Shown piece after piece: positions 1 through 64,000 of a DNA stretch of 64,000 nucleotides. The stretch is from Streptomyces profundus (GTDB taxonomy: Bacteria; Actinomycetota; Actinomycetes; Streptomycetales; Streptomycetaceae). Under the pieces are notes generated by a model, which worked only from the letters and a program-made list of their open reading frames with translations, made no database searches and had not been told where the DNA came from. Each line of letters begins with the position of its first letter. Position 1 is the stretch's first letter. The position numbers and the translations under genes are program-made. The stretch is from contig NZ_CP082362.1 of NCBI RefSeq assembly GCF_020740535.1, positions 5,020,501 through 5,084,500 on the forward strand, in the 5' to 3' direction.

Positions 1-23
1 CGGCGCGTGTCGTCCGTTCCGCC

Positions 24-51
24 GCCGCCTGCCGCCTGCCGCCTGCCGCCT
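24..51. repeat. Heptamer microsatellite at window edge
   Basis: Four perfect tandem copies of GCCGCCT occupy 24-51. They are flanked by a direct repeat CGTCCGTTCCG at 11-21 and 54-64. No gene is seen in 1-120, which lies downstream of the leftward DUF3097 gene. The array is probably a slippage product. Confidence 0.8.
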
Positions 52-120
52 GCCGTCCGTTCCGCTGTCGCCCGGCGCGTGCCGTCCGCTTTGTCCCTGG
101 TCGTGTTCGTCGGGCAGGGC

Positions 121-975
121 CTAGTTGACGGGCCCAGCCGGGCCGCCGACCGTGACGTGGTCGATCAGGTGCTCGACCGGGCCGAGCAGGGCCGGGTCGA
201 GGTCTCGGAAGTTCCGTACGCCGCGCAGCACCCGCTGCCAGGCGGCGCCGGTGTTGGGGGGCCAGCCCAGCGCCTGGCAGACGCCCGTCTTCCAGTCCTG
301 GCCGCGCGGCACCTCCGGCCAGGCGGGAATGCCGACCGCCGACGGCTTGACCGCCGCCCAGATGTCGACGAACGGATGCCCGACCACCAGCACCAGGTCC
401 TCGCCGTACTCCGCGCGCACCGCGTCGGCGATCCGCGACTCCTTGGAGCCCGGGACCAGATGGTCGACGAGCACGCCCAGCCTGGCCTCGGGCGACGGCC
501 CGAACTCCCGGACCACCGACGGCAGATCGTCCACCCCCGCCAGGAACTCCACCACCACGCCCTCGGCCCGCAGATCGTCGCCCCAGACCCTTTCCACCAG
601 CTCCGCGTCGTGCCGGCCCTCCACAAAGATCCGACCGGCGCGCGCCACCCTGGCCCGCGCCCTGGGCGGCGCCACCGACCCGGAGGCGGTGCGCGCGGGG
701 CGCTTGGGCGCCGCCTGCGCGGGGCGCACCAGCGTCACCTCGCGCCCCTCAAGGAGAAAGCCGCGCGGCGCCATCGGGAAGACCCGGTGGCCGCCGAACC
801 GGTCCTCCAGGGTGACGGTCGGCCCCTCGGCCGTCTTCTCCCAGCGGATCACTGCCCCGCAGAAGCCGGTGGTCACCTCCTCGACCACCAACCCTGGGTC
901 GGCCGGCACCTCGGGCACGGCCCGGGGGCGCTTCCACGGCGGGGTCAGATCCGGGTTATAGGAACGCGCGCGCAT
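121..975 (-). CDS. DUF3097 family protein
   Basis: This 284-residue cytosolic protein matches the actinobacterial DUF3097 family along its whole length. It has the characteristic N-terminus with DLTPPWKRP, then CGAVIRWEKTAEGPTVTLED, and a central block with RVARAGRIFVEGRHDAELVERVWGD (residues about 100-130) that resembles a Toprim-like fold (inference). No signal peptide or membrane segment is present. Its biochemical function is unknown. It reads away from hrcA and follows the MBL-fold gene on the same strand after a 12-nt gap, so the two may be cotranscribed. Confidence 0.9.
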   Translation of the reverse strand: MRARSYNPDLTPPWKRPRAVPEVPADPGLVVEEVTTGFCGAVIRWEKTAEGPTVTLEDRFGGHRVFPMAPRGFLLEGREVTLVRPAQAAPKRPARTASGSVAPPRARARVARAGRIFVEGRHDAELVERVWGDDLRAEGVVVEFLAGVDDLPSVVREFGPSPEARLGVLVDHLVPGSKESRIADAVRAEYGEDLVLVVGHPFVDIWAAVKPSAVGIPAWPEVPRGQDWKTGVCQALGWPPNTGAAWQRVLRGVRNFRDLDPALLGPVEHLIDHVTVGGPAGPVN

Positions 976-987
976 GCCCTCATTCGA

Positions 988-1770
988 TCACGCCGGCGTC
1001 CCGCCCGGGGCGACCCCGGCGCCGCCGAAGCGCGCCGCCAGCGCGGCCCGTTGGGCGCGGACGAACGCCGCGTCCACCACCGCGCCATGGCCGGGCACAT
1101 AGCGGGCGGCAGGGCCGCCGGCGGCCAACAGCCGGTCGAGCGCGGCCGGCCAGCGCGCGGGTTCGGCGTCGGAACCCGCCTGGGGCTCGCCCGACTCCTC
1201 CACCAGATCGCCGCAGAAGACGACCCCGGGGGCATCCTCGCCGTCCGTGACCAGCACGGCCAGATCGTGGCCTGAGTGCGCGGCGCCCAGGTTCAGCAGG
1301 GTGGCCCGCCGACCGTTGCCCAGCGGCAGCACCAGGCGTTCGTCCACCAGCCGGTCAGGCGCCGGGAGCGCACGCCGGGCGCGTTCCGCGTCGGCCGGAT
1401 CGAGGCCGTGCCTGACCGCGTCGGCGGTCACCGTCCGATCGCTGGCCAGCCAGGGCGGGGTGCGCCCGTCGGCGGCCAGGCGCTGGGCGCCGGGGAAGGC
1501 GCCGGCGCCCAGCAGATGATCGAAGTGCGGGTGGGTGACCGCGAGCCAGCGCACCGGCACGGCCGGCCGCCCGACCAGCTCCGCCAGCTCCCGACGCAGC
1601 TGGTCACCCACGGTCAACGAGGGGCCGGCGTCCACCAGCAGCACCCCGTCCTCGCCGACCACCGCGCCCACCGTCTCGTCCCAACCCGGCAGCCGCCGGC
1701 GCCAGATTCCCGGCGCGATCCGCTGCCACGCGCCGCTCGTCCCGTCCCGCACGCCGTCCTCGCTCGCCAT
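988..1770 (-). CDS. MBL-fold metallo-hydrolase
   Basis: The 260-residue protein belongs to the metallo-beta-lactamase superfamily. The THPHFDHLLG motif supplies the H-x-H-x-D-H metal-binding signature, GHDLAVLVTDGEDAPGVVFCGDLVEE gives the second metal-ligand block, and YVPGHGAVVD near the C-terminus gives the last conserved histidine. The ATG at 1768-1770 (protein start MASEDGVRDG) was chosen because the reading frame upstream overlaps the hrcA leader and the CIRCE element. The substrate cannot be told from sequence. It is divergent from hrcA. Confidence 0.85.
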   Translation of the reverse strand: MASEDGVRDGTSGAWQRIAPGIWRRRLPGWDETVGAVVGEDGVLLVDAGPSLTVGDQLRRELAELVGRPAVPVRWLAVTHPHFDHLLGAGAFPGAQRLAADGRTPPWLASDRTVTADAVRHGLDPADAERARRALPAPDRLVDERLVLPLGNGRRATLLNLGAAHSGHDLAVLVTDGEDAPGVVFCGDLVEESGEPQAGSDAEPARWPAALDRLLAAGGPAARYVPGHGAVVDAAFVRAQRAALAARFGGAGVAPGGTPA

Positions 1771-1855
1771 GGCGGCGACGCTATCGGGCTTGGCGCCGGC
1801 TCCGTGCCGGCTCGGCGCGGGCCCGACCCGTTCTCGGTTCGGTCGTCGCCGCTCG

Positions 1856-1885
1856 TTCCCTGGGCGGGCTACCCCGCCGTACACT
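1856..1885 (+). promoter_or_regulatory. Possible hrcA-dnaJ promoter
   Basis: TTCCCT (1856-1861) and TACACT (1880-1885) are separated by 18 bases and resemble -35 and -10 boxes. They sit just upstream of the CIRCE operator, which is where a repressible HrcA promoter is expected. The match is by eye only. Confidence 0.35.
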
Positions 1886-1895
1886 GGGTCAGGTC

Positions 1896-1922
1896 CTGGC
1901 ACTCCGAGCGGCTGAGTGCCAG
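1896..1922 (+). promoter_or_regulatory. CIRCE operator (HrcA binding site)
   Basis: CTGGCACTC (1896-1904), a 9-base spacer and GAGTGCCAG (1914-1922) form a perfect inverted repeat with the geometry and sequence of the actinobacterial CIRCE element. It lies about 80 bases upstream of the hrcA start. This indicates negative autoregulation of the hrcA-dnaJ operon, released by heat shock through the GroE-HrcA cycle known for this family. Confidence 0.93.
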
Positions 1923-1963
1923 TGGGACTCCAGTGGGAGAACCCAGTGGGGCAGCTCAGTGGG
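1920..1963 (+). repeat. Four CAGTGGG direct repeats in the hrcA leader
   Basis: CAGTGGG occurs at 1920, 1931, 1944 and 1957, that is at spacings of 11, 13 and 13 bases, directly after the CIRCE element and before the hrcA start. The first copy overlaps the right CIRCE arm. Function unknown. Confidence 0.8.
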
Positions 1964-2002
1964 ACATCGGGGAACGGATGGGCCGGACGGGAGGTGTGCG
2001 GC

Positions 2003-3019
2003 GTGCTCAGCGAGCGCAGGCTTGAGGTGCTGCGGGCCATCGTCCAGGACTACGTGGGCACCGAGGAGCCGGTGGGCTCCAAGGCGTTGACCGAGCGGCA
2101 CAACCTCCAGGTCTCGCCGGCCACCGTGCGTAACGACATGGCCGCGCTGGAGGAGGAGGGCTATATCGCCCAACCCCACACCAGCGCCGGCCGGGTGCCC
2201 ACGGACAAGGGCTACCGGCTCTTCGTCGACCGCCTCGCCGGCGTCAAGCCGCTGTCGTCGCCCGAGCGCAGGGCGATCCAGAACTTCCTCGACAGCGCGG
2301 TCGACCTGGACGATGTGATCGCCCGCACGGTGCGGCTGTTGGCGCAGCTCACGCGGCAGGTCGCCGTCGTCCAGTACCCGTCCCTCAGCCGCTCGACGGT
2401 CCGCCATGTGGAGTTGCTGGCGCTGGCCCCCGCGCGGGTGATGCTGGTGCTGATCACGGACACGGGCCGCGTCGAACAACGCATGATCGACTGCCCGGTG
2501 CCGCTCGGCGAGACCTCGCTCGCCGATCTGCGCGCCCGGCTGAACAGCCGGATCGTCGGCCAGCGCTTCCCCGATGTGCCGCGTCTGGTGGCCGATCTCC
2601 CCGAGGCGTTCGGCCTGGACGAGCGGGGTGCGGTCTCGACGGTGCTGGCCTCCCTGTTGGAGACTCTGGTGGAGGAGACCGAGGAACGGCTGATGATCGG
2701 CGGCACCGCCAACCTCACGCGTTTCGGGCAGGACTTCCCGCTCACGATCCGGCCGGTGCTGGAGGCGCTGGAGGAGCAGGTGGTGTTGCTGAGGCTGCTG
2801 GGTGAGGCGAACGGCTCGGAGATGACCGTGCGTATCGGGCATGAGAACGCTCACGAGGGCCTCACCTCCACATCGGTTGTCTCGGTCGGCTACGGTTCAG
2901 GAGACGAAGCGGTCGCGAAGCTCGGCGTGGTCGGACCGACCCGGATGGACTACCCAGGAACGATGGGAGCGGTGCGCGCAGTGGCACGGTACGTCGGACA
3001 AATCCTCGCGGAGAACTAG
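2003..3019 (+). CDS. hrcA: Heat-inducible transcription repressor HrcA
   Basis: This is a 338-residue CIRCE-binding repressor of heat-shock genes. The N-terminal winged helix is visible in [20 protein letters not shown] and [20 protein letters not shown], followed by the [18 protein letters not shown] signature and the HrcA GAF-like and dimerisation regions. I chose the GTG at 2003 because GGGAGG at 1989-1994 lies 8 bases upstream and homologues begin LSERRLEVL; longer frames run through the operator. The stop is immediately followed by the dnaJ start, so the two are cotranscribed and probably translationally coupled. Confidence 0.95.
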
Positions 3020-4150
3020 GTGGCGACGGACTACTACGCGGTCTTGGGCGTGCAGCGAGACGCCTCCCAGGACGAGATCAAGAAGGCATTTCGCCGGCTG
3101 GCCCGGGAGCTGCACCCGGATGTGAACCCGGACCCGAAGACGCAGGAGCGGTTCAAGGAGATCAACACCGCGTACGAGGTGCTCTCCGATCCGCAGAAGA
3201 AGCAGATGTACGACCTCGGCGGCGATCCGCTCGGGGGCGCTTCGGGCGCGGGCGCCGGATTCGGCGCCGGCTTCGGCAACTTCTCCGACATCATGGACGC
3301 CTTCTTCGGCACGGCGTCCCAGCGCGGCCCCAAGTCGCGTACCCGGCGCGGCCAGGACGCCATGATCCGGCTGGCCATCGACCTCAACGAGGCCGCCTTC
3401 GGCACCACCAAGGAAATCCAGGTGGACACCGCCACGGTGTGCAACTCGTGCAACGGCGAGGGCGCGGCGCCCGGCACCTCGGCGCAGACCTGCGACATGT
3501 GTCGCGGTCGCGGCGAGGTCTCCCAGGTCACCCGCTCGTTCCTCGGCCAGGTGATGACCTCCCGGCCCTGCCCGCAGTGCCAGGGCTTCGGCACGGTCGT
3601 GCCCACGCCCTGCCCGGACTGCGCCGGCGACGGCCGGGTCCGCACCCGGCACACGCTCAACGTCAAGATCCCCGCCGGCGTGGACAACGGCACCCGGATC
3701 CAGCTGGCCGGCGAGGGCGAGGTCGGCCCCGGCGGCGGCCCGCCCGGCGATCTCTATGTGGAGATCCAGGAGAAGCCGCACGCGGTCTTCCAGCGCAGGG
3801 GCGACGATCTGCACTGCACGGTCACCATCCCGATGACGGCCGCCTCCCTCGGCACCCAGGTACCGCTGGAGACGTTGGACGGCCAGGAGGAGTTGGACAT
3901 CCGCCCGGGCACGCAGTCCGGCCAGTCCATCCCGCTGCACGGCCGGGGCGTCACGCATCTGCGCGGCAACGGCCGGGGCGATCTGGTGGTGCATGTCGAG
4001 GTACAGACCCCGGGCAAGCTCGACCCCGAGCAGGAGGAGCTGCTCCGGCGGCTCGCCAAACTCCGTGGCGAGGAACGGCCGTTGGGCCAGTTCCAGCCGG
4101 GACAGCAGGGCCTTTTCTCCCGCCTGAAGGATGCGTTCAACGGGCGATGA
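3020..4150 (+). CDS. dnaJ: Chaperone DnaJ (type I, DnaJ2-like)
   Basis: The 376-residue co-chaperone stimulates the DnaK ATPase. It has the J domain with HPD at residues 32-34, a short Gly/Ala/Phe-rich linker, the zinc domain with all four CxxCxGxG repeats ([32 protein letters not shown]) and the C-terminal substrate-binding domains. It starts with GTG at 3020, directly abutting the hrcA TAG stop. As the second gene of the CIRCE-controlled unit it is the HrcA-linked dnaJ copy; the dnaK-grpE-dnaJ operon is not in this window. Confidence 0.95.
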
Positions 4151-4893
4151 GCAGCGCGCCCGTCTTTCTGGTCGAGTCCCTGGCGCACGCCGACGCGGGT
4201 GCGCCGCTGACGCTGGACGGCCCCGAGGGGCGTCACGCGGTGGCGGTGCGCCGGCTGCGGGTCGGCGAGGAGATCGTGCTCAGCGACGGCGCTGGCGCCG
4301 GCGCGCTGGGCCGGGTGGCCGAGGTCGCCGGGCGTGACCGGCTGACGGTCGAGGTCGTCGAGCGCCGAGTGGAGCCCGCGCCCGCCGCCCGGATCACGGT
4401 GGTGCAGGCCCTGCCCAAGGGCGACAGGGGCGAGTTGGCCGTGAGCACCATGACGGAGACCGGCGTGGACGCCATCGTGCCCTGGTCCGCGTCCCGTTGT
4501 GTCACCCAGTGGAAGGGCGAGCGCGGCGCCAAGGCGCTGGAGCGCTGGCGCGCCGCCGCCAGGGAGGCGGCCAAGCAGGCCCGCCGGCTGCGGGTGCCGG
4601 CGGTGCCTGAGCCCCTCAACACGGCGGGCGTGGCCCGCCTGTTGGCCGACGCCGCGTTCGCCGGCGTGCTGCACGAGTCCACGGACCTGCCGCTGGCCAC
4701 GGCCGCGCTGCCGCCCGAGGGCGATCTCGTGCTCGTGGTGGGCCCCGAAGGGGGCGTCACCGAGGCCGAGTTGGCCGCCTTCACGGCGGCGGGCGCCACC
4801 GCGTACCGGCTCGGCCCCACCGTCCTCCGCACCTCGACGGCCGGCCCGGCCGCCGCCGCGGTGCTGCTCACCCGCACAGGCCGCTGGAGCTGA
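4147..4893 (+). CDS. rsmE: 16S rRNA m3U1498 methyltransferase RsmE
   Basis: The 248-residue SPOUT methyltransferase methylates N3 of U1498 in 16S rRNA. An N-terminal PUA-like region (residues about 1-75, with [17 protein letters not shown]) precedes the SPOUT domain, whose SAM-binding knot is marked by GPEGG (199-203) and [11 protein letters not shown] (222-232). [10 protein letters not shown] and [12 protein letters not shown] are also family hallmarks. The ATG overlaps the dnaJ stop as ATGA, giving a hrcA-dnaJ-rsmE operon, an arrangement common in Streptomyces. Confidence 0.95.
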
Positions 4894-4906
4894 CGCCCGC
4901 CCGGCG

Positions 4907-5225
4907 GGGGTCGAGCCACGGGCCGGCCCAGGCCCTGGATCCCGGCCGATGCCCATGGCACGGTGCTGCCCGTGCTGGGCGGCCTCGGCGCCCGGCCAGG
5001 GCGCCGGTCCCGGACGGTCGGGCGCTGCCGCTGACGGGCACCGTCCCGGCCGGCCGGGTGCACGCCCTGGCCCGGCGACTACCGGAACTGACGGGCGGCG
5101 AGGGCGCGTTGGAGGCCGAGTTCGCGCACTACCGGTCGGTCGAAGGACCACCGCCACGCCGGGCGGGCACGGACGACGACCCGCTCGACCGCGACGCGTA
5201 CCTGGTCCGCGTGCCGCGTCACGTC
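4907..5225 (+). pseudogene. Decayed C-terminal fragment of TetM/OtrA-like ribosomal protection protein
   Basis: Two reading frames together resemble the extreme C-terminus of actinobacterial EF-G-like tetracycline resistance proteins. From 4939 the frame reads IPADAHGTVLPVLGGLGARPG. After a frameshift near 5000-5015, the frame through 5058 reads DGRALPLTGTVPAGRV and continues with LPELTGGEGALEAEF and TDDDPLDRDAYLVRV. There is no start codon or ribosome binding site, no GTPase domain and no stop at the usual end. I infer a remnant of a deleted gene. This fills most of the 4894-5252 gap, where nothing else is seen. The assignment is from memory of family sequences. Confidence 0.6.
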
Positions 5226-5252
5226 CGTTCCCGCCCCGGGCCGCCGAACCGC

Positions 5253-6335
5253 TCAGCCGGGGTGGCGGATCCGGAGGCGGGTCGGGTCACCCGGATCCCG
5301 GTCGACGACCTGGACCGGCGGCCGGGCCCACTGCCAGACGCCGCCGCCCGGCGGGGGGGAGAACGTGATCCGACCCCTGGTGCCTTCGACATCGACGAGC
5401 GGCCAGGGCTGGTCGGCACGCGCCCGCAGCACCTCGGCGAGGACGGTGATCGTGTCATGGCCCTCGAAGGCGACAAAGGACGGCGCTTCGCCCAGTCGCT
5501 CGCGGAGCGCCGTCCCGACCCGCGCGCCGAGCGGGCCGAGGCGCTCGGGCAGATAGCGCAGAAAGGGGATCGCGGCGCCCTCGTCGCCCAGCTCCCTCGC
5601 CCATTCCGCGAACTCCGGCTGCCCGGCCGGGGCGCCGATCATGATCCCGGCGAGGCGCGGGTCGCGGCGGACGGATCTGACGATCGACACCGCCGGCTCC
5701 GGATGGCCGACCAGCAGCAGAAGGGCCGTCGCGCCGCTGTCGACGAGCCGGTCGCCCAGGGCGTCGGGGGCGAGCGCGGACAGGTCCAGTTCGACGACAT
5801 CGCCGCCGGACGCGGCGAGTCGGTCCCGCAGCAGGCGGGTCCCCGATGCCCAGTAGACGCTCGGCTGGGTCGCCACGGCGATGCGAAGGTGGCCGGCGCC
5901 GATGAGGAAGTCGGCGTAGATCCGCCAGCCGTGGGACTGCGCGGGCGCGATCCGCGCGACATGGTCCGTCGGCCCATCGGTGAGCGCGTCGAGCACCGCT
6001 GAGGAGCAGAGGAACGGTAGGCCCAGCGCGTCCGCCCGGGCGGCGACGGCGCGGGCGACGACGCTGTGGTACTCACCCGCCAGGGCGGCCACGCCCAGGC
6101 CGGCCAGCTCGTCCACGGCCGCCGACGCCCGCCGCGGATCGGCCGCGGTGTCCCGGACCAGCAACTCGACCGGCGCGCCGCCGATCCCGCCGGCGGCGTT
6201 GACTTCCTGAGCGGCCAACTCCATCCCGGCGAGCAGCTGGTGGCCGGCCTCCACCCAGCCGGGTCTGGTCAACGGAGCGAGAGCGCCGATGAGGACGGGT
6301 GAACCGGGTTGCGTTTGGTTGACCATGCCGGACAT
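5253..6335 (-). CDS. Periplasmic-binding-protein-like (type I) ligand-binding protein
   Basis: About 360 residues with the branched-chain amino-acid receptor fold. VLIGALAPLTRPGWVEAG is followed by GMELAAQEVNAAGGIGGAPVEL, the classic strand-helix entry of Leu/Ile/Val-binding proteins, and EGHDTITVLAEVLRAR near the end is also typical. Unusually there is neither a signal peptide nor a lipobox, and no permease or ATPase gene is adjacent, so it is probably a cytoplasmic or orphan ligand-binding protein. Starts at 6347 (GTG), 6335 or 6326 are possible; GGTGG upstream favours the ATG at 6335. The ligand is unknown. Confidence 0.75.
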   Translation of the reverse strand: MSGMVNQTQPGSPVLIGALAPLTRPGWVEAGHQLLAGMELAAQEVNAAGGIGGAPVELLVRDTAADPRRASAAVDELAGLGVAALAGEYHSVVARAVAARADALGLPFLCSSAVLDALTDGPTDHVARIAPAQSHGWRIYADFLIGAGHLRIAVATQPSVYWASGTRLLRDRLAASGGDVVELDLSALAPDALGDRLVDSGATALLLLVGHPEPAVSIVRSVRRDPRLAGIMIGAPAGQPEFAEWARELGDEGAAIPFLRYLPERLGPLGARVGTALRERLGEAPSFVAFEGHDTITVLAEVLRARADQPWPLVDVEGTRGRITFSPPPGGGVWQWARPPVQVVDRDPGDPTRLRIRHPG

Positions 6336-6385
6336 TGCATCCACCACCGCCGCCGACGGGCAACCGATTACCGCCCGGCGGTTGG

Positions 6386-6523
6386 TCAGAGCGGGTGCGG
6401 GACGTCGTCGGCGGTTGGCTCCGGGGCGTCGGGGTGGCCGCGCAGGTTGAGGACGGCCAGGAGCAGGCCGCCCCAGACGATCAGCATGGAGATGCTCATC
6501 ATCACGATCGCTGATGCCGACAT
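6386..6523 (-). CDS. metS: Methionine/alanine importer small subunit MetS-like
   Basis: This 45-residue protein has one membrane helix (IVMMSISMLIVWGGLLLAVL) and a short acidic, proline-containing tail. Its ATG at 6523 overlaps the stop codon of the upstream NSS transporter gene as TGATG. Small one-helix partners encoded directly after NSS methionine/alanine transporters (MetS with MetP in Corynebacterium) have exactly this size and position. It presumably stabilises or activates the large subunit in the membrane. Confidence 0.8.
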   Translation of the reverse strand: MSASAIVMMSISMLIVWGGLLLAVLNLRGHPDAPEPTADDVPHPL

Positions 6524-8052
6524 CAGTGGGTCCTCTCCGTCTCGGAACCCCGCTCGGACGAGCGGGGGCGGGAGCCGCGCCGCGAGAGCAGGGTCAACAA
6601 CACGCCCACCAGCAGCGCGCCGACCGCGACCGACCAGCCGCCCCAGAGCAGGAAGGACGTCGAGTAGCCCTCGTAGTTCTCGTCGAGTTCGCCGATCAGG
6701 CTGTCCACCATCATCCAGGTGAGCACCACGGGCGTGATCACCCCGAGGCAGATCCGCCACCACACACCCAGGCCGATGGACGAGGTCGCGTCGGCGTTCC
6801 GTTGCAGCGCCGGGAGTAGACGCAGGCCCCAGCTGACGGTGATCAGCAGCACCAGACCGGCCAGCGCGATGCCGTACTGGTTGATGAATCGGTCGGAGAC
6901 GTCCAGGAAGTAGAGGCCGCTGTCGTTGGCGAAGAGCAACACGGAGACCACGGACACCGCGCCGCCCACGCTCAGCACCGCCGGCACCCGCCGCAGGCCC
7001 GTCCGGTCCTGCACGGCCGCGACGATCACCTGCACGATGCTGATCAACGACGTCAACCCGGCGATCACCAGCGACACGAAGAACAGCACACCGAAGAAGG
7101 CGCCCATCGGCATCTCGGAGATGATCGCCGGGAACGCCACAAACGCCAGCCCCACGCCGCTGGACGAGACCTGGGAGACCCCGACGCCCGCGTCCATCGC
7201 CATGAAGCCCAGCGTGGCGAAGACGGCCACGCCGGCCAGGATCTCGAACGAGCTGTTGGCGAACGCGGCGACCATCGCCGAACCGGTGAGATCCGACTTC
7301 CGGTGCAGGTAGGAGGCGTAGGTGATCATGATGCCGAAGCCGACCGAGAGCGAGAAGAAGATCTGGCCGTAGGCCGCCACCCACACGCCGCCATCGGTCA
7401 GCTTGCCCCAGTCAGGGGAGAACAGCGCGTCCAGGCCGAGGCTCGCGCCGTCCAGGGTCAGCGCCCGCACCACCAGCACCAGGAAGAAGGCGACCAGCAG
7501 GGGGATGAAGACGATGTTGGCCCGCTCGATGCCGCGCCGGATGCCGAGGCCGAGGATGACCAACGTCAGGACCCACACGGCGATCAGCGGCCAGGCGACG
7601 CCGGGCACGAAGGTGGAGACCTCGCCGGGCGTCTCGTTCAGGTTCAGGAACTCGTTGTTGAGGAATCCCTCGGGATCGTCGCCCCACGCCTGGGTGAAGG
7701 AGAAGCCGGTGTAGCGGATCGCCCAGGCGAGGATCGCCGCGTAGTAGGTGGCCACCACGAAGCAGATCGCGACCTGCCACCAGCCGATCGCCTCGGCGGG
7801 TCGGGCGAGTTGACGCAGGGCGCCGGGCGGCGACGAACGGTACTTCCGCCCGATCGTGTACTCCAGGATCAGCAGCGGGATGCCCGCGGTGAGCAGCGCC
7901 AGCAGGTAGGGGACGAGGAACGCCCCGCCGCCGTGCTCGTAGGTGACCGCGGGGAACCGCCAGATGTTGCCCAGCCCGATGGCTGATCCAATGGCGGCCA
8001 TGAGGAAGCCGAGACGGCTGCCCCACTGTTCGCGTTGCGGCTGTTCGGCCAT
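6523..8052 (-). CDS. metP: NSS-family sodium-dependent methionine/alanine transporter MetP-like
   Basis: A 509-residue integral membrane protein of the neurotransmitter:sodium symporter family. The first helix carries GFLMAAIGSAIGLGNIWRFPAVTYEHGGGAFLVPYL, which contains the sodium- and substrate-binding unwound segment of this family; about eleven to twelve helices follow. It probably imports methionine and alanine with sodium, judged mainly from the adjoining metS gene. The ATG at 8052 has GAGG about 11 bases upstream. Two 14-bp direct repeats lie in its 5' region (8070-8097). No SAM riboswitch was recognised upstream. Confidence 0.88.
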   Translation of the reverse strand: MAEQPQREQWGSRLGFLMAAIGSAIGLGNIWRFPAVTYEHGGGAFLVPYLLALLTAGIPLLILEYTIGRKYRSSPPGALRQLARPAEAIGWWQVAICFVVATYYAAILAWAIRYTGFSFTQAWGDDPEGFLNNEFLNLNETPGEVSTFVPGVAWPLIAVWVLTLVILGLGIRRGIERANIVFIPLLVAFFLVLVVRALTLDGASLGLDALFSPDWGKLTDGGVWVAAYGQIFFSLSVGFGIMITYASYLHRKSDLTGSAMVAAFANSSFEILAGVAVFATLGFMAMDAGVGVSQVSSSGVGLAFVAFPAIISEMPMGAFFGVLFFVSLVIAGLTSLISIVQVIVAAVQDRTGLRRVPAVLSVGGAVSVVSVLLFANDSGLYFLDVSDRFINQYGIALAGLVLLITVSWGLRLLPALQRNADATSSIGLGVWWRICLGVITPVVLTWMMVDSLIGELDENYEGYSTSFLLWGGWSVAVGALLVGVLLTLLSRRGSRPRSSERGSETERTH

Positions 8053-8069
8053 GGTCCGGAATCCTCGGT

Positions 8070-8097
8070 AACGAAGTGGGGGGAACGAAGTGGGGGT
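8070..8097. repeat. 14-bp tandem repeat upstream of metP
   Basis: AACGAAGTGGGGG(G/T) is repeated at 8070-8083 and 8084-8097, between metP and the divergent HIT gene, 18 bases before the metP start codon. It could be a regulator site or a slippage product. The rest of the 8053-8327 gap shows no gene. Confidence 0.7.
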
Positions 8098-8327
8098 GGG
8101 CGTGGTGGGTGTGGGGGTTCATGCGGGTCTGCGACGAAACGCGGCGACTGAGCACGTTACCAGCCAGTCACTTGGTTCGGTTCGCGAAGGCCATGGGTTC
8201 CCGGCTACCCGGGGGCGGACGGGGGCAAAACGTGCCGGACGGTGCACGCCCGGCCAGCCGTCGGCCGACGGGGGAGGCGGTAACATCCTGGGGACGTTTC
8301 CGAGAAGTCCGAGGAGGACGCCGGGGG

Positions 8328-8687
8328 ATGGCCGGAGAACCGCAGGCCGACTGCCTGTTCTGCAAGATCGTGTCCGGCGATGTGCCGGCGACCGTGGTCA
8401 GGGAGACGGCGACCACCGTCGCGTTCCAGGACATAAACCCCCAGGCGCCCAGCCATGTGCTGGTGATCCCCCGCGCGCACTACCCGGACGCCGCCTCGCT
8501 GGCCGAGGCCGAGCCGGAGACGGCCGCCGACGTGCTGCGCGAGGCCGGTGCCGTGGCCGCCCAGGAGAAGGTGGCGGGCAACGGCTACCGCATGGTCTTC
8601 AACACCGGTGCGGGCGCCGGGCAGACGGTCTTCCACGCCCACGCCCACGTACTGGGCGGACGCGGCCTCAACTGGCCGCCCGGCTGA
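8328..8687 (+). CDS. HIT family protein (Hint-type nucleotide hydrolase)
   Basis: The 119-residue protein carries the histidine triad [11 protein letters not shown] at residues about 101-111, fitting H-x-H-x-H-x-x, and the N-terminal [10 protein letters not shown] signature, whose two cysteines may bind zinc. Family members hydrolyse purine nucleoside phosphoramidates or AMP adducts. The ATG at 8328 is preceded by GAGGAGG at 8311-8317. A longer frame upstream lacks family similarity. The following RNase Z-like gene starts 13 bases after the stop. Confidence 0.92.
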
Positions 8688-8700
8688 CGCGGTCGGCGCG

Positions 8701-9612
8701 GTGTCGGTCCGTGAGCTGGTGGTGCTCGGCACGGCCAGCCAGGTGCCCACTCGGCGGCGCAACCACAACGGCTATGTGCTGCGGTGGGACGGCGAGGGCG
8801 TGCTCTTCGACCCGGGCGAGGGCACCCAGCGGCAGCTGTTGCTGGCCGGGGTCAGCGCGCACGCGCTGACCCGGATCTGCGTCACCCACTTCCATGGCGA
8901 CCACGCGCTCGGCCTGGCCGGGGTGATCCAACGGGTGCATCTGGACCGGGTTCCGCATCCGGTGCGGGTGCACTATCCGGCGAGCGGCCAGCGGTACTTC
9001 GAGCGGCTGCGCTACGCCACGGCCTACCGCGAGGCCGCGGAGCTCCAGCCGCTGCCGGTCGAGGACGACGGCGTGCTCGACGAGACGCCGGCCTTCACGC
9101 TGAGCGCGCTGCGGCTCTCCCATCCGGTGGAGGCGTTCGGCTACCGGCTGGTCGAGCCGGCCGGTCGGCGGATGGTGCCCGAGCTGCTGGCGGCGCACGG
9201 TGTCACCGGGCCCGACATCGGTCGGCTGCGCCGCACGGGGCGTCTGGGGGAGGTGACCCTGGAGCAGGTGAGCGTGGAGCGCCCGGGCCAGCGCTTCGCG
9301 TTCGTGATGGACACCAGGCTCTGCGACGCGGTCCACCAACTGGCCGCAGACTGCGATCTGTTGGTGATCGAGTCCACCTTCCTGGAACGGGACGCCGCGC
9401 TGGCCGACGAGTACGGGCATCTGACGGCGGCGCAGGCCGCCCGGGTGGCTGCCCGGGCGCGGGTGCGGCATCTGGTCCTGACCCACTTCTCGCAGCGCTA
9501 CCAGGACCCGGGCGCCTTCGCCGAAGAGGCCCGCGCCGCCGGCTTCACCGGCACCCTCACCGTCGCCGACGACCTCACCCGCGTCCCCGTCCCGTCCCGC
9601 GCCACCCACTGA
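8701..9612 (+). CDS. Ribonuclease Z-like MBL-fold nuclease
   Basis: The 303-residue protein has the tRNase Z architecture: [20 protein letters not shown] at the N-terminus, [12 protein letters not shown], the metal motif [11 protein letters not shown], a central insertion resembling the exosite region, FVMDTRLCD, and the final [14 protein letters not shown]. The predicted role is 3' end processing of tRNA precursors. I chose the GTG at 8701 ([10 protein letters not shown]) because it lies 13 bases after the HIT stop and homologues start there, although no strong ribosome binding site is visible. It forms a two-gene unit with the HIT gene. Confidence 0.9.
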
Positions 9613-9625
9613 CCGCGCGGCCCGG

Positions 9626-10963
9626 CTAGGCCGACGGTTCCATGGCGAGGCGGTTGCGGAGGAGGCGTTCGGCCGTGGTCGCCGAGTCGACCAGGGGGTG
9701 CAGTGTCAGGGCGTGCCGGGCGAGGGCCGACGAACGGGTCGAAGCCGCCGCGATGGTGGCTCGTTCGACGGCCTTGAGCTGGAGCATCAGGCCGAGCTCG
9801 GCGAGCCCGGGGGAGAGGCAGGGCACCGGGTGGGCGCCCTGGGCGTCCACCTCGCAGACCGTCTCCACGATCGCGTCGTCCGGCAGCGCCGGCACCGTGC
9901 CCGCGTTGCGGACGTTGAGGATCAGCCGAGTGCGACGATCGCCCGAGATGGCCCGCATCAGATCGAGCGCGACATGTTCGTAGCCGCCGCCGACCAGATC
10001 GCGGCTGTCCCGTTCCCCGCCGCCGCTGGCCGCGCGCTGCTCGGCGCCATAGGTCCGCTCGCGCTCCAGCCGGGTCTTCTCCCAGAGCGCCGGCGCGTGT
10101 TCGAGATCGCGCGCGGCCTCGGTGAAGAACGCGCCCTGTTGGCGCTCCAGGAACTCCCCCCGGGTGCCGCCCGCCGCGTCCGCCGCGCGCCGGGTCTCCC
10201 GCCCCAGGTAGTAGTAGTGCAGGTACTCGTTGGGCAATGTGCCGAGCGAGCGCAGCAGTTCACCGCCGAAGAGCCGCCCCTCCTCGAAGCCGGCGAGCGC
10301 CTCGTCATCGGCCAGCAGCCCGGAGAGCAGATCGCGTCCCTCGTGGGTGAGGGAGTTGAGCCACCCCAGGTGGTTGAGCCCCACATAGCCGAACCGCACC
10401 TCGGCCGGGTCGACGCCGGCCGCCCACGCCGCGCGCCGCACCAGACCCACCGGCGAGTCGCAGATGCCGATCACCCGGTGCCCCAGCACCGAGGCCATGG
10501 CCTCGGTCACCATGCCGGCCGGGTTGGTGAAGTTGATCAGCCAGGCGTGCGGCGCCAACGCCCGCACCCGCTCGGCGATCCGCAGCGCCACCGGGATCGT
10601 GCGCAGCCCGTAGAGCACCCCGCCGGCGCCCACCGTCTCCTGCCCCAGCACCCCCTCGGCGAGCGCCGCCCGCTCGTCGCGCACCCGGCCGGCGGTGCCG
10701 CCGACCCTGATCGCCTGGAAGACGAAGTCCGCGTCGCGCACCGCCGCGTCCAGGGATTCGGCGACCCGCACCCGCGGCGCTCCCGGCACCCCGTCCGCCA
10801 GCGCCGTCAACACCCGTGCGATGACCGCCACTCGGGTCGAGTCGCTGTCGAAGAGCGTCACCTCGCTCCCGCGATCGGGTGAGCCGTCACCCGCCGCTGT
10901 CAGTAGCGCCCGGTATACCAGGGGGACACGGAACCCACCGCCGCCGATGATCGTGAGCCTCAT
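9626..10963 (-). CDS. Family GH4 6-phospho-beta-glucosidase-like enzyme
   Basis: This 445-residue enzyme belongs to NAD- and metal-dependent glycoside hydrolase family 4. The Rossmann start is MRLTIIGGGGFRVPLVYRAL. NFTNPAGMVTEA, ICDSPVG (the family's metal-binding cysteine motif) and YVGLNHLGW follow in the expected order, and NVRNAGTVPALPDDAIVE is also diagnostic. It is expected to cleave phosphorylated beta-glucosides by an oxidation-elimination mechanism in the cytosol. The start is at the ATG ending at 10963. The gene is divergent from a PfkB-type sugar kinase only 49 bases away. Confidence 0.9.
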   Translation of the reverse strand: MRLTIIGGGGFRVPLVYRALLTAAGDGSPDRGSEVTLFDSDSTRVAVIARVLTALADGVPGAPRVRVAESLDAAVRDADFVFQAIRVGGTAGRVRDERAALAEGVLGQETVGAGGVLYGLRTIPVALRIAERVRALAPHAWLINFTNPAGMVTEAMASVLGHRVIGICDSPVGLVRRAAWAAGVDPAEVRFGYVGLNHLGWLNSLTHEGRDLLSGLLADDEALAGFEEGRLFGGELLRSLGTLPNEYLHYYYLGRETRRAADAAGGTRGEFLERQQGAFFTEAARDLEHAPALWEKTRLERERTYGAEQRAASGGGERDSRDLVGGGYEHVALDLMRAISGDRRTRLILNVRNAGTVPALPDDAIVETVCEVDAQGAHPVPCLSPGLAELGLMLQLKAVERATIAAASTRSSALARHALTLHPLVDSATTAERLLRNRLAMEPSA

Positions 10964-11012
10964 GGGCCGGAACGTACCGTAGAAACGACCACGACCACGC
11001 CCGGAGCAGCAG

Positions 11013-12125
11013 GTGACCCCTCTCAACGACCCCCCGCGGAGCTGTCTGATCGACCCGCTCGCCGGACTGCGCGCGCCCGGCGACGCCGCCCCCGACGTCT
11101 ATCTCACCGGCACCGTCTTCCTGGACATCATCTTCACGGGGCTCGACTCGGCGCCCGTGCGCGGCACGGAGTCCTGGGCCAGGGGGATGGGCTCAAGCCC
11201 GGGCGGCGTCGCCAACATGGCGACCGCGCTGGCCCGTCTCGGCCTGCGCACCAGCCTGGCCGCCGCGTTCGGCGACGACAAGTACGGCGAGTACTGCTGG
11301 GAGACGCTGGAGCGCGGCGAGGGGATCGATCTCTCCCTCTCCCGCACGGTCGCCGGATGGCACTCGCCCGTCACGGTCTCCATGGCCTACGAGGGCGAGC
11401 GCACCATGGTCTCGCACGGCCACGAGGCACCCCCCTCCCGCCCTGAGCCGGCCGGGGCCAGCCCGCCGGGCGCCCGCTCGGCCGTGGCCTCGCTGACGCC
11501 GGGGCGTCCGCAGGAGTGGATCGGCCGGGCCGCCGCCTCCGGCACGCTGATCTTCGCCGACACCGGCTGGGACGAGACGGGCGTCTGGGATCTGTCGGCG
11601 CTGCCCGATCTGGCGCACTGCGAGGCGTTCCTGCCCAACGCCGCCGAGGCCCTGCGCTACACCCGTGCGGACGACCCGAGGGCCGCAGCCCACGCGCTGG
11701 CCGAGCGGGTGCCCATCGCCGTGGTCACCATGGGCGCCGACGGCGCCTACGGGGTGGACGCGCGCACCGGGGAGGCGGCCCAGGTGCCGGCCATCGTGGT
11801 GGAGGCGCTGGACACCACGGGCGCGGGGGACGTGTTCATGGCCGGCTTCGTCACCGCGACGCTGGCCGGCTGGCCGCTGGCCGACCGGCTGGCGCTCGCC
11901 GGGCTGACGGCCTCCCTCTCCGTGCAGGAGTTCGGCGGCTCGCTCTCGGCGCCCGGCTGGGCCGAGATCGCCGCCTGGTGGCGCAGGACGCAGGCGCTCA
12001 CCCCGGACGACGGCGTCGAACACGCCTCGCTTGAGCGCTACGCCTTCCTCTCCGAGCTGCTGCCCGGCGAGGACAGGCCCCTGCCGCGCCGCCGCGCCGT
12101 CCCCACGCTCGGCTTCCGGGGCTGA
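11013..12125 (+). CDS. PfkB family carbohydrate kinase
   Basis: The 370-residue protein is a ribokinase-family kinase. The N-terminal substrate region has SSPGGVANMATALARLGLRTSLAAAFGDDKYGEY (glycine-rich motif 1), and motif 2 with the catalytic aspartate is LDTTGAGDVFMAGFVTA. A proline- and glycine-rich insertion (PPSRPEPAGASPPGARS) interrupts the middle. The sugar substrate is not clear. It starts with GTG at 11013, 49 bases from the divergent GH4 gene; the shared promoter region suggests coordinated use in sugar metabolism, with the kinase possibly supplying or consuming a phosphosugar. Confidence 0.88.
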   Translation: MTPLNDPPRSCLIDPLAGLRAPGDAAPDVYLTGTVFLDIIFTGLDSAPVRGTESWARGMGSSPGGVANMATALARLGLRTSLAAAFGDDKYGEYCWETLERGEGIDLSLSRTVAGWHSPVTVSMAYEGERTMVSHGHEAPPSRPEPAGASPPGARSAVASLTPGRPQEWIGRAAASGTLIFADTGWDETGVWDLSALPDLAHCEAFLPNAAEALRYTRADDPRAAAHALAERVPIAVVTMGADGAYGVDARTGEAAQVPAIVVEALDTTGAGDVFMAGFVTATLAGWPLADRLALAGLTASLSVQEFGGSLSAPGWAEIAAWWRRTQALTPDDGVEHASLERYAFLSELLPGEDRPLPRRRAVPTLGFRG

Positions 12126-12275
12126 TGTGACGGCCCCCGCACCCGGCCCAACGTCGCAGCGCGGCAAGGGGATCGCGCTCCGTAATGTTCTGGGGCAATG
12201 CCCGCTTCCCGGCGTACCCTGGGGAGTCCGGTCCTCCAGCGCAGAGAGGGATGAGCAGGTCCGTCCGGGCCGCCC

Positions 12276-13283
<1,008 letters not shown>

Positions 13284-13295
13284 CCGCCCCGCATC

Positions 13296-13793
13296 ATGGC
13301 GATCGAGGTCAACAACGAATCCGGTGACCCACTCGACGAACGGGCCATTCTCGACATCGCCCGCTACACGCTGGCACGGATGCGGATCCACCCGCTGTCC
13401 GAGCTGTCCGTGATCGCGGTGGACGCGGCGGCCATGGAGCGACTCCACCTCCAGTGGATGGACCTCCCCGGCCCCACGGACGTGATGTCGTTCCCGATGG
13501 ACGAGCTGCGGCCACCCATGAAGGAAGACGAGGAGCCCGTGCAGGGTCTGCTCGGCGATGTGGTGCTCTGCCCCGAGGTGGCGCGCGAGCAGGGCGAGGC
13601 CGCGCCGACGCGGCACTCGATGGACGCCGAGCTGCAACTGCTCACCGTGCACGGGGTGCTCCACCTGCTGGGCTACGACCACGAGGAGCCCACCGAACGC
13701 GCCGAGATGTTCGGACTCCAGCAGGCCATCGTCGACGGCTGGCGGGCCGAGCGCGGTCTGTCGGGTCCCTCGCCGGCCCCCACGCTGACATGA
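13296..13793 (+). CDS. ybeY: Endoribonuclease YbeY (rRNA maturation factor)
   Basis: A 165-residue zinc-dependent RNase for 16S rRNA 3' maturation and ribosome quality control. The metal motif [11 protein letters not shown] gives H-x3-H-x5-H, and [12 protein letters not shown] matches the conserved TDVLSFP block. The C-terminal extension ([12 protein letters not shown]) is actinobacterial in character. It lies between phoH and a CNNM transporter gene and overlaps the latter as ATGA, so this is a tight operon. Confidence 0.95.
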
Positions 13794-15124
13794 CCGGCAC
13801 GCTGCTGGTCGCGGTGCTGGCGCTGCTCGCCGTCGGCTGGCTCTCCTCCTGCGCCGAGGCGGGTCTGGCGGTGATCACCAGCTACCGCGCCGAGGAGGCC
13901 GTCCGCGCCGGACGGCGCGGCGCCGCCCGGCTGGCGGTGCTGGCCGCCGACCCCACCCGCTACCTCAACCTCGCGCTGCTGCTGCGGGTCGCCAGCGAGA
14001 TGGCGGCGGCCGTGCTGGTGGCCTACGCCTGCCTGGAGATCTTCGACGAGGTGCTGCCCGCGCTGGCGCTGGCCTTCGGGATCATGGTGCTGCTGTCCTT
14101 CGTCGCGGTCGGCGTCTCGCCCCGCACGATCGGCCGGCAGCACCCGCTGGGGACCACCATCGCCGCCGCCTATGTCCTCGTCCCGCTGGTGCGGGTGCTC
14201 AACCCGCTGACCCAGGCGCTGATCATCCTCGGCAACGCGGTCACCCCGGGCAAGGGCTTCCGCAAGGGCCCGTTCGCCTCGGAGGCCGAGCTGCGCGCCA
14301 TGGTGGACCTGGCGGAGCGCGAGTCGCTGATCGAGGACGAGGAGCGCCGGATGGTGCACTCCGTCTTCGAGCTGGGCGACACCCTGGTCCGCGAGGTGAT
14401 GGTGCCGCGCACGGACCTGGTCTCCATAGACCGCCACAAGTCCCTGCGGCAGGCCCTCAGCCTGGCGCTGCGGTCCGGGTTCTCGCGGATGCCGGTGACG
14501 GGGGAGAGCGACGACGACATCGTCGGCATCGTCTATCTCAAGGACCTCACCCGGCGGGTGCACGTCAGCCGGGAGGCCGAGTCGGAGCCGGTCCAGGGCG
14601 TGATGCGCCCGGCCACCTTCGTGCCCGACACCAAGAACGCCGGCGATCTGCTGCGCGAGATGCAGCGGGACCACATCCATGTGGCGGTGGTGATCGACGA
14701 GTACGGCGGCACGGCGGGCCTGGTCACCATCGAGGACATCCTGGAGGAGATCGTCGGCGAGATCACCGACGAGTACGACATCGAGCTCCCGCCCGTCGAG
14801 GAGCTCGGCTCCGGCTCCTACCGGGTGACGGCCCGGCTCGACCTCGGCGCGTTGGGCGAGCTGTACCGGCTGCGCCTCGACGACGAGGACGTGGAGACGG
14901 TCGGCGGCCTGCTGGCCAAGGCGCTGGGCCGGGTGCCGATCGCCGGCGCCAGAGCCGTGGTCGACGTCTCGGGCGAGCAGCCGCTGGACCACGCGGGGCC
15001 GTCGCTGGCCGCCCTGCGGCTGACGGCGGAGTCGCCGGCCGGCCGGCGCAACCGCATCGAGCGGGTGCTGGTCGAGCCGGTGTTGGCGGAGCCGGCGGAC
15101 GAGGGGCCGGCGGGGGGCGAGTAG
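13790..15124 (+). CDS. CNNM/CorC-type hemolysin family membrane protein
   Basis: The 444-residue protein has an N-terminal DUF21 membrane domain (hydrophobic stretches at residues about 1-22, 60-85, 90-105 and 120-145), then a pair of CBS domains beginning near [22 protein letters not shown] and containing [29 protein letters not shown], and a C-terminal CorC/HlyC transporter-associated domain. Family members take part in magnesium or cobalt transport. It follows ybeY with an ATGA overlap. Confidence 0.92.
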
Positions 15125-15148
15125 CCGCGCTCCCAGCAGCTCTTCACT

Positions 15149-15184
15149 CGAACGGGCGAGCGCGGCTGGCCGTGAGCCCGTTCG
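15149..15184. terminator. Inverted repeat after the CNNM gene
   Basis: CGAACGGGC (15149-15157) and GCCCGTTCG (15176-15184) are perfectly complementary with an 18-base loop, starting 24 bases after the CNNM stop. It could end the phoH-ybeY-CNNM transcript or be an operator of the next gene. There is no T tract. Confidence 0.4.
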
Positions 15185-15193
15185 GGTGGCGCC

Positions 15194-15916
15194 ATGGGAG
15201 CCATGAACCCGCATCTGAGGACGGTCACGGTCGCCGGGCTCGCCGCGCTCAGCCTCGGGCTCGCCCCCGGGCAGCCGGCCGCCTCCGACGGCCTGGGCGA
15301 GAGCCAGCTTCGGGAGGCCCTGCTGGATCCGGTGGACTTCCCCGAGGGCTGGGCGAGCGACAGCGAGGAGGCCGCCGCCGAACGCGGCTTCGGCGTGCCG
15401 AGGCCGAGCGAGAACGGCTGCCGCGAGCTGTTCGACAGCGGCGCTGACGGCAGCCAGCGCGCCGGCTTCGCCAAGTCGGCGACCGGCCCGTTCGTCACCA
15501 CCGTCGTCACCGCCCACGACGGCGAGGAAGCGGCGCGCGCCGCGCTCGCCGGGTTCCGCGCCATGGCCGACGAGTGCGGCACCTTCCACGCCGAGGAGGG
15601 GCCCGCCGACGGCGCCATCACCGTCGCCTACGACGAGGAGCCGCGCGGCGACCCCGAGCGACTGGGCGACGAGTGCGGCGCCCTGCGCTACAACCGCAGG
15701 CTGGACGGCGAGACGGCCGGCACCCCCGTGGTCGCCGAGGTGGTGACCGCCAGGGTCGGTGCCCACACCATCCGCGTCGCTCAGGCCGGGCGTGAGGGCC
15801 GCGACACCGGCGATGTCAACGGGATCGCGGAGCGGGCGGTGGACAAGCTGACCGAGGTGATCGAGGGCAACACCCCCAAGCCCAGGACCGACCAGCCGGG
15901 CGTCACCCGGCTCTGA
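15194..15916 (+). CDS. Secreted hypothetical protein (sensor-domain-like)
   Basis: The 240-residue protein has an N-terminal signal sequence (positively charged HLRT followed by VTVAGLAALSLGLA, probable cleavage after PAAS). The mature part has paired cysteines around NGCRELF, DECGTF and DECGALRY and resembles PknH-type extracellular sensor domains in length and pattern, but the similarity is weak. It lies in the same orientation between the CNNM gene and the deaminase-like gene. Function unknown. Confidence 0.75.
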   Translation: MGAMNPHLRTVTVAGLAALSLGLAPGQPAASDGLGESQLREALLDPVDFPEGWASDSEEAAAERGFGVPRPSENGCRELFDSGADGSQRAGFAKSATGPFVTTVVTAHDGEEAARAALAGFRAMADECGTFHAEEGPADGAITVAYDEEPRGDPERLGDECGALRYNRRLDGETAGTPVVAEVVTARVGAHTIRVAQAGREGRDTGDVNGIAERAVDKLTEVIEGNTPKPRTDQPGVTRL

Positions 15917-15964
15917 GCCGGACGGCCGGGACGCCGCCGGTCGCACACCGCTTAAGCTCGGGGC

Positions 15965-16339
15965 ATGACTGACGGCGTTGCCCCCCAGGAGCCGGGCGCC
16001 GGTGCGCCCGGCCCGGAAGACCGCAAGATCATCACGCTGGCCCGGAGCGCCAGGGCCCGCAACGGCGCGGCCGAGGGCGCGGCGGTGCGGGACGAGACCG
16101 GCCGCACCTATGTCGCGAGCACGGTCGCCCTGGAGTCGCTGCGGCTGAGCGCGCTGCGCACCGCCGTGGCGATGGCGGTCGCCAGCGGCGCCGGCTCCCT
16201 GGAGGCCGCGGCCGTGGTCACCTCGGCCGAGGCGCCGGCCGACGACGACCTCGCGGCCGTCCGCGACCTCGGCGGCGCCGGCACCCCCGTGCTGCTGGCT
16301 GGCCCCGACGGCGCCGTTCGTGCGACGATCGCCGCCTGA
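15965..16339 (+). CDS. Degenerate cytidine deaminase-like protein
   Basis: The 124-residue protein sits where Streptomyces genomes carry a cytidine deaminase-like gene just before era, and its stop overlaps the era start as TGATG. The segment VALESLRLSALRTAVAMAVASG aligns by eye with the cytidine deaminase helix that normally contains CAER. Here the zinc ligand cysteine is serine and the catalytic glutamate is leucine, and no PCxxC motif follows. It is therefore probably not an active deaminase and may have a structural or regulatory role. Confidence 0.8.
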   Translation: MTDGVAPQEPGAGAPGPEDRKIITLARSARARNGAAEGAAVRDETGRTYVASTVALESLRLSALRTAVAMAVASGAGSLEAAAVVTSAEAPADDDLAAVRDLGGAGTPVLLAGPDGAVRATIAA

Positions 16340-17295
16340 TGAACTCCCCAACCTCCCCCAGTTCCGCCGCTCCCTCGGCCGCCGAGCACCGGTCGGGCTT
16401 CGCCTGCTTCGTCGGCCGCCCCAACGCCGGCAAGTCGACCCTGACCAACGCCCTGGTCGGCACGAAGGTCGCCATCACCTCCAGCAGGCCCCAGACCACC
16501 CGGCACACCGTGCGCGGCATCGTGCACCGTGAGGACGCCCAACTCGTCCTGGTGGACACCCCGGGGCTGCACAAGCCGCGCACCCTGCTGGGACAGCGGC
16601 TCAACGACGTGGTCCGCACCACCTGGGCCGAGGTGGACGTGATCGGTTTCTGCCTCCCGGCCGACCAGAAGGTCGGGCCCGGGGACCGCTTTATCGCCAA
16701 GGAGTTGGCGCAGGTCAAGCGGACGCCCAAGGTCGCGATCGTCACCAAGACCGACCTGGCCGACCGCGAGACGCTCACCCAGCAGCTGATCGCCGTCGAC
16801 CAGATGGGCAAGGAGGCGGGCATCGAGTGGGCGGAGATCATCCCGGTCTCCGCCGTCGCCGGCGAGCAGGTCGGCCTGCTGGCCGACCTGTTGGCGCCGC
16901 TGCTGCCCGAGGGCCCCCCGCTCTACCCGGAGGGCGACCTCACCGACGAGCCCGAGCTGGTGATGATCGCCGAGCTGATCCGGGAGGCCGCGCTGGAGGG
17001 CGTCAGGGACGAACTCCCGCACTCCATCGCGGTGGTGGTCGAGGAGATGCTCCCCCGCGAGGACCGCCCAGCGGACCGTCCGCTGCTGGACGTGCACGCC
17101 AACCTCTTCATCGAACGGTCCAGCCAGAAGGGCATCGTGATCGGCCCCAAGGGCCAACGCCTCAAGGACGTCGGCACCAAGGCCCGCCGCCAGATCGAGG
17201 CCCTGCTCGGCACCCCGATCTTCCTCGACCTCCATGTCAAGGTCGCCAAGGACTGGCAACGCGACCCCAAGCAACTCCGCCGCCTCGGCTTCTGA
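16339..17295 (+). CDS. era: GTPase Era
   Basis: The 318-residue GTPase acts in 16S rRNA maturation and 30S assembly. G1 is GRPNAGKST (residues 26-34), the switch/G2 region is SSRPQTTRHTVRG, G3 is DTPG (73-76) and G4 is TKTD, followed by a C-terminal KH domain containing the GPKGQRLKDVG loop. It starts at the ATG overlapping the deaminase-like stop. Together with ybeY and phoH nearby this is a ribosome-maturation neighbourhood. Confidence 0.96.
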   Translation: MNSPTSPSSAAPSAAEHRSGFACFVGRPNAGKSTLTNALVGTKVAITSSRPQTTRHTVRGIVHREDAQLVLVDTPGLHKPRTLLGQRLNDVVRTTWAEVDVIGFCLPADQKVGPGDRFIAKELAQVKRTPKVAIVTKTDLADRETLTQQLIAVDQMGKEAGIEWAEIIPVSAVAGEQVGLLADLLAPLLPEGPPLYPEGDLTDEPELVMIAELIREAALEGVRDELPHSIAVVVEEMLPREDRPADRPLLDVHANLFIERSSQKGIVIGPKGQRLKDVGTKARRQIEALLGTPIFLDLHVKVAKDWQRDPKQLRRLGF

Positions 17296-17353
17296 CCTAG
17301 CCGGTCAGGCAGGCCACGGTGGCCTGCCCGGCCGGGGCAGAAGCCGCCACCGC

Positions 17354-18056
17354 CTGTATTGATGCGCGCCGTGGGGGCGGCTGGCCGTTCGGCCGGTTGT
17401 GCCTGTCTGGCAGGGGTTGCGAACTGGCGGGCCCGGCCGGGGGCGTGACGTTTCGTGTTCGGATTCGCCCGATGGGCCTGGGCGCCCGGCCGGGGCGTAT
17501 CCGCTCCGGGCGGAGCACGGCTGACGGGGTCCGTTGGGCCAGGGCAGATGCCAGCCACCGTGCGGGCAATGGCCGGTTCCCGGTGGGGCTGGCCGCTTGG
17601 GGGCCTGAAGGCTCGTGGCTGGCGCCGGCCGGTTGGCCGGGGCAGACGTCGCTCACCGCCTGAGTTGATCCGCCCGGCGAGGGCGGCTGGGCCGCGTTCG
17701 GCCGGCTGTGTCTGCCTGGCAGGGCCTCCGACCTGGCGGGCCCGGCCGGGGGCGTGACGTTTCGTGTTCGGATTCGCCCGATGGGCCTGGGCGCCCGGGC
17801 AGGGCGTATCCGCTCCGGGCGGAGCACGGCTGACGGGGTCCGTTGGGCCAGGGCAGACGCCAGCCACCGTGCGGGCAACGGCCGGTTCCCGGTGGGGCTG
17901 GCCGCTTGGGGGCCTGAAGGCTCGTGGCTGGCGCCGGCCGGTTGGCCGGGGCAGACGTCGCTCACCGCCTGAGTTGATCCGCCCGGCGAGGGCGGCTGGG
18001 CGTTCGGCCGGCTGTGTCTGCCTGGCAGGGCCTGCGACCCGGCGGGCCCGGCCGGA
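17354..18056. repeat. 309-bp tandem repeat array in the era-terB intergenic tract
   Basis: A unit of 309 bases is repeated: one copy runs about 17354-17660 (period 307 at its divergent start), the next 17661-17969, and a partial third 17970-18056. Between 17437-17660 and 17746-17969 I count four mismatches. The tract 17296-18550 lies between the convergent era and terB-like genes and contains no gene I can support. Stop-free frames cross it on both strands, but they are Pro/Arg/Ala-rich with poorer third-position GC than the real genes. The copies look recent. Confidence 0.85.
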
Positions 18057-18292
18057 GCGTATCCGCTCCGCGTGGAGCCCGCCGCGCCGGGCGGCGTGCG
18101 TGCCCTGGCCGGCGTGGGATGCCCCGACGGGGGCTGGTTGTCCGGTGGGGCTGGGCGCTGGACGGTGTGAGGGTTTGTGGTTGGTGCCGGCTGGTTCGCC
18201 AGCGGGGAGCCCGCCCGGCGAGGCCCGATTCGGTCGGGGTCCGCGAGGGTCGCGTCTGTCAGCCCCGCCAGGGCGTATCCGCTCCGCGCGGA
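17495..18292. repeat. Four dispersed GCGTATCCGCTCCG palindromic elements
   Basis: GCGTATCCGCTCCG begins at 17495, 17804, 18057 and 18273. Each continues into GGAGC, so that GCTCCG-NN-GGAGC-type palindromes form (GCTCCGGGCGGAGC twice, GCTCCGCGTGGAGC, GCTCCGCGCGGAGC). The last two share a longer context with GCCCGCCGCGCCGGG and are no longer part of the exact 309-bp unit, so the element is conserved beyond simple duplication. Confidence 0.8.
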
Positions 18293-18550
18293 GCCCGCCG
18301 CGCCGGGTGGCGTGCGTCTGGTCGGGTCGGGGCCGGCCGTTCTGCGGCCGGGTGGGGCTGTGCCCTGGCCGGCGAGGGCCCGCGAGGGCTCGTCCGTCCG
18401 TCTGGCCGGGGCGGGGGCGTCCGTGTCCGGCTGGTGTGGGGCTGCCCCGCCCGGCAAGGGCACCGCGTGGGGCATATCCGCCCGTTGTGCCGGGGCCTGT
18501 CGCGGTGTGCCGGGCTGCTGCCCCGCCCCGAGGCGGGGTCGGCCGGTCGG

Positions 18551-19201
18551 TCAGGGGCCGGGGAGGGGGCGGGTGGCGGCGGCGGTGAGGAGGCGGGTGG
18601 TGTCGGCCGGCGGCAGCCACAGCGCCTCGCCGATCCTGCGGAGCATCCCGCTCTCGGCCTCCAGATACGGCCCGTCGGCCAGGGCGATCCGCGCGCCGCG
18701 CAGCAGCAGGCTCTCCCGGCCGGGAGTGGCCAGATGCGGGGTGAGCGCGGCGACGCTGTCGGAGATCTCCCGGGCCACCAGGGGCAGGCCCCGCGCGGCC
18801 AGCGCCGTGTGGAGGGTGAGCAGCCGCTCCTCCGAGCAGTCGGGGAAGCCGGCGTCCCTGACCGTTTCGAGCGCGATCCGGCGGGCGGCCTCCGACTCCG
18901 TTCCGCCGGCGGCGAGCATGGCCAGGGCCACCGAGTGCACGGCCTCGCGCAGCAGGGTGCCGAGGCGGGTGGTGGTGGGGCGGGCGAGCGCCCGTTCGGG
19001 GAAACGGGTGCGGCAGGAGACGCACTCGACCACGGGGCCGGCCGGGCCGCGGGCCAGCACGGGAATGCCGAGCACCGTCAACCGGCGCCGTCCGTCCAGA
19101 CGTTGATAGCAGCGGTCGCCGCCGCAGGCGCCGCAGAAGAAGTCCCCGTCGTCGGTCACCCGCCAGACGGTCCTGACCCCGGCCAACCGGGAGTGCACCA
19201 C
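18551..19201 (-). CDS. TerB-family (tellurite-resistance-like) protein with N-terminal zinc ribbon
   Basis: The 216-residue protein begins with a zinc-ribbon-like segment (FFCGACGGDRCYQR ... VVECVSCRTRFPERAL) and continues with an all-helical TerB-like domain (LREAVHSVALAMLAAGG ... ARIALADGPYLEAESGMLRRIGEAL). Streptomyces genomes carry such a gene beside leuA. It starts with GTG at 19201, preceded by GGAGG. The function is not established; a tellurite phenotype should not be assumed. Confidence 0.8.
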   Translation of the reverse strand: MVHSRLAGVRTVWRVTDDGDFFCGACGGDRCYQRLDGRRRLTVLGIPVLARGPAGPVVECVSCRTRFPERALARPTTTRLGTLLREAVHSVALAMLAAGGTESEAARRIALETVRDAGFPDCSEERLLTLHTALAARGLPLVAREISDSVAALTPHLATPGRESLLLRGARIALADGPYLEAESGMLRRIGEALWLPPADTTRLLTAAATRPLPGP

Positions 19202-19305
19202 GTCGTACCTCCGTAACCCGCCGGCAACACTGCCGCGTCCGTGATGTTAACCACAGGGGACGGGGTACGTCAGCACCGCGTGACGAAGTGGCCGGTGCGA
19301 CGGGG

Positions 19306-19331
19306 GCCGGGCAGCGCGGTGGCTGCCCGGC
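19306..19331 (-). terminator. leuA terminator hairpin
   Basis: GCCGGGCAGC and GCTGCCCGGC form a perfect 10-bp stem with a 6-base loop, 8 bases beyond the leuA stop codon in the leftward direction. There is no T tract, as is usual for Streptomyces terminators. Confidence 0.7.
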
Positions 19332-19339
19332 GGCTGCCG

Positions 19340-21301
<1,962 letters not shown>

Positions 21302-21319
21302 TCACAGCTGGTGACGGCC

Positions 21320-21364
21320 TACTCCCGGGGGAGTACGCCGGGCCAGGAGCCTCCCCTGGGGGTA
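21320..21364 (+). promoter_or_regulatory. Candidate operator upstream of mmpL
   Basis: TACTCCC-GG-GGGAGTA (21320-21335) is a perfect 7-bp inverted repeat. A degenerate second copy, CCTCCCCTGGGGGTAG, is centred 30 bases further on. The pair lies in the leuA-mmpL intergenic region and could bind the NarL-type regulator encoded downstream. The remainder of 21237-21474 holds no gene. Confidence 0.5.
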
Positions 21365-21474
21365 GCCGCGAACTCGCCCGCCGGGCCGACGAAACCCCTG
21401 GTCGGGGGCGGAAGTCTGGGAACGGCCGCCCGGACGGGGGCGGCGCTTCGACCAGCCGAGCGAGGAGCCTCACG

Positions 21475-23649
21475 ATGAGCGCACTGGGCACGAGCCCGCC
21501 ACGGACCACCCCGCCGACGGCGGCCAGCACACCGCCGCGCCGCCGTCGTCTCCTGCCGTGGGCGGTGCTGGGGCTGTGGCTCGCGGTGCTGGCGCTGGCG
21601 CTGCCGTTCGGCGGCCGGCTGGGCGAGGTGCAGCGGGACGACGGCGTCGACTACCTGCCGGACAGCGCCGAGTCCACCGAGGTCGCGCGGCTGGTCGAGC
21701 GGCTGCCCGGCGGGGACACCACGGATCTGCTGCTCGTCCACCAGCGGGACGCCGGCCTCACCGCCGAGGACGCGGCGCTCGCCGAGCGGCAGCTGGCCGC
21801 GATAGACGAGGCCCATCCCCTCGCCGGTCCCGTCGACCGGGACGGGGTCGTCTCGGGCGACGGCCGCACCGCGCTCTACCCGTTCGCCCTCGGCGCCATG
21901 GACGAGGAGGCGGAGACGGCGGCCGTGGAGTTCGTCCGCGCGCTGATCGACGAGGCGCCCGCGGGGCTGACGGTGGCGCTCGGCGGCTCGGGCGCGCTCG
22001 GGGTGGACGCCGAGGCCGTCTTCGAGTCGATCGACCTCACCCTGATGCTGGCCACCGCGGGCGTGGTGGCGCTGCTGCTGATCGTCACCTACCGCAGCCC
22101 GTTGCTCTGCCTGCTGCCGCTGCTGGCCGTGGGGGTGGCCGCGTTGACGGCGATGGCCCTGGTCTACGGCCTTGTGCGGGCGTTCGACCTGACCGTCACC
22201 ACGATGTCGGCGTCGATCATGACGGTGCTGATCTTCGGCGCCGGCACCGACTACGCGCTGCTGCTGGTGGCCCGCTACCGGGAGGAGCTGCGGCGGCTGC
22301 CGGACGCCTCCGACGCGATGTTGGCGGCGCTGCGCGGCTGCGGACCGGCCGTGCTGGCGTCCTCGGGGACGGTCTCGCTGGGGCTGCTCTGCCTGGTCGT
22401 CGCCGATCTCAACAGCAGCAGCGGCCTCGGCCCGGTGGGCGCGGTCGGCGTGCTGTGCGCGCTGGCGGTGATGTTGACGCTGCTGCCCGCGCTGCTGGTG
22501 CTGGTCGGCCGGCGGGTGTTCTGGCCGCTGATCCCCCGGCATGGCGACCTCTCGCCGGAGGAGCGCGGGCGGGGCTCGGTGTTCGCCCGGCTCGGTTCGT
22601 CGATCAGCCGCCGCCCGGCGACCATCCTGGCCGCCGGCACGCTGCTGCTGGCCGCGCTGGCGCTGGGCGCCTTCCGGCTGCCTGGGCCGCTGGCCGCGCA
22701 GGACAACTTCACCGAGACCCCGGACTCGGTGCGGGCGATGGAACTGGTCGCCGAGGCGTATCCGGACCGCGCGGGCCAGCCGATCGTGGTGCTCGGCCGC
22801 GCCGAGCGGGCGGACGCGGTGCGGGCGGCGGTCGAGGGCGCCGAAGGCGTCGCCGAGGTGGCGCCGGGGCGGGCCGGCGGCGGCTGGCGGGAGTTCCTGG
22901 TGTTCGCCACCGACCCGCCGGAGTCGGCCGGCGAGCGGGACACCGTCGACGCGCTGCGGGAGCGGCTGGCGGCGCTGCCCGAGGGGGAGGCGCTGGTGGG
23001 CGGCCCGACGGCCCAGGCGATGGACGGGGACAAGGCCAGCGCGCGGGACCAACTGCTGGTGATCCCGCTGGTGTTGGGCGCGGTGCTGCTGGTGCTGGCC
23101 GCCGTGCTGCGGTCGTTGGTGGCGCCGGTGCTGCTGCTGGCCGCCGTGGTCGCCTCCTGGGGCGCGGCGATGGGCCTCGGCGGTCTTGTCTTCGGTCCGG
23201 TGTTCGGCTTCGGCGGTCTGGACGCCGGGGTGCCGCTGCTGTCGTTCGTGTTCTGTGTGGCGCTCGGCGTGGACTACGGCATCTTCCTGATGCACCGGAT
23301 GCGGGAGGAGGCGCTCGGCGGGGCCACCACCCGGCAGGCGGCGCTCGCCGCGCTGCGCTCCACGGGCGGGGTGATCGCCTCGGCGGGCGTGGTGTTGGCG
23401 GCGACGTTCTGCGTGCTGGCCGCGATGCCGCTGGTGGTGATGGCCGAGATGGGCTTCGTGGTCGCCGTCGGCGTGCTGCTGGACACCTTCCTCGTCCGCA
23501 CCTACCTGGTCACCTCCGCGAGCTGGCTGCTGGACCGGCGCGTCTGGTGGCCGGGGCCGCTTTCCCGTGATCCCCGTGCCGCCTGTGATCCCCGTGATCC
23601 CCGTGACGCCCGTGCCGCTCGTGCCGGCGCGCGCGATGCCACAGGATAG
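21475..23649 (+). CDS. MMPL family RND-type transporter
   Basis: A 724-residue integral membrane protein. A single helix near residues 25-43 is followed by a large extracytoplasmic loop, a block of helices (residues about 175-330), a second loop and a second helix block, the duplicated layout of MMPL/RND transporters. IFGAGTDYALLLVARYREEL and VALGVDYGIFLMHRMREEAL are the two family GxDY motifs. The ATG at 21475 is preceded by GAGGAG. The C-terminal tail is coded by a GTGATCCCC-like microsatellite. It heads a unit with a two-component system; the substrate is unknown, perhaps a lipid or hydrophobic compound. Confidence 0.9.
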   Translation: MSALGTSPPRTTPPTAASTPPRRRRLLPWAVLGLWLAVLALALPFGGRLGEVQRDDGVDYLPDSAESTEVARLVERLPGGDTTDLLLVHQRDAGLTAEDAALAERQLAAIDEAHPLAGPVDRDGVVSGDGRTALYPFALGAMDEEAETAAVEFVRALIDEAPAGLTVALGGSGALGVDAEAVFESIDLTLMLATAGVVALLLIVTYRSPLLCLLPLLAVGVAALTAMALVYGLVRAFDLTVTTMSASIMTVLIFGAGTDYALLLVARYREELRRLPDASDAMLAALRGCGPAVLASSGTVSLGLLCLVVADLNSSSGLGPVGAVGVLCALAVMLTLLPALLVLVGRRVFWPLIPRHGDLSPEERGRGSVFARLGSSISRRPATILAAGTLLLAALALGAFRLPGPLAAQDNFTETPDSVRAMELVAEAYPDRAGQPIVVLGRAERADAVRAAVEGAEGVAEVAPGRAGGGWREFLVFATDPPESAGERDTVDALRERLAALPEGEALVGGPTAQAMDGDKASARDQLLVIPLVLGAVLLVLAAVLRSLVAPVLLLAAVVASWGAAMGLGGLVFGPVFGFGGLDAGVPLLSFVFCVALGVDYGIFLMHRMREEALGGATTRQAALAALRSTGGVIASAGVVLAATFCVLAAMPLVVMAEMGFVVAVGVLLDTFLVRTYLVTSASWLLDRRVWWPGPLSRDPRAACDPRDPRDARAARAGARDATG

Positions 23650-23653
23650 GCGG

Positions 23654-24850
23654 ATGGTTTCGGTGTGGAGACGGCTCCTCCCCGAGGGCCCTGGACGTGC
23701 CCTCGGGGAGGACGCCCTGCTGACGGCGGTGATCGCCGCGGTGAGCGCCTCGGTCGCGCTGCTGGTGGAGCACGACGGCCGGTCGATGGACGGGCTCGGC
23801 TGGGCGCTGCTGGCCGGCTCGGTGCTGCCGCTCGTGCTGCGCCGCCGCGCCCCGTTGACGGTGCTGCTGGTGGTGCTGGCGCCGGTCGCCGTCTACCACC
23901 GGCTCGACTACCAGCACGCGGCGCCCTTCGTGGCGACGGCGGTCGCCGCCTACACGGTGGCCGCCGTCGGCCCGCGCTGGCGCACCCTGCTGCTGGGCGC
24001 CGTGGTGCTGCTGGTGGTGCTGGTGGTGTGGCGGGGCAACGGCGGCGGGCCCGCGTTGAAGCTGCTGCGGATCTCCGGCTGGATGCTCTGCGTGATCGCG
24101 GTGGGCGAGGTGACGCGGCTGCACCGTCGGCTGCTGGCCGCCGCCAGGGAACGCGCCGAACGCGCCGAACGGGACCGCGAGGAGGAGGCGGCCCGCCGGG
24201 TCGCCGAGGAGCGGCTGCGGGTGGCCCGCGATCTGCACGATCTGCTGGCGCACAGCATCACCGTGATCGGCGTCCGGGCCTCCGTCGCCTCCCATCTGCT
24301 GACCACGGCCCCCGAGCGGCAGGATCGGCCGACGCTGGTCGCGACCCTGGACGGCATCCACGAGGTCTGCCAGGACGCCAGGGCCGAACTGCGTGACACG
24401 CTGCGGGTGTTGCGCGGCGACGAGGACGAGCCGCCGGGGCCGCTGCCCGGCGTGGACGGCATCCCCGACCTGGTGCGCGCCGCCGAGGAGTCGGGGGCGC
24501 TGGTGGAGCTGACGCTGCCGCCTGACGCCGGCCCGCTGCCCGGGCTGGTGAGCAGCGCCGCCTACCGCGTCACCCAGGAGGCGCTGACCAACGCCGTCCG
24601 GCACGCGGGTCCTGGCGTCCGGATCCGGGTGCGGCTGGCGCGCGAGGCGGGGGCGCTGCGGCTGACCGTCGCCGACGAGGGGCCGCCGCCCGGCGCGGCG
24701 CGGCCGGCGTCGCCCGGCGGCGCCGGCCTCGGCCTGGCCGGGATGCGCGAACGGGTGCGGGGCGTCGGCGGCACCCTGACCGCAGGCCCTGGGCCGGGCG
24801 GCTTCGCCGTGACCGCCGAACTGCCGCTGCCATCGGAGGCCAGGACATGA
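23654..24850 (+). CDS. Two-component sensor histidine kinase (NarL/DesK class)
   Basis: About 398 residues. The N-terminal half has hydrophobic helices (residues about 25-140); the dimerisation domain HisKA_3 has RVARDLHDLLAHSITVIGV with the phosphoacceptor histidine, and the HATPase domain has VTQEALTNAVRHA (N box) and GLGLAGMRERV (G box). The start at 23654 (MVSVWRR) was preferred over 23636 because a GG-rich ribosome binding site precedes it and it follows the mmpL stop by 4 bases. The stop overlaps the response regulator start as ATGA. Confidence 0.9.
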   Translation: MVSVWRRLLPEGPGRALGEDALLTAVIAAVSASVALLVEHDGRSMDGLGWALLAGSVLPLVLRRRAPLTVLLVVLAPVAVYHRLDYQHAAPFVATAVAAYTVAAVGPRWRTLLLGAVVLLVVLVVWRGNGGGPALKLLRISGWMLCVIAVGEVTRLHRRLLAAARERAERAERDREEEAARRVAEERLRVARDLHDLLAHSITVIGVRASVASHLLTTAPERQDRPTLVATLDGIHEVCQDARAELRDTLRVLRGDEDEPPGPLPGVDGIPDLVRAAEESGALVELTLPPDAGPLPGLVSSAAYRVTQEALTNAVRHAGPGVRIRVRLAREAGALRLTVADEGPPPGAARPASPGGAGLGLAGMRERVRGVGGTLTAGPGPGGFAVTAELPLPSEART

Positions 24851-25539
24851 CGGACGGCACGCGGACGGTCGATGTGCTGCTCGCCGACGACCAGCATCTG
24901 GTGCGTTCGGCGTTCGCCGTGCTGATCGCGGCCACGCCGGGGATGCGGGTGGTCGGCGAGGCGGGCACCGGCCGGCAGGCCGTGGCGCTGGCCAGGGAGC
25001 GGGCGCCCGATGTGGTGTTGATGGACATCAGGATGCCCGATCTGGACGGCATCGAGGCGACGCGGCTGATCGTCGCCGACGAACGGTCCGCCCGTTCCCG
25101 GGTGTTGGTGCTGACCACCTATGACACGGACGAGTATGTGGTGGCCGCGCTGCGCGCCGGGGCGTCGGGGTTCCTGGTCAAGGACACCAGGCCGGCGGAG
25201 CTGCTGGCCGCCGTCCACACCGTGGCGGGCGGCGAGGCGCTGCTGTCGCCGGGGCCCACCGCGCGGCTGATCGCCCGCGCGCTGCGGGCCCCAGGCGCGC
25301 CGAGGCCGGGGACCGCGGTGGGCCCGGGCGGGCTCACCGAACGGGAGCGGCAGGTGCTGACCCTGGTGGGCCGGGGCCTCAACAACGCGGAGATCGCCGA
25401 GGCCCTGGGCCTGTCGCCGCTCACCGCCAAGACCCATGTCAGCCGGGTGATGGGCAAGCTGGCCGCCAGGGACCGCGCCCAACTGGTCATCGTCGCCTAC
25501 GAGTCGGGCCTTGTCACCCCGGGGGCGGGTGAGGGCTGA
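24847..25539 (+). CDS. NarL/LuxR-family response regulator
   Basis: The 230-residue protein has a receiver domain with the acidic pocket LLADDQHLVR, the phosphorylated aspartate in VVLMDIRMPDLDGIEAT and the conserved lysine in GFLVKDTRPAELL, followed by a LuxR-type helix-turn-helix (LTERERQVLTLVGRGLNNAEIAEALGLSPLTAKTHVSRVMGKL). It is the partner of the overlapping kinase gene and probably regulates the mmpL transporter, for which a candidate operator is present. Confidence 0.93.
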   Translation: MTDGTRTVDVLLADDQHLVRSAFAVLIAATPGMRVVGEAGTGRQAVALARERAPDVVLMDIRMPDLDGIEATRLIVADERSARSRVLVLTTYDTDEYVVAALRAGASGFLVKDTRPAELLAAVHTVAGGEALLSPGPTARLIARALRAPGAPRPGTAVGPGGLTERERQVLTLVGRGLNNAEIAEALGLSPLTAKTHVSRVMGKLAARDRAQLVIVAYESGLVTPGAGEG

Positions 25540-25543
25540 CGGG

Positions 25544-26479
25544 TCAGGAGCCGGTCAGGGCGAGGACCAGCTGGAAGTCGTCGACGAGCAGCCAGCCGGG
25601 GCGCTGCTCCGGCTGGTCGGGGATGGTCACCACGACGCCGGGGGAGTCCTGGTCCAGCCGCTCGACCTCGGCGTCCGCGTAGCGGTCAGGACGGTCGGCG
25701 ACCGTCTCCCGCAGCCGCTCGGCGGCCTCGTCGGCGGTGGCGTCGCTCCCCGTCACCGCGCAGAGCACGGTCGATGTCTCGGTGGCGGACTCGGCCCGGT
25801 GCCCGAAGGCGTAGGCGGCGACCTCGGAGCCCTCGCGGGTCTCGACGAAGTCGGCGCGGTAGACGTCGCCCAGGCAGGCGCCCAGATCCCGGTAGGCGTC
25901 CCGTTCGGCGACCGGCTCCCCCGACTCGGCGGTCCTGGCCGGGTCCAACTGCTCGTCGCCCCAGTGGATCCGCTCGTCGGTGACCAGCAGGCCGAGGCCC
26001 CGGTCGTGGTTCACCCAGACCGTCCCCGCCTCCGTCTCCCGCTCGGTGAACCCGTCGGCGGCCAGGTCCTCGACGATCGCCGCCGCGTCGAACTCGCCGT
26101 CCCAGACGCCGTAGGGCGCGCCGAAGCCCACGGTCACCGTGCGGCTGGCCCGCTCCGGGTCAAGGCCGTAACGGTGCTCGGGGAGGGTCGCCAGGCCGAG
26201 CAGCGGGGTGCCCAACCTCGCGACGAAGTCGAAGCGTTCGGCGTCCTCGGCGAGCAGCTCACGGGCCCGCTCCGCGTCCACATAGGTGACGCCGGTCGGG
26301 GGCGTCTCCTCGTATCTGGCCTCCGCCAGGGCGGCCAGCACCTCGGCGCCAGGGCCGGTGGCCTCCGTCCTGGCGCAGCCGCTCAGCGCGCCCGCGCCCA
26401 CGGCGAGCGCGATCGCCGACGCGATGGTCCGGTGGGCTGGTCGTGGTCCGTTGGCTCGGCTGAGTCTCAGTCCCGACAT
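25544..26479 (-). CDS. Hypothetical lipoprotein
   Basis: About 311 residues with a type II signal peptide: RPAHRTIASAIALAVGAGA followed by the lipobox LSGC. The mature part is acidic and contains two repeated-looking halves (WVNHDRGLGLLVTDERIHW; VAAYAFGHRAESATETSTVLCAV). No characterised family was recognised. It faces the response regulator, whose stop lies 4 bases from its own stop. The start at 26491 is also possible. Confidence 0.75.
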   Translation of the reverse strand: MSGLRLSRANGPRPAHRTIASAIALAVGAGALSGCARTEATGPGAEVLAALAEARYEETPPTGVTYVDAERARELLAEDAERFDFVARLGTPLLGLATLPEHRYGLDPERASRTVTVGFGAPYGVWDGEFDAAAIVEDLAADGFTERETEAGTVWVNHDRGLGLLVTDERIHWGDEQLDPARTAESGEPVAERDAYRDLGACLGDVYRADFVETREGSEVAAYAFGHRAESATETSTVLCAVTGSDATADEAAERLRETVADRPDRYADAEVERLDQDSPGVVVTIPDQPEQRPGWLLVDDFQLVLALTGS

Positions 26480-26545
26480 GACCGGGAGCATAATCCGCCC
26501 GCGCCGCGACTCCTCACCCCGGGTAGTTCTTTCGCCACTCGGGGG

Positions 26546-27721
26546 TCAGCCGTAGGAACCGTCGTCCGGCGGCGGATCGGGGTCACGGCGCACGGCGAGG
26601 ATCGCGGTGTCGTCGGTGAGGCGGCGCCCGGTGTGCCGCAGCACCGCGTCCTTCACGAGGGTGACCAGCGCCGACGGCGAGGTGTCGACGGCCGTGCGCA
26701 GCTCGTCGACGAGCGGCAGGAACGCGCCGCGGCGGTCGCGTGCCTCGGTGACCCCGTCGGTGAAGAGCAGCAGCGTCGCCGAGGCGGGGAAGTCGACCCG
26801 CCGCACCGGCGGCAGCTCGCCCGTCAGCTCGGTCATCCCCAGCGGCGCGCCTTCGGCCTCGGGCAGCGACCACACCCGTTCGTCCGTCACGCCCAGCGGC
26901 CCGGCATGGCCGAAGTTGACCAGTTCCAACCACCCGGTGTCCGTCGGCGGCAGGCCGACGAGCACGGCGGTGGCGAACCGTTCGCCCCGTTCGCCCAGCA
27001 GCGACACATAGTGGTTGTGGCGGCGCATCCGGCTCTCCAGGCGCTGGGCCACCACGTTCAGGTCCGCCTCGTAGTAGGCGGACTCGCGGAACGCGCTGAG
27101 CAGCGCCGCCGCCGCGTCCACCGCGTTGGTCCCCTTCCCCTGCACGTCCCCCAGCAGCACGCGGGCGCCGTGCGGTGTCGGCTGGACGTCGAAGAAGTCG
27201 CCGCCGACCTTGGCCGCCCGGTCGGCCGCCAGATAGGCGTCGGCGGTCTCCACCCCGCCGATCCTGGGCGGGATCGGACGCAGCACGGCGAGGCGGGTGG
27301 CCTGCGCCGCGTTCTCCAGGCGCCGCACCTGCCGGTAGGCCCGCACGCGCAGCGCCGAGGCGCCGACCGACAGGGCGGACGCGGTGGCCACCAGCAGGAA
27401 GTCGCTGAGCGTGATGGGGTAGCGGTGCTGTAGCGCCTGCTCCAGCACGGCAGCCGTCGCGATGGTCGCCACGGCGAAGCCGACGGTGGTCGCCACCCCG
27501 CACATCACCGCCGCGAACACGGGGACCACCGCGATCCAGGTGACGATCCGCAGATGCTCGGCGGCGTTCCAGTCGGCCACCACGACGCCGACCAGCAGCA
27601 GCGCGGGAAAGATCCAGGACACGTTCCAGCGCCCGATCCGGATGGGCGGCTCCAGTTCGGGGATGCCGGATCGACCGTCCGGCCACCTGCCGGGAGGGGG
27701 CGGCACTGCGCGGCGGTACAC
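26546..27721 (-). CDS. PP2C/SpoIIE-type serine phosphatase with membrane anchor
   Basis: The 391-residue protein has N-terminal membrane helices (WIFPALLLVGVVVADW; WIAVVPVFAAVMCGVATTVGFAVATIAT; a third near SDFLLVATASALSV) and a cytosolic SpoIIE/PP2C domain from about residue 155: DRAAKVGGDFFDVQ, VLLGDVQGKGTNAVDAA, LLLFTDGVTEARDR and LTDDTAILAVRR give the metal-binding aspartates. It probably dephosphorylates an anti-anti-sigma factor. The GTG at 27721 is preceded by AGGTGAAGG; an in-frame duplicate of the same start module lies 15 bases upstream. Confidence 0.88.
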   Translation of the reverse strand: MYRRAVPPPPGRWPDGRSGIPELEPPIRIGRWNVSWIFPALLLVGVVVADWNAAEHLRIVTWIAVVPVFAAVMCGVATTVGFAVATIATAAVLEQALQHRYPITLSDFLLVATASALSVGASALRVRAYRQVRRLENAAQATRLAVLRPIPPRIGGVETADAYLAADRAAKVGGDFFDVQPTPHGARVLLGDVQGKGTNAVDAAAALLSAFRESAYYEADLNVVAQRLESRMRRHNHYVSLLGERGERFATAVLVGLPPTDTGWLELVNFGHAGPLGVTDERVWSLPEAEGAPLGMTELTGELPPVRRVDFPASATLLLFTDGVTEARDRRGAFLPLVDELRTAVDTSPSALVTLVKDAVLRHTGRRLTDDTAILAVRRDPDPPPDDGSYG

Positions 27722-27746
27722 CCCTTCACCTCTCACCCCTTCACCT
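27719..27746 (-). repeat. In-frame duplicated ribosome-binding/start module of the PP2C gene
   Basis: In the leftward direction AGGTGAAGGGGTG occurs twice with a period of 15 bases (27746-27734 and 27731-27719). Each copy carries a Shine-Dalgarno-like AGGTGAAGG followed by GTG, and the two GTG codons are in the same frame. Either can start translation, giving proteins that differ by five residues. Confidence 0.75.
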
Positions 27747-27796
27747 TCGCCGATGACCGGACGAGGCGCTCGGCCACGATCCGCCGACCGGGGACG

Positions 27797-27862
27797 GGCG
27801 GGTGGGGGCGATGCCGGGTTGGGTGGGCGGGGGCGATGCCGGGTTGGGTGGGCGGGGGCGAC
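27797..27862 (+). repeat. 25-bp tandem repeat with G-quadruplex motifs upstream of recO
   Basis: A 25-base unit is repeated at 27810-27834 and 27835-27859, with a partial copy before. Each full unit contains GGGTTGGGTGGGCGGGGG, a four-tract G-quadruplex consensus on the coding strand. The second ends about 14 bases before the recO start, so it covers the promoter or leader of recO in the recO/PP2C divergent region. Confidence 0.8.
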
Positions 27863-27872
27863 AATGGTGGGC

Positions 27873-28622
27873 ATGACCCTGTTCCGCGACGACGGCATCG
27901 TGCTGCGCACCCAGAAGCTCGGGGAGGCGGACCGCATCATCACCCTGCTCACCCGGGGGCATGGCCGGGTGCGGGCGGTGGCGCGCGGGGTGCGCAGGAC
28001 CAAGTCGAAGTTCGGCGCCAGGCTGGAGCCCTTCAGCCATGTCGACGTGCAGTTCTTCTCCCGGGGCAGCACGCTGGTGGGGCGCGGCCTCCCGTTGTGC
28101 ACCCAGACCGAGGGCATCGCCCCCTACGGGCAGAACATCGTGACCGACTACGGCCGCTACACGGCGGGCACCGCGATGTTGGAGACGGCGGAGCGGTTCA
28201 CCGACCACGAGGGTGAGCCCAACGTCCAGCAGTATCTGCTGCTGGTCGGCGGGCTGCGCACGCTGGCCGCCGGGACCCACACGCCCGGTCTTGTGCTGGA
28301 CGCGTTCCTGCTGCGGTCGTTGGCGGTGGGCGGGTACGCGCCCAGCTTCGCCGACTGCGCCAGATGCGGGCTGCCGGGCCCCAACCGGTTCTTCTCGGTC
28401 GCGGCCGGCGGCGCGATATGTGTCGACTGCCGGGTGCCGGGCAGCGTGGTGCCGTCCTCGGAGGCGCTGCTGCTGTTGGGCGCGCTGCTCACCGGCGACT
28501 GGGAGACGGCGGACGCGGCCGAGGCCAGGCATGTGCGGGAGGGCAACGGGCTGGTCTCCGCCTATCTGCACTGGCACCTCGAACGGGGCCTGCGTTCGCT
28601 GCGGTTCGTCCGCGAGGCGTGA
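27873..28622 (+). CDS. recO: DNA repair protein RecO
   Basis: The 249-residue protein of the RecFOR recombination-mediator pathway. An N-terminal OB fold has [30 protein letters not shown], and the C-terminal zinc-binding region has CARCG and CVDCR. The ATG at 27873 (MTLFRDDG) matches homologues; an in-frame ATG at 27864 is the alternative. The leader consists largely of two G-rich tandem repeats. Confidence 0.94.
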
Positions 28623-28743
28623 GCCGGCGGCCGGGGTCGCCGGTGTCCATCGCTCCCGGGCGGGCTGGCCCCCTCGGCGTTCGTGGCTCGGGCCCGGGAG
28701 GGGATACGCTCCCCGCAGGACCGTCTCACCCCTGGAGTGCCCC

Positions 28744-29568
28744 ATGAGCCGCCGCGGAATACTGTCCCGGCAGCGTCGCGACTATCGCGCACCCGCCCCG
28801 CATCCGAGTGGAGCCAGGCCGCCGAGGTTGCCCCGTGACCTGGTGCCCGGGCATGTGGCGATCGTCATGGACGGCAACGGCCGTTGGGCCAAGGAGCGCG
28901 GGCTGCCGCGCACCGAGGGTCACAAGATCGGCGAGAGCGTGGTGCTCGACGTGGTGGCCGGCTGTCTGGAGCTGGGCGTCAAGAACCTCTCGCTCTATGC
29001 GTTCTCCACCGAGAACTGGAAGCGTTCGCCCGACGAGGTGCGCTTTCTGATGGCTTACAACCGGGATGTGATCGCTCGACGAACGGGCCAGCTCAACGAG
29101 TTGGGCGTGCGGGTCCGGTGGGCCGGTCGGCAGCCGAAGCTGTGGAAGTCCGTGGTCAACCAGCTCAAGTACGCCGAGGAAGTGACCCAGGACAACGACG
29201 CCATGACGCTCTACATGTGCGTCAACTACGGCGGTCGGGCGGAGTTGGTGGACGCCACCTCCCGCCTGGCCCAGGACGTGGCGGATGGCCGGCTCTCGCC
29301 GGACAAGGTCAACGAGAAGACCCTGGCGCGCTATATGTACTACCCGGACATGCCGGACGTGGATCTCTTTCTGCGGCCGTCCGGCGAGCAGCGGACCTCC
29401 AACTACCTGATCTGGCAGAGCGCGTACGCGGAGATGGTCTTCCAGAACACCCTCTGGCCGGATTTCGACCGCCGCAACCTCTGGGACGCCTGCCTGGAGT
29501 ACGCCTCCAGGGACCGCCGCTTCGGCGGCGCCATCCCCAACGAGGAGGAGCGCGGCGCCGCCCGCTGA
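28744..29568 (+). CDS. uppS: Isoprenyl (undecaprenyl) diphosphate synthase
   Basis: The 274-residue cis-prenyltransferase makes the polyprenyl diphosphate carrier for cell-wall synthesis. Conserved regions are present: [27 protein letters not shown] (catalytic Asp and substrate site), [18 protein letters not shown], and [27 protein letters not shown]. The ATG at 28744 follows a 121-base gap containing GGGGA-TACGC-TCCCC, which could be a hairpin or include a -10 box. It lies convergent with zur. Confidence 0.95.
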
Positions 29569-29571
29569 TCC

Positions 29572-29607
29572 CGGGTCGGGCGCCGCCGGACGGCGGCGCC
29601 CGACCCG
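29572..29607. terminator. Bidirectional terminator between uppS and zur
   Basis: CGGGTCGGGCGCCGCC and GGCGGCGCCCGACCCG form a perfect 16-bp stem with loop GGAC in the 40-base gap between the convergent uppS and zur genes. It can act in both directions. Confidence 0.85.
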
Positions 29608-29608
29608 A

Positions 29609-30031
29609 TCAGGACGAGCGCTCGGCCGCGGCGCACTCGCCGCAGGTGCCGAAGACCTCGATGGTGTGGTCCACGTCGACGAAGCCGTGCTCCTTGGCGA
29701 TGGCGTCCGCCCAGCTCTCCACCGCGGGACCCGCCACCTCGACCGCCCGCCCACAGGACCGGCAGACCAGGTGGTGGTGGTGCTCGCCGGTGCTGCACCG
29801 GCGGTAGACCGCCTCGCCCTCGTTGGTGCGCAGCACATCCACCTCGCCGGCGTCGGCGAGCGACTGAAGGGTGCGGTAGACGGTGGTCAGACCGACCGAG
29901 TCCCCCCGGTGCTTGAGCATGTCGTGCAGCTCCTGAGCGCTGCGGAACTCGTCCACATCCGCCAGCGCCGCCGCCACCGCGGCCCGCTGGCGTGTCGATC
30001 GACCGCGCACCGGCGGTTCTGCCGTCCCCAC
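29609..30031 (-). CDS. zur: Zinc uptake regulator Zur (Fur family)
   Basis: The 140-residue metalloregulator has the winged helix STRQRAAVAAALADVDEFRSAQELHDMLKHRG and LTTVYRTLQSLADAGEVDVL, the regulatory metal site region CSTGEHHHHLVCRSCGRAVEV, and a structural zinc site formed by CRSCG and CGEC. The GTG at 30031 has AGGAGG 6 bases upstream. The gene ends the znuA-znuC-znuB-zur operon, which is the standard actinobacterial context and identifies it as Zur rather than another Fur paralogue. Confidence 0.93.
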   Translation of the reverse strand: MGTAEPPVRGRSTRQRAAVAAALADVDEFRSAQELHDMLKHRGDSVGLTTVYRTLQSLADAGEVDVLRTNEGEAVYRRCSTGEHHHHLVCRSCGRAVEVAGPAVESWADAIAKEHGFVDVDHTIEVFGTCGECAAAERSS

Positions 30032-30090
30032 GGGTACCTCCTGCACGTCGTTCGCATCCCCTGCCGGCCCAGGGTAGCCCGTGCCGACGG

Positions 30091-30996
30091 TCAGGACCGC
30101 CCCGCCGTGACGGGGGCCGCCTCCTGGCGCGCGGTCTCGGCCGCGTGTCGGGAGCGGCGTCTGGCCAGCGGCAGCGACAGCAGCGAGACCAGGGCGAACA
30201 GCCCGATCGCCAGCAGCACGATGGTCGCCCCCGGCGGCACGTCCGCGTAGTACGACGTGGTGGTGCCCGCCACCGAGACCAGCACGCCGAAGCCGACGGC
30301 CAGCGCCAGCGTCGCCGCGAAACCCCGGCTGACCTGCTGGGCCGCCACCACCGGGATCACCATCAGCGCGCTCACCAGCAGCAGCCCCACCACCCGCATC
30401 GCGACCGTCACCGTGGCGGCGGCCGTGACCGCGAGCAGCAGGTTGAGGGTGCGCACCGGCAGCCCGGTGACCCGTGCGAACTCCTCGTCCTGGCAGACCG
30501 CGAAGAGCTGCCGGCGCAGCCCCAGGCAGACCAGCAGCACCAGCGCCGAGAGGATCATGATCGCCACGATGTCGTCGGGCGAGACCGTGGTCACCGAGCC
30601 CCAGAGGTACGAGGTCAGATTGGCCGTCGAACCATTGGGCGCCAGATTGATGATCATCACACCGCCGGCCATGCCGCCGTAGAAGAGCATGGCCAACGCC
30701 ACATCGCCGCGCGCCCGGCCCGAGGAGCGCAGCAGCTCCATCGCCACCGCGCCGATCGCCGAGACGACCACCGCCATCCACACCGGGTTGGTGCTGAGCA
30801 GAAAGCCCAGCGCGACGCCGGTCAGCGCCACATGCCCGATGCCGTCGCCCATCAGCGCCTGCCGGCGCTGCACCAGATAGATCCCGACCGCGGGCGCGGC
30901 CAGGCCGATCAGCAGCGCGGAGAGCAGCGCGCGTTGCATGAACGGGTAGTCCAGCAGCTCGAACACTCCGGCGCCCGCGAGCGTGGTGGCGGTCAT
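30091..30996 (-). CDS. znuB: Zinc ABC transporter permease ZnuB
   Basis: The 301-residue permease of the ABC-3 family has about eight to nine membrane helices. Typical elements are RALLSALLIGLAAPAVGIYLVQRRQALMGDGIGHVALTGVALGFL and GLLLVSALMVIPVVAAQQVSRGF. The ATG ending at 30996 overlaps the znuC stop. Function as the zinc channel is inferred from the neighbouring zur, znuC and znuA genes. Confidence 0.92.
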   Translation of the reverse strand: MTATTLAGAGVFELLDYPFMQRALLSALLIGLAAPAVGIYLVQRRQALMGDGIGHVALTGVALGFLLSTNPVWMAVVVSAIGAVAMELLRSSGRARGDVALAMLFYGGMAGGVMIINLAPNGSTANLTSYLWGSVTTVSPDDIVAIMILSALVLLVCLGLRRQLFAVCQDEEFARVTGLPVRTLNLLLAVTAAATVTVAMRVVGLLLVSALMVIPVVAAQQVSRGFAATLALAVGFGVLVSVAGTTTSYYADVPPGATIVLLAIGLFALVSLLSLPLARRRSRHAAETARQEAAPVTAGRS

Positions 30997-31763
30997 CACA
31001 GGATGCCCGTCTGAAGCGTCGGCTCGGCGGACGGCTCCAGCTCGTCCGACGGGTGGCAGGCGTGGCTCTCCGGCAGCTGCGCCGGATGCTCGACGGTGCG
31101 CTCCACCAGGCCCTGGGCCAGGATCACCGCGCGGTCGATCAGCGGCGCCAGCGGGCCGAGCTCGTGCAGCACCAGCAGCACGGAGGCGCCTCCCTCGACC
31201 TGTGCGCGCAGGGTGTCGGCGAGCACCCGCTGACTGGCCAGGTCGACGCCGGCCAGTGGCTCGTCCATGATCAGCAGCTCAGGGTCCGCCGTCAGCGCCC
31301 GCGCGATCAGCACCCGCTGGTGCTGCCCGCCGGAGAGCGCGTCCACCGGGTCGGTGGCCCGGTCCGCCAGGCCCACCAGGCCGATCGCGCGGTCCACGGC
31401 CGCGCGGTCGGCCCGGCGCAGCGGGCGCAGCCGCCGCCGGGCGAGACGCCCGGCCGTGACCACCTCCCGCACGGTGGCCGGCACCCCGCCGGCGGCCGTG
31501 GACCGCTGCGGCACATAGCCGATCCTGGCCCAGTCGCCGAACCGCCGCACGGGCGTGCCGAACACGGTGAGCCGGCCGCCGGTCACCGGCACCTGGCCGA
31601 CGGCGGCGCGCACGGCCGTGGACTTCCCCGAGCCGTTGGCCCCGAGCAGCGCCACCACCTCGCCACGCCGCAGGGTCAGGTCCACGCCGCGCAGCACGGG
31701 CCGCCCACCCAGCTCGGCGGTGACCTCGTCGAGAGCTATGACGGGCTCTGCCTCACGCTTCAT
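30996..31763 (-). CDS. znuC: Zinc ABC transporter ATP-binding protein ZnuC
   Basis: The 255-residue ABC ATPase shows Walker A GANGSGKST, the Q loop in YVPQRS, the signature LSGGQHQRVLIARAL, Walker B LLIMDEPLAGVD and the switch histidine in LLVLHELG. A C-terminal tail with HACHP may touch metal. It overlaps znuB and lies 72 bases after znuA. Confidence 0.94.
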   Translation of the reverse strand: MKREAEPVIALDEVTAELGGRPVLRGVDLTLRRGEVVALLGANGSGKSTAVRAAVGQVPVTGGRLTVFGTPVRRFGDWARIGYVPQRSTAAGGVPATVREVVTAGRLARRRLRPLRRADRAAVDRAIGLVGLADRATDPVDALSGGQHQRVLIARALTADPELLIMDEPLAGVDLASQRVLADTLRAQVEGGASVLLVLHELGPLAPLIDRAVILAQGLVERTVEHPAQLPESHACHPSDELEPSAEPTLQTGIL

Positions 31764-31835
31764 GGCCGTCTCCGCTTCCTTGGTTCGGTGGTGCGCCGGT
31801 CTTCGACGCCGGCTGTGGGGAGTGGTCCGCCCCCG

Positions 31836-32921
31836 TCAGGCGGCGCCGAGCGCCTCCCGCAGGGCCGCCAGGTTGTGCCGCATGACCTCCAGGTAGTCAG
31901 CGCCGGGGGAGTCGTCGGTGATTCCCTCGACGGGGTCGAGGACGTCGGTGCGCAGGCCGAGGTCGTCGGCGAGGGTCTGCGCCGTCGTGTCGCTGACCAG
32001 GGTCTCGAAGAAGACGGTGGTCACCCCGTCGTGCTCGGCGATCTCCCGCAGCTCGCGCATCCGCGCCGCGCTGGGCTCGGACTCCGGGTCGAGCCCGGTG
32101 ATCGACTCCTCGTGCAGGCCGTAGCGGGCGGCGAGGTAGCCGAAGGCCTCATGGGTGGTGATGAAGGTGTCGGTCTCGACATCGGCCAGGCCCTCGCTGA
32201 ACTCCTCGTCCAGCGCGTGCAGTTCGGTGACCAGCTCCTGGGTGGCGCGGTCGTAGTCGGCCATGTTGTCCGGATCCGAGTTGGCCAGCGCCGCGCCGAC
32301 GCCCTGGGCGACCTGCGCGTACTTCACCGGATCAAGCCAAACATGGGGGTCACGGCCGTCGATGTCGTGGTCGTGCTCGTGGCTGTGGTCGTGGTCGTCC
32401 TCGTGCTCGTGGGCTTCCTCGTCCCCGTGGGCGTCCTCGTCCTCGTGGGCGCCTTCGTCCTCGTGGGCGTGCCCGTCCTCTTCGTGGGCGCCCTCGTCCT
32501 GGGGCTCGTGGATCTCCAGTGGGGTGAAGGCGCTGGCCTCGGCGATCTGGCCGGTGGCGGACTGCTCGATGGCCTCGTCCACGGCGGGCTGGAGGCCCTT
32601 GAGGTAGACGACCAGCGCGGCATCGGCGACCTCGGCCGTCTGCTGCGGGCTGATGTCGAGGTCGTGCGGCTCGACGCCGGGGCCCGTGAGGGTGGTGACC
32701 GAGACGTGTTCCCCGCCGATCCGCTCGACCAGGAAGGTCATCGGGTAGAAGGACGAGACCACGTTCAGCGGGCCCTCGGACGCGCCGCCGCCACCGTCGT
32801 CGTCACCGCCGCCCCCGTCGTCGAACAGGCCGCAACTGGTCAGGGTCAGCAGCGCCGCGACGGTGAGGGCGGCGGGGGCTATTCGAGCGCGAGAGCGTCG
32901 TCGTCCGGTCATGACAGCCAT
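31836..32921 (-). CDS. znuA: Zinc ABC transporter substrate-binding lipoprotein ZnuA
   Basis: About 361 residues with a lipoprotein signal (RIAPAALTVAALLTLTSC), a Gly/Asp linker, and the ZnuA fold with zinc-ligand histidines in GPGVEPHDLD, DPHVWLDP and ITTHEAFGYLAARYG. Between residues about 145 and 195 a charged loop very rich in His, Asp and Glu (HEDEGAHEDEDAHGD and similar) is the typical zinc-capturing insert. TTG at 32927, ATG at 32921 and ATG at 32912 are possible starts; none has a good ribosome binding site, so a leaderless transcript is possible. Two Zur boxes overlap the start region. Confidence 0.93.
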   Translation of the reverse strand: MAVMTGRRRSRARIAPAALTVAALLTLTSCGLFDDGGGGDDDGGGGASEGPLNVVSSFYPMTFLVERIGGEHVSVTTLTGPGVEPHDLDISPQQTAEVADAALVVYLKGLQPAVDEAIEQSATGQIAEASAFTPLEIHEPQDEGAHEEDGHAHEDEGAHEDEDAHGDEEAHEHEDDHDHSHEHDHDIDGRDPHVWLDPVKYAQVAQGVGAALANSDPDNMADYDRATQELVTELHALDEEFSEGLADVETDTFITTHEAFGYLAARYGLHEESITGLDPESEPSAARMRELREIAEHDGVTTVFFETLVSDTTAQTLADDLGLRTDVLDPVEGITDDSPGADYLEVMRHNLAALREALGAA

Positions 32922-32926
32922 TTTCA
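32912..32926 (-). promoter_or_regulatory. Zur box overlapping the znuA start
   Basis: TGACAGCCATTTTCA agrees at 12 of 15 positions with the actinobacterial Zur box TGAAAATCATTTTCA (compared by eye) and covers the znuA start codons. Confidence 0.6.
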
Positions 32927-32933
32927 AGTTAGA

Positions 32934-32948
32934 TGGAAACGATTGTCA
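32934..32948 (-). promoter_or_regulatory. Second Zur box upstream of znuA
   Basis: TGGAAACGATTGTCA agrees at 11 of 15 positions with the same consensus. Its centre lies 22 bases (two helical turns) from that of the box at 32912-32926, so two Zur dimers could bind the same face of the DNA. Confidence 0.65.
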
Positions 32949-33105
32949 AACGGATCAATAGGGTGAATGACGAGAAACCGCCCGTGACCGGGATCTCCCG
33001 GTGGGGCGACGGTTTCCGTACGGCGATCTGTCCGCCTTTTCGACCACGGTTCCGGCCGTGGTTCCGGCCGGGGCGCGCGCCCGCGGCCGATCTTGGACAA
33101 CCGAT

Positions 33106-33136
33106 TTGCTGCGGCCCCCGCAGGCGCCGGTAACCT
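33106..33136 (+). promoter_or_regulatory. Possible glyS promoter
   Basis: TTGCTG (33106-33111) and TAACCT (33131-33136) are spaced by 19 bases and lie about 40 bases before the glyS start. A direct repeat GGTTCCGGCCG occurs twice near 33045-33067. The znuA-glyS gap 32928-33176 otherwise shows only the Zur box; no T-box features were recognised. Confidence 0.4.
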
Positions 33137-33176
33137 GAGGCAATTCCCTGTCTCCCCTCGTCCTGAAGAGAGCACC

Positions 33177-34559
33177 GTGGCCGCCGACAAGATCGACACT
33201 ATCGTCAGCCTCAGCAAGCGCCGTGGCTTCGTCTATCCCAGCAGTGAGATCTACGGCGGACAGCGCGCCGCCTGGGACTACGGCCCCCTGGGCGTGGAGT
33301 TGAAGGAGAACATCAAGCGCCAGTGGTGGCGGGCCATGGTGACCTCGCGGGACGACGTGGTGGGGATCGACTCCTCGGTCATCCTGGCCACCGAGGTCTG
33401 GGAGGCATCGGGCCATGTGGCCACCTTCACCGATCCGCTCACCGAGTGCACCTCGTGTCACAAGCGGTTCCGGGCCGATCACCTGGAGGAGGCGTACGAG
33501 GCGAAGCACGGGCACCCGCCGGCGCAGGGCCTCGCCGACCTGAACTGCCCGAACTGCGGCAACAAGGGCGCCTTCACCGAGCCCAAGCAGTTCTCGGGGC
33601 TGCTGAGCACACACCTCGGCCCCGCGCAGGACTCGGCCTCGATCGCCTATCTCCGGCCCGAGACCGCCCAGGGCATCTTCACCAACTTCGCCGCCGTGCA
33701 GCAGACCTCGCGCCGCAAGCCGCCCTTCGGCATCGCGCAGATGGGCAAGTCCTTCCGCAACGAGATCACGCCGGGCAACTTCATCTTCCGTACCCGCGAG
33801 TTCGAGCAGATGGAGATGGAGTTCTTCGTCAAGCCGGGTGAGGACGAGGAGTGGCAGATCTACTGGATGGAACAGCGCTGGAACTGGTACCGCGACCTCG
33901 GTCTCTCCGAGGAGAACATGCGCTGGTTCGAGCACCCCAAGGAGAAGCTGTCCCACTACTCCAAGCGGACCGCCGACATCGAGTACCGCTTCCGCTTCGG
34001 CGGCTCCGAGTGGGGTGAGCTGGAGGGCGTCGCCAACCGCACCGACTACGACCTGGGCGCCCACGCCAAGGCGTCGGGGCAGGACCTCAGCTACTTCGAC
34101 CAGGAGGCCGGCGAGCGCTGGACCCCCTTCGTGATCGAGCCGGCCGCCGGCGTGGGCCGCACCATGCTGGCCTTCATGCTCGACTCCTACTGGGAGGACG
34201 AGGCGCCCAACGCCAAGGGCAAGCTGGAGAAGCGGGTCGTCATGCGCTTTGACCCCCGTCTCGCCCCCGTCAAGGTCGCCGTGCTGCCGCTCTCCCGCAA
34301 CCCGCAGCTGTCGCCCAAGGCGAAGGACCTCGCGACGGCCCTCCGTCGGCACTGGAACATCGAGTTCGACGACGCCGGCGCCATCGGCCGCCGCTACCGT
34401 CGTCAGGACGAGATCGGCACGCCGTTCTGTGTCACGGTCGACTTCGACACCCTTGAGGACAACGCGGTCACCGTGCGTGAGCGCGACAGCATGAAGCAGG
34501 AGCGGGTCTCGCTCGACCAGGTGGAGGGCTACCTCGCCTCCCGCCTGATCGGCTGCTGA
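33177..34559 (+). CDS. glyS: Glycine--tRNA ligase (alpha2 type)
   Basis: The 460-residue class II synthetase charges tRNA-Gly. Motif 1 to 3 regions are seen in [49 protein letters not shown] and [18 protein letters not shown]; two CxxC pairs ([18 protein letters not shown]) lie in the insertion; the anticodon-binding domain is C-terminal. The GTG at 33177 follows AAGAGAG. It is divergent from znuA. Confidence 0.95.
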
Positions 34560-34579
34560 CCGATCTCCGTCGGACACCG

Positions 34580-34615
34580 GGCCCGGCCCCCCGTGACCCC
34601 ACGGGGGGCCGGGCC
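34580..34615 (+). terminator. Terminator after glyS
   Basis: GGCCCGGCCCCCCGTG and CACGGGGGGCCGGGCC form a perfect 16-bp stem with loop ACCC, 20 bases after the glyS stop. Confidence 0.85.
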
Positions 34616-34675
34616 GCGTCGCGCCGGGGCGCACAATGGGAGACCGGCCGCCACCCCATGACGAAGGAACGCGCG

Positions 34676-35812
34676 ATGGGCAAGACCTTGCAGATCGGCC
34701 CCCACCCGGTGGACCCGCCGGTGGTGTTGGCGCCCATGGCCGGGATCACCAACGCCCCGTTCCGCACGCTCTGCCGCGAGTTCTCCGGCGGGCGCGGCCT
34801 CTTCGTCAGCGAGATGATCACCACCAGGGCGCTGGTGGAGCGCAACGCCAAGACCATGCGCCTGGTGCACTTCGACGAGCGGGAGAAGCCGCGCTCCATC
34901 CAGCTCTACGGGGTGGACCCGGAGACGGTCGGCCGCGCCGTCCGCATGATCGCCGACGAGGACCTCGCCGACCATATCGACCTCAACTTCGGCTGCCCCG
35001 TCCCCAAGGTGACGCGCAGGGGCGGCGGTTCGGCGCTGCCCTACAAGCGGCCCCTGCTGCGCGCCATCCTGCGCGACGCCGTGCGCAACGCGGGCGGCCT
35101 GCCGGTCACCATGAAGATGCGCAAGGGCATCGACGACGACCATCTGACCTATCTGGACGCCGGCCGGATCGCCGTGGACGAGGGCGTCACCGCCATCGCA
35201 CTGCACGGCCGCACCGCCGCCCAGCACTACGGCGGCGAGGCCGACTGGTCGGCGATCGCCCGCCTCAAGGAGGCCGTCCCCGAGATCCCGGTGCTCGGCA
35301 ACGGCGACATCTGGTCGGCCGATGACGCGCTGCGGATGGTCCGCGAGACCGGCTGCGACGGGGTGGTCGTCGGACGCGGCTGCCTGGGCCGGCCCTGGCT
35401 CTTCGCCGACCTGGTCGCAGCCTTCGACGGCAAGGGCCGGGACGCCTACACCCGGCCCTCGTTCCGCGAGGTCGCCGAGGTGATGCTGCGGCACGCCCGG
35501 CTGCTGGGCGAGTGGCAGGAGGACGAGGCCAGGGGCGTGATCGACTTCCGTAAGCACGTCGCCTGGTACACCAAGGGCTTCACGGTCGGCTCGGACGCCC
35601 GCCGGGCCCTGGCCACGGCCGGCTCGCTGGACGAACTGGCCGCGCTGCTGGACGGGTTGGACCTCGACCAGCCCTGGCCCACCGGCGCGGACGGGCCCCG
35701 TGGCCGCACCTCGGGCCGCAACCGCGTCGTCCTCCCCGACGGCTGGCTCGACGACCCCGACACGGCGGCCCACATCGGCGCCGACGCCGAACTCGCCACC
35801 TCCGGTGGTTAG
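34676..35812 (+). CDS. dusB: tRNA-dihydrouridine synthase DusB-like
   Basis: The 378-residue FMN enzyme reduces uridine in tRNA. APMAGITNAPFRTLCREF binds FMN, HIDLNFGCPVPKVTRRGGGSALPYKRP contains the catalytic cysteine, and ALHGRTAAQHYGGEADW and NGDIWSADDALRMV ... GRGCLGRPWLF complete the barrel. The ATG at 34676 was chosen over 34658 because GAAGGAA lies 6 bases upstream of it. Confidence 0.94.
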   Translation: MGKTLQIGPHPVDPPVVLAPMAGITNAPFRTLCREFSGGRGLFVSEMITTRALVERNAKTMRLVHFDEREKPRSIQLYGVDPETVGRAVRMIADEDLADHIDLNFGCPVPKVTRRGGGSALPYKRPLLRAILRDAVRNAGGLPVTMKMRKGIDDDHLTYLDAGRIAVDEGVTAIALHGRTAAQHYGGEADWSAIARLKEAVPEIPVLGNGDIWSADDALRMVRETGCDGVVVGRGCLGRPWLFADLVAAFDGKGRDAYTRPSFREVAEVMLRHARLLGEWQEDEARGVIDFRKHVAWYTKGFTVGSDARRALATAGSLDELAALLDGLDLDQPWPTGADGPRGRTSGRNRVVLPDGWLDDPDTAAHIGADAELATSGG

Positions 35813-35818
35813 TTCACG

Positions 35819-36436
35819 ATGACGCCGCAGACGCCCCCCGCGCGGCAGATCCGCGCGGCGCACACCCCCGACACCCTCACCGTCTACCAGGCGTACCCGC
35901 CGTCGATCGGCCGGCCGGCGGCGCGCGACGGACGCTTCCCCGCGAGCTGGAAGCGCGAGCGGATGACCTGGATCAAGCCGTCCTTCCTGTGGATGATGTA
36001 CCGCTGCGGCTGGGGCGCGAAGCAGGGCCAGGAGACCGTCCTCGCCGTCGAGATCAGCCGCGCCGGCTTCGCCTGGGCGTTGCGCCACGCCTGCCTCTCC
36101 CACCACGACCGGGCCGTCCACGCCGACCACGACGCCTGGCGGCGCGCGCTGCGCGCGGCCCCGACCCGCGTCCAGTGGGACCCCGAACGCGACCTGCTGC
36201 TCCGCCCGTTGCCCTACCGTTCCCTGCAACTCGGGCTCTCCGGCGAGGCGGTGGCCCGCTATGCCGACGAGTGGATCGTCGCCATCGAGGACATCACCCC
36301 GCTGGCCCACCGCGTCCACGGCCTCGTGCGGGACGGCGACCTCGACGCCGCGCGGGGCCTGCTGCCCGCCGAACCCCCCTGTCCCGTCGACGAGTCGGAC
36401 CTGGCGCACCTGCTGCCGAGCCGGGGCGAGTCCTAG
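35819..36436 (+). CDS. DUF4291 family protein
   Basis: The 205-residue protein shows the DUF4291 pattern: RQIRAAHTPDTLTVYQAYPPSIG, MTWIKPSFLWMMYRCGWGAKQGQETVLAVEI and VQWDPERDLLLRPLPYRSLQLGL. No catalytic function is known. It starts 6 bases after the dusB stop, so it is probably cotranscribed. Its TAG stop shares the tetranucleotide CTAG with the stop of the convergent glycogen-debranching gene. Confidence 0.9.
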   Translation: MTPQTPPARQIRAAHTPDTLTVYQAYPPSIGRPAARDGRFPASWKRERMTWIKPSFLWMMYRCGWGAKQGQETVLAVEISRAGFAWALRHACLSHHDRAVHADHDAWRRALRAAPTRVQWDPERDLLLRPLPYRSLQLGLSGEAVARYADEWIVAIEDITPLAHRVHGLVRDGDLDAARGLLPAEPPCPVDESDLAHLLPSRGES

Positions 36437-38358
36437 GACACGCCGCCTTCGAGGGCCTCCAGCAGGGCGAACGGGGCAGCCGCCGCCCAGGCCTGGGGCG
36501 AGCAGGCGTGCGGGTAGGGGACGGGCGCCGGGTGTTCGTCGCGGCCGTAGCCGGTGATGACCTCCGGCATCCGGTAGTCGTTGGCCGCCGCCAGCGCCAG
36601 CAGCCCGCCGGCCAGCTTCCCGGCCCGCTCGTGCTGGCCGCAGCGGGCCAGGCCGAGCGCGGCGATGGCGCTGTCATGCGGCCAGACGCCGCCCCGGTGG
36701 TAGGAGAGCGGATGGTAGGCGTCCTGCCCGGCGGCCACCGTGCGGATGCCCCAGCCGGAGAAGAACGCCGGCTCCAGCAGCCGGGCCGCGACGGCGTCCG
36801 CGCGTTCGGCGTCCAGGATGCCCGTCCACAGCAGCTGCCCGGCGTCCGAGCCGAGCGTCTCGACGCGACGGCCCTCGCCGTCCAACGCCAGGGCGGGGAA
36901 CCGCTGTTCTGGCAGCCAGAAGTCGGCGAGGAAGCGGGCGCGCAGCGCGTCGGCCGAGGCGGTGAGCCGGTCCGCGTACTCCGGGTCCGCCCAGACGCCA
37001 CGGGCCAGCTCGGCCGCGCGGGTGAGCGCCGCGTAGGCGTAGCCCTGGGCGACGCCGGCCACGATGGTGCCCCTGGCCGGCGAGCCGTCGGGGAAGCAGA
37101 TGGCGCCCGGGGAGTCCTTCCAGCTCTGGTTGGCCAGGCCGCCCTCGTCGGCGCGGTAGCGGAGATAGCCGTGTTCGCCCAGGCCGCCGTGGTCGAACAT
37201 CCAGGAGACCGCGGCCCGCGCCTCGCGCTCCAGGCGGTGGGCCAGCTTGTCGTCCCTGGTGCGTTCGGCGTGTTCGCCCAGCAGCACCAGGAAGAGCGGG
37301 GTGCTGTCCACCGCGCCGAAGTACCGCCCGTAGGGGACCTGTCCGAAGTGCGCCAGCTCCCCGTGGCGCACCTCGTGGACGATCTTCCCCGGCTGGGCGA
37401 TACGTTCCGGCTCCTCCTCGGTCGCCTGGGTGGCGGCCAGCGCCAGCAGCGTGTCACGGGCCAGTTCCGGGTGGGTGGAGAGCGCGAAGAGCGAGGTGAT
37501 CAGCGCGTGCCGGCCCAACAGCGTGAGGAACCACGGGACTCCGGCGGCCGGCACCCGCAGCGTCTCGCCCTCGGCGCCCGCGACCGGCAGCAGCAGCGAG
37601 GCGAGGTCGGCGTGCCCCTGTGCGCAGGCCCGCGTCAACTCCGGCAGGTCCGTGGCGAACCGGGGCGCCGGCCGCCGCTCGCCCGGCTGCCGCTCGGCCG
37701 CCTGGTCGCGCGCGCCATGGGGATGGGCCACCACCCGCAGCTCCAGCGTCCGTTCGCCGTGCGGCGGCAACTCCACGCGCCAGCACAGCCGTCGGGCGCC
37801 GCTGCCGGTCTCCTCGACGGCGTCGGGCGCCGGCTCGGCGGTGATCACCGTCCGGGAGTGCCACTCCCGCCGGCGGTAGCCGAACTCCACGCCGTCGGGC
37901 AGCGCCTGGCGGGTCCGCACGGCGTGCGGCTTCTGATACCAGCGGTGGTCGTCACGCAGTTCGAACTGGTCGGCGAAGTCGGCGTCCACGGTGATCGCCA
38001 CCAGCGCGGTGACCGGCTGGGCCGCGTTCCCGTTGATCCGGATCCGCTCCGTCAACTGGCCCTCGCTCAGAGTCTGTTCGCGGAAGAGGGTGAGCGCGGG
38101 GGAGTCCGTCCTGCCGCCCGGCGGGGTGAGCACCGCGCTGGCGCTGGCCGGGTTCGGGCCGCGCGGCCCACCGGCCGTGGGGACCAGCACGGTCGGCGTG
38201 CCGCCGTCCACGGTGAGCTGCCAGCGGCTGAGGTGCCTGGCGTCGCGGGCGAACAGTCCGTCGGGGCTGCTGCCCCGCTCGCCGGTGATGTCACCGCCCT
38301 CGCCCACGGCCGCGAACGTGCCGTCCTGGACGAGTAGACAGTGGTGCGTCGGGATCAC
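36433..38358 (-). CDS. Glycogen debranching-type amylo-alpha-1,6-glucosidase
   Basis: The 641-residue protein has an N-terminal beta-rich glycogen-debranching domain (residues about 1-220, with GDITGERGSSPDGLFARDARHLSRWQL) and an (alpha/alpha)6-barrel glucosidase domain in the C-terminal half (FGQVPYGRYFGAVDSTPLFLVLL, WKDSPGAICFPDG, YHRGGVWPHDSAIAALGL). It probably hydrolyses alpha-glucan branches or related oligosaccharides. The GTG at 38358 is preceded by AAGGAG. It lies 37 bases downstream of a second barrel glycosidase in the same direction. Confidence 0.9.
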   Translation of the reverse strand: MIPTHHCLLVQDGTFAAVGEGGDITGERGSSPDGLFARDARHLSRWQLTVDGGTPTVLVPTAGGPRGPNPASASAVLTPPGGRTDSPALTLFREQTLSEGQLTERIRINGNAAQPVTALVAITVDADFADQFELRDDHRWYQKPHAVRTRQALPDGVEFGYRRREWHSRTVITAEPAPDAVEETGSGARRLCWRVELPPHGERTLELRVVAHPHGARDQAAERQPGERRPAPRFATDLPELTRACAQGHADLASLLLPVAGAEGETLRVPAAGVPWFLTLLGRHALITSLFALSTHPELARDTLLALAATQATEEEPERIAQPGKIVHEVRHGELAHFGQVPYGRYFGAVDSTPLFLVLLGEHAERTRDDKLAHRLEREARAAVSWMFDHGGLGEHGYLRYRADEGGLANQSWKDSPGAICFPDGSPARGTIVAGVAQGYAYAALTRAAELARGVWADPEYADRLTASADALRARFLADFWLPEQRFPALALDGEGRRVETLGSDAGQLLWTGILDAERADAVAARLLEPAFFSGWGIRTVAAGQDAYHPLSYHRGGVWPHDSAIAALGLARCGQHERAGKLAGGLLALAAANDYRMPEVITGYGRDEHPAPVPYPHACSPQAWAAAAPFALLEALEGGVS

Positions 38359-38395
38359 CGCGACTCCTTCTATGAACTTGGGATGGGTGGTGGCG

Positions 38396-39793
38396 TCAGT
38401 CGGACGGGACGGGGACGAGCCGCTCCCGGTGCCGACGCTCGATGCCCGACCCGCTCGCCGGCGCGGGCGGGTCGGCCAGCAGATCGATGGTGACGGCGGC
38501 GGTCCAGCTGAAGTCCCGGGTGCCGCGGGCCTCGCCCGAGGCCGGGTCCACATACTCCGCATAGCCCGAACTCGCCGCCGATGAGACGAGGTTGGCGCGC
38601 AGCGCGTTGGCCAGCAGCAGCTCGCCATGGCGTCGAAGACCGCGCTCGATCAGCCAGTTCACGTTGAACCAGGCCGGCCCGCGCCAGTAGCGGGCCGGGT
38701 CGAACGAGGCGCCCGTCAGGTCGTAGCTGGGCACCATCCTGGTGGTGTGGCCGAGCCCGAAGCGCGGCCCGCGCGCGGTGGCCACCAGCGCCCGCACCGT
38801 CTCGTCAGGCAGCCCCGGCAGGATCAGCGGCAGCAGACCGGCCGCGCTGTACTCGTGGATGGCCTCGCCGGCGATCACGTCCTGGCTGAGGAAGAGGCCG
38901 GCCTCGTCGTCCCAGAGCCGCTTCACCAGCGCGGTGGTCAGCTCCTCGGCCCGGACCAGATGATCGCTCGGGTCCCGGCCGAGCGCGCCGGCGATCGCGG
39001 CCAGCGCGTGCTCCGACATCGCCAGCAGCGCGTTGACGCCCGGATCCTCCACGGCGAACCGGTGGCAGCGGCTCCCGTCGTGGTAGCCGTGGTCGCGGTA
39101 GTTCTCCGCCAGCCGGACATACCGCCCGTAGTCGAGATCGGTGGGGCGGTCGGCCGGACAGCTGTGGTCCAGATCGGCGCGGTGGAACGTTTCGCTGCCG
39201 ACCGGCTCGATCCGCGACAGCGGCGCGTCCCAGCACGGGCTGTTGTCCATCCCCGACTCCCAGGGGTGGACGATCGACGCCAGCCCCTGCCCGCCCAGAT
39301 CCCTCGCCTCGGTGAGATACCGCTGCCAGGCCACCAGCCGCGGGTAGACCCGCCGTAGGAACCCCCGCCTGGCGGAGGTGGCCGGATCGGCGCGGTGCGT
39401 CAGCCAGGCCGCCAGCGCGTGCACCGGCGGCTGCACCAGTCCTGAGGTCTCCACCTCGCGCGGCGCCCCGGCCGCGCCGCCGGCCGTCGACGAGCGCCAG
39501 AAGTCCGGGCTGGGGAAGTACGCCGTCAGGGGAACGGACGGGTTGAACACGATGTGCGGCACCCGGCCGTCGTCCCACTGCGCGTCCAGCAGCGTCTCCA
39601 GCTCGCGCTGCGCGCGCAGCGGCCAGAGGTGGCGCAGGCCGATGGCGATGAACGCCGAGTCCCAGCTCCACTGGTGCGGGTAGAGGGAGCGGGAGGGGAC
39701 GGTGGAGGCCCCGGCCCAGTTCCCCGTGAGCACGCGGCGCGCTTCGTTGTATGCGGTTGAGTGCGGGCTGGTGGACTGATCAGCGCGATCCAC
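38396..39793 (-). CDS. MGH1/GH63-like (alpha/alpha)6 glycoside hydrolase
   Basis: The 465-residue protein resembles mannosylglycerate hydrolase MGH1-type and GH63 glucosidases: LYPHQWSWDSAFIAIGLRHL, IVHPWESGMDNSPCWD, FDPARYWRGPAWFNVNWLI and ARGTRDFSWTAAVTIDL are the conserved blocks with acidic residues. No signal peptide, so the substrate is cytosolic. The GTG at 39793 has GGAG 5 bases upstream. It shares a 167-base regulatory region with the divergent ROK repressor. Confidence 0.88.
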   Translation of the reverse strand: MDRADQSTSPHSTAYNEARRVLTGNWAGASTVPSRSLYPHQWSWDSAFIAIGLRHLWPLRAQRELETLLDAQWDDGRVPHIVFNPSVPLTAYFPSPDFWRSSTAGGAAGAPREVETSGLVQPPVHALAAWLTHRADPATSARRGFLRRVYPRLVAWQRYLTEARDLGGQGLASIVHPWESGMDNSPCWDAPLSRIEPVGSETFHRADLDHSCPADRPTDLDYGRYVRLAENYRDHGYHDGSRCHRFAVEDPGVNALLAMSEHALAAIAGALGRDPSDHLVRAEELTTALVKRLWDDEAGLFLSQDVIAGEAIHEYSAAGLLPLILPGLPDETVRALVATARGPRFGLGHTTRMVPSYDLTGASFDPARYWRGPAWFNVNWLIERGLRRHGELLLANALRANLVSSAASSGYAEYVDPASGEARGTRDFSWTAAVTIDLLADPPAPASGSGIERRHRERLVPVPSD

Positions 39794-39862
39794 GTGAACT
39801 CCGATGGACTTCTGGCGCTGTCGTCGGGGCGCGACGGCGCGCGATGTTTTGTCGAAGGTACC

Positions 39863-39912
39863 GTAGAGTTACGTCTACTTAACACGCAAAAGTACCGCTG
39901 TAATATCTACTT
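39863..39912. promoter_or_regulatory. AT-rich operator region of the ROK/glycosidase locus
   Basis: GTAGA-N6-TCTAC (39863-39878) is an inverted repeat, and TCTACTT recurs at 39874-39880 and 39906-39912, 32 bases apart. This stretch is clearly AT-richer than its surroundings and lies between the divergent hydrolase and ROK genes, so it is a candidate ROK operator and promoter. Confidence 0.5.
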
Positions 39913-39960
39913 CACAAGCTCCGGGGGGTGAGAAATCCCGCCCAGGGGAAGGCAGCGGGC

Positions 39961-41154
39961 ATGAATCAGTCGAGCGCGGGCCACTTGCTATGGCTGATCC
40001 GCAGCGGGCGGGCGAGCACCCGGGGAGAGCTTCAGCGGATCACCGGACTCTCCAGGTCGACGGTCGGCCAGCGCCTCGACCAGCTCTTCCGCGCCGGCTG
40101 GGTCAAGGAGAGCGCGGGCGACCCCGTCGAGGCCCCGACGGGCGGACGGCCCGCCGTCCGGCTCAGGTTCGACGTCTCGCACGGCGTGGTCCTCTGCGCC
40201 GACCTGGAGACCCGGCACGCGCGCGCCGCCGTGCTCGACCTCGGCGGCACCGTTCTCGCGGAGCACTCGGGCGCGCTGTTGATCAACCAGGGGCCCGACG
40301 AGGTGCTGGACCGGCTGGCCCAGTGGTTCGTGATGCTGCTGGAGAAGGCCGGGCTCGCGCCGGCCTCCGTGTGTGGCATTGGTCTCGCCGTCCCAGGGCC
40401 GGTCGACACCTCCCTCGGCCAGGTCGTCCAGCCGCCGATCATGCCCGGCTGGGACCGCTACCCCCTCGTCGACCGGATGCGCGCGTCCTTCGCCGCGCAG
40501 GTCGGCGAAGCCGGCGCGGCGATACCGGTGTTGGTGGAGAACGACGCCAACCTGATGGCCTACGCCGAGCAGCGCGAGGGATTCCCCGACTGCTCGGCGT
40601 TTCTGCTGGTCAAGGTGTCAACGGGCATCGGCGCCGGGGTGGTTGTGGACGGCGAGATGTACCGCGGCTTCGACGGCGCGGCCGGCGATATCGGCCATAT
40701 CCGACTCAGTGACCATCCGCGCGCGCTCTGCCGCTGCGGCTCCTACGGCTGTCTGGCCGCGGTGGCCAGCGGCCGGGCGCTCGCCGAACAGCTGACGGCC
40801 GCCGGCGTGCCGACGGCCTCCGGATCCGGGGTCCGTGACCAGCTCACCATCGGTCAGCCGGACGCGGTGCGGCTGGCCCGCGAGGCGGGCCGCCTGGTCG
40901 GCGGCGTCCTGGCCACCGTGGTCACCCTGCTCAACCCGGGCGTGCTGATGATCGCGGGGGACCTCGCCGGCCCCCCGTTCCTCACCGGCGTCCGCGAGCT
41001 GCTCTACCAGCAGGCGATGCCCCGGATCACCACCTACCTCCAGGTGGTCACCTCCCGCCTCGGCGAACGGGCCGGCCTGACGGGTGCGGCGGCCATGGTC
41101 GTCGAATCCCTCTACGCGCCTGACCGGGCGGACGAACGGCTCAACGGGACATAG
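39961..41154 (+). CDS. ROK family transcriptional regulator
   Basis: The 397-residue protein begins with a winged helix (HLLWLIRSGRASTRGELQRITGLSRSTVGQRLDQLFRAGWV), followed by a ROK sugar-kinase-like domain with DLGGT, VENDANLMAYAEQ, STGIGAGVVVDGEMYRGFDGAAGDIGH and the zinc site CRCGSYGCL. It probably represses the divergent glycosidase genes and responds to a sugar. The ATG at 39961 has GGGGAAGG upstream. Confidence 0.92.
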   Translation: MNQSSAGHLLWLIRSGRASTRGELQRITGLSRSTVGQRLDQLFRAGWVKESAGDPVEAPTGGRPAVRLRFDVSHGVVLCADLETRHARAAVLDLGGTVLAEHSGALLINQGPDEVLDRLAQWFVMLLEKAGLAPASVCGIGLAVPGPVDTSLGQVVQPPIMPGWDRYPLVDRMRASFAAQVGEAGAAIPVLVENDANLMAYAEQREGFPDCSAFLLVKVSTGIGAGVVVDGEMYRGFDGAAGDIGHIRLSDHPRALCRCGSYGCLAAVASGRALAEQLTAAGVPTASGSGVRDQLTIGQPDAVRLAREAGRLVGGVLATVVTLLNPGVLMIAGDLAGPPFLTGVRELLYQQAMPRITTYLQVVTSRLGERAGLTGAAAMVVESLYAPDRADERLNGT

Positions 41155-41306
41155 GAAAACTCCCGTTATGGGATGCCGAGCGGCTTTCACGCGCGTGATG
41201 CCCGCCACGTCTGATCCCGTCCATGCTCAGATGAGCGATTGGCGGGGTAGTCTCCCGTCGTCAGGGCAGACACCCCCGCCTCCTCGGGAGTGTGTGACAA
41301 CGTCGT

Positions 41307-41345
41307 GGCCCGCCGCCACACCTCAACCCTCAGCGGCGGCGGGCC
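41307..41345. terminator. Terminator between the ROK and transglycosylase genes
   Basis: GGCCCGCCGCC and GGCGGCGGGCC form a perfect 11-bp stem with a 17-base loop in the 203-base gap between the convergent genes, 12 bases after the transglycosylase stop in the leftward direction. Confidence 0.7.
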
Positions 41346-41357
41346 GGGGCGCCGGGC

Positions 41358-42167
41358 TCAGTAGGCGCCGTTGACGTTGTCCATCGACCCGTAGCGCGCG
41401 GCGGCGTAGTTGCACGCGGCGACGATGTTGGAGACCGGGTCGTAGATGTTCTCGCTGGTCCCCTCGACGTGGTACTGCTCGAACGTCGGGTCGATCACCT
41501 GGAGCAGGCCCTTCGACGGAATATTCTTCTCCGCGTTGGTGTCCCACAGGTTGATGGTCAGCGGGTCGCCGCTGGACTCGCGGATCAGGTTCCGGTAGAT
41601 GCCGTCGTAGCTGCCGGGGATGCCCTTCTCGTCCATCACCTCAAGGGCTTCCTTGATCCACCCGTCGAGCTGTTCGGCTGACGCCGGAACGGGCTTCGGC
41701 TGCTCGTGCTGCGGAATCACGACCACGGAACCGTCCGCGTTGTACTCCGCGCCCCGGCCCTGCTCCTCGACGACCTCTTCCTCGGTGGCCGCTTCGGCGG
41801 CCTCCTCGGCGGCGGGCTCCTCGGTCTCCTCGTTCTCGTCGGCGGTCTCGTCGACCTCTTCGACCTCTTCGGCGGCTTCGCCGGTGTCGGCGGCGTCTGT
41901 TTCGTCCGTGACGCCGGTCTCGTCCGGTTCCTCGTCCTCGGTGCCGGTGGTCGCCTTCCCCAGCGGGCCGCCGGGGCCGTGCGGGGCGAACGCGGTCGGG
42001 GCCGTGGTCTGGGTGGCGGCCTGGGGGATGCTCTGGCCGGTGGCCTCGGCGGCCATCGCCGTGGTGGCGAAGGGGAGCGTCAGGGCCGTGGCGCCGACGG
42101 TCACGATGCCGGCCATCACGGCGCTGCGCGTCATGGCGCGACGGGTGCCGTTGGTGCTGACGGTCAT
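41358..42167 (-). CDS. Secreted SLT-type transglycosylase with acidic linker
   Basis: The 269-residue protein has a signal peptide ([22 protein letters not shown]), a long Glu/Asp/Thr/Ala-rich low-complexity region (residues about 75-145) and a C-terminal lysozyme-like SLT domain. [22 protein letters not shown] contains the catalytic glutamate, followed by [17 protein letters not shown]. It should cleave peptidoglycan glycan strands at the cell wall. The ATG ending at 42167 has AGAGG upstream. Confidence 0.9.
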
Positions 42168-42547
42168 GCGCGTACCTCTTTCGGGGCGGGGATGTCTGCC
42201 GAGCCACCGTGGGGGTGGCGATCGCAAACATGACCCAGGCTTCATCCCGGAGGCAAAGGTGTGACCTGCGAAGACGCGTCGTAGACCGGGCCGATGGTCC
42301 CGCCCCCACCGCCCAGACGTTTCCTGGCCCGAGGGCCCCTGGCCGCCTCCTAGGCGGCCTCGCAGATGACCGAAGTCCTGTGCCCGCCCTCACAGCGCGA
42401 GCGCCCCGATCTCACCCCGGGTGAGCGGGCCACGGCGGGGCGTCGCCCCCCGCGCCCCCCGCTTCCGCACCCGGGGGTGAGCCCCACCCCGGACACGGTG
42501 GGTCGCCCCCTGGTGACCCGGCAGCCCGGGCCGACAGGGTGAGGGGC
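42168..42547. other. 380-bp divergent intergenic region with hairpins
   Basis: No gene is seen between the transglycosylase and the serine hydrolase. The region holds GGCCGCCT-CCT-AGGCGGCC (42341-42359), the palindrome CTCACCC-C-GGGTGAG (42411-42425) and a further GGGGTG/CACCCC pair near 42474-42490. I looked for a c-di-AMP (ydaO) riboswitch upstream of the transglycosylase and did not recognise one. Confidence 0.6.
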
Positions 42548-43744
42548 ATGGGAACCAGGAGAACGACGACGGGGTGGCCGAGGCGCGCGGCGGTCTACGG
42601 TGTCGCGGCAGCCGTCCTCGCGGGGGCGGCGGCGACGGGGAGCGCGGCGACGGAGCGGGGCGAGGGCGGCGGAGACGGGCTGCGACGGGATGTGGAGGCG
42701 ATCGCGGAGGCCGGCGTCACCGGGGTGCAGGCCCGCGTGACGGGGGCCGACGGCGGCTCGCGGGTCGCCACCGCCGGCGTCGCCGACCTGGCGACGGGCA
42801 GCCCCGTCGCCGCGGACGGATACTTCCGGATCGGCAGCACCAACAAGACCCTCGTGGCGACCGTGGTCCTCCAACTCGCCGCCGAGGGAGCGCTGTCCCT
42901 GGAGGACCCGGTGGAGGAGTGGCTGCCCGGCGTCGTCCAGGGCAACGGCCACGACGGCCGCCGGATCACCGTCCGGCATCTGCTCCAGCACACCTCGGGC
43001 GTCTACGACGGCGACTACCCCAGCCGGGGCGGATCGGCCGAGGGCTACTACGAGAACCGGTACCGGATCCACACGCCGGAGGAGATCGTGGCCGCCGCCA
43101 TGAGCCATCCGCCCGAGTTCCAGCCGGAGGACGACCGCTGGAGCTACTCCAACACCGGCTACGCCGTGCTCGGCATGGTCATCGAGCGGGTCACCGGACG
43201 CGCCTGGCACGAGGAGGTCGACGCCCGGGTGCTGACCCCCCTCGACCTGCGCGACACCGTCTGGCCCGGCGTCTCCCCGAGCCTGCCGGAACCCCATGCC
43301 AAGGGCTACACCCGCTTCGCGCCAGGCGAGGACCTCGTGGACACCACCGAGCTGATCGACGCCGACGCCTCGGGCGGCTACCTCTCGACCACCGCGGACC
43401 TGGACCGCTTCGCGCGGGCGCTCTTCGACGGGACGCTGCTCGGCCCGGCCGAGCTGGCCGAGCTGACGGACACCGTGCCGGTCGGCGAGGACGACACCCC
43501 CTGGCCGGGCGCCGGCTACGGCCTGGGGATCTTCGCGCGGCCACTGCCCTGCGGCGGCACCGTGTGGATCCCCAGCGGGGACCAGATCGGCTACCGGACG
43601 CGGATCGGCGTCACGGAAGACGGGCGGCGCAGCGTCGTGGTCTCGATGTCCACCCAGCTCCAGGACTCCGCCGACAGCGCCCTCGGCCAGGAGGCGGCGG
43701 CCACCGCGCTGATCGACAACGCCCTCTGCGGAACGGGGGGCTGA
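42548..43744 (+). CDS. Secreted serine hydrolase (beta-lactamase/DD-carboxypeptidase class C-like)
   Basis: The 398-residue protein has an N-terminal signal segment (residues about 12-34) and the serine penicillin-recognising fold: S97-T-N-K100 (S-x-x-K), WSYSNTGYAVLGMVIERVTGR (Y-S-N), and a late GIFARPLPCGGTVWIPSGDQIGY in place of the K-T-G region. It may be a D-alanyl-D-alanine carboxypeptidase or a related esterase. The ATG at 42548 was selected over an upstream in-frame codon because it precedes the signal peptide closely and has GAGGGG upstream. Confidence 0.85.
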   Translation: MGTRRTTTGWPRRAAVYGVAAAVLAGAAATGSAATERGEGGGDGLRRDVEAIAEAGVTGVQARVTGADGGSRVATAGVADLATGSPVAADGYFRIGSTNKTLVATVVLQLAAEGALSLEDPVEEWLPGVVQGNGHDGRRITVRHLLQHTSGVYDGDYPSRGGSAEGYYENRYRIHTPEEIVAAAMSHPPEFQPEDDRWSYSNTGYAVLGMVIERVTGRAWHEEVDARVLTPLDLRDTVWPGVSPSLPEPHAKGYTRFAPGEDLVDTTELIDADASGGYLSTTADLDRFARALFDGTLLGPAELAELTDTVPVGEDDTPWPGAGYGLGIFARPLPCGGTVWIPSGDQIGYRTRIGVTEDGRRSVVVSMSTQLQDSADSALGQEAAATALIDNALCGTGG

Positions 43745-43771
43745 GCACCGCGCGCGCCGGCACCGTCCCGC

Positions 43772-44701
43772 TCAGCGCGTGCCGAGGCGGGCGTCGAGCC
43801 TGGTGCCCACCGTGGCGCACTGGGCGCGGATGGTGTCGAGGAAGGCGGCCAGGACGGGGGAGCGGTCGTCCGCTCGGAAGGAGAGGGCCAGCTCCGGCAG
43901 GGGGGTGCGGGGGGTCACCTCGCAGAGCCAGACGTCGGCCCGGGCCGTCAGTCTCATCCGGGACGGGCCCAGGCCGATCCCCACCCCGCAGGCCGCGAGG
44001 CCGATGATGGTGTGGACGTCGCGAGCCACGGTCGCGGCGTCCAGCTCGTGGGCGAGGCCGCTCGGGAGAGCGCGCAGCCAGGCGGCGATGCCCGGTTCCT
44101 CGTCGTCGGGGGCGACGATCAGCTGTTGGTCGCGCAACTGCTCCAGCGTGATGGTCCGCTGTCCGGCGAAGGGGTGCGCGCGGCCGACGACCGCCACCAG
44201 ATGGTCGCGGCCGATCGGCACGGAGACCAGCGACTCGACCCCGGCGCCCCTGGGCGCGCCCAGCCCCACCGCGACATCAAGCTCGCCGGCGAGCAGCGCG
44301 GCCGTGCTGTGGCTGGTGCCCATCTCCTGGAGGCCCAGCCGCACCTGGGGCCGGTCCCTGCCGAAGCGGCCGAGCACCGTCGGGAGCGGTTCCAGCAGCG
44401 CCGACGCGACAAAGCCGAGGCGCAGCCGCCCCGTCTCGCCGCGTGCCGCGCGCCCCGCGTCGAGAGTCGCGGCCGAGATCTCCGCCAGCGCCCGCCGCGC
44501 CCGGGCGAGGAACGCCCGGCCGGCCGCCGTGGGGAAGACGCCGTGCGGGGTCCGGTCGAAGAGCCGCGCGCCCACCTCCTGTTCCAGGGCGGCGATCTGT
44601 TTGGACAGGGGCGGCTGGGCGATCCCGACCGAGGCGGCGGCCCGGCCGAAGTGCTGGTGGTCGGCCAGCGCGACCGCGTACCGCAGGTGTCGTGCCTCCA
44701 T
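43772..44701 (-). CDS. LysR family transcriptional regulator
   Basis: The 309-residue protein has the LysR helix-turn-helix MEARHLRYAVALADHQHFGRAAASVGIAQPPLSKQIAALEQEVGARLFDRTPHG and a substrate-binding domain. The ATG ending at 44701 has GGAG 8 bases upstream. It is divergent from a hydrolase-MFS operon, with a T-N11-A palindrome between them, so it probably controls that operon and itself. Confidence 0.92.
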   Translation of the reverse strand: MEARHLRYAVALADHQHFGRAAASVGIAQPPLSKQIAALEQEVGARLFDRTPHGVFPTAAGRAFLARARRALAEISAATLDAGRAARGETGRLRLGFVASALLEPLPTVLGRFGRDRPQVRLGLQEMGTSHSTAALLAGELDVAVGLGAPRGAGVESLVSVPIGRDHLVAVVGRAHPFAGQRTITLEQLRDQQLIVAPDDEEPGIAAWLRALPSGLAHELDAATVARDVHTIIGLAACGVGIGLGPSRMRLTARADVWLCEVTPRTPLPELALSFRADDRSPVLAAFLDTIRAQCATVGTRLDARLGTR

Positions 44702-44740
44702 GGGACGGGCTCCGTTCCGGACGTTCATCGGTCGGCGCGT

Positions 44741-44761
44741 CCGATAGCCCATGGGTATCGG
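44741..44761. promoter_or_regulatory. LysR-type operator (T-N11-A)
   Basis: CCGATA-N9-TATCGG forms a near-perfect palindrome whose T44745 and A44757 are separated by 11 bases, the LysR box pattern, between the divergent LysR and hydrolase genes. Confidence 0.65.
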
Positions 44762-44820
44762 ACGGCGCCTTGTCAGACATACCAGTGGATCACGCTGGCC
44801 CCCGGCCATGGGATGGGGGC

Positions 44821-45675
44821 ATGGCCTCCCACCGCACCGATACGGTGTTCGTCCTCGTCCACGGCGCCTGGCACAGCTCCTGGCAGTGGGCCGAGACCCA
44901 ACGCGCGCTCGCCGCGCGGGGCGCCGCCAGCGTCGCCGTCGACCTGCCGGGACACGGCTTCGCGGCTCCGCTGCCCGCCGGCTACCTCGCCACCCCCCAG
45001 ACCGGGCTCACGACCGAACGCTCCCCGTTGGCTGATGTCACGCTCGACGCGTTCGTCGACGCCGTGCTCGACACGCTCAGCGCCGTCCACGGCCGCTACC
45101 CCACCACCGTCCTCGTCGCGCACAGCGCCGGTGGCGGCGCCGCCTCGCTGGCCGTGGAACGCGCGCCCGAGCTCGTCGACCGGCTGGTCTATGTCTCCGG
45201 GTTCGTCCCGGCCGGACGGCCGAGGTTCCTCGACTACATCACCGCACCGGAGAACGCCACCTCCCTCGGGCAGGGGCTGACCGTCGGCGACCCGGAACGG
45301 ATCGGCGCGGTCCGCATCAACCCGCACTCGCCCGACCCTGCCTATGTGGAGGAGCTGCGCGGCTCCTACTACCACGACCTGCCGGCCGAGCGGTTCGCGC
45401 GCTGGCGCCTGGCGCTCAGCCCCGATCTGCCGCTCGCCGTCCCCGCGACGCCGATCACGCTCACCGCCGAGCGCTGGGGGCGCGTGCCGCGCACCTATCT
45501 GCGCTGCTCGGAAGATCGCGCCCTGGTGCCGGCCACCCAGGACCTGATGGTCGCCGAGGCCGATGCCCTGACCCCCGACCACCCGTTCGAGATACGTCAA
45601 CTACCCAGTGGGCACAGCCCGTTCGCCACCCATCCCACGGAGCTCGCGACGCTGTTGACGCGGGGTCCCGTGTGA
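44821..45675 (+). CDS. Alpha/beta hydrolase (esterase-like)
   Basis: The 284-residue protein has VFVLVHGAWHSSWQWAETQRAL (oxyanion region), VDLPGHG, the nucleophile elbow VLVAHSAGGGAA, and the late histidine in RQLPSGHSPFATHP. It resembles the EstC/MhlR-type plant-methylesterase-like hydrolases. The stop overlaps the MFS gene start, so the two form an operon under the divergent LysR. Confidence 0.87.
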   Translation: MASHRTDTVFVLVHGAWHSSWQWAETQRALAARGAASVAVDLPGHGFAAPLPAGYLATPQTGLTTERSPLADVTLDAFVDAVLDTLSAVHGRYPTTVLVAHSAGGGAASLAVERAPELVDRLVYVSGFVPAGRPRFLDYITAPENATSLGQGLTVGDPERIGAVRINPHSPDPAYVEELRGSYYHDLPAERFARWRLALSPDLPLAVPATPITLTAERWGRVPRTYLRCSEDRALVPATQDLMVAEADALTPDHPFEIRQLPSGHSPFATHPTELATLLTRGPV

Positions 45676-47048
45676 CGCGCACCGCCACGAGGCGTCGGCT
45701 GTTGCTCCCCGTGGTGCTGAGCGCGACCTTCGTCCAACTGCTCAGCGTCACCGTCGCGCAGGTGGCCACGCCGGAGATCCGCGCCGACCTGGCGGCGGGA
45801 GTGGGCGCCGGGCACCTCGTCCTAGCCGGCTACACCCTCGCCTACGCCTGCGTGTTGATCACGGCCGCGCGGCTGGGCGACCGCTGGGGCTACCGGCGGC
45901 TGTTCGTCGTCGGCACCGCCGGCTTCGCCCTCGCCGCCACGGCCTGCGCGTTCGCCCCGACGATCGAGACGCTGATCGCCGCCCGGCTGGCGCAGGGGCT
46001 GGCGGCCGGGCTGGTCACCCCGCAGGTGTTCTCGCTCGTCCAGACCGCGCTCCCTCCAGTGCGCCGGCCGCGCGCGCTCGGCCTGCTCGGCGCGACCATG
46101 GCGGTCGCCTCGCTGACCGGGCCCCTCCTCGGCGGACTCCTCATCGGCGCCGACCTGTTCGGGCTCGGCTGGCGCCCGGTGTTCCTGCTGCCGGTGCCGG
46201 TCGCCCTCGCCGCGCTGGCCGGCGCGGTGGTGCTCCCGCCCGGCGGGGCCGCCGGCTGGCCGCGCGTCGACTGGCTCGGCGCCGCCCTCGTCATGGCGGG
46301 GCTCGGCCTGCTGGTGCTGCCGCTGTCCGTGGGGCCCGGCACCGGCTGGCCGCCCTGGACCCTCGCCTGCCTGCTCGGCGCCGCGCCCGTGCTCGCCTGC
46401 TGCGTCCGGGCGCAGCGGCGCGGCCCGGCACCGTTGATCCACCCCGACGTGCTGCGCGACCGGGGCGCGCGGACGGGGGTCGTGCTGGTCCTCGTCTTCA
46501 ACGCCGGCGTGCCGTCGTTCACCTATCTGCTGTTTCTCCATGTGCAGTCGGTCTCCGGGTACTCGGCGACCGAGGCCGCCGTCCTGTCCCTGCCGTTCGC
46601 CGGCGCGGCGATCGTCGGCAGCGCGTCGGCCGTGCACCTGACGCCCTTCCTCGGCGGACGGCTGTTGACGCTCGGCGCTTCGCTGCTCGCCCTGACGATG
46701 GGGGTGCTCGCCGTGGCCGTCGGGACCACGCCCGAGAGGTGGGCCACCGTGCCGGCGCTGGCGGTGGGCGGGGCCGCGTTCGGCGCGTTCACCGCGTCCG
46801 TCTTCGCCCTGGTGCTGGCCCGCGCGGCCCCGGAGGCCGTCGGCTCGGTCTCCGGGGTCCTGCCCACCGCCCAGCAACTCGGCGGAACCCTCGGCATCAC
46901 GCTGGCCACCCTCGCCTACGCCGCGCCCGCCTCGACACCGGCGGGCGCGTGGCGGCACGCGATGCTCTACCAGGCGGCCGTGTTCCTGCTCGCCGCCGCG
47001 ATCAGCCTGCGGCTGGCCCCTGCCCGCGCGCGCCGGCGCCCCGGCTGA
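45672..47048 (+). CDS. MFS transporter (DHA2, 14-helix type)
   Basis: The 458-residue membrane protein of the major facilitator superfamily has motif A in LGDRWGYRRLFVVG and a fourteen-helix hydrophobicity layout typical of drug:proton antiporters of the DHA2 family. It begins with GTG at 45672 overlapping the hydrolase stop. Its last 47 bases overlap the end of the convergent MFS gene on the other strand. Confidence 0.9.
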   Translation: MTRTATRRRLLLPVVLSATFVQLLSVTVAQVATPEIRADLAAGVGAGHLVLAGYTLAYACVLITAARLGDRWGYRRLFVVGTAGFALAATACAFAPTIETLIAARLAQGLAAGLVTPQVFSLVQTALPPVRRPRALGLLGATMAVASLTGPLLGGLLIGADLFGLGWRPVFLLPVPVALAALAGAVVLPPGGAAGWPRVDWLGAALVMAGLGLLVLPLSVGPGTGWPPWTLACLLGAAPVLACCVRAQRRGPAPLIHPDVLRDRGARTGVVLVLVFNAGVPSFTYLLFLHVQSVSGYSATEAAVLSLPFAGAAIVGSASAVHLTPFLGGRLLTLGASLLALTMGVLAVAVGTTPERWATVPALAVGGAAFGAFTASVFALVLARAAPEAVGSVSGVLPTAQQLGGTLGITLATLAYAAPASTPAGAWRHAMLYQAAVFLLAAAISLRLAPARARRRPG

Positions 47049-48456
47049 GCGCGAGGGAGAGCGCCGCGCCGGCCAGGCAGACCAGGCCGGCGACGGCCAG
47101 CGCGGCGTGCAGGCCGCCCAGCGTGGCCGAGACCTCGTCCGCCCCCGGCGCGAGCGCGGCGGTGCGCGCCGTCACCACGGCCGCGAGCCCCGCCGTGCCG
47201 ATCGCCCCGAGAAACTGCGGCAGTTGCGCCAACCCGCCGACCACGCCCCGCTCGTCGTCGGCCACCCCCTCGGTCATCACGCTGACAAAGGCGACAACGG
47301 CCAGCACATGGCCGAAACCCATGGCACCCGACGTCACGAGCAGCAGCGGGAGACCGCCGTCGGCCGGCAGCAGCACCATGGCGCCGGTGCCCGCCCCCTG
47401 CACCGACAGGCCGGCCGTCAGGGTGCGTCGGGTTCCCATCCGGAGGGCGACGCGGGCCGCGATCAGCCCGGCGACCAGCGCGGCGCCGCCCTCCGCGAGA
47501 AAGCCAAAACCGGTCTCCAACGGCGAGTAACCGAGCACATCCTGCATATAGAGGCTCAGCAACACCGTGACGCCGCCGCACATCCCGAACGTGACCAGCC
47601 CCAACAGGCCGCCCCAGGCGAGGGTGCGGCGCCGCAGCAGTGCCAGGGGCACCAGGGGCGCCACCTGGCGGGCCTCGACCGCGACAAAGCCCGCCAACAG
47701 GACGCCGGCGCCGCCCAGCGCCGCCAGCGTCACCGGCCGCCCCCAGCCGGCGTCGGCGCCGGCGGTGACCCCGTAGACCAGGGCGAAGAGCCCGCCGCTC
47801 ACCAGCGCGGCGCCCGGCACGTCAAGGCGGGTCGCCGGCCCCCGCCCGACGTCCCTGGGCAGCACCAGCACCCCGCCGACCAGCACGGCCAGCGCGATCA
47901 GCAGCATGATCACCATCGTCCAACGCCAGTCGAGGGCGCTGGTGATGACGCCCCCGCCGATGGTGCCGACCACGAAGCCGAGCGACAGCAGCGCGCCGTT
48001 GACCCCCAGCGCCCGGGTCCGGCGCGGGCCCTCCGGGAACGACGCCGTCAACAGCGAAAGCGCCGCCGGGCTGATCATCGCCCCGGCCACCCCCTGGCCC
48101 ACCCGGGACGCGACCAACGCGCCCGGCACCGGGGCGAGCCCGGCCGTCAGCGAGAACACCGCGAGCAGCGACAGCCCCAGCAGGAACAGGTTCCGCCGGC
48201 CGACCAGGTCGGACAGCCGCCCGAAGAGCAGCAGCAGGCTGGCCGTGGGCAACAGGCACGCGGTGGCGACCCACTGAAGATCACCGGTGTTCGCGAAGCC
48301 GAGCGCGGCGCCGATCTCCGGCAGCGCGACCGCCACGATGGAGAAGTCGAGACCGACGACGAACGTCGCGCCGCACAGCGTGACGAGGACCAGCCAACCG
48401 CGTGCGCCGAGGCGTGCCTCGGCGTCGCTCGGCGCCAGGGATGGGACCGCTGTCAC
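47002..48456 (-). CDS. MFS transporter (DHA2/EmrB-QacA type)
   Basis: The 484-residue protein has LVTLCGATFVVGLDFSIVAVALPEIG (the DHA2 helix 1 D-x-T/S-I-V-x-V-A-L-P motif) and motif A GRLSDLVGRRNLFLLG, with about fourteen helices. It is likely a drug exporter. The GTG ending at 48456 is preceded by GGAAGGCGGAG. It is divergent from an XRE regulator and convergent with the preceding MFS gene, overlapping it by 47 bases. Confidence 0.9.
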   Translation of the reverse strand: MTAVPSLAPSDAEARLGARGWLVLVTLCGATFVVGLDFSIVAVALPEIGAALGFANTGDLQWVATACLLPTASLLLLFGRLSDLVGRRNLFLLGLSLLAVFSLTAGLAPVPGALVASRVGQGVAGAMISPAALSLLTASFPEGPRRTRALGVNGALLSLGFVVGTIGGGVITSALDWRWTMVIMLLIALAVLVGGVLVLPRDVGRGPATRLDVPGAALVSGGLFALVYGVTAGADAGWGRPVTLAALGGAGVLLAGFVAVEARQVAPLVPLALLRRRTLAWGGLLGLVTFGMCGGVTVLLSLYMQDVLGYSPLETGFGFLAEGGAALVAGLIAARVALRMGTRRTLTAGLSVQGAGTGAMVLLPADGGLPLLLVTSGAMGFGHVLAVVAFVSVMTEGVADDERGVVGGLAQLPQFLGAIGTAGLAAVVTARTAALAPGADEVSATLGGLHAALAVAGLVCLAGAALSLALSRGAGARGQGPAAG

Positions 48457-48480
48457 GACTCCGCCTTCCGGGACGGGGGA

Positions 48481-48523
48481 ACGGCGCACCGCGTGACGGC
48501 GCACCACGGGGATCGGTGCGCCG
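48481..48523. promoter_or_regulatory. Candidate operator between MFS and XRE genes
   Basis: CGGCGCACC-N9-GGTGCGCCG (48497-48523) is a perfect inverted repeat, and ACGGCGCACC is also repeated directly at 48481 and 48496, giving three half sites in the divergent region. It could bind the adjacent XRE regulator. Confidence 0.5.
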
Positions 48524-48651
48524 CCACGCTGCCGAACGGCGCGCGCCGGAACGAGCCCCCCGTCCCTCGTACGCGCCGGGTTCCTACGCCGGCCGTGCCT
48601 ACCCCTGGCGGGGGCAGGCTGGGCCTGGCCGGGCGCGCCACAATGGGCGCC

Positions 48652-49491
48652 ATGGAGCAAGGTCAGCGGTTGGGGGACTTCCTCCGCTCCCGCCGGGCGC
48701 GGCTCACCCCGGCGGACATCGGCCTGCGCGACTACGGCGGACGGCGGCGCGTCCCCGGGCTGCGACGCGAGGAGTTGGCCCAGCTTGCGGGGGTGAGCGT
48801 CGCCTACTACACCCGGCTTGAGCAGGGCCAGAGCCATAACGCGTCCGACACGGTGCTCGACGCGCTGGCCCGGGTGCTGCGGCTGGACGACGACGAGTCG
48901 GCCCACCTCCACCGCCTCGCCCGCCACCCGCCCAGGGCCCGACGCCGGCCCCGCCCGGAACGGGTGCGCCCCGGGGTGCGGACGATGGTGGAGTCGGTGG
49001 GCGACCTGCCGATGCTCGTCTTCGGCCGAGGCACGGACGTGCTGGCCTGGAACCGCGTCGCGCACGCGCTGCTGGCCGGCCACCTCGACCTCGACGCGCC
49101 CCACCACCCGGAACGGCGCCCCAACCTCAACCGGCTGCTCTTCCTCGACCCCCACACCCGCGACCTCTACGCCGACTGGCACGCCAAGGCGCGGGACGCC
49201 GTCGCCGACCTCAGGCTCACCGCCGGCCGGCACCCCGACGACCCACGCGTCATGGAGCTGATCGGTGAACTGACCCTGAGAAGCCGGGAGTTCAGCGTGC
49301 TGTGGAACGCCCACGCGGTGCGGGTCTGCTCCCACCACACCCGCACCTACCACCATCCGGTGGTGGGCGTGCTGACGCTCGCCACGGAGATGACCGTCCT
49401 CCCCGACGACGACGGCCAACGGCTCGCCATCTTCCACGCCAGGCCCGGCTCCCCGTCGCAGCAGGCACTACGCCTCCTGCGGGGGCTGTGA
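48652..49491 (+). CDS. XRE family regulator with MmyB-like ligand-binding domain
   Basis: The 279-residue protein has an N-terminal helix-turn-helix (LGDFLRSRRARLTPADIG ... VPGLRREELAQLAGVSVAYYTRLEQGQSHNASDTVLDALARVLRLDDDE) and a C-terminal MmyB-like PAS-type domain (MVESVGDLPMLVFGRGTDVLAWNRVAHALL ... RTYHHPVVGVLTL). Such regulators typically control a divergent short-chain dehydrogenase or MFS gene, as here. ATG codons at 48643 and 48652 are both close to the probable transcript start. Confidence 0.9.
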   Translation: MEQGQRLGDFLRSRRARLTPADIGLRDYGGRRRVPGLRREELAQLAGVSVAYYTRLEQGQSHNASDTVLDALARVLRLDDDESAHLHRLARHPPRARRRPRPERVRPGVRTMVESVGDLPMLVFGRGTDVLAWNRVAHALLAGHLDLDAPHHPERRPNLNRLLFLDPHTRDLYADWHAKARDAVADLRLTAGRHPDDPRVMELIGELTLRSREFSVLWNAHAVRVCSHHTRTYHHPVVGVLTLATEMTVLPDDDGQRLAIFHARPGSPSQQALRLLRGL

Positions 49492-49493
49492 CG

Positions 49494-49536
49494 GGCGGAC
49501 AGCGCGGCGTCGGCAGGCGGACGGCGCGGCGTCGGC
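49494..49536. repeat. 21-bp direct repeat at the cluster's left edge
   Basis: GGCGGAC(A/G)GCGCGGCGTCGGC is present at 49494-49514 and 49516-49536, differing at one position, in the 46-base gap between the XRE gene and the first (leftmost) cluster gene. Confidence 0.8.
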
Positions 49537-49537
49537 G

Positions 49538-51517
49538 TCAGTCGGCGTCGAGGCGGAAGAACTCCGCGGCCGCCAACCGGACGGCGGAGCCCGGCCGCAG
49601 CAGCTCGACGGTGTCGGGCCACCGCTCGGGGGGCGGCAGTTCGAGCGCGGCGCGGAGCGACGCCGCGAACCGTGGCATCACGGGGAACGCCACGGTGGCC
49701 AGGAGGCGGGCGGCGGCGAGTTCGAGCGCGATCGTGGTCCGGTCGTCGTCCCTCCACTCCGCGTCGTCCGAGATCGGCCGCTGCGCCCCGCCGAAGTGGA
49801 CGGTGTCGGTGACGAGCCGCTGGAGTCCCTCGGCGGCCCGCCGCAGCGAGAAGCCGTCCGGCCCCAGGGCGACGGTCAGGTCGGCCAGGCGAGATCCCAA
49901 CAGGGCGAGGAAGGCGGTGTGTTCCGGCGTCCAGTTGCCGGCGTCCGGTGCGTGCCCGCCGTGCCGCCGGTCGACGCGGGAGCCGAGGTCGTTCAACCAC
50001 GCCTGCCAGGTACCGACGAGCTGCTCGCTCACGACCGCGTCGAACGCCTCGCGCCGGAAGTCCGTGCGCTCGCCCTCCGCGCGGGTGCTGGAGAGGAAGA
50101 AGCGCACGGCGTCCACGCTGCCGGGACGCAGGATCTCCTTGCCCCAGATGGCGTGCCTCCTGCTGGTCGAGAACTTGGCGCCCTCCAGCAGGTAGAACTC
50201 GTTGACGTGGTAGTCGATGTCGGGACGCCACTCGGGGAACGCCAGTCGGTACAGCGCCGGGTAGAGCACCGCGTGGTAGAAGCTGTTGTCGTAGCCGAAG
50301 AAGTGGACGATCTTCCACTCCTCGCGTGGTTCGAGGGCGGACCAGTCCTCGCCGAGCTCCCGCCCGAGGCGCTCCACGCCGTGGAGGAAGCCGAACGACA
50401 TCTCCGGCCAGACCCAGATCACCTGGTCCGCCGCCTCGTGGTCCGTGGGCGGAATCCCCCATTCCGAGGGGTGGCTCACCGCGATGTCGAGGTCCTTCCG
50501 CATGCCCAGACGGTGCGCCAACTCGCGTAGCCGCGCCGGCACTCGGCCCTCGCGATGGTGCTCTCGCACGTCGTCGAGCAGCTTCCCGAGGGAGAGCGTG
50601 AAACGCGGCACGGTGGCGCGGCGCGGAGGCTCATCCGAGAGTGCGGAGCGCGGGTTGACGAGGTCGACGACCTCGTTGGGCTCGCCGCACTCCTCGCAGA
50701 TGTTGCCTCCGGTCGCGGCCCCGCAGTGCGGGCAGCCGCCGCTGACGTCGGCCTCGTACAGGTAGCCCCCGCCCGCGCCGTCGAGCAGGGCCGCTGTGTC
50801 CTGCCAGGTCACCGCCCCGGAGTCGACGAGTCGGGAGAAGTACCGCCGCAGGTCGTCCGCGTACCCGGGGCTGGTACTGGTCGCGGTGTACCGGTCGGGC
50901 GCGATGTCCATCAGCCGCAGCGTCTCCGCGATCTCGGCGCTGAACCGGGCGGCGATCCGGTCCGGTGTGGTCCCCTCGCGCCGGGCGGCGGAGGGGACGT
51001 AGCTCTGGAAGTCGTCGCTGCCGCTCAGATGCCAGGCGCGGACCCCGTTCATCCGCTGGAAGCGCACATAGGCGTCGGCGCCGAGGTAGGGGCCGGACAG
51101 GTGTCCCAGATGGAGGTCGCCGTTGGGCGTCGGTGGGGTGGAGAAGACGAAGACCGGACGTTCCCCGACGCCGACCCGGGCGGAGGCCGCGGCCAGGGCC
51201 CGCTCCGGATCCCTGCCGTACTGGGTCAGAAAGACCAGATCGTCCGTTCCCGTGTTCTCCAGGACATGTGACTCGAACGGTTCGAAGCGGGCGACGGTGC
51301 CGGGGCCGACGGGGTGGCGGACGCCGGCGCCGGCCACGATGGCGCCGTGGCCCGCGACGATGACGAACGTCTCCGTCTCGTCGTGGTGGTGGCTCTCGGT
51401 GCGGCTGCCCGGGGGCACCCGCCCCCAGCTCGCCCCGCCACCCAGCCCGTCCACCGCTCGCATCTCGATGCCGAACGCCTCCTGGAGTTCGGCGGGGTCG
51501 TACCGGTCGATCATCAT
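49538..51517 (-). CDS. Cupin-methionyl-tRNA synthetase-like fusion (hydrazine synthetase)
   Basis: The 659-residue protein joins a cupin domain (residues about 20-100; metal ligands likely among H43-H45, E49 and H84) to a class I MetRS-like catalytic domain. The latter has HLGH (136-139) for HIGH, a zinc knuckle with C262, C265, C274 and C277, and KFSTSR (448-453) for KMSKS. Such fusions, for example Spb40 of the s56-p1 pathway, join N6-hydroxylysine to an amino acid with ATP, forming an N-N bond, and do not charge tRNA. The ATG at 51517 overlaps the oxidase stop (ATGA), and the partner hydroxylase is close by. Glycine is the likely partner amino acid, but glutamate is possible. Confidence 0.92.
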   Translation of the reverse strand: MMIDRYDPAELQEAFGIEMRAVDGLGGGASWGRVPPGSRTESHHHDETETFVIVAGHGAIVAGAGVRHPVGPGTVARFEPFESHVLENTGTDDLVFLTQYGRDPERALAAASARVGVGERPVFVFSTPPTPNGDLHLGHLSGPYLGADAYVRFQRMNGVRAWHLSGSDDFQSYVPSAARREGTTPDRIAARFSAEIAETLRLMDIAPDRYTATSTSPGYADDLRRYFSRLVDSGAVTWQDTAALLDGAGGGYLYEADVSGGCPHCGAATGGNICEECGEPNEVVDLVNPRSALSDEPPRRATVPRFTLSLGKLLDDVREHHREGRVPARLRELAHRLGMRKDLDIAVSHPSEWGIPPTDHEAADQVIWVWPEMSFGFLHGVERLGRELGEDWSALEPREEWKIVHFFGYDNSFYHAVLYPALYRLAFPEWRPDIDYHVNEFYLLEGAKFSTSRRHAIWGKEILRPGSVDAVRFFLSSTRAEGERTDFRREAFDAVVSEQLVGTWQAWLNDLGSRVDRRHGGHAPDAGNWTPEHTAFLALLGSRLADLTVALGPDGFSLRRAAEGLQRLVTDTVHFGGAQRPISDDAEWRDDDRTTIALELAAARLLATVAFPVMPRFAASLRAALELPPPERWPDTVELLRPGSAVRLAAAEFFRLDAD

Positions 51518-52584
51518 GCTGGTGACCTTTCCGCGCTGTGGGGAAGCCGCACCAACTCCGCCGCCTCGGCGGCGATGGCGGGCGCGAGTCGGTAGCCGGC
51601 GCCGTTGCACGCCCCGGCGAACACCAGGCCGCCACCGGGGTCGAGCGGGGTCACCACGGGCTCCCGCGAGGGGCTGTAGGCGTCACAGAAGGCGCGCCCC
51701 GAGACGGCCGTGCCGACCAGCTCGGGGGCGTACCGGCCCAACACCTCGCGGGCCTCACGGAGGTTGTCGGCGGACACGTCCGAGGCGAGGGCGTCGGGCT
51801 CGACATCCCACTCCCGGCAGGTGTAGCTGAACAGCCAGTGGCCCCGGTGGTGCAGGGGCAGCAGGAAGGCGTCCTCGTCGTGGAAGACCGTCACGTGGTC
51901 GCCGTCGCCGGGCCGGATGTCGAGATGCAGGGCCACGACCTTCTTCACCCGGATGCCCAGCGGCTCGACGTGTTCCCGCCACGGCCCTGACGCCGCCCAG
52001 GGGCCGGGGGCGAGTACGGCACGTCGGGCCCGCACGCGCTCGCCGTTGCCCAGCGACAGGACCACCGCGTCGTCCTCCAGGGCCAGGCCCGTCACCCGCA
52101 CTCCCTCCCGGACCGAGACACCCGGATGGAACGTTCGCGCCAGGTGCAGGGTGAGTTGGTGGGCGTCGGCGTACTGGCAGGCATCGCCCTGCCAGACCAC
52201 CTGCCCCGCCGGGACCGTGATCCTCGGGTCCGGAACGCCGTCCACCCGCCGCAGCCGGGCACTGTCGAGATAGGTCCGGTCGACCTCCGCCGCCGAGGAC
52301 TCACTCGCCAGCACGGTCATGGGCAACCCACGGATCGGCACGGCGGGTTCCCGCGCCAGCAGGCGCGCGTAGTGGTCCTGGCTGTGGGACGCCATCCGGC
52401 GCACCCGCTCCGTGGCGCCGCGCGGCAGGTGCAGCGCGGCGGACCGCCGGGTCGCGCCGGAGGCCAGGCCGTCCCGCTCCAGCACCACCACCGAGGCGTC
52501 GGGGGCGTCGCGCAGGACCGCGTGGGCGGTCGTGCAGCCGATGACGCCGCCGCCGACCACCGCCACATCCACTGTCGTCCGCAT
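51514..52584 (-). CDS. FAD-dependent amine/amino acid oxidase (DAO family)
   Basis: The 356-residue protein has the Rossmann motif VAVVGGGVIGCTTAHAVL at the N-terminus and the DAO fold of glycine/sarcosine oxidases through GLVFAGACNGAGYRLAPAIAAEAAELV. In characterised hydrazine pathways an oxidase of this type cleaves the lysyl-hydrazine intermediate, releasing hydrazinoacetate and an aminoadipate semialdehyde; that role is inferred here. The ATG ending at 52584 has GGAGGAG upstream. The stop overlaps the next gene by ATGA, giving tight translational coupling. Confidence 0.9.
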   Translation of the reverse strand: MRTTVDVAVVGGGVIGCTTAHAVLRDAPDASVVVLERDGLASGATRRSAALHLPRGATERVRRMASHSQDHYARLLAREPAVPIRGLPMTVLASESSAAEVDRTYLDSARLRRVDGVPDPRITVPAGQVVWQGDACQYADAHQLTLHLARTFHPGVSVREGVRVTGLALEDDAVVLSLGNGERVRARRAVLAPGPWAASGPWREHVEPLGIRVKKVVALHLDIRPGDGDHVTVFHDEDAFLLPLHHRGHWLFSYTCREWDVEPDALASDVSADNLREAREVLGRYAPELVGTAVSGRAFCDAYSPSREPVVTPLDPGGGLVFAGACNGAGYRLAPAIAAEAAELVRLPHSAERSPA

Positions 52585-52600
52585 CGTCGTGCTCCTCCGC

Positions 52601-53911
52601 TCACGGGTTGGGGGCCGACGCCTTCGCCGACCATTCGATGAAGGAGGGCAACTGCTCGTCGCCGCGCCGCCCGCGGAGGCGGTCGACGATGCGCCGGCTC
52701 CGCCAGGCGTTGAGGCTGAGGTTGACATCGGCCAGCCCGCGCTGCCCGCGGACCGCGTTCTGGAAGAAGATGTCGTGCCCAGGGGGGCCGTCCCAGCGCG
52801 CCGCGAAGTCGGCATCCACCCGCGGCTCGTTCCCCTCCCACTCCAGCCGGTCCGCCAGCGGGCCGAGGAAGTCCAGGGGGGCGGGCGCGAACCCGGTCGC
52901 CCACACCACCACGTCGGCCTCGAAGCGCTCCTGGGCCGCGGGGCGGTCGCAGTGCCGGGTGGTGACGACCCAGCTGCCGTCCACCCCCGGGGACAGCCCC
53001 GTCGTCTCCCGGTTGGGATACAGCCCGACGAGGTCGTCCAGGCCGTCGACGAACCTGCGGGTGTAGAGGCTCTGGTAGACCGAGCGCAGGGTGCTCTCCG
53101 AGATCCCGTCGCTGCTGAGGACGTATCTCCTGTTGAACGCCTCCCGCGCCCTGGGTGGCAGAGCGTAGAAGTACTCCGAGTGGCACGGCATGAAGAAGTC
53201 GTTGGTGAACGGCGAGTCGTCGATGGGGAAGAAGTTGCGCCGCCGCGAGATCCACGACACCCGCCGGGGCTGGTCCGCGCCCTGACGTGCCACGAGGTAC
53301 TCGAACGCCTCGGCGCCGGACTGGCCGCCGCCGACCACGACCACCCGCTTGCCCCCGGTGCCGGGGGTGTGCTGGAGGAACTCGCTGACGTGGAAGTTCG
53401 TGGCGCCCAGATGGGGCACGGCGTACTCGGGCACCCAGGGGCGGTTGCCCACCCCCACGACGAGGTTGTCGCCCGTCACCGTTCTGCGGTCGGTCCGTAT
53501 CCGGAACACCCCGTCGAAGTCGATCTCACGGACGTTCTCGCCGAAGACGACGTTCTCGTTGTGCCGGCAGGCCCAGTCGAGGTAGTCGCGGAACTCCTCC
53601 CGCGCGACGGAGGCGAAGCTGGCGTTGATGAAGTGGTGGATCCGCCCCTGGTCGTGCAGGTAGGCGAGGAACGAGAACGGGTTGGTCGGATCGGCCAACG
53701 TGACCAGGTCCTTGAAGAGCGAGACCTGGAGCGAACTGCCGGGAATCTGCTGCCCGTCGTGCCAGCTGAAGCTCTCCTTGCGATCGAGGAAGAGGTTCGA
53801 CAGCGAGGGAACCGGGTGGAGCAGTGAGGCGAGGCTCAAGTTGGCTGGTCCGGCGCCGATGCCCACGCAGTGGTAATGGTCCTGCTGAGCCTCGGATTTC
53901 TCATGACGCAT
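52601..53911 (-). CDS. L-lysine N6-monooxygenase
   Basis: The 436-residue FAD- and NADPH-dependent hydroxylase belongs to the SidA/IucD/PvdA family. The FAD motif is GIGAGPAN (17-24), the substrate region WHDGQQIPGSSLQVSLFKDL (50-69), the NADPH motif GGGQSGAE (194-201) and the late ATGF motif. It should hydroxylate the side-chain amine of lysine. No siderophore synthetase is nearby; its neighbours are the cupin-MetRS fusion and oxidase, so it feeds N-N bond formation. The ATG ending at 53911 has GAGAGG 7 bases upstream, better than the GTG at 53947. Confidence 0.93.
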   Translation of the reverse strand: MRHEKSEAQQDHYHCVGIGAGPANLSLASLLHPVPSLSNLFLDRKESFSWHDGQQIPGSSLQVSLFKDLVTLADPTNPFSFLAYLHDQGRIHHFINASFASVAREEFRDYLDWACRHNENVVFGENVREIDFDGVFRIRTDRRTVTGDNLVVGVGNRPWVPEYAVPHLGATNFHVSEFLQHTPGTGGKRVVVVGGGQSGAEAFEYLVARQGADQPRRVSWISRRRNFFPIDDSPFTNDFFMPCHSEYFYALPPRAREAFNRRYVLSSDGISESTLRSVYQSLYTRRFVDGLDDLVGLYPNRETTGLSPGVDGSWVVTTRHCDRPAAQERFEADVVVWATGFAPAPLDFLGPLADRLEWEGNEPRVDADFAARWDGPPGHDIFFQNAVRGQRGLADVNLSLNAWRSRRIVDRLRGRRGDEQLPSFIEWSAKASAPNP

Positions 53912-53966
53912 GTGCCGACCTCTCTTGTCCGTGGTGACCTCGAACACGGGAGACAGGGCGCTTGGA

Positions 53967-55364
53967 TCAGGCGCGCACCACCCCGTGACCGTCGACGCGG
54001 TCCATGAGGCGCGCGAGCCACCACCGCTGTCCCTCCGGCGGAAGCGTGTCGATGGGGTCGTGGTACTCGTAGAGCCGGTCGAGCTCCCCCTCGTCGTGTG
54101 AGTCGAGCCGGGTGCGGTAGTTCTTCGTCCAGTAGGAGATGCCCAGGGTGCGGTCGTAGTCGGAGACTTGATGCACCCACCGCTTCCCCACGTAGGGCAC
54201 GTCGCAGACCACGCGGGGGGTGGCGAACCCGGGCAGATAGCCCATGATCGAGTGCTGGAGCTCCTGGGCCTTCGCGACCGAGGTCCGCCAGTGCTCGCTG
54301 CCGGGGATCATGTCGCACATGTAGACGTAGTAGGGCATGATCGTCGCGGAGTCGAGGAGCGCGAAGGACAGGTCGAGAAGCGCCTCCGTGGAGTCGTTCA
54401 CGGTCCTCAGCAGCACGGCCTGGTTCCGCACGTCCCGCAGCCCCGTCTCAAGCAGCGCCCGGGAGGCCGCCGCGACGCCTGGGGTGATCTGTTGGGCGGC
54501 GTTCGCGTGGGTGTGGAACGCGATCTGCACGCCCCGCGGTCGAGCGAGAGCCGTCAGCCGGCGCAGTCCGGCGAGCACCGTGGGATCGGTCCAGTGCTGG
54601 GGCAGTCCGATCAGCGCCTTGCTGGCCAGCCGGATGTCGCGCACGGACTCGATCTCCAGCAGCTCCGTGACGAACCCCTCCAGCCGGGGCCACGGCAGGT
54701 TGGCGATGTCTCCGCCCGAGACCACGACATCGCGTACGGTCGGCGTGGCGCGCAGGTAGTCGAGGACAGCGGCGACGCGCGCCTGCGGACGCGACGAGAA
54801 GCGCACCTTCTCCACCTGGGCGGTGGAGTTCCCCACCAGGTCCATGCGGGTGCAGTGTCCGCAGTACTGCGGGCAGGTGGCCACCAGCTCGACCAGCGCC
54901 TTCGTCGGATAGCGGTGGGTGAGCCCCTCCGCCGACCACATCTCGCGCTCGTGCAGCGAATCGCGTTGGGCGTGGGGATGGGACGGGAAGTCGCGACGGC
55001 GATCGGAGAACACCGGCAGCATGTAGCGGCGGACCGGATCCGCGTAGTAGGCGTCGGTGAGTTGGTTTGCGCGGTGGGCGGTGACCTCGGGGGCGATCGT
55101 GTTGATCACCTGCGGGGTGAGAAGCATGGACATCGTGGCGCGCTCCCGCTGGTCGCGCTCAAGGTCGGCGAAGAAGGCGTCCCCGAGGAGGTTCCCCGTA
55201 ACCTCCCGGAGCTCGCGCGCGTTCTTGACGCAGTGGGCGCGCTGCCACTGCGCGGAGTGCCACTCCTGGTCCGTGACCGTGCGCCAGCCCGGTAAGCGGC
55301 GCGGATCGGGCTCCTTGGCCTCGTGCCGGCGGTAGGTGTACGGCTGGTGCGGGATGCTAGACAT
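53967..55364 (-). CDS. Lysine 2,3-aminomutase-like radical SAM enzyme (KamA family)
   Basis: The 465-residue protein contains the radical SAM cluster motif C164-x3-C168-x2-C171 (CPQYCGHC), VVVSGGDIANLPWPRLEGFV, and a C-terminal segment with D351, D388 and K394. The two aspartates occupy the places of those that hold the lysine side-chain amine in lysine 2,3-aminomutase, and the lysine that of the PLP Schiff base, although the loop is one residue shorter. The predicted product is beta-lysine. Leu24 is encoded by the rare TTA codon. It lies 55 bases upstream of the hydroxylase gene in the same direction. Confidence 0.9.
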   Translation of the reverse strand: MSSIPHQPYTYRRHEAKEPDPRRLPGWRTVTDQEWHSAQWQRAHCVKNARELREVTGNLLGDAFFADLERDQRERATMSMLLTPQVINTIAPEVTAHRANQLTDAYYADPVRRYMLPVFSDRRRDFPSHPHAQRDSLHEREMWSAEGLTHRYPTKALVELVATCPQYCGHCTRMDLVGNSTAQVEKVRFSSRPQARVAAVLDYLRATPTVRDVVVSGGDIANLPWPRLEGFVTELLEIESVRDIRLASKALIGLPQHWTDPTVLAGLRRLTALARPRGVQIAFHTHANAAQQITPGVAAASRALLETGLRDVRNQAVLLRTVNDSTEALLDLSFALLDSATIMPYYVYMCDMIPGSEHWRTSVAKAQELQHSIMGYLPGFATPRVVCDVPYVGKRWVHQVSDYDRTLGISYWTKNYRTRLDSHDEGELDRLYEYHDPIDTLPPEGQRWWLARLMDRVDGHGVVRA

Positions 55365-55415
55365 GAGTCCTCTCGAATGGACGTCGTCCGACTCTCGCGG
55401 GAAGGGGCAGGGAGG

Positions 55416-56024
55416 CTACGGCAGCGTGGGGGCGCACACGCTCGCGCTGGTGGAGACGTGCGCCAACGCCCTCGCCCCCGCCCTGGCACGCCGGTAGGGC
55501 TCGCTCACGTCGACCAGCACGTCGTGCAGCGGCTGCGCCACCTCCGCGATCCGCGGCAGAACGGCCTCGACCCGGGCCCGCCACCCGGCACGGAGCGCCG
55601 GGTCGCCCCCCTCGGCAGTGGTGACGACCCCCCGGCACCCGACGGCGTCGCACCGGCAGGCCATACGCCAGCCCTTGTCCTCGGTGAACGTGGCGTAGTC
55701 GCAGGTGACTTCCTCGCCGACCTCGACGTCCCGGACGGTCACCCCGAAGTCGAGGCCGAAGTCCAGCACGTTCGCCCGGCACGAGTGGTTCATCAGATAG
55801 GCGCCGAGGCACGGCAGCAACAGGCTTCCGTCGTCCAGCAGATGCCCGTACGCGTCCAGGGCGGCGAACCGGTCCGCGGGCAGGCGCCCCACCTCATCGG
55901 CGGACCAGCGCGAGCACTTCGGACACGGCAGCCACACCGCGGTGCCCGCCGGGATGGCCTCGGTGGCGAACAGCCCCACGTTGTGCGTGGGACTCGGGCG
56001 GATGTCGACTCCCTTGGTGAGCAC
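55416..56024 (-). CDS. SET-domain protein
   Basis: The 202-residue protein shows a SET fold: HNVGLFATEAIPAGTAVW at the start, the pseudoknot motifs NHSC (79-82) and GEEVTCDY (103-110), and a post-SET cysteine motif CRCDAVGC (C123, C125, C130) that with C82 could bind zinc. SET enzymes use SAM to methylate lysine amino groups in proteins; in this cluster a small-molecule or carrier substrate is conceivable. It starts with GTG 4 bases after the ATP-grasp stop. The role in the pathway is unknown. Confidence 0.85.
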   Translation of the reverse strand: MLTKGVDIRPSPTHNVGLFATEAIPAGTAVWLPCPKCSRWSADEVGRLPADRFAALDAYGHLLDDGSLLLPCLGAYLMNHSCRANVLDFGLDFGVTVRDVEVGEEVTCDYATFTEDKGWRMACRCDAVGCRGVVTTAEGGDPALRAGWRARVEAVLPRIAEVAQPLHDVLVDVSEPYRRARAGARALAHVSTSASVCAPTLP

Positions 56025-56028
56025 GCCG

Positions 56029-57315
56029 TCACCCCAGTCCGAGCAGTCCGGCGAGGGCGGCCTCCGTGGCGTCCACCTCGTCGTGGCTCGTGGCCAGGAT
56101 CAGGTAGCGCCACTTGCCGTCCACGGCCAGCGTGTCGGCGGTCAGCACCACACCGCGCCGCGCGCCGGGGGCGAAGGCCAACCCGGCCCGCCGGATCCGC
56201 TCCAGGCCGGAGGCGAAGTCGAGATCGGCCGTGCCCGGTCGGGAGTCGGCCAGCCAGACGGCGCCGCCGGCACCCTCCTCGCCGAGCAGTCGTCGCACCA
56301 GCAGGTCGAGGTAGGTGCAGCCGGTCTTCCGCACGTTGCTCTCGGTCGCGTACAGCGTGTCGTCGGCGGTGATGCCGCCGTCGATGTCGAACGGCCCCCG
56401 GTAGCCGACCCGGTGGAGGTAGCGGCCGAGCGCGAGCCCGCCCTCGGTCAGCTCGCCGACGGCGGCGGTGCCGGCCACCAGCGGGGTGACCTGACCGCTG
56501 AAACTGCCGTTGGGCGTCCGCATCTCACCGACGTGCAGGACACGTGGCCCGTCGTCGTCGACCTCCATCTCGACGGTGACGACGCGCGTGAGGTCGAGCC
56601 GCTCCTCGACGACCCAGCCCACGGGTTGTTCGGCCAGGTCGGCGACGTACGCCGCGAGCCGGCTGTCGAGCTCGGGAAGGTCGTCGGCGTCCCAGAAGGC
56701 GACACCGTAGCCGTTGGAGCCGCGTGCCGGCTTCACCACCGCGCCGCCGCGCTCGGCGAGCACCTTGCGGAGGCCGGCCGCCAGATCCTCCTCGGTGGCG
56801 CAGGTGAACCCGTGGGCCACCCGGATACCGCACTCCTGGGCGACGTCCCGGAAGCCCGGCTTGGTGTTCATCCGGTAGACCGCGTCGGTGGCGCCGTCCG
56901 GCACACCGTCCGGGCCGTACCCCTCGACGGGCACGCCCAGTTCGGCCGCCAGGGACAGCGCGGGACGATCCTGCGCGAACGCCTGGAGGCGGGCGCCGGG
57001 GCGCTCGGCGAGCTCGGCGCGCAGCCGATCGACGAGGCCGTCCCGGCGCACGGCGGCGGTCAGCGTCTCCAGGTTCGGGGTCGGCGCGTCGAGCCGCGTC
57101 ACGTCCTCGGGGGAGAACCCGAGAAGGCCGCAGGCGTAGTCGAGGAGGGCGCCCGGCACGGGCCTGGGGGTCACCAGCACGTCGCCGGGCCGGGTCAACC
57201 AGATCTTGCGGGGGGACACGGCGATGAGGGCGTCCGCGTGCCGGTGCGTCGGGCGGGCCACCATCAGTTCGTTGACGAAGTTTCCCAGGATCAGCAGCGG
57301 GTGGTCGCGTCGCAT
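56029..57315 (-). CDS. ATP-grasp ligase (preATP-grasp/peptide-ligase type)
   Basis: The 428-residue protein has the ATP-binding lysine and loop K195-PARGSNGYG (196-204), a paired-beta segment GWVVEERLDLTRVVTVEMEV, and the magnesium ligands in FDIDGGI and ATESNVRKTG (E325, N327). It should activate a carboxylate as acyl phosphate and couple it to an amine or hydrazine; joining beta-lysine to a hydrazino acid is a plausible step. It lies between the methyltransferase and SET genes, separated by 4 bases from each. Confidence 0.9.
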   Translation of the reverse strand: MRRDHPLLILGNFVNELMVARPTHRHADALIAVSPRKIWLTRPGDVLVTPRPVPGALLDYACGLLGFSPEDVTRLDAPTPNLETLTAAVRRDGLVDRLRAELAERPGARLQAFAQDRPALSLAAELGVPVEGYGPDGVPDGATDAVYRMNTKPGFRDVAQECGIRVAHGFTCATEEDLAAGLRKVLAERGGAVVKPARGSNGYGVAFWDADDLPELDSRLAAYVADLAEQPVGWVVEERLDLTRVVTVEMEVDDDGPRVLHVGEMRTPNGSFSGQVTPLVAGTAAVGELTEGGLALGRYLHRVGYRGPFDIDGGITADDTLYATESNVRKTGCTYLDLLVRRLLGEEGAGGAVWLADSRPGTADLDFASGLERIRRAGLAFAPGARRGVVLTADTLAVDGKWRYLILATSHDEVDATEAALAGLLGLG

Positions 57316-57319
57316 GGGA

Positions 57320-58054
57320 TCACCGTCGCCCTTCGGCCTTCACGCCGCCGTAGACGGCGTGTCCGGCCCGCATCCAGTACACGTCCACCTCGTCGAAACC
57401 CGCCTCGGTCAGCCAGCGCAGCTGGTCGGGGAGGGGCGAGGGCTTGTCGAGCTCGTCCGGGTACTCGTAGCAACTCCACTCCAGCTCGTGGAACTTCTCG
57501 TACGGGGTGAGGCTCTGGTGGCGCGCGAGGCTCCGCTCCCTGACCGCCGTGTTCCAGCCCTCGCGTGCGAGCGCAAGACCTCGCGCGCCGACCGGCTGCA
57601 CGAGGTCGGCGAGGACGAGCACACCGCCGGGCCGCAGAAGGCGGTGTACGTCACGGAAGAGCGCTTGCTTCTGCTCGCCGTCGAGGTGGTGAACGGCCAG
57701 CGAGGAGACGACGGCCGCCGGCGCCACGGGACGGCTCCGCCAGGACCGACCGCCGAGGTCGAACCGCTCGGCCGCGAAGCGCTCCCCGAACCCGGACAGC
57801 TCCCGGCGCGCGGTCTCCAGCATGACGGGGCTGAGGTCAAGACCGACGACGGTGGCCTGGGGAAAGGCTTCCAGCAGGCCCTTGCTCAGCAGACCGGGTC
57901 CGCAGCACAGGTCCAACATCTCGACCGGTGCGTCCGGCGGCGGGATGAGGGACAGAACGGTATCGATCTGTGTCTGACGGTTCGGTACGAAATAGTCGCC
58001 GAACTCCACGAAGTCGGTGGAGTCCTCTTCGATCCAGTCCTGCGATGTGCTCAC
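57320..58054 (-). CDS. SAM-dependent class I methyltransferase
   Basis: The 244-residue protein has motif I EMLDLCCGPGLLSKGLLEAF (residues 46-65), VVGLDLSPVMLETARREL as motif II, and LRPGGVLVLADLV as motif III; AVVSSLAVHHLDGEQKQALF is typical of small-molecule N- or O-methyltransferases. It may N-methylate the hydrazine. The GTG ending at 58054 follows GAGGAGAA at the end of an array of six 10-base repeats that supplies two copies of the Shine-Dalgarno sequence. Confidence 0.88.
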   Translation of the reverse strand: MSTSQDWIEEDSTDFVEFGDYFVPNRQTQIDTVLSLIPPPDAPVEMLDLCCGPGLLSKGLLEAFPQATVVGLDLSPVMLETARRELSGFGERFAAERFDLGGRSWRSRPVAPAAVVSSLAVHHLDGEQKQALFRDVHRLLRPGGVLVLADLVQPVGARGLALAREGWNTAVRERSLARHQSLTPYEKFHELEWSCYEYPDELDKPSPLPDQLRWLTEAGFDEVDVYWMRAGHAVYGGVKAEGRR

Positions 58055-58059
58055 GCGGG

Positions 58060-58120
58060 TTCTCCTCGGTTCTCCTCGGTTTGTTCTCGGCTGTCCTCGG
58101 CCGTTCTCGGCCGTCCTTGG
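58060..58120 (-). repeat. Six-unit decamer array upstream of the methyltransferase
   Basis: In the direction of transcription, units of 10, 10, 10, 11, 10 and 10 bases related to CCGAGGAGAA follow one another and end 5 bases before the GTG start. The two units nearest the start are identical and each contains a Shine-Dalgarno-like GAGGAGAA. Confidence 0.8.
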
Positions 58121-58218
58121 TCGACCCCAGCCGCACGGGTCCGCCCGGGAAGGCCCGTGGTGGTCCTTCGTGCCACCGGTGCGGGCATCGTCCGGCTCGC
58201 GGCCCGCCGGGGCGGCGA

Positions 58219-59052
58219 TCAGTCGAGCAGGAACTCCGCGACGGCCTTCGCCACGGCGTCGGCGGCGTCCAGCTGACACATGTGCCCGGAGCCGGGCACC
58301 GTGACGGTCCGCGCGCCGGGCACGAGCGTGGCGAGGCGGCGGAGGTGGTCGGGGCCGGCCAGCGCGTCCAGCTCCCCGGCCAGGGCCAGGGTCGGGCCGC
58401 GGATCTCCCGCAGGCCAAGGAGCGCGGTGGTCAGCTCGGGGTGGACCAGGGTGTTGAAGTGGCGCAGCGCCTCGGCGTTCGCGGGAAGCTCGGCCAGGTG
58501 CCGCTGCCAGCGCGTGACGGCGTGCGGGTACGGCCCCATCCACAGGGGCAGCAGGTCGGCGACGAGCCGGCCCAGGGCGCCCCCGTCGGCCGGCAGCTCG
58601 GCGTGCCGTTCCAAAGCGTCCAGGGCGGCGGCCACCCGCGGCTCGTCCCGCCGTGCCCGGTATCCCTCGTGGGCCCGCGCGTCCGCCTCGGCGCCGCCGT
58701 AGGCGGGCGTGGCCAGCAACACCAACCGGCGTACGGCCGCCGGCCGTCGGGCCGCCAGCAGGCCGGCCACGATCCCGCCGTGCGAGTGTCCCAGCAGGTC
58801 GACCGGCCCTCCGCCCGCCTCCCGATCGATCCAGGCCCCGAGGTCGGCGGTGTACGCGTCCAGGCCGTAGTCGTCAGGCGCGGCGGCGGCCGGCGTGCGG
58901 CCCACGCCCCGCGGATGCAGGACGGCCACGGTGCGCTGTTCCGCGAGGGCCCCTAACGACGCCAGGTAGTCCGGGTGCAGCCCCGGACCTCCGGGATGGC
59001 ACACGAGAAGGGGGCCACGCCCTCGTCGGGAGGCGGCGAGAGGTATCGGCAC
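58219..59052 (-). CDS. Alpha/beta hydrolase (S33 proline-iminopeptidase-like)
   Basis: The 277-residue protein has LLVCHPGGPGLHPDYL, which resembles the HGGPG oxyanion motif of S33 aminopeptidases, the nucleophile elbow LLGHSHGGIVAG, and the catalytic histidine in VPGSGHMCQLD. It could release an N-terminal residue from the product or an inactive precursor, or serve resistance. Leu33 is a TTA codon. The GTG ending at 59052 follows the exporter stop by one base, and its Shine-Dalgarno sequence (AGGAGG) lies inside the exporter gene. Confidence 0.87.
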   Translation of the reverse strand: MPIPLAASRRGRGPLLVCHPGGPGLHPDYLASLGALAEQRTVAVLHPRGVGRTPAAAAPDDYGLDAYTADLGAWIDREAGGGPVDLLGHSHGGIVAGLLAARRPAAVRRLVLLATPAYGGAEADARAHEGYRARRDEPRVAAALDALERHAELPADGGALGRLVADLLPLWMGPYPHAVTRWQRHLAELPANAEALRHFNTLVHPELTTALLGLREIRGPTLALAGELDALAGPDHLRRLATLVPGARTVTVPGSGHMCQLDAADAVAKAVAEFLLD

Positions 59053-59053
59053 T

Positions 59054-60310
59054 TCACACCTCCTGAGGGATCAGCAGACGGACGAAGAGCGCGGACGCCA
59101 GGGTGATCGCCGCCGCGACCGCCAGGGCCGCGCCGGGGCCGGCCGTGGCGACCAGCGCGCCGCCGAGCGCCGTGCCGATGGGGTAACCGACGAGGTTCAC
59201 GCTGATGGAGACGGTCATGATGCGGCCCAGCCACTCCGGAGGGGTGCGCCGCTGACGCAGGGAGAGCAGGCTGACGTTCACCATCCCCTCCAGCAGTCCG
59301 AAAACGGCCAGGCCGGAGAGGAGCGCCACCAACGAGCCCAGCGCGCTGAAGGGGAACACCGCGAAGGCGCCCAACACCAGCGTCAGCCCCATCACCCGAC
59401 GCTCGGAACCGGCGGTGACGATCCGGCCGGCGGCCAGCGCCCCCAGCCCGCCGCAGAGGCCGACCACGGCCCAGATGACCCCGACATACGCCCCGGGCTC
59501 ACCGCCGTCGGTGACCCATTCCGTGACGGCCACCGGAACGATGATGATCAGCATTCCGCCGGTCACCTGGAAGAGCGAATAGGAAACGGCGAGTCCTCGA
59601 AGAGTGGCGTGCCGCACCAGATAGGCAACGCCTTCCCAGGCGGATCTCAGAAGATTACCCGGCTTACCCTCGCGGACCTGCGGTCCGGTGGCTCCACGCA
59701 ACAGGAACAAGCTCACCGCGGCCAGGACGTACATGCCCGCCACCACGGCGAAGGTCGGATTCGCGCCACCCCAGACGAAAAGCACCCCGGCCACCAGCGG
59801 CGCACCCACGTCGATGACGGAGTAGCTACTCAGATCGAGCGCGTTGGCGCGGTCGAGCGCTTCATCGGGAACGAACTTCGGGAAAAGCGTTCGAATGCCG
59901 CCGTCCGTCATCGGGCGGGTCACCGACAACAGGCCGAGCATGATGTAGAGCAGCGTCGGGGTCATGGCCCCGCTCACGGCGAGCGTGACGATGGCGCTCA
60001 TGAAGAACGCGCTGGCCACCATGTCGAAGGCGACCGCGCGGAGGGCTCCGAACCGGTCGAGGACCGCCCCTGCCACGGGGCTCACGAGGAACCCCGGGAA
60101 CGTGAGGAAGAAGCCACTCAGCCCCGCGACAACCGCGGAGTCGAATTCATCGATCGCGTACAGGACGACGACAAAGATAAGCATCCCGTGGGCGAGCCGG
60201 GACAGTGATGCGGAGAGCAACAACTGCGGAACGTTGCGACTGCTCAATACGCTTCGATAAGTGACAGGAGAGCGAGGTTCCTTGGATAATTTCTGCTCAG
60301 ATTCCATCAT
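59054..60310 (-). CDS. MFS exporter (EntS/MFS_3-like)
   Basis: The 418-residue, twelve-helix transporter resembles MFS_3-type exporters (SASLSRLAHGMLIFVVVLYAIDEFDSAVVAGLSGFFLTFPGFLVSPVAGAVLDRFG). It is the first gene of the leftward cluster set and the likely product exporter. Base composition is visibly less GC-rich in its 5' half and upstream region than in neighbours. Codon 8 is TTA (60289-60287), placing a bldA-dependent codon at the very start of the operon. Starts at 60310 and 60307 are adjacent. Confidence 0.9.
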   Translation of the reverse strand: MMESEQKLSKEPRSPVTYRSVLSSRNVPQLLLSASLSRLAHGMLIFVVVLYAIDEFDSAVVAGLSGFFLTFPGFLVSPVAGAVLDRFGALRAVAFDMVASAFFMSAIVTLAVSGAMTPTLLYIMLGLLSVTRPMTDGGIRTLFPKFVPDEALDRANALDLSSYSVIDVGAPLVAGVLFVWGGANPTFAVVAGMYVLAAVSLFLLRGATGPQVREGKPGNLLRSAWEGVAYLVRHATLRGLAVSYSLFQVTGGMLIIIVPVAVTEWVTDGGEPGAYVGVIWAVVGLCGGLGALAAGRIVTAGSERRVMGLTLVLGAFAVFPFSALGSLVALLSGLAVFGLLEGMVNVSLLSLRQRRTPPEWLGRIMTVSISVNLVGYPIGTALGGALVATAGPGAALAVAAAITLASALFVRLLIPQEV

Positions 60311-60517
60311 TCACCGACGTTCATATGAAAGCATCCCCCTGCTGAATCGAAAGCGGCACTCCCATACCGCTTCGCTGACCGGACACTACATTGCCCTCGT
60401 CAGATTCCCGTGCAAGGATCTCCCATGGCGGTATCCGCGTCAACAGGGCGATCCCGGTTCGTTGGTCAATGTTTACGCGGCATTGACGAAGAACCAGCCG
60501 TATTGTAAAGGAGCGCA
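60311..60517. promoter_or_regulatory. Divergent promoter region of the hydrazine cluster
   Basis: This 207-base AT-richer gap separates the two divergent arms. It contains a perfect inverted repeat GTCAATG-N9-CATTGAC at 60465-60487, 31 bases before the rightward ATG, and the ribosome binding site AAAGGAG for the ATP-grasp gene. No cluster-encoded DNA-binding regulator is present to bind it. Confidence 0.65.
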
Positions 60518-61819
60518 ATGGTTGAACGAGCGACTATACGGGGCGGGCAACACGGCGGCTCCCCTTCCACCCTTTATCTCGGATGGCAGCGCGAGGCGGT
60601 CGACGCACTTGAGGCCAGTGGCACCCGGGTCATGTGCGTGGTCTCGGCCGCTGAGCACGGCAAGGCCGTCGAGGCCGGATTCGACGGCCCGCTCGCGGTG
60701 GCCCGCGACCACACGAACGTCGAGGACGTCCTCGGGGCACTGACCGAAAAGGGGCTGACGCCGGACCGGTTCAGGACAGTCTGCACCGAGGACGAGTTCG
60801 CCCTCGTGACCGCGGCCGTCCTCAACGCCCTCGCCGGCTCCCCCTCGGCCGACGCCCTGCCCCTCGCCGTCCCCGTCGCGCTCGCACTGCGGGACAAGGC
60901 CGTCCAGAAGCACCTGATCCGGGCGGCGGGCGTCCCGACCGCCAGGTGCCGGCGGTTCACCGACCTCGCCGCGGTGCGGGAGGGGGTTCGCTCAGCCGAG
61001 CTCGTTCCCCCGTTCGTGATCAAACCCCTGGCGGGCGCCGCCGCCCAGCACACCCACGTCGTGGAGTCGTCCGACGCGGACACCGCGCTGAAGGAGATCG
61101 CGAGCGGCGGCGCGCAGGTCGGGCCCTGGCTGGTCGAGGAGTATGTGCCCGGCGAGGAGTTGCACGTCGACGGGGCGATACGCGGCGGCGAGATCCAGGT
61201 GCTGTCCGTCAGCCGCTATCTGCACCAGGTGATCACGGTGCACGACGGACACCTCGTCGCGTCCGCCACCCTGGATGACACCGACCCCCTCGTCGCCCGG
61301 GCGCACCGGCTGACCGAACGCTCGCTCGCCGCCCTCGGGCACACGGACGGTGTGTTCCACCTGGAGGCGTTCGTCGACGGCGAACGCCTGGTGTTCGGCG
61401 AGTGCGCCGGCCGGATCGGCGGCGGGCTGATCCTCGACGCGGTCCGCGCCAAACACGGCGTCGACCTCTACCACGCGTGGGCCGCGGCGGTCCTCGGCTG
61501 CCCCTCACCCGCACCGGTGCCGGTCGACGGGCGACGGGCGGACTCCTTCGGCTGGGTCAACCTGCCCGCCCCGACCGGCCGGTTACTCAACCTCCCCACC
61601 CGGGACGAGATCGAGGCGCGGCCCCGGGTGGTGCTCGGCCAGACCTGGGCGGCGGCGGGCGACATCCTGAGCGATCCGCGGCGAGCCTCGCATCTGCTGG
61701 TGGCCAAGGCGCTGGTTCGCGCGCCGAGCGAGGCCGAGGTCCGGGCGGGGCTCCGCGAGGTGGGGGAGTGGTTCGCCGGGCGTGTGACGGTCAGCCCGGT
61801 GGGGGGCGATGATGCCTGA
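60518..61819 (+). CDS. ATP-grasp amino acid ligase-like enzyme
   Basis: The 433-residue protein has the ATP-grasp order: LALRDKAVQKHLIRAAGVPTARCRRF, the ATP-binding [45 protein letters not shown] and the metal ligands in GVFHLEAFVDGERLVFGECAGRIGGG. It resembles L-amino acid ligases and carnosine-synthase-like enzymes that make dipeptides. Codon 356 is TTA (61583-61585). AAAGGAG lies upstream of the ATG at 60518. It is the second ligase in the cluster and overlaps the transferase gene by 11 bases. Confidence 0.9.
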   Translation: MVERATIRGGQHGGSPSTLYLGWQREAVDALEASGTRVMCVVSAAEHGKAVEAGFDGPLAVARDHTNVEDVLGALTEKGLTPDRFRTVCTEDEFALVTAAVLNALAGSPSADALPLAVPVALALRDKAVQKHLIRAAGVPTARCRRFTDLAAVREGVRSAELVPPFVIKPLAGAAAQHTHVVESSDADTALKEIASGGAQVGPWLVEEYVPGEELHVDGAIRGGEIQVLSVSRYLHQVITVHDGHLVASATLDDTDPLVARAHRLTERSLAALGHTDGVFHLEAFVDGERLVFGECAGRIGGGLILDAVRAKHGVDLYHAWAAAVLGCPSPAPVPVDGRRADSFGWVNLPAPTGRLLNLPTRDEIEARPRVVLGQTWAAAGDILSDPRRASHLLVAKALVRAPSEAEVRAGLREVGEWFAGRVTVSPVGGDDA

Positions 61820-62954
61820 CGGTGCGTATGACAGCGATCTGCTGTCCCTGGCGGAGGTGCGCGGGCTCGCTTCCTGGACGGAGCTGTGCGGCCCGTCCGA
61901 CCTCTTCTGCACCCCCCGCTGGCTGGCGGTGGAGCAGACCGGCACGGGGCCCTGGGTGCCGGCCGCCAACGGCTGCCTGGTCACCGGGCGGAACGGCCGT
62001 CCGATCGCCGGCGCCACCCTCCAGAGCTTCGACCAGGGGGTGGACGACGACACCTGCCGGGTCGACCTGATGGTGCGGGCGCTGCCCCAGTCCCGTGGCC
62101 TGTCCGACGCGGCGCTGGCCGACGGCCTGCTGCCCTCGCTCACCTGCGGCGGCTGGTTCAACTCCACCGTCATGATCGCGCCGGGAGCCTCCGACGGAGA
62201 GGCGGCGGCGGCGCGCCGGGCGCTCCTCACCCGGGCCGTCGACGTCGGCCGCGCCTGGGCGTGCGCGTCGATCTGTCTGCCCTATGTGGACGCGTCCGAC
62301 AGCGCGCTGCGGCAACTGCTGCGCGAGGACGGCTACCTCGAACTACCGGCTCCCGACCGGCATGTGCTCTCCTGCGACCACCCGAACCTGGAGTCCTACC
62401 TCGCCAGCCTGCCGTCCCGGCGCCGGGTGCGGCGGCGCAAGGAGCTGAGGATCTGCCGGGAGGCCGGCGTCACCACGGAGCGTCTCCCGCTGGACGACTC
62501 CACCGTGGAGCGGGTCGGCGTCCTCGCCCACAACCTGGAGCGCAAGTACGGGCAGTCGTCCTCGGCGAGGCAGCTCACCGAGTGGTTCGCGGCCATCGCC
62601 ACCCACCTCACGGCCTCCGTGTTCACCGCCTCGCTGAACGGTGAGGTCGTCGCCATGACCCTGTGGCTGCACCACGCGGACCGGCTGTACGGCTTCCACG
62701 CCGGCTTCGACTACCGGGTCGGCCGCGGGCTGCCGCTCTACTCCCTGGTCGGCTACCACCTGCCGGTCGCCTACGGCCTCGCCACTCCCGGGATCCGCGT
62801 GCTGGAGTACGGCATCAGCGCGGACGAGGCGAAACGGCTTCGGGGAACCGCCGCGCTCCCGCAGCTCCTCTGTCTCAAGCCGCTGACGCCGGCTGCCCGG
62901 GAGTGCGTGGAACGGCTGGCCGACGCCGCCCGGCCGGCGGTCCTCGTGCCCTAG
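61809..62954 (+). CDS. GNAT/FemAB-like transferase (BioF2-like domain)
   Basis: The 381-residue protein resembles the duplicated GNAT fold of FemAB/BioF2-type transferases: SRRRVRRRKELRICREAGVTTERLPL, ASLNGEVVAMTLWLHHADRLYGFHAGFDYRVGRGLPLYSLVGYHLPVAYGLATPGIRVLEYGISADEAKRLRG compare with that family's second domain. FemAB members use aminoacyl-tRNA to make peptide bonds, while others use acyl-CoA. Here it may add a residue or acetyl group to the product, either for assembly or self-protection. Starts at 61809 and 61812 are adjacent. Confidence 0.82.
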   Translation: MMPDGAYDSDLLSLAEVRGLASWTELCGPSDLFCTPRWLAVEQTGTGPWVPAANGCLVTGRNGRPIAGATLQSFDQGVDDDTCRVDLMVRALPQSRGLSDAALADGLLPSLTCGGWFNSTVMIAPGASDGEAAAARRALLTRAVDVGRAWACASICLPYVDASDSALRQLLREDGYLELPAPDRHVLSCDHPNLESYLASLPSRRRVRRRKELRICREAGVTTERLPLDDSTVERVGVLAHNLERKYGQSSSARQLTEWFAAIATHLTASVFTASLNGEVVAMTLWLHHADRLYGFHAGFDYRVGRGLPLYSLVGYHLPVAYGLATPGIRVLEYGISADEAKRLRGTAALPQLLCLKPLTPAARECVERLADAARPAVLVP

Positions 62955-62974
62955 GGAGCTGCGCCCGCGACGTG

Positions 62975-63004
62975 TGCCCCGGCCGGCGGGTGCCGGTCGG
63001 GGCA
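62975..63004. terminator. Bidirectional terminator at the cluster's right edge
   Basis: TGCCCCGGCCGGC and GCCGGTCGGGGCA form a 13-bp stem with one G-U type mismatch and a 4-base loop, in the 62-base gap between the convergent transferase and TauE/SafE genes. Confidence 0.75.
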
Positions 63005-63016
63005 GTCCCGGGCGTC

Positions 63017-63796
63017 TCAGTCGAAGAAGACCAGGTTGATGACGGCCACACTGCCGACGACCAGGATCAGCGCCCGCAACACCTGCGGCGACAGCCGTCG
63101 CCCGAACCGCGCCCCGGCCAGGCCGCCCAACGTCGCGCCGACGGCGATCAACGCGACCACCACCCAGTTGATCGAATCCCGGGCGACCAGCACGAAGGTG
63201 ATCGCCGCGACCGCGTTCACGCTGGTCGTGAGCAGGTTCTTAAGCCCGGTGATCGACTGGAGCGTCTCGGCCGTGAGCACGCTCATCAGCCCGACGATGA
63301 GGATGCCCTGTGCCGCGCCGAAGTACCCGCCGTACATGCCCAGCACGAACACCCCGCCCACCACGGCGATCAGCCGGCCCCCGGCGAGCGGGGCGGCGGC
63401 CACGCCCGTGCCCCGGCGCCGAGCCGCCCGCCGCTGCACGGCGGGACCGGCCATCACCATGATCAACCCGGCCACCACCAGCACCGGGACGATCGCCCGG
63501 AACGCCTCCGGCGGAAGCAGCAGCAACAGCAGGGCCCCGGCCAACCCGCCGAGCAGCGACGCCGGCAACAGCGCACGCACCAGCGCGCGTTGCTGCGTCA
63601 ACTCCGCCCGATAGCCGAACGTCCCGGACAGGCCGCCGCCGACCAGACCGATGTTGTTGGACACATTCGCCACCAGCGGCGGGTACCCGAACAGCAGCAG
63701 CGTCGGGAAGGTCACCAGGGTGCCCGACCCCACCACGACGTTGATCATCCCAGCCCAGAACCCGGCGCCTGCGATCGCCAACCACTCCAGCCACAT
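63017..63796 (-). CDS. TauE/SafE family permease
   Basis: The 259-residue membrane protein has about eight helices and the family start WLEWLAIAGAGFWAGMINVVVGSGTLVTFPTLLLFGYPPLVANVSNNIGL, with a repeated half containing GMYGGYFGAAQGILIVG. Members export sulfite or organosulfonates or act as other anion permeases. The ATG ending at 63796 matches the family start; a GTG at 63814 is possible. It is convergent with the cluster and probably outside it. Confidence 0.88.
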   Translation of the reverse strand: MWLEWLAIAGAGFWAGMINVVVGSGTLVTFPTLLLFGYPPLVANVSNNIGLVGGGLSGTFGYRAELTQQRALVRALLPASLLGGLAGALLLLLLPPEAFRAIVPVLVVAGLIMVMAGPAVQRRAARRRGTGVAAAPLAGGRLIAVVGGVFVLGMYGGYFGAAQGILIVGLMSVLTAETLQSITGLKNLLTTSVNAVAAITFVLVARDSINWVVVALIAVGATLGGLAGARFGRRLSPQVLRALILVVGSVAVINLVFFD

Positions 63797-63894
63797 GCCC
63801 CCATCGTCAGCCACCCCCCACCCCCACCCCTCACCGGGGTCCCGATCCCCATGGCGTGCGGGGGTCCCTGGTCGTGGTGCGGGTTGTGGTGCGG

Positions 63895-64000
63895 CTACGA
63901 CGTGCGGTCTACGTGGCGCGTTGTCGCCCGGGTGCGGGTGGTGGCGAATGCCGCCAAGGCGGCTCCTGCGAGGGGGAGGGTGGGCTCCCGGGCGGCTCGG
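63895..64000 (-). CDS. Possible C-terminal end of a leftward gene (partial)
   Basis: The last 106 bases contain a leftward frame ending in TAG at 63897-63895 that reads PTLPLAGAALAAFATTRTR and HVDRTS. The hydrophobic stretch could be a membrane helix near a protein's end. Most of the gene would lie beyond the window, so this is tentative. Nothing is seen in 63815-63894. Confidence 0.3.
   Translation of the reverse strand, partial: RAAREPTLPLAGAALAAFATTRTRATTRHVDRTS

Follow-up and report, generated by a model that had tools for sequence, protein, structure and literature searches.

An eleven-gene cluster of Streptomyces profundus, lying within the 64,000-nucleotide stretch of DNA analysed here (the window), probably directs the synthesis of 3-epi-deoxynegamycin and its leucyl adduct; judged from gene content, it would share its coupling genes with the negamycin cluster, combine them with a different N-N bond-forming set and a different aminomutase, and do without a JmjC gene. 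Both compounds are natural products (PMC10296333). The "3-epi" and "deoxy" parts of the prediction follow from the other aminomutase lineage and the missing hydroxylase, and the leucine from the presence of a FemAB-like gene.

The cluster occupies 13.4 kb and is arranged as two divergent operons, as defined by gene coordinates and by Pfam, NCBIfam and PDB searches (Table 1). Neighbouring genes of the minus-strand operon overlap by as much as 4 bases or stand up to 51 bases apart, the one exception being the 164 bases between the methyltransferase and hydrolase genes; on the plus strand the second ATP-grasp and FemAB-like genes overlap. Every gene named in the first-pass annotation is present where it had been placed and, as stated there, NRPS and PKS genes are absent from the eleven, as are carrier-protein genes; the hydrolase it called S33-like is an alpha/beta hydrolase, the S33 label being weak, with all NCBIfam matches far below cut-off.

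Table 1. Features of the predicted 3-epi-deoxynegamycin cluster, window positions 49538-62954
Feature	Coordinates	Strand	Supporting match
Cupin-MetRS fusion, hydrazine synthetase type	49538..51517	-	Pfam tRNA-synt_1g + Cupin_2
DAO-type FAD oxidase (start uncertain, up to 52590)	51514..52566	-	Pfam DAO 1e-31
Lysine/ornithine N-monooxygenase	52601..53947	-	Pfam Lys_Orn_oxgnase 3e-91
KamA-type lysine 2,3-aminomutase, lysine-degradation lineage	53967..55364	-	TIGR03820 174 bits; PDB 2a5h 8e-40
SET-domain methyltransferase with NHSC motif	55416..56024	-	Pfam SET
PGM1-type ATP-grasp ligase	56029..57315	-	Pfam PreAtp-grasp + PGM1_C; PDB 3wvq (PGM1) 5e-16
Class I SAM methyltransferase	57320..58054	-	Pfam Methyltransf_25
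Alpha/beta hydrolase	58219..59052	-	Pfam Abhydrolase_1
MFS exporter	59054..60310	-	Pfam MFS_1
Divergent intergenic region between the operons, 207 bases (start taken as ATG at 60518)	60311..60517	.	Gene coordinates
Second ATP-grasp ligase, L-amino acid ligase-like	60518..61819	+	PDB 4wd3 1e-15
FemAB-like aminoacyl-tRNA-type transferase	61809..62954	+	Pfam FemAB_like (PF04339), Acetyltransf_6 (PF13480)

In the proposed pathway, the monooxygenase would convert lysine to N6-hydroxylysine, which the cupin-MetRS protein would join to glycine as an ester; its rearrangement would give N6-(carboxymethylamino)lysine, from which the DAO-type oxidase would cleave hydrazinoacetate, to be N-methylated by the class I methyltransferase. 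KamA is predicted to form (3S)-beta-lysine from lysine, and the PGM1-type ligase would couple this to the methylated hydrazinoacetate as a hydrazide; the FemAB-like protein would then attach leucine taken from Leu-tRNA. Export would fall to the MFS protein, and trimming of the leucine perhaps to the hydrolase.

The eleven-gene grouping is, on comparison of sequences, not due to chance, because all eleven genes are kept in Streptomyces mashuensis (L092) and in a further Streptomyces genome, G666 (L120, where the MetRS gene runs past the end of the stretch compared), and eight of the eleven in Streptomyces sp. OfavH-34-F (L001, the same as L091; 50-75% identity); together with the window these form the window-type set (n=4). 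The DAO-type oxidase is 56-60% identical to its counterparts in all three relatives, while the hydrolase (56-58%) and the MFS exporter (63-65%) were compared with those of L092 and L120. Genes flanking the cluster in the window (38-49.5 kb and 63-64 kb) have no match at 1e-10 among the called genes of the three related stretches, L120 being covered up to the MetRS gene only. The L001 cluster contains the FemAB-like gene, the second ATP-grasp gene was not found there, and its neighbours differ from those of the window; they include a copper amine oxidase (Pfam) and an ORF which we take to be LLM-type monooxygenase-like.

Locus L122, which the names of its proteins assign to the negamycin producer Kitasatospora purpeofusca, has the gene order KamA, JmjC, methyltransferase, PGM1, SET, FemAB, hydrolase, MFS and NegJ. 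The window shares with it the class I methyltransferase, PGM1-type ATP-grasp and SET genes in the same order, as well as the FemAB, alpha/beta hydrolase and MFS families and a KamA-type aminomutase; the methyltransferase-PGM1-SET order is found in 4/4 window-type and 6/6 negamycin-type loci, and in the window this block sits together with the aminomutase gene. Identity to the negamycin-type clusters is 39-45% for the class I methyltransferase and 41-49% for the SET protein, and about 32% between the window exporter and that of K. purpeofusca. The two cluster types differ in the kind of N-N module, a NegJ heme enzyme in K. purpeofusca versus the N-monooxygenase, DAO and cupin-MetRS of the window, and in aminomutase lineage, the K. 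purpeofusca enzyme being about 31% identical to that of the window; the second ATP-grasp gene was not found in K. purpeofusca. The first-pass annotation had proposed an N-methylated hydrazino acid on beta-lysine, equivalent to negamycin without its 5-hydroxyl, and this structure is well supported by the cluster comparison. Its suggestion of a convergent route narrows to the N-N module and the aminomutase, since the two clusters have the methyltransferase-ligase-SET block in common; as to its suggestion of a new compound, the product may be the known 3-epi-deoxynegamycin.

The formation of the negamycin N-N bond by NegJ is reportedly the work of Wang, Wei and Ryan in 2025. It had already been surmised from the window that negamycin's own N-N bond comes from a different enzyme, and this is right, that enzyme being the heme protein NegJ; the K. 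purpeofusca cluster is reported to have a KinJ/NegJ homologue alongside genes for N-methylation, lysine hydroxylation and beta-lysine (PMC12154649). A 621-aa protein of K. purpeofusca without a Pfam match displays the KinJ active-site spacing (R497-M498-N501-H504-H541-R551-R570), a pattern present in 6/6 negamycin-type loci and absent from the rest of the 3.7 million translated residues scanned. When whole genomes were searched, NegJ was found in 4/4 negamycin-type genomes and the NegJ/KinJ heme enzyme in 0/4 window-type genomes; the JmjC hydroxylase-like gene is distributed identically (4/4 versus 0/4), and no other hydroxylase by family accompanies the N-hydroxylase among the eleven window genes. 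The structure of the hydroxylase-like protein is predicted to have a confident JmjC fold (pLDDT 93; 30 sequences), with H160, E162 and H238 invariant in all 30; the best Foldseek match of the model is to 2OG hydroxylases (9e-12), with whole-protein TM-scores of only about 0.4.

The window aminomutase retains the C-x3-C-x2-C motif and, in an alignment with PDB 2a5h, the residues equivalent to R134, D293 and D330 in the clostridial lysine 2,3-aminomutase, presumably the lysine-binding residues of that enzyme; its score against TIGR03820 lies under that lysine 2,3-aminomutase model's cut-off. Among the matches listed (the best 80), it is 65-71% identical to 79 background relatives, which include lysine-degradation KamA proteins from Nocardioides, Kribbella and Actinomadura loci, and a lysine 5,6-aminomutase gene is present at the loci of 57 of these 79. 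KamD has no match near the window cluster, nor in ten genomes including that of the window in a search run without a positive control. In a tree that took in 40 of the 79 background rows, a 100/100 branch separates the window-type aminomutases from the negamycin-type ones, with a long-branch warning; the window side is of the lysine-degradation type, and the window type forms one group at only 74/62 support. The negamycin-side enzyme has AblA_like_2 as its best model and scores higher for AblA than for EpmB, so it is not itself YjeK. Classical lysine 2,3-aminomutase gives (S)-beta-lysine and YjeK gives (R)-beta-lysine (PMC2821294). Negamycin is (R,R), so its 3-epimer is 3S, and the window KamA is predicted to make (3S)-beta-lysine on the basis of its lineage and the operon context of its relatives.

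The FemAB-like protein, which has no PDB sequence match, is predicted, from the existence of leucyl forms of the two products, to be a leucyltransferase using Leu-tRNA. In the FemAB search, the three negamycin-type clusters from genus g14 come directly after the window type (7/24 places covered), and FemAB was not found in 3/6 negamycin-type loci. The hydrolase perhaps removes the leucyl group; a parallel is blasticidin S, an antibiotic with a beta-amino acid for which a leucyl form, trimmed by PepN, is likewise known, but it is a nucleoside antibiotic and its peptidase stands alone (PMC4664946). Among the ten clusters, the second ATP-grasp gene was found only in the window, L092 and L120, with no match in L001 or any of the six negamycin-type loci; it looks accessory from this distribution, and its product may add an extra amino acid. 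If it and the FemAB-like protein each added one, the product would be an undescribed aminoacyl or dipeptidyl 3-epi-deoxynegamycin; the L-amino acid ligase-like character of the second ATP-grasp, the overlap of its gene with that for FemAB and its retention in three clusters favour such a larger peptide, which is nonetheless unlikely, as L001 has FemAB without the second ATP-grasp and the leucyl adduct is the sole adduct named in the available text of PMC10296333.

For the N-N bond of 3-epi-deoxynegamycin, the fusion protein keeps HxHxxxE in its cupin part and HLGH and KFSTS in its MetRS part; zinc ligands and an ATP motif are present, the fourth ligand being one residue off the PyrN spacing, and an N-hydroxylase partner gene lies close by. 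The closest homologue is 87% identical (Streptomyces sp. NPDC059853, P0003). As in the s56-p1/triacsin route (Spb38-Spb39-Spb40, Tri28), N-monooxygenase, DAO and cupin-MetRS genes stand side by side; the window differs in that its eleven genes include no NRPS or carrier-protein gene and in the predicted fate of the hydrazine, namely N-methylation and coupling by an ATP-grasp ligase. Ten pocket columns, which we place from E. coli MetRS positions, are identical to those of both S. tsukubensis homologues; the same ten letters occur in 108 of 123 enzymes, a set without a glutamate-type or other non-glycine reference in which the other 15 differ at one or two columns, so the columns do not discriminate and were rejected as proof of glycine use. 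The synthetase might instead take alanine, serine or glutamate and give a hydrazide that resembles negamycin but has a different acid half, since Gly, Ala, Ser, Glu and Tyr are all used within the family (PMC11705231); this is improbable, given the pocket identity to the homologues of S. tsukubensis, the species whose Tri28 is listed as glycine-type.

The SET protein is present in 10/10 compared clusters with its NHSC motif in every one, and there are two methyltransferases in each cluster for a single methyl group. SET alone was rejected as a cluster marker (matches below 40% in G271 and G155 have none of the other genes around them), as was PGM1 alone; nor do window-type and negamycin-type PGM1 ligases emerge as sisters, their unrooted tree of three groups not being decisive. 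That hydrazinoacetate and beta-lysine enter separate products, with methyltransferase-PGM1-SET a general module, is very improbable: PGM1 ligases are indeed common (39/394 family genomes), but in the loci compared the three genes form a block only where an N-N module is adjacent, 18/20 further PGM1 neighbourhoods (25/40 places covered) hold no other cluster gene, and SET drew no match at 1e-20 when 385 further genomes of the phylum were searched.

Readthrough activity in the absence of antibacterial activity is described for both 3-epi-deoxynegamycin and the leucyl adduct (PMC10296333), from which came readthrough candidates that have been discussed in connection with Duchenne muscular dystrophy. 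In the open-licence library searched, no report of the window cluster and no biosynthetic route for either compound was found. A broader reading, which we hold to be evenly balanced, is that there are two natural routes to the negamycin scaffold, a shared coupling core with interchangeable front ends; a nitrite-using heme versus a tRNA-synthetase-like N-N enzyme, an R- versus an S-forming aminomutase and JmjC loss would turn an antibiotic against the bacterial ribosome into a eukaryote-selective readthrough compound, the window being the missing 3-epi-deoxynegamycin cluster with an extra ATP-grasp making unseen congeners. If the assignment is true, it would provide genes and a fermentation or enzyme route for 3-epi-deoxynegamycin, and a natural case of two unrelated N-N bond-forming systems feeding one scaffold. 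It would also flag the conserved SET methyltransferase as an unexplained component of both cluster types, and trace the stereochemical difference of the two natural products to two aminomutase lineages, where it can be tested.

The eleven genes of the window cluster form two divergent operons separated by 207 bases, with no NRPS or PKS gene among them, in a 7.65 Mb genome on a single contig whose genus is shared with Streptomyces mashuensis and Streptomyces sp. OfavH-34-F; the gene list of the first-pass annotation is correct, all eleven being accounted for. The borders drawn there look natural, since the genes flanking the cluster (38-49.5 kb and 63-64 kb) have no match among the called genes in the fetched stretches of three related loci, from S. 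mashuensis (L092), genome G666 (L120, where the stretch ends within the MetRS gene) and OfavH-34-F (L001).

Features of the window and of related loci, with positions and strand where assigned
Feature	Locus	Position	Genome coordinates	Strand
Eleven-gene cluster	window	49538-62954		
Operon, in order: cupin-MetRS fusion (MetRS-cupin), DAO-type oxidase (DAO), N-monooxygenase, KamA-type aminomutase (KamA), SET, PGM1-type ATP-grasp (PGM1), methyltransferase, hydrolase, MFS	window			-
Operon, in order: second ATP-grasp, FemAB-like protein	window			+
SET, SAM methyltransferase	window	55416-56024		
Class I SAM methyltransferase	window	57320-58054		
ORF 33-35% identical to a beta-lactamase-family ORF	window	42692-43744		
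Strong AT skew (-0.36), single 2-kb stretch	window	22001-24000		
Copper amine oxidase and monooxygenase-like ORF	L001 (OfavH-34-F)	3529-6667		
ORF with saccharopine dehydrogenase C-terminal domain	L120 (G666)	3475-4125		
Second N-monooxygenase, DAO, MetRS-cupin operon	L181 (window's genome)	9328-13741	G000:C1:4659328-4663741	
Stand-alone MetRS-like protein, DAO-like protein, 111-aa protein, large ORFs of 963 and 2030 aa, distant KamA-like protein	L180 (window's genome)	568-16157	G000:C1:6636568-6652157	

The cluster is a conserved unit, and a rare one. All eleven genes are present in S. mashuensis and G666, the MetRS gene of the latter being truncated where the fetched sequence stops; OfavH-34-F (L001 and L091, one contig) has eight. 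SET matches at 1e-10 occur in 7 of 392 genomes of the genus, of which three are at least 69% identical and lie inside a window-type cluster and one more (G379) belongs to a negamycin-type cluster; in a phylum-wide sample of 386 genomes the sole match at 1e-20 was the window's own genome. The OfavH-34-F variant perhaps makes a modified product; L001 has no match to the second ATP-grasp, and its monooxygenase-like ORF, presumably LLM-type, adjoins FemAB together with the amine oxidase. The saccharopine-type ORF of G666 separates the N-monooxygenase gene from KamA; no counterpart is called at that place in the window, L001 or L092.

In a family-wide FemAB search three genomes of genus g14 rank directly below the close relatives. 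Their neighbourhoods (L121-L123) contain KamA, an uncharacterised protein, methyltransferase, PGM1, SET, FemAB, MFS and a protein of ~600 aa without Pfam match; L122, which also carries an alpha/beta hydrolase, is by its protein names from Kitasatospora purpeofusca, the negamycin producer. FemAB, MFS and hydrolase are held in common with the window but are more distant (~30-35% identity). The window ORF resembling the beta-lactamase-family ORF that adjoins KamA in all three g14 clusters may be a coincidence. NegJ is reportedly described by Wang, Wei and Ryan in 2025; no report of the window cluster was found in searches of an open-licence library, and earlier mention is possible beyond it. For K. 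purpeofusca, Kenney and co-workers (PMC12154649) describe a cluster in which a KinJ homologue is accompanied by N-methylation, lysine-hydroxylation and beta-lysine genes; they mention that NegJ was confirmed by another group. The KinJ residues given there (R497, M498, N501, H504, H541, R551 and R570, some numbers being off by one elsewhere in that paper) recur with exact spacing in all four homologues of the ~600-aa protein and in no other frame of 3,736,166 translated residues; on this pattern the protein of L121-L123 fits the reported KinJ/NegJ homologue. The pattern also recurs in L163 and L173, which with L093 (Streptomyces spongiicola) are three more negamycin-type loci, outside g14; FemAB has no match in their fetched 20 kb, and an Mph-like phosphotransferase ORF, under NCBIfam cut-offs, lies near L093.

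Methyltransferase, PGM1 and SET stand in identical order in all ten loci, four window-type and six negamycin-type. PGM1 alone is common (39/394 genomes); of 20 additional neighbourhoods around PGM1 matches, 18 are without any other cluster gene and two are negamycin-type. The PGM1 tree, which is unrooted, is compatible with single ancestry and with double assembly of the block; that SET and methyltransferase travel together in both cluster types speaks for one origin. The NHSC motif is a mark of active SET enzymes, and as it is kept in 10/10 loci the SET protein is probably active on some substrate. Both SAM methyltransferases are kept throughout the ten loci; negamycin has one methyl group.

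The types differ in their N-N module: negamycin-type genomes have NegJ (4/4, against 0/4 window-type genomes), whereas window-type clusters carry N-monooxygenase, DAO and MetRS-cupin, a trio that gives hydrazinoacetate via N6-hydroxylysine and glycine in other clusters (PMC11705231, PMC8664883). Glycine use by the window MetRS-cupin is consistent with a pocket comparison, short of proof. The second trio operon of the same genome (54-64% identical) has different neighbours, and a second hydrazine product is therefore likely; L180 is a third locus.

The uncharacterised protein beside the negamycin-type KamA, a hydroxylase candidate found in 4/4 negamycin-type and 0/4 window-type genomes, is predicted to have a JmjC oxygenase fold (pLDDT 93.4, 30-sequence alignment). 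In Foldseek it matches ribosomal oxygenases best, along with other 2-oxoglutarate hydroxylases (best E 9e-12); because whole-chain TM-scores are only ~0.4, we take the match to cover the catalytic part.

In the aminomutase tree a 100/100 branch splits the six negamycin-type enzymes from the four window-type ones and their relatives in Actinomadura, Nocardioides and Kribbella. Among the matches listed, these relatives share 65-71% identity with the window KamA, and 40 of 79 were included in the tree; the window-type enzymes as a group on their own have support of 74/62. A lysine 5,6-aminomutase gene lies near these relatives in 38 of 51 loci of at least 18 kb and 57 of 79 of any length, again among the matches listed, and at one of them (L020) adjacent genes score above the NCBIfam cut-offs for Kdd, KamD, KamE and Kal, all of lysine degradation. 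The product of classical lysine 2,3-aminomutase is (S)-beta-lysine, that of the short enzymes of YjeK type (R)-beta-lysine (PMC2821294); negamycin is (R,R) (PMC12797225).

Leucyl-negamycin is known from a negamycin producer (PMC12797225) and the three g14 clusters have FemAB with no match to the second ATP-grasp, which makes FemAB the natural candidate for the leucylation enzyme; the second ATP-grasp, kept in three of the four window-type loci, may add a residue. The window cluster is predicted, with considerable confidence, to make a negamycin-type hydrazide of some kind, and its product is rather likely to be 3-epi-deoxynegamycin, a form of negamycin that lacks the 5-hydroxyl and is inverted at C3, along with the leucine adduct; both are natural products described in a review (PMC10296333, citing Taguchi 2014) as having readthrough activity and no antibacterial activity.
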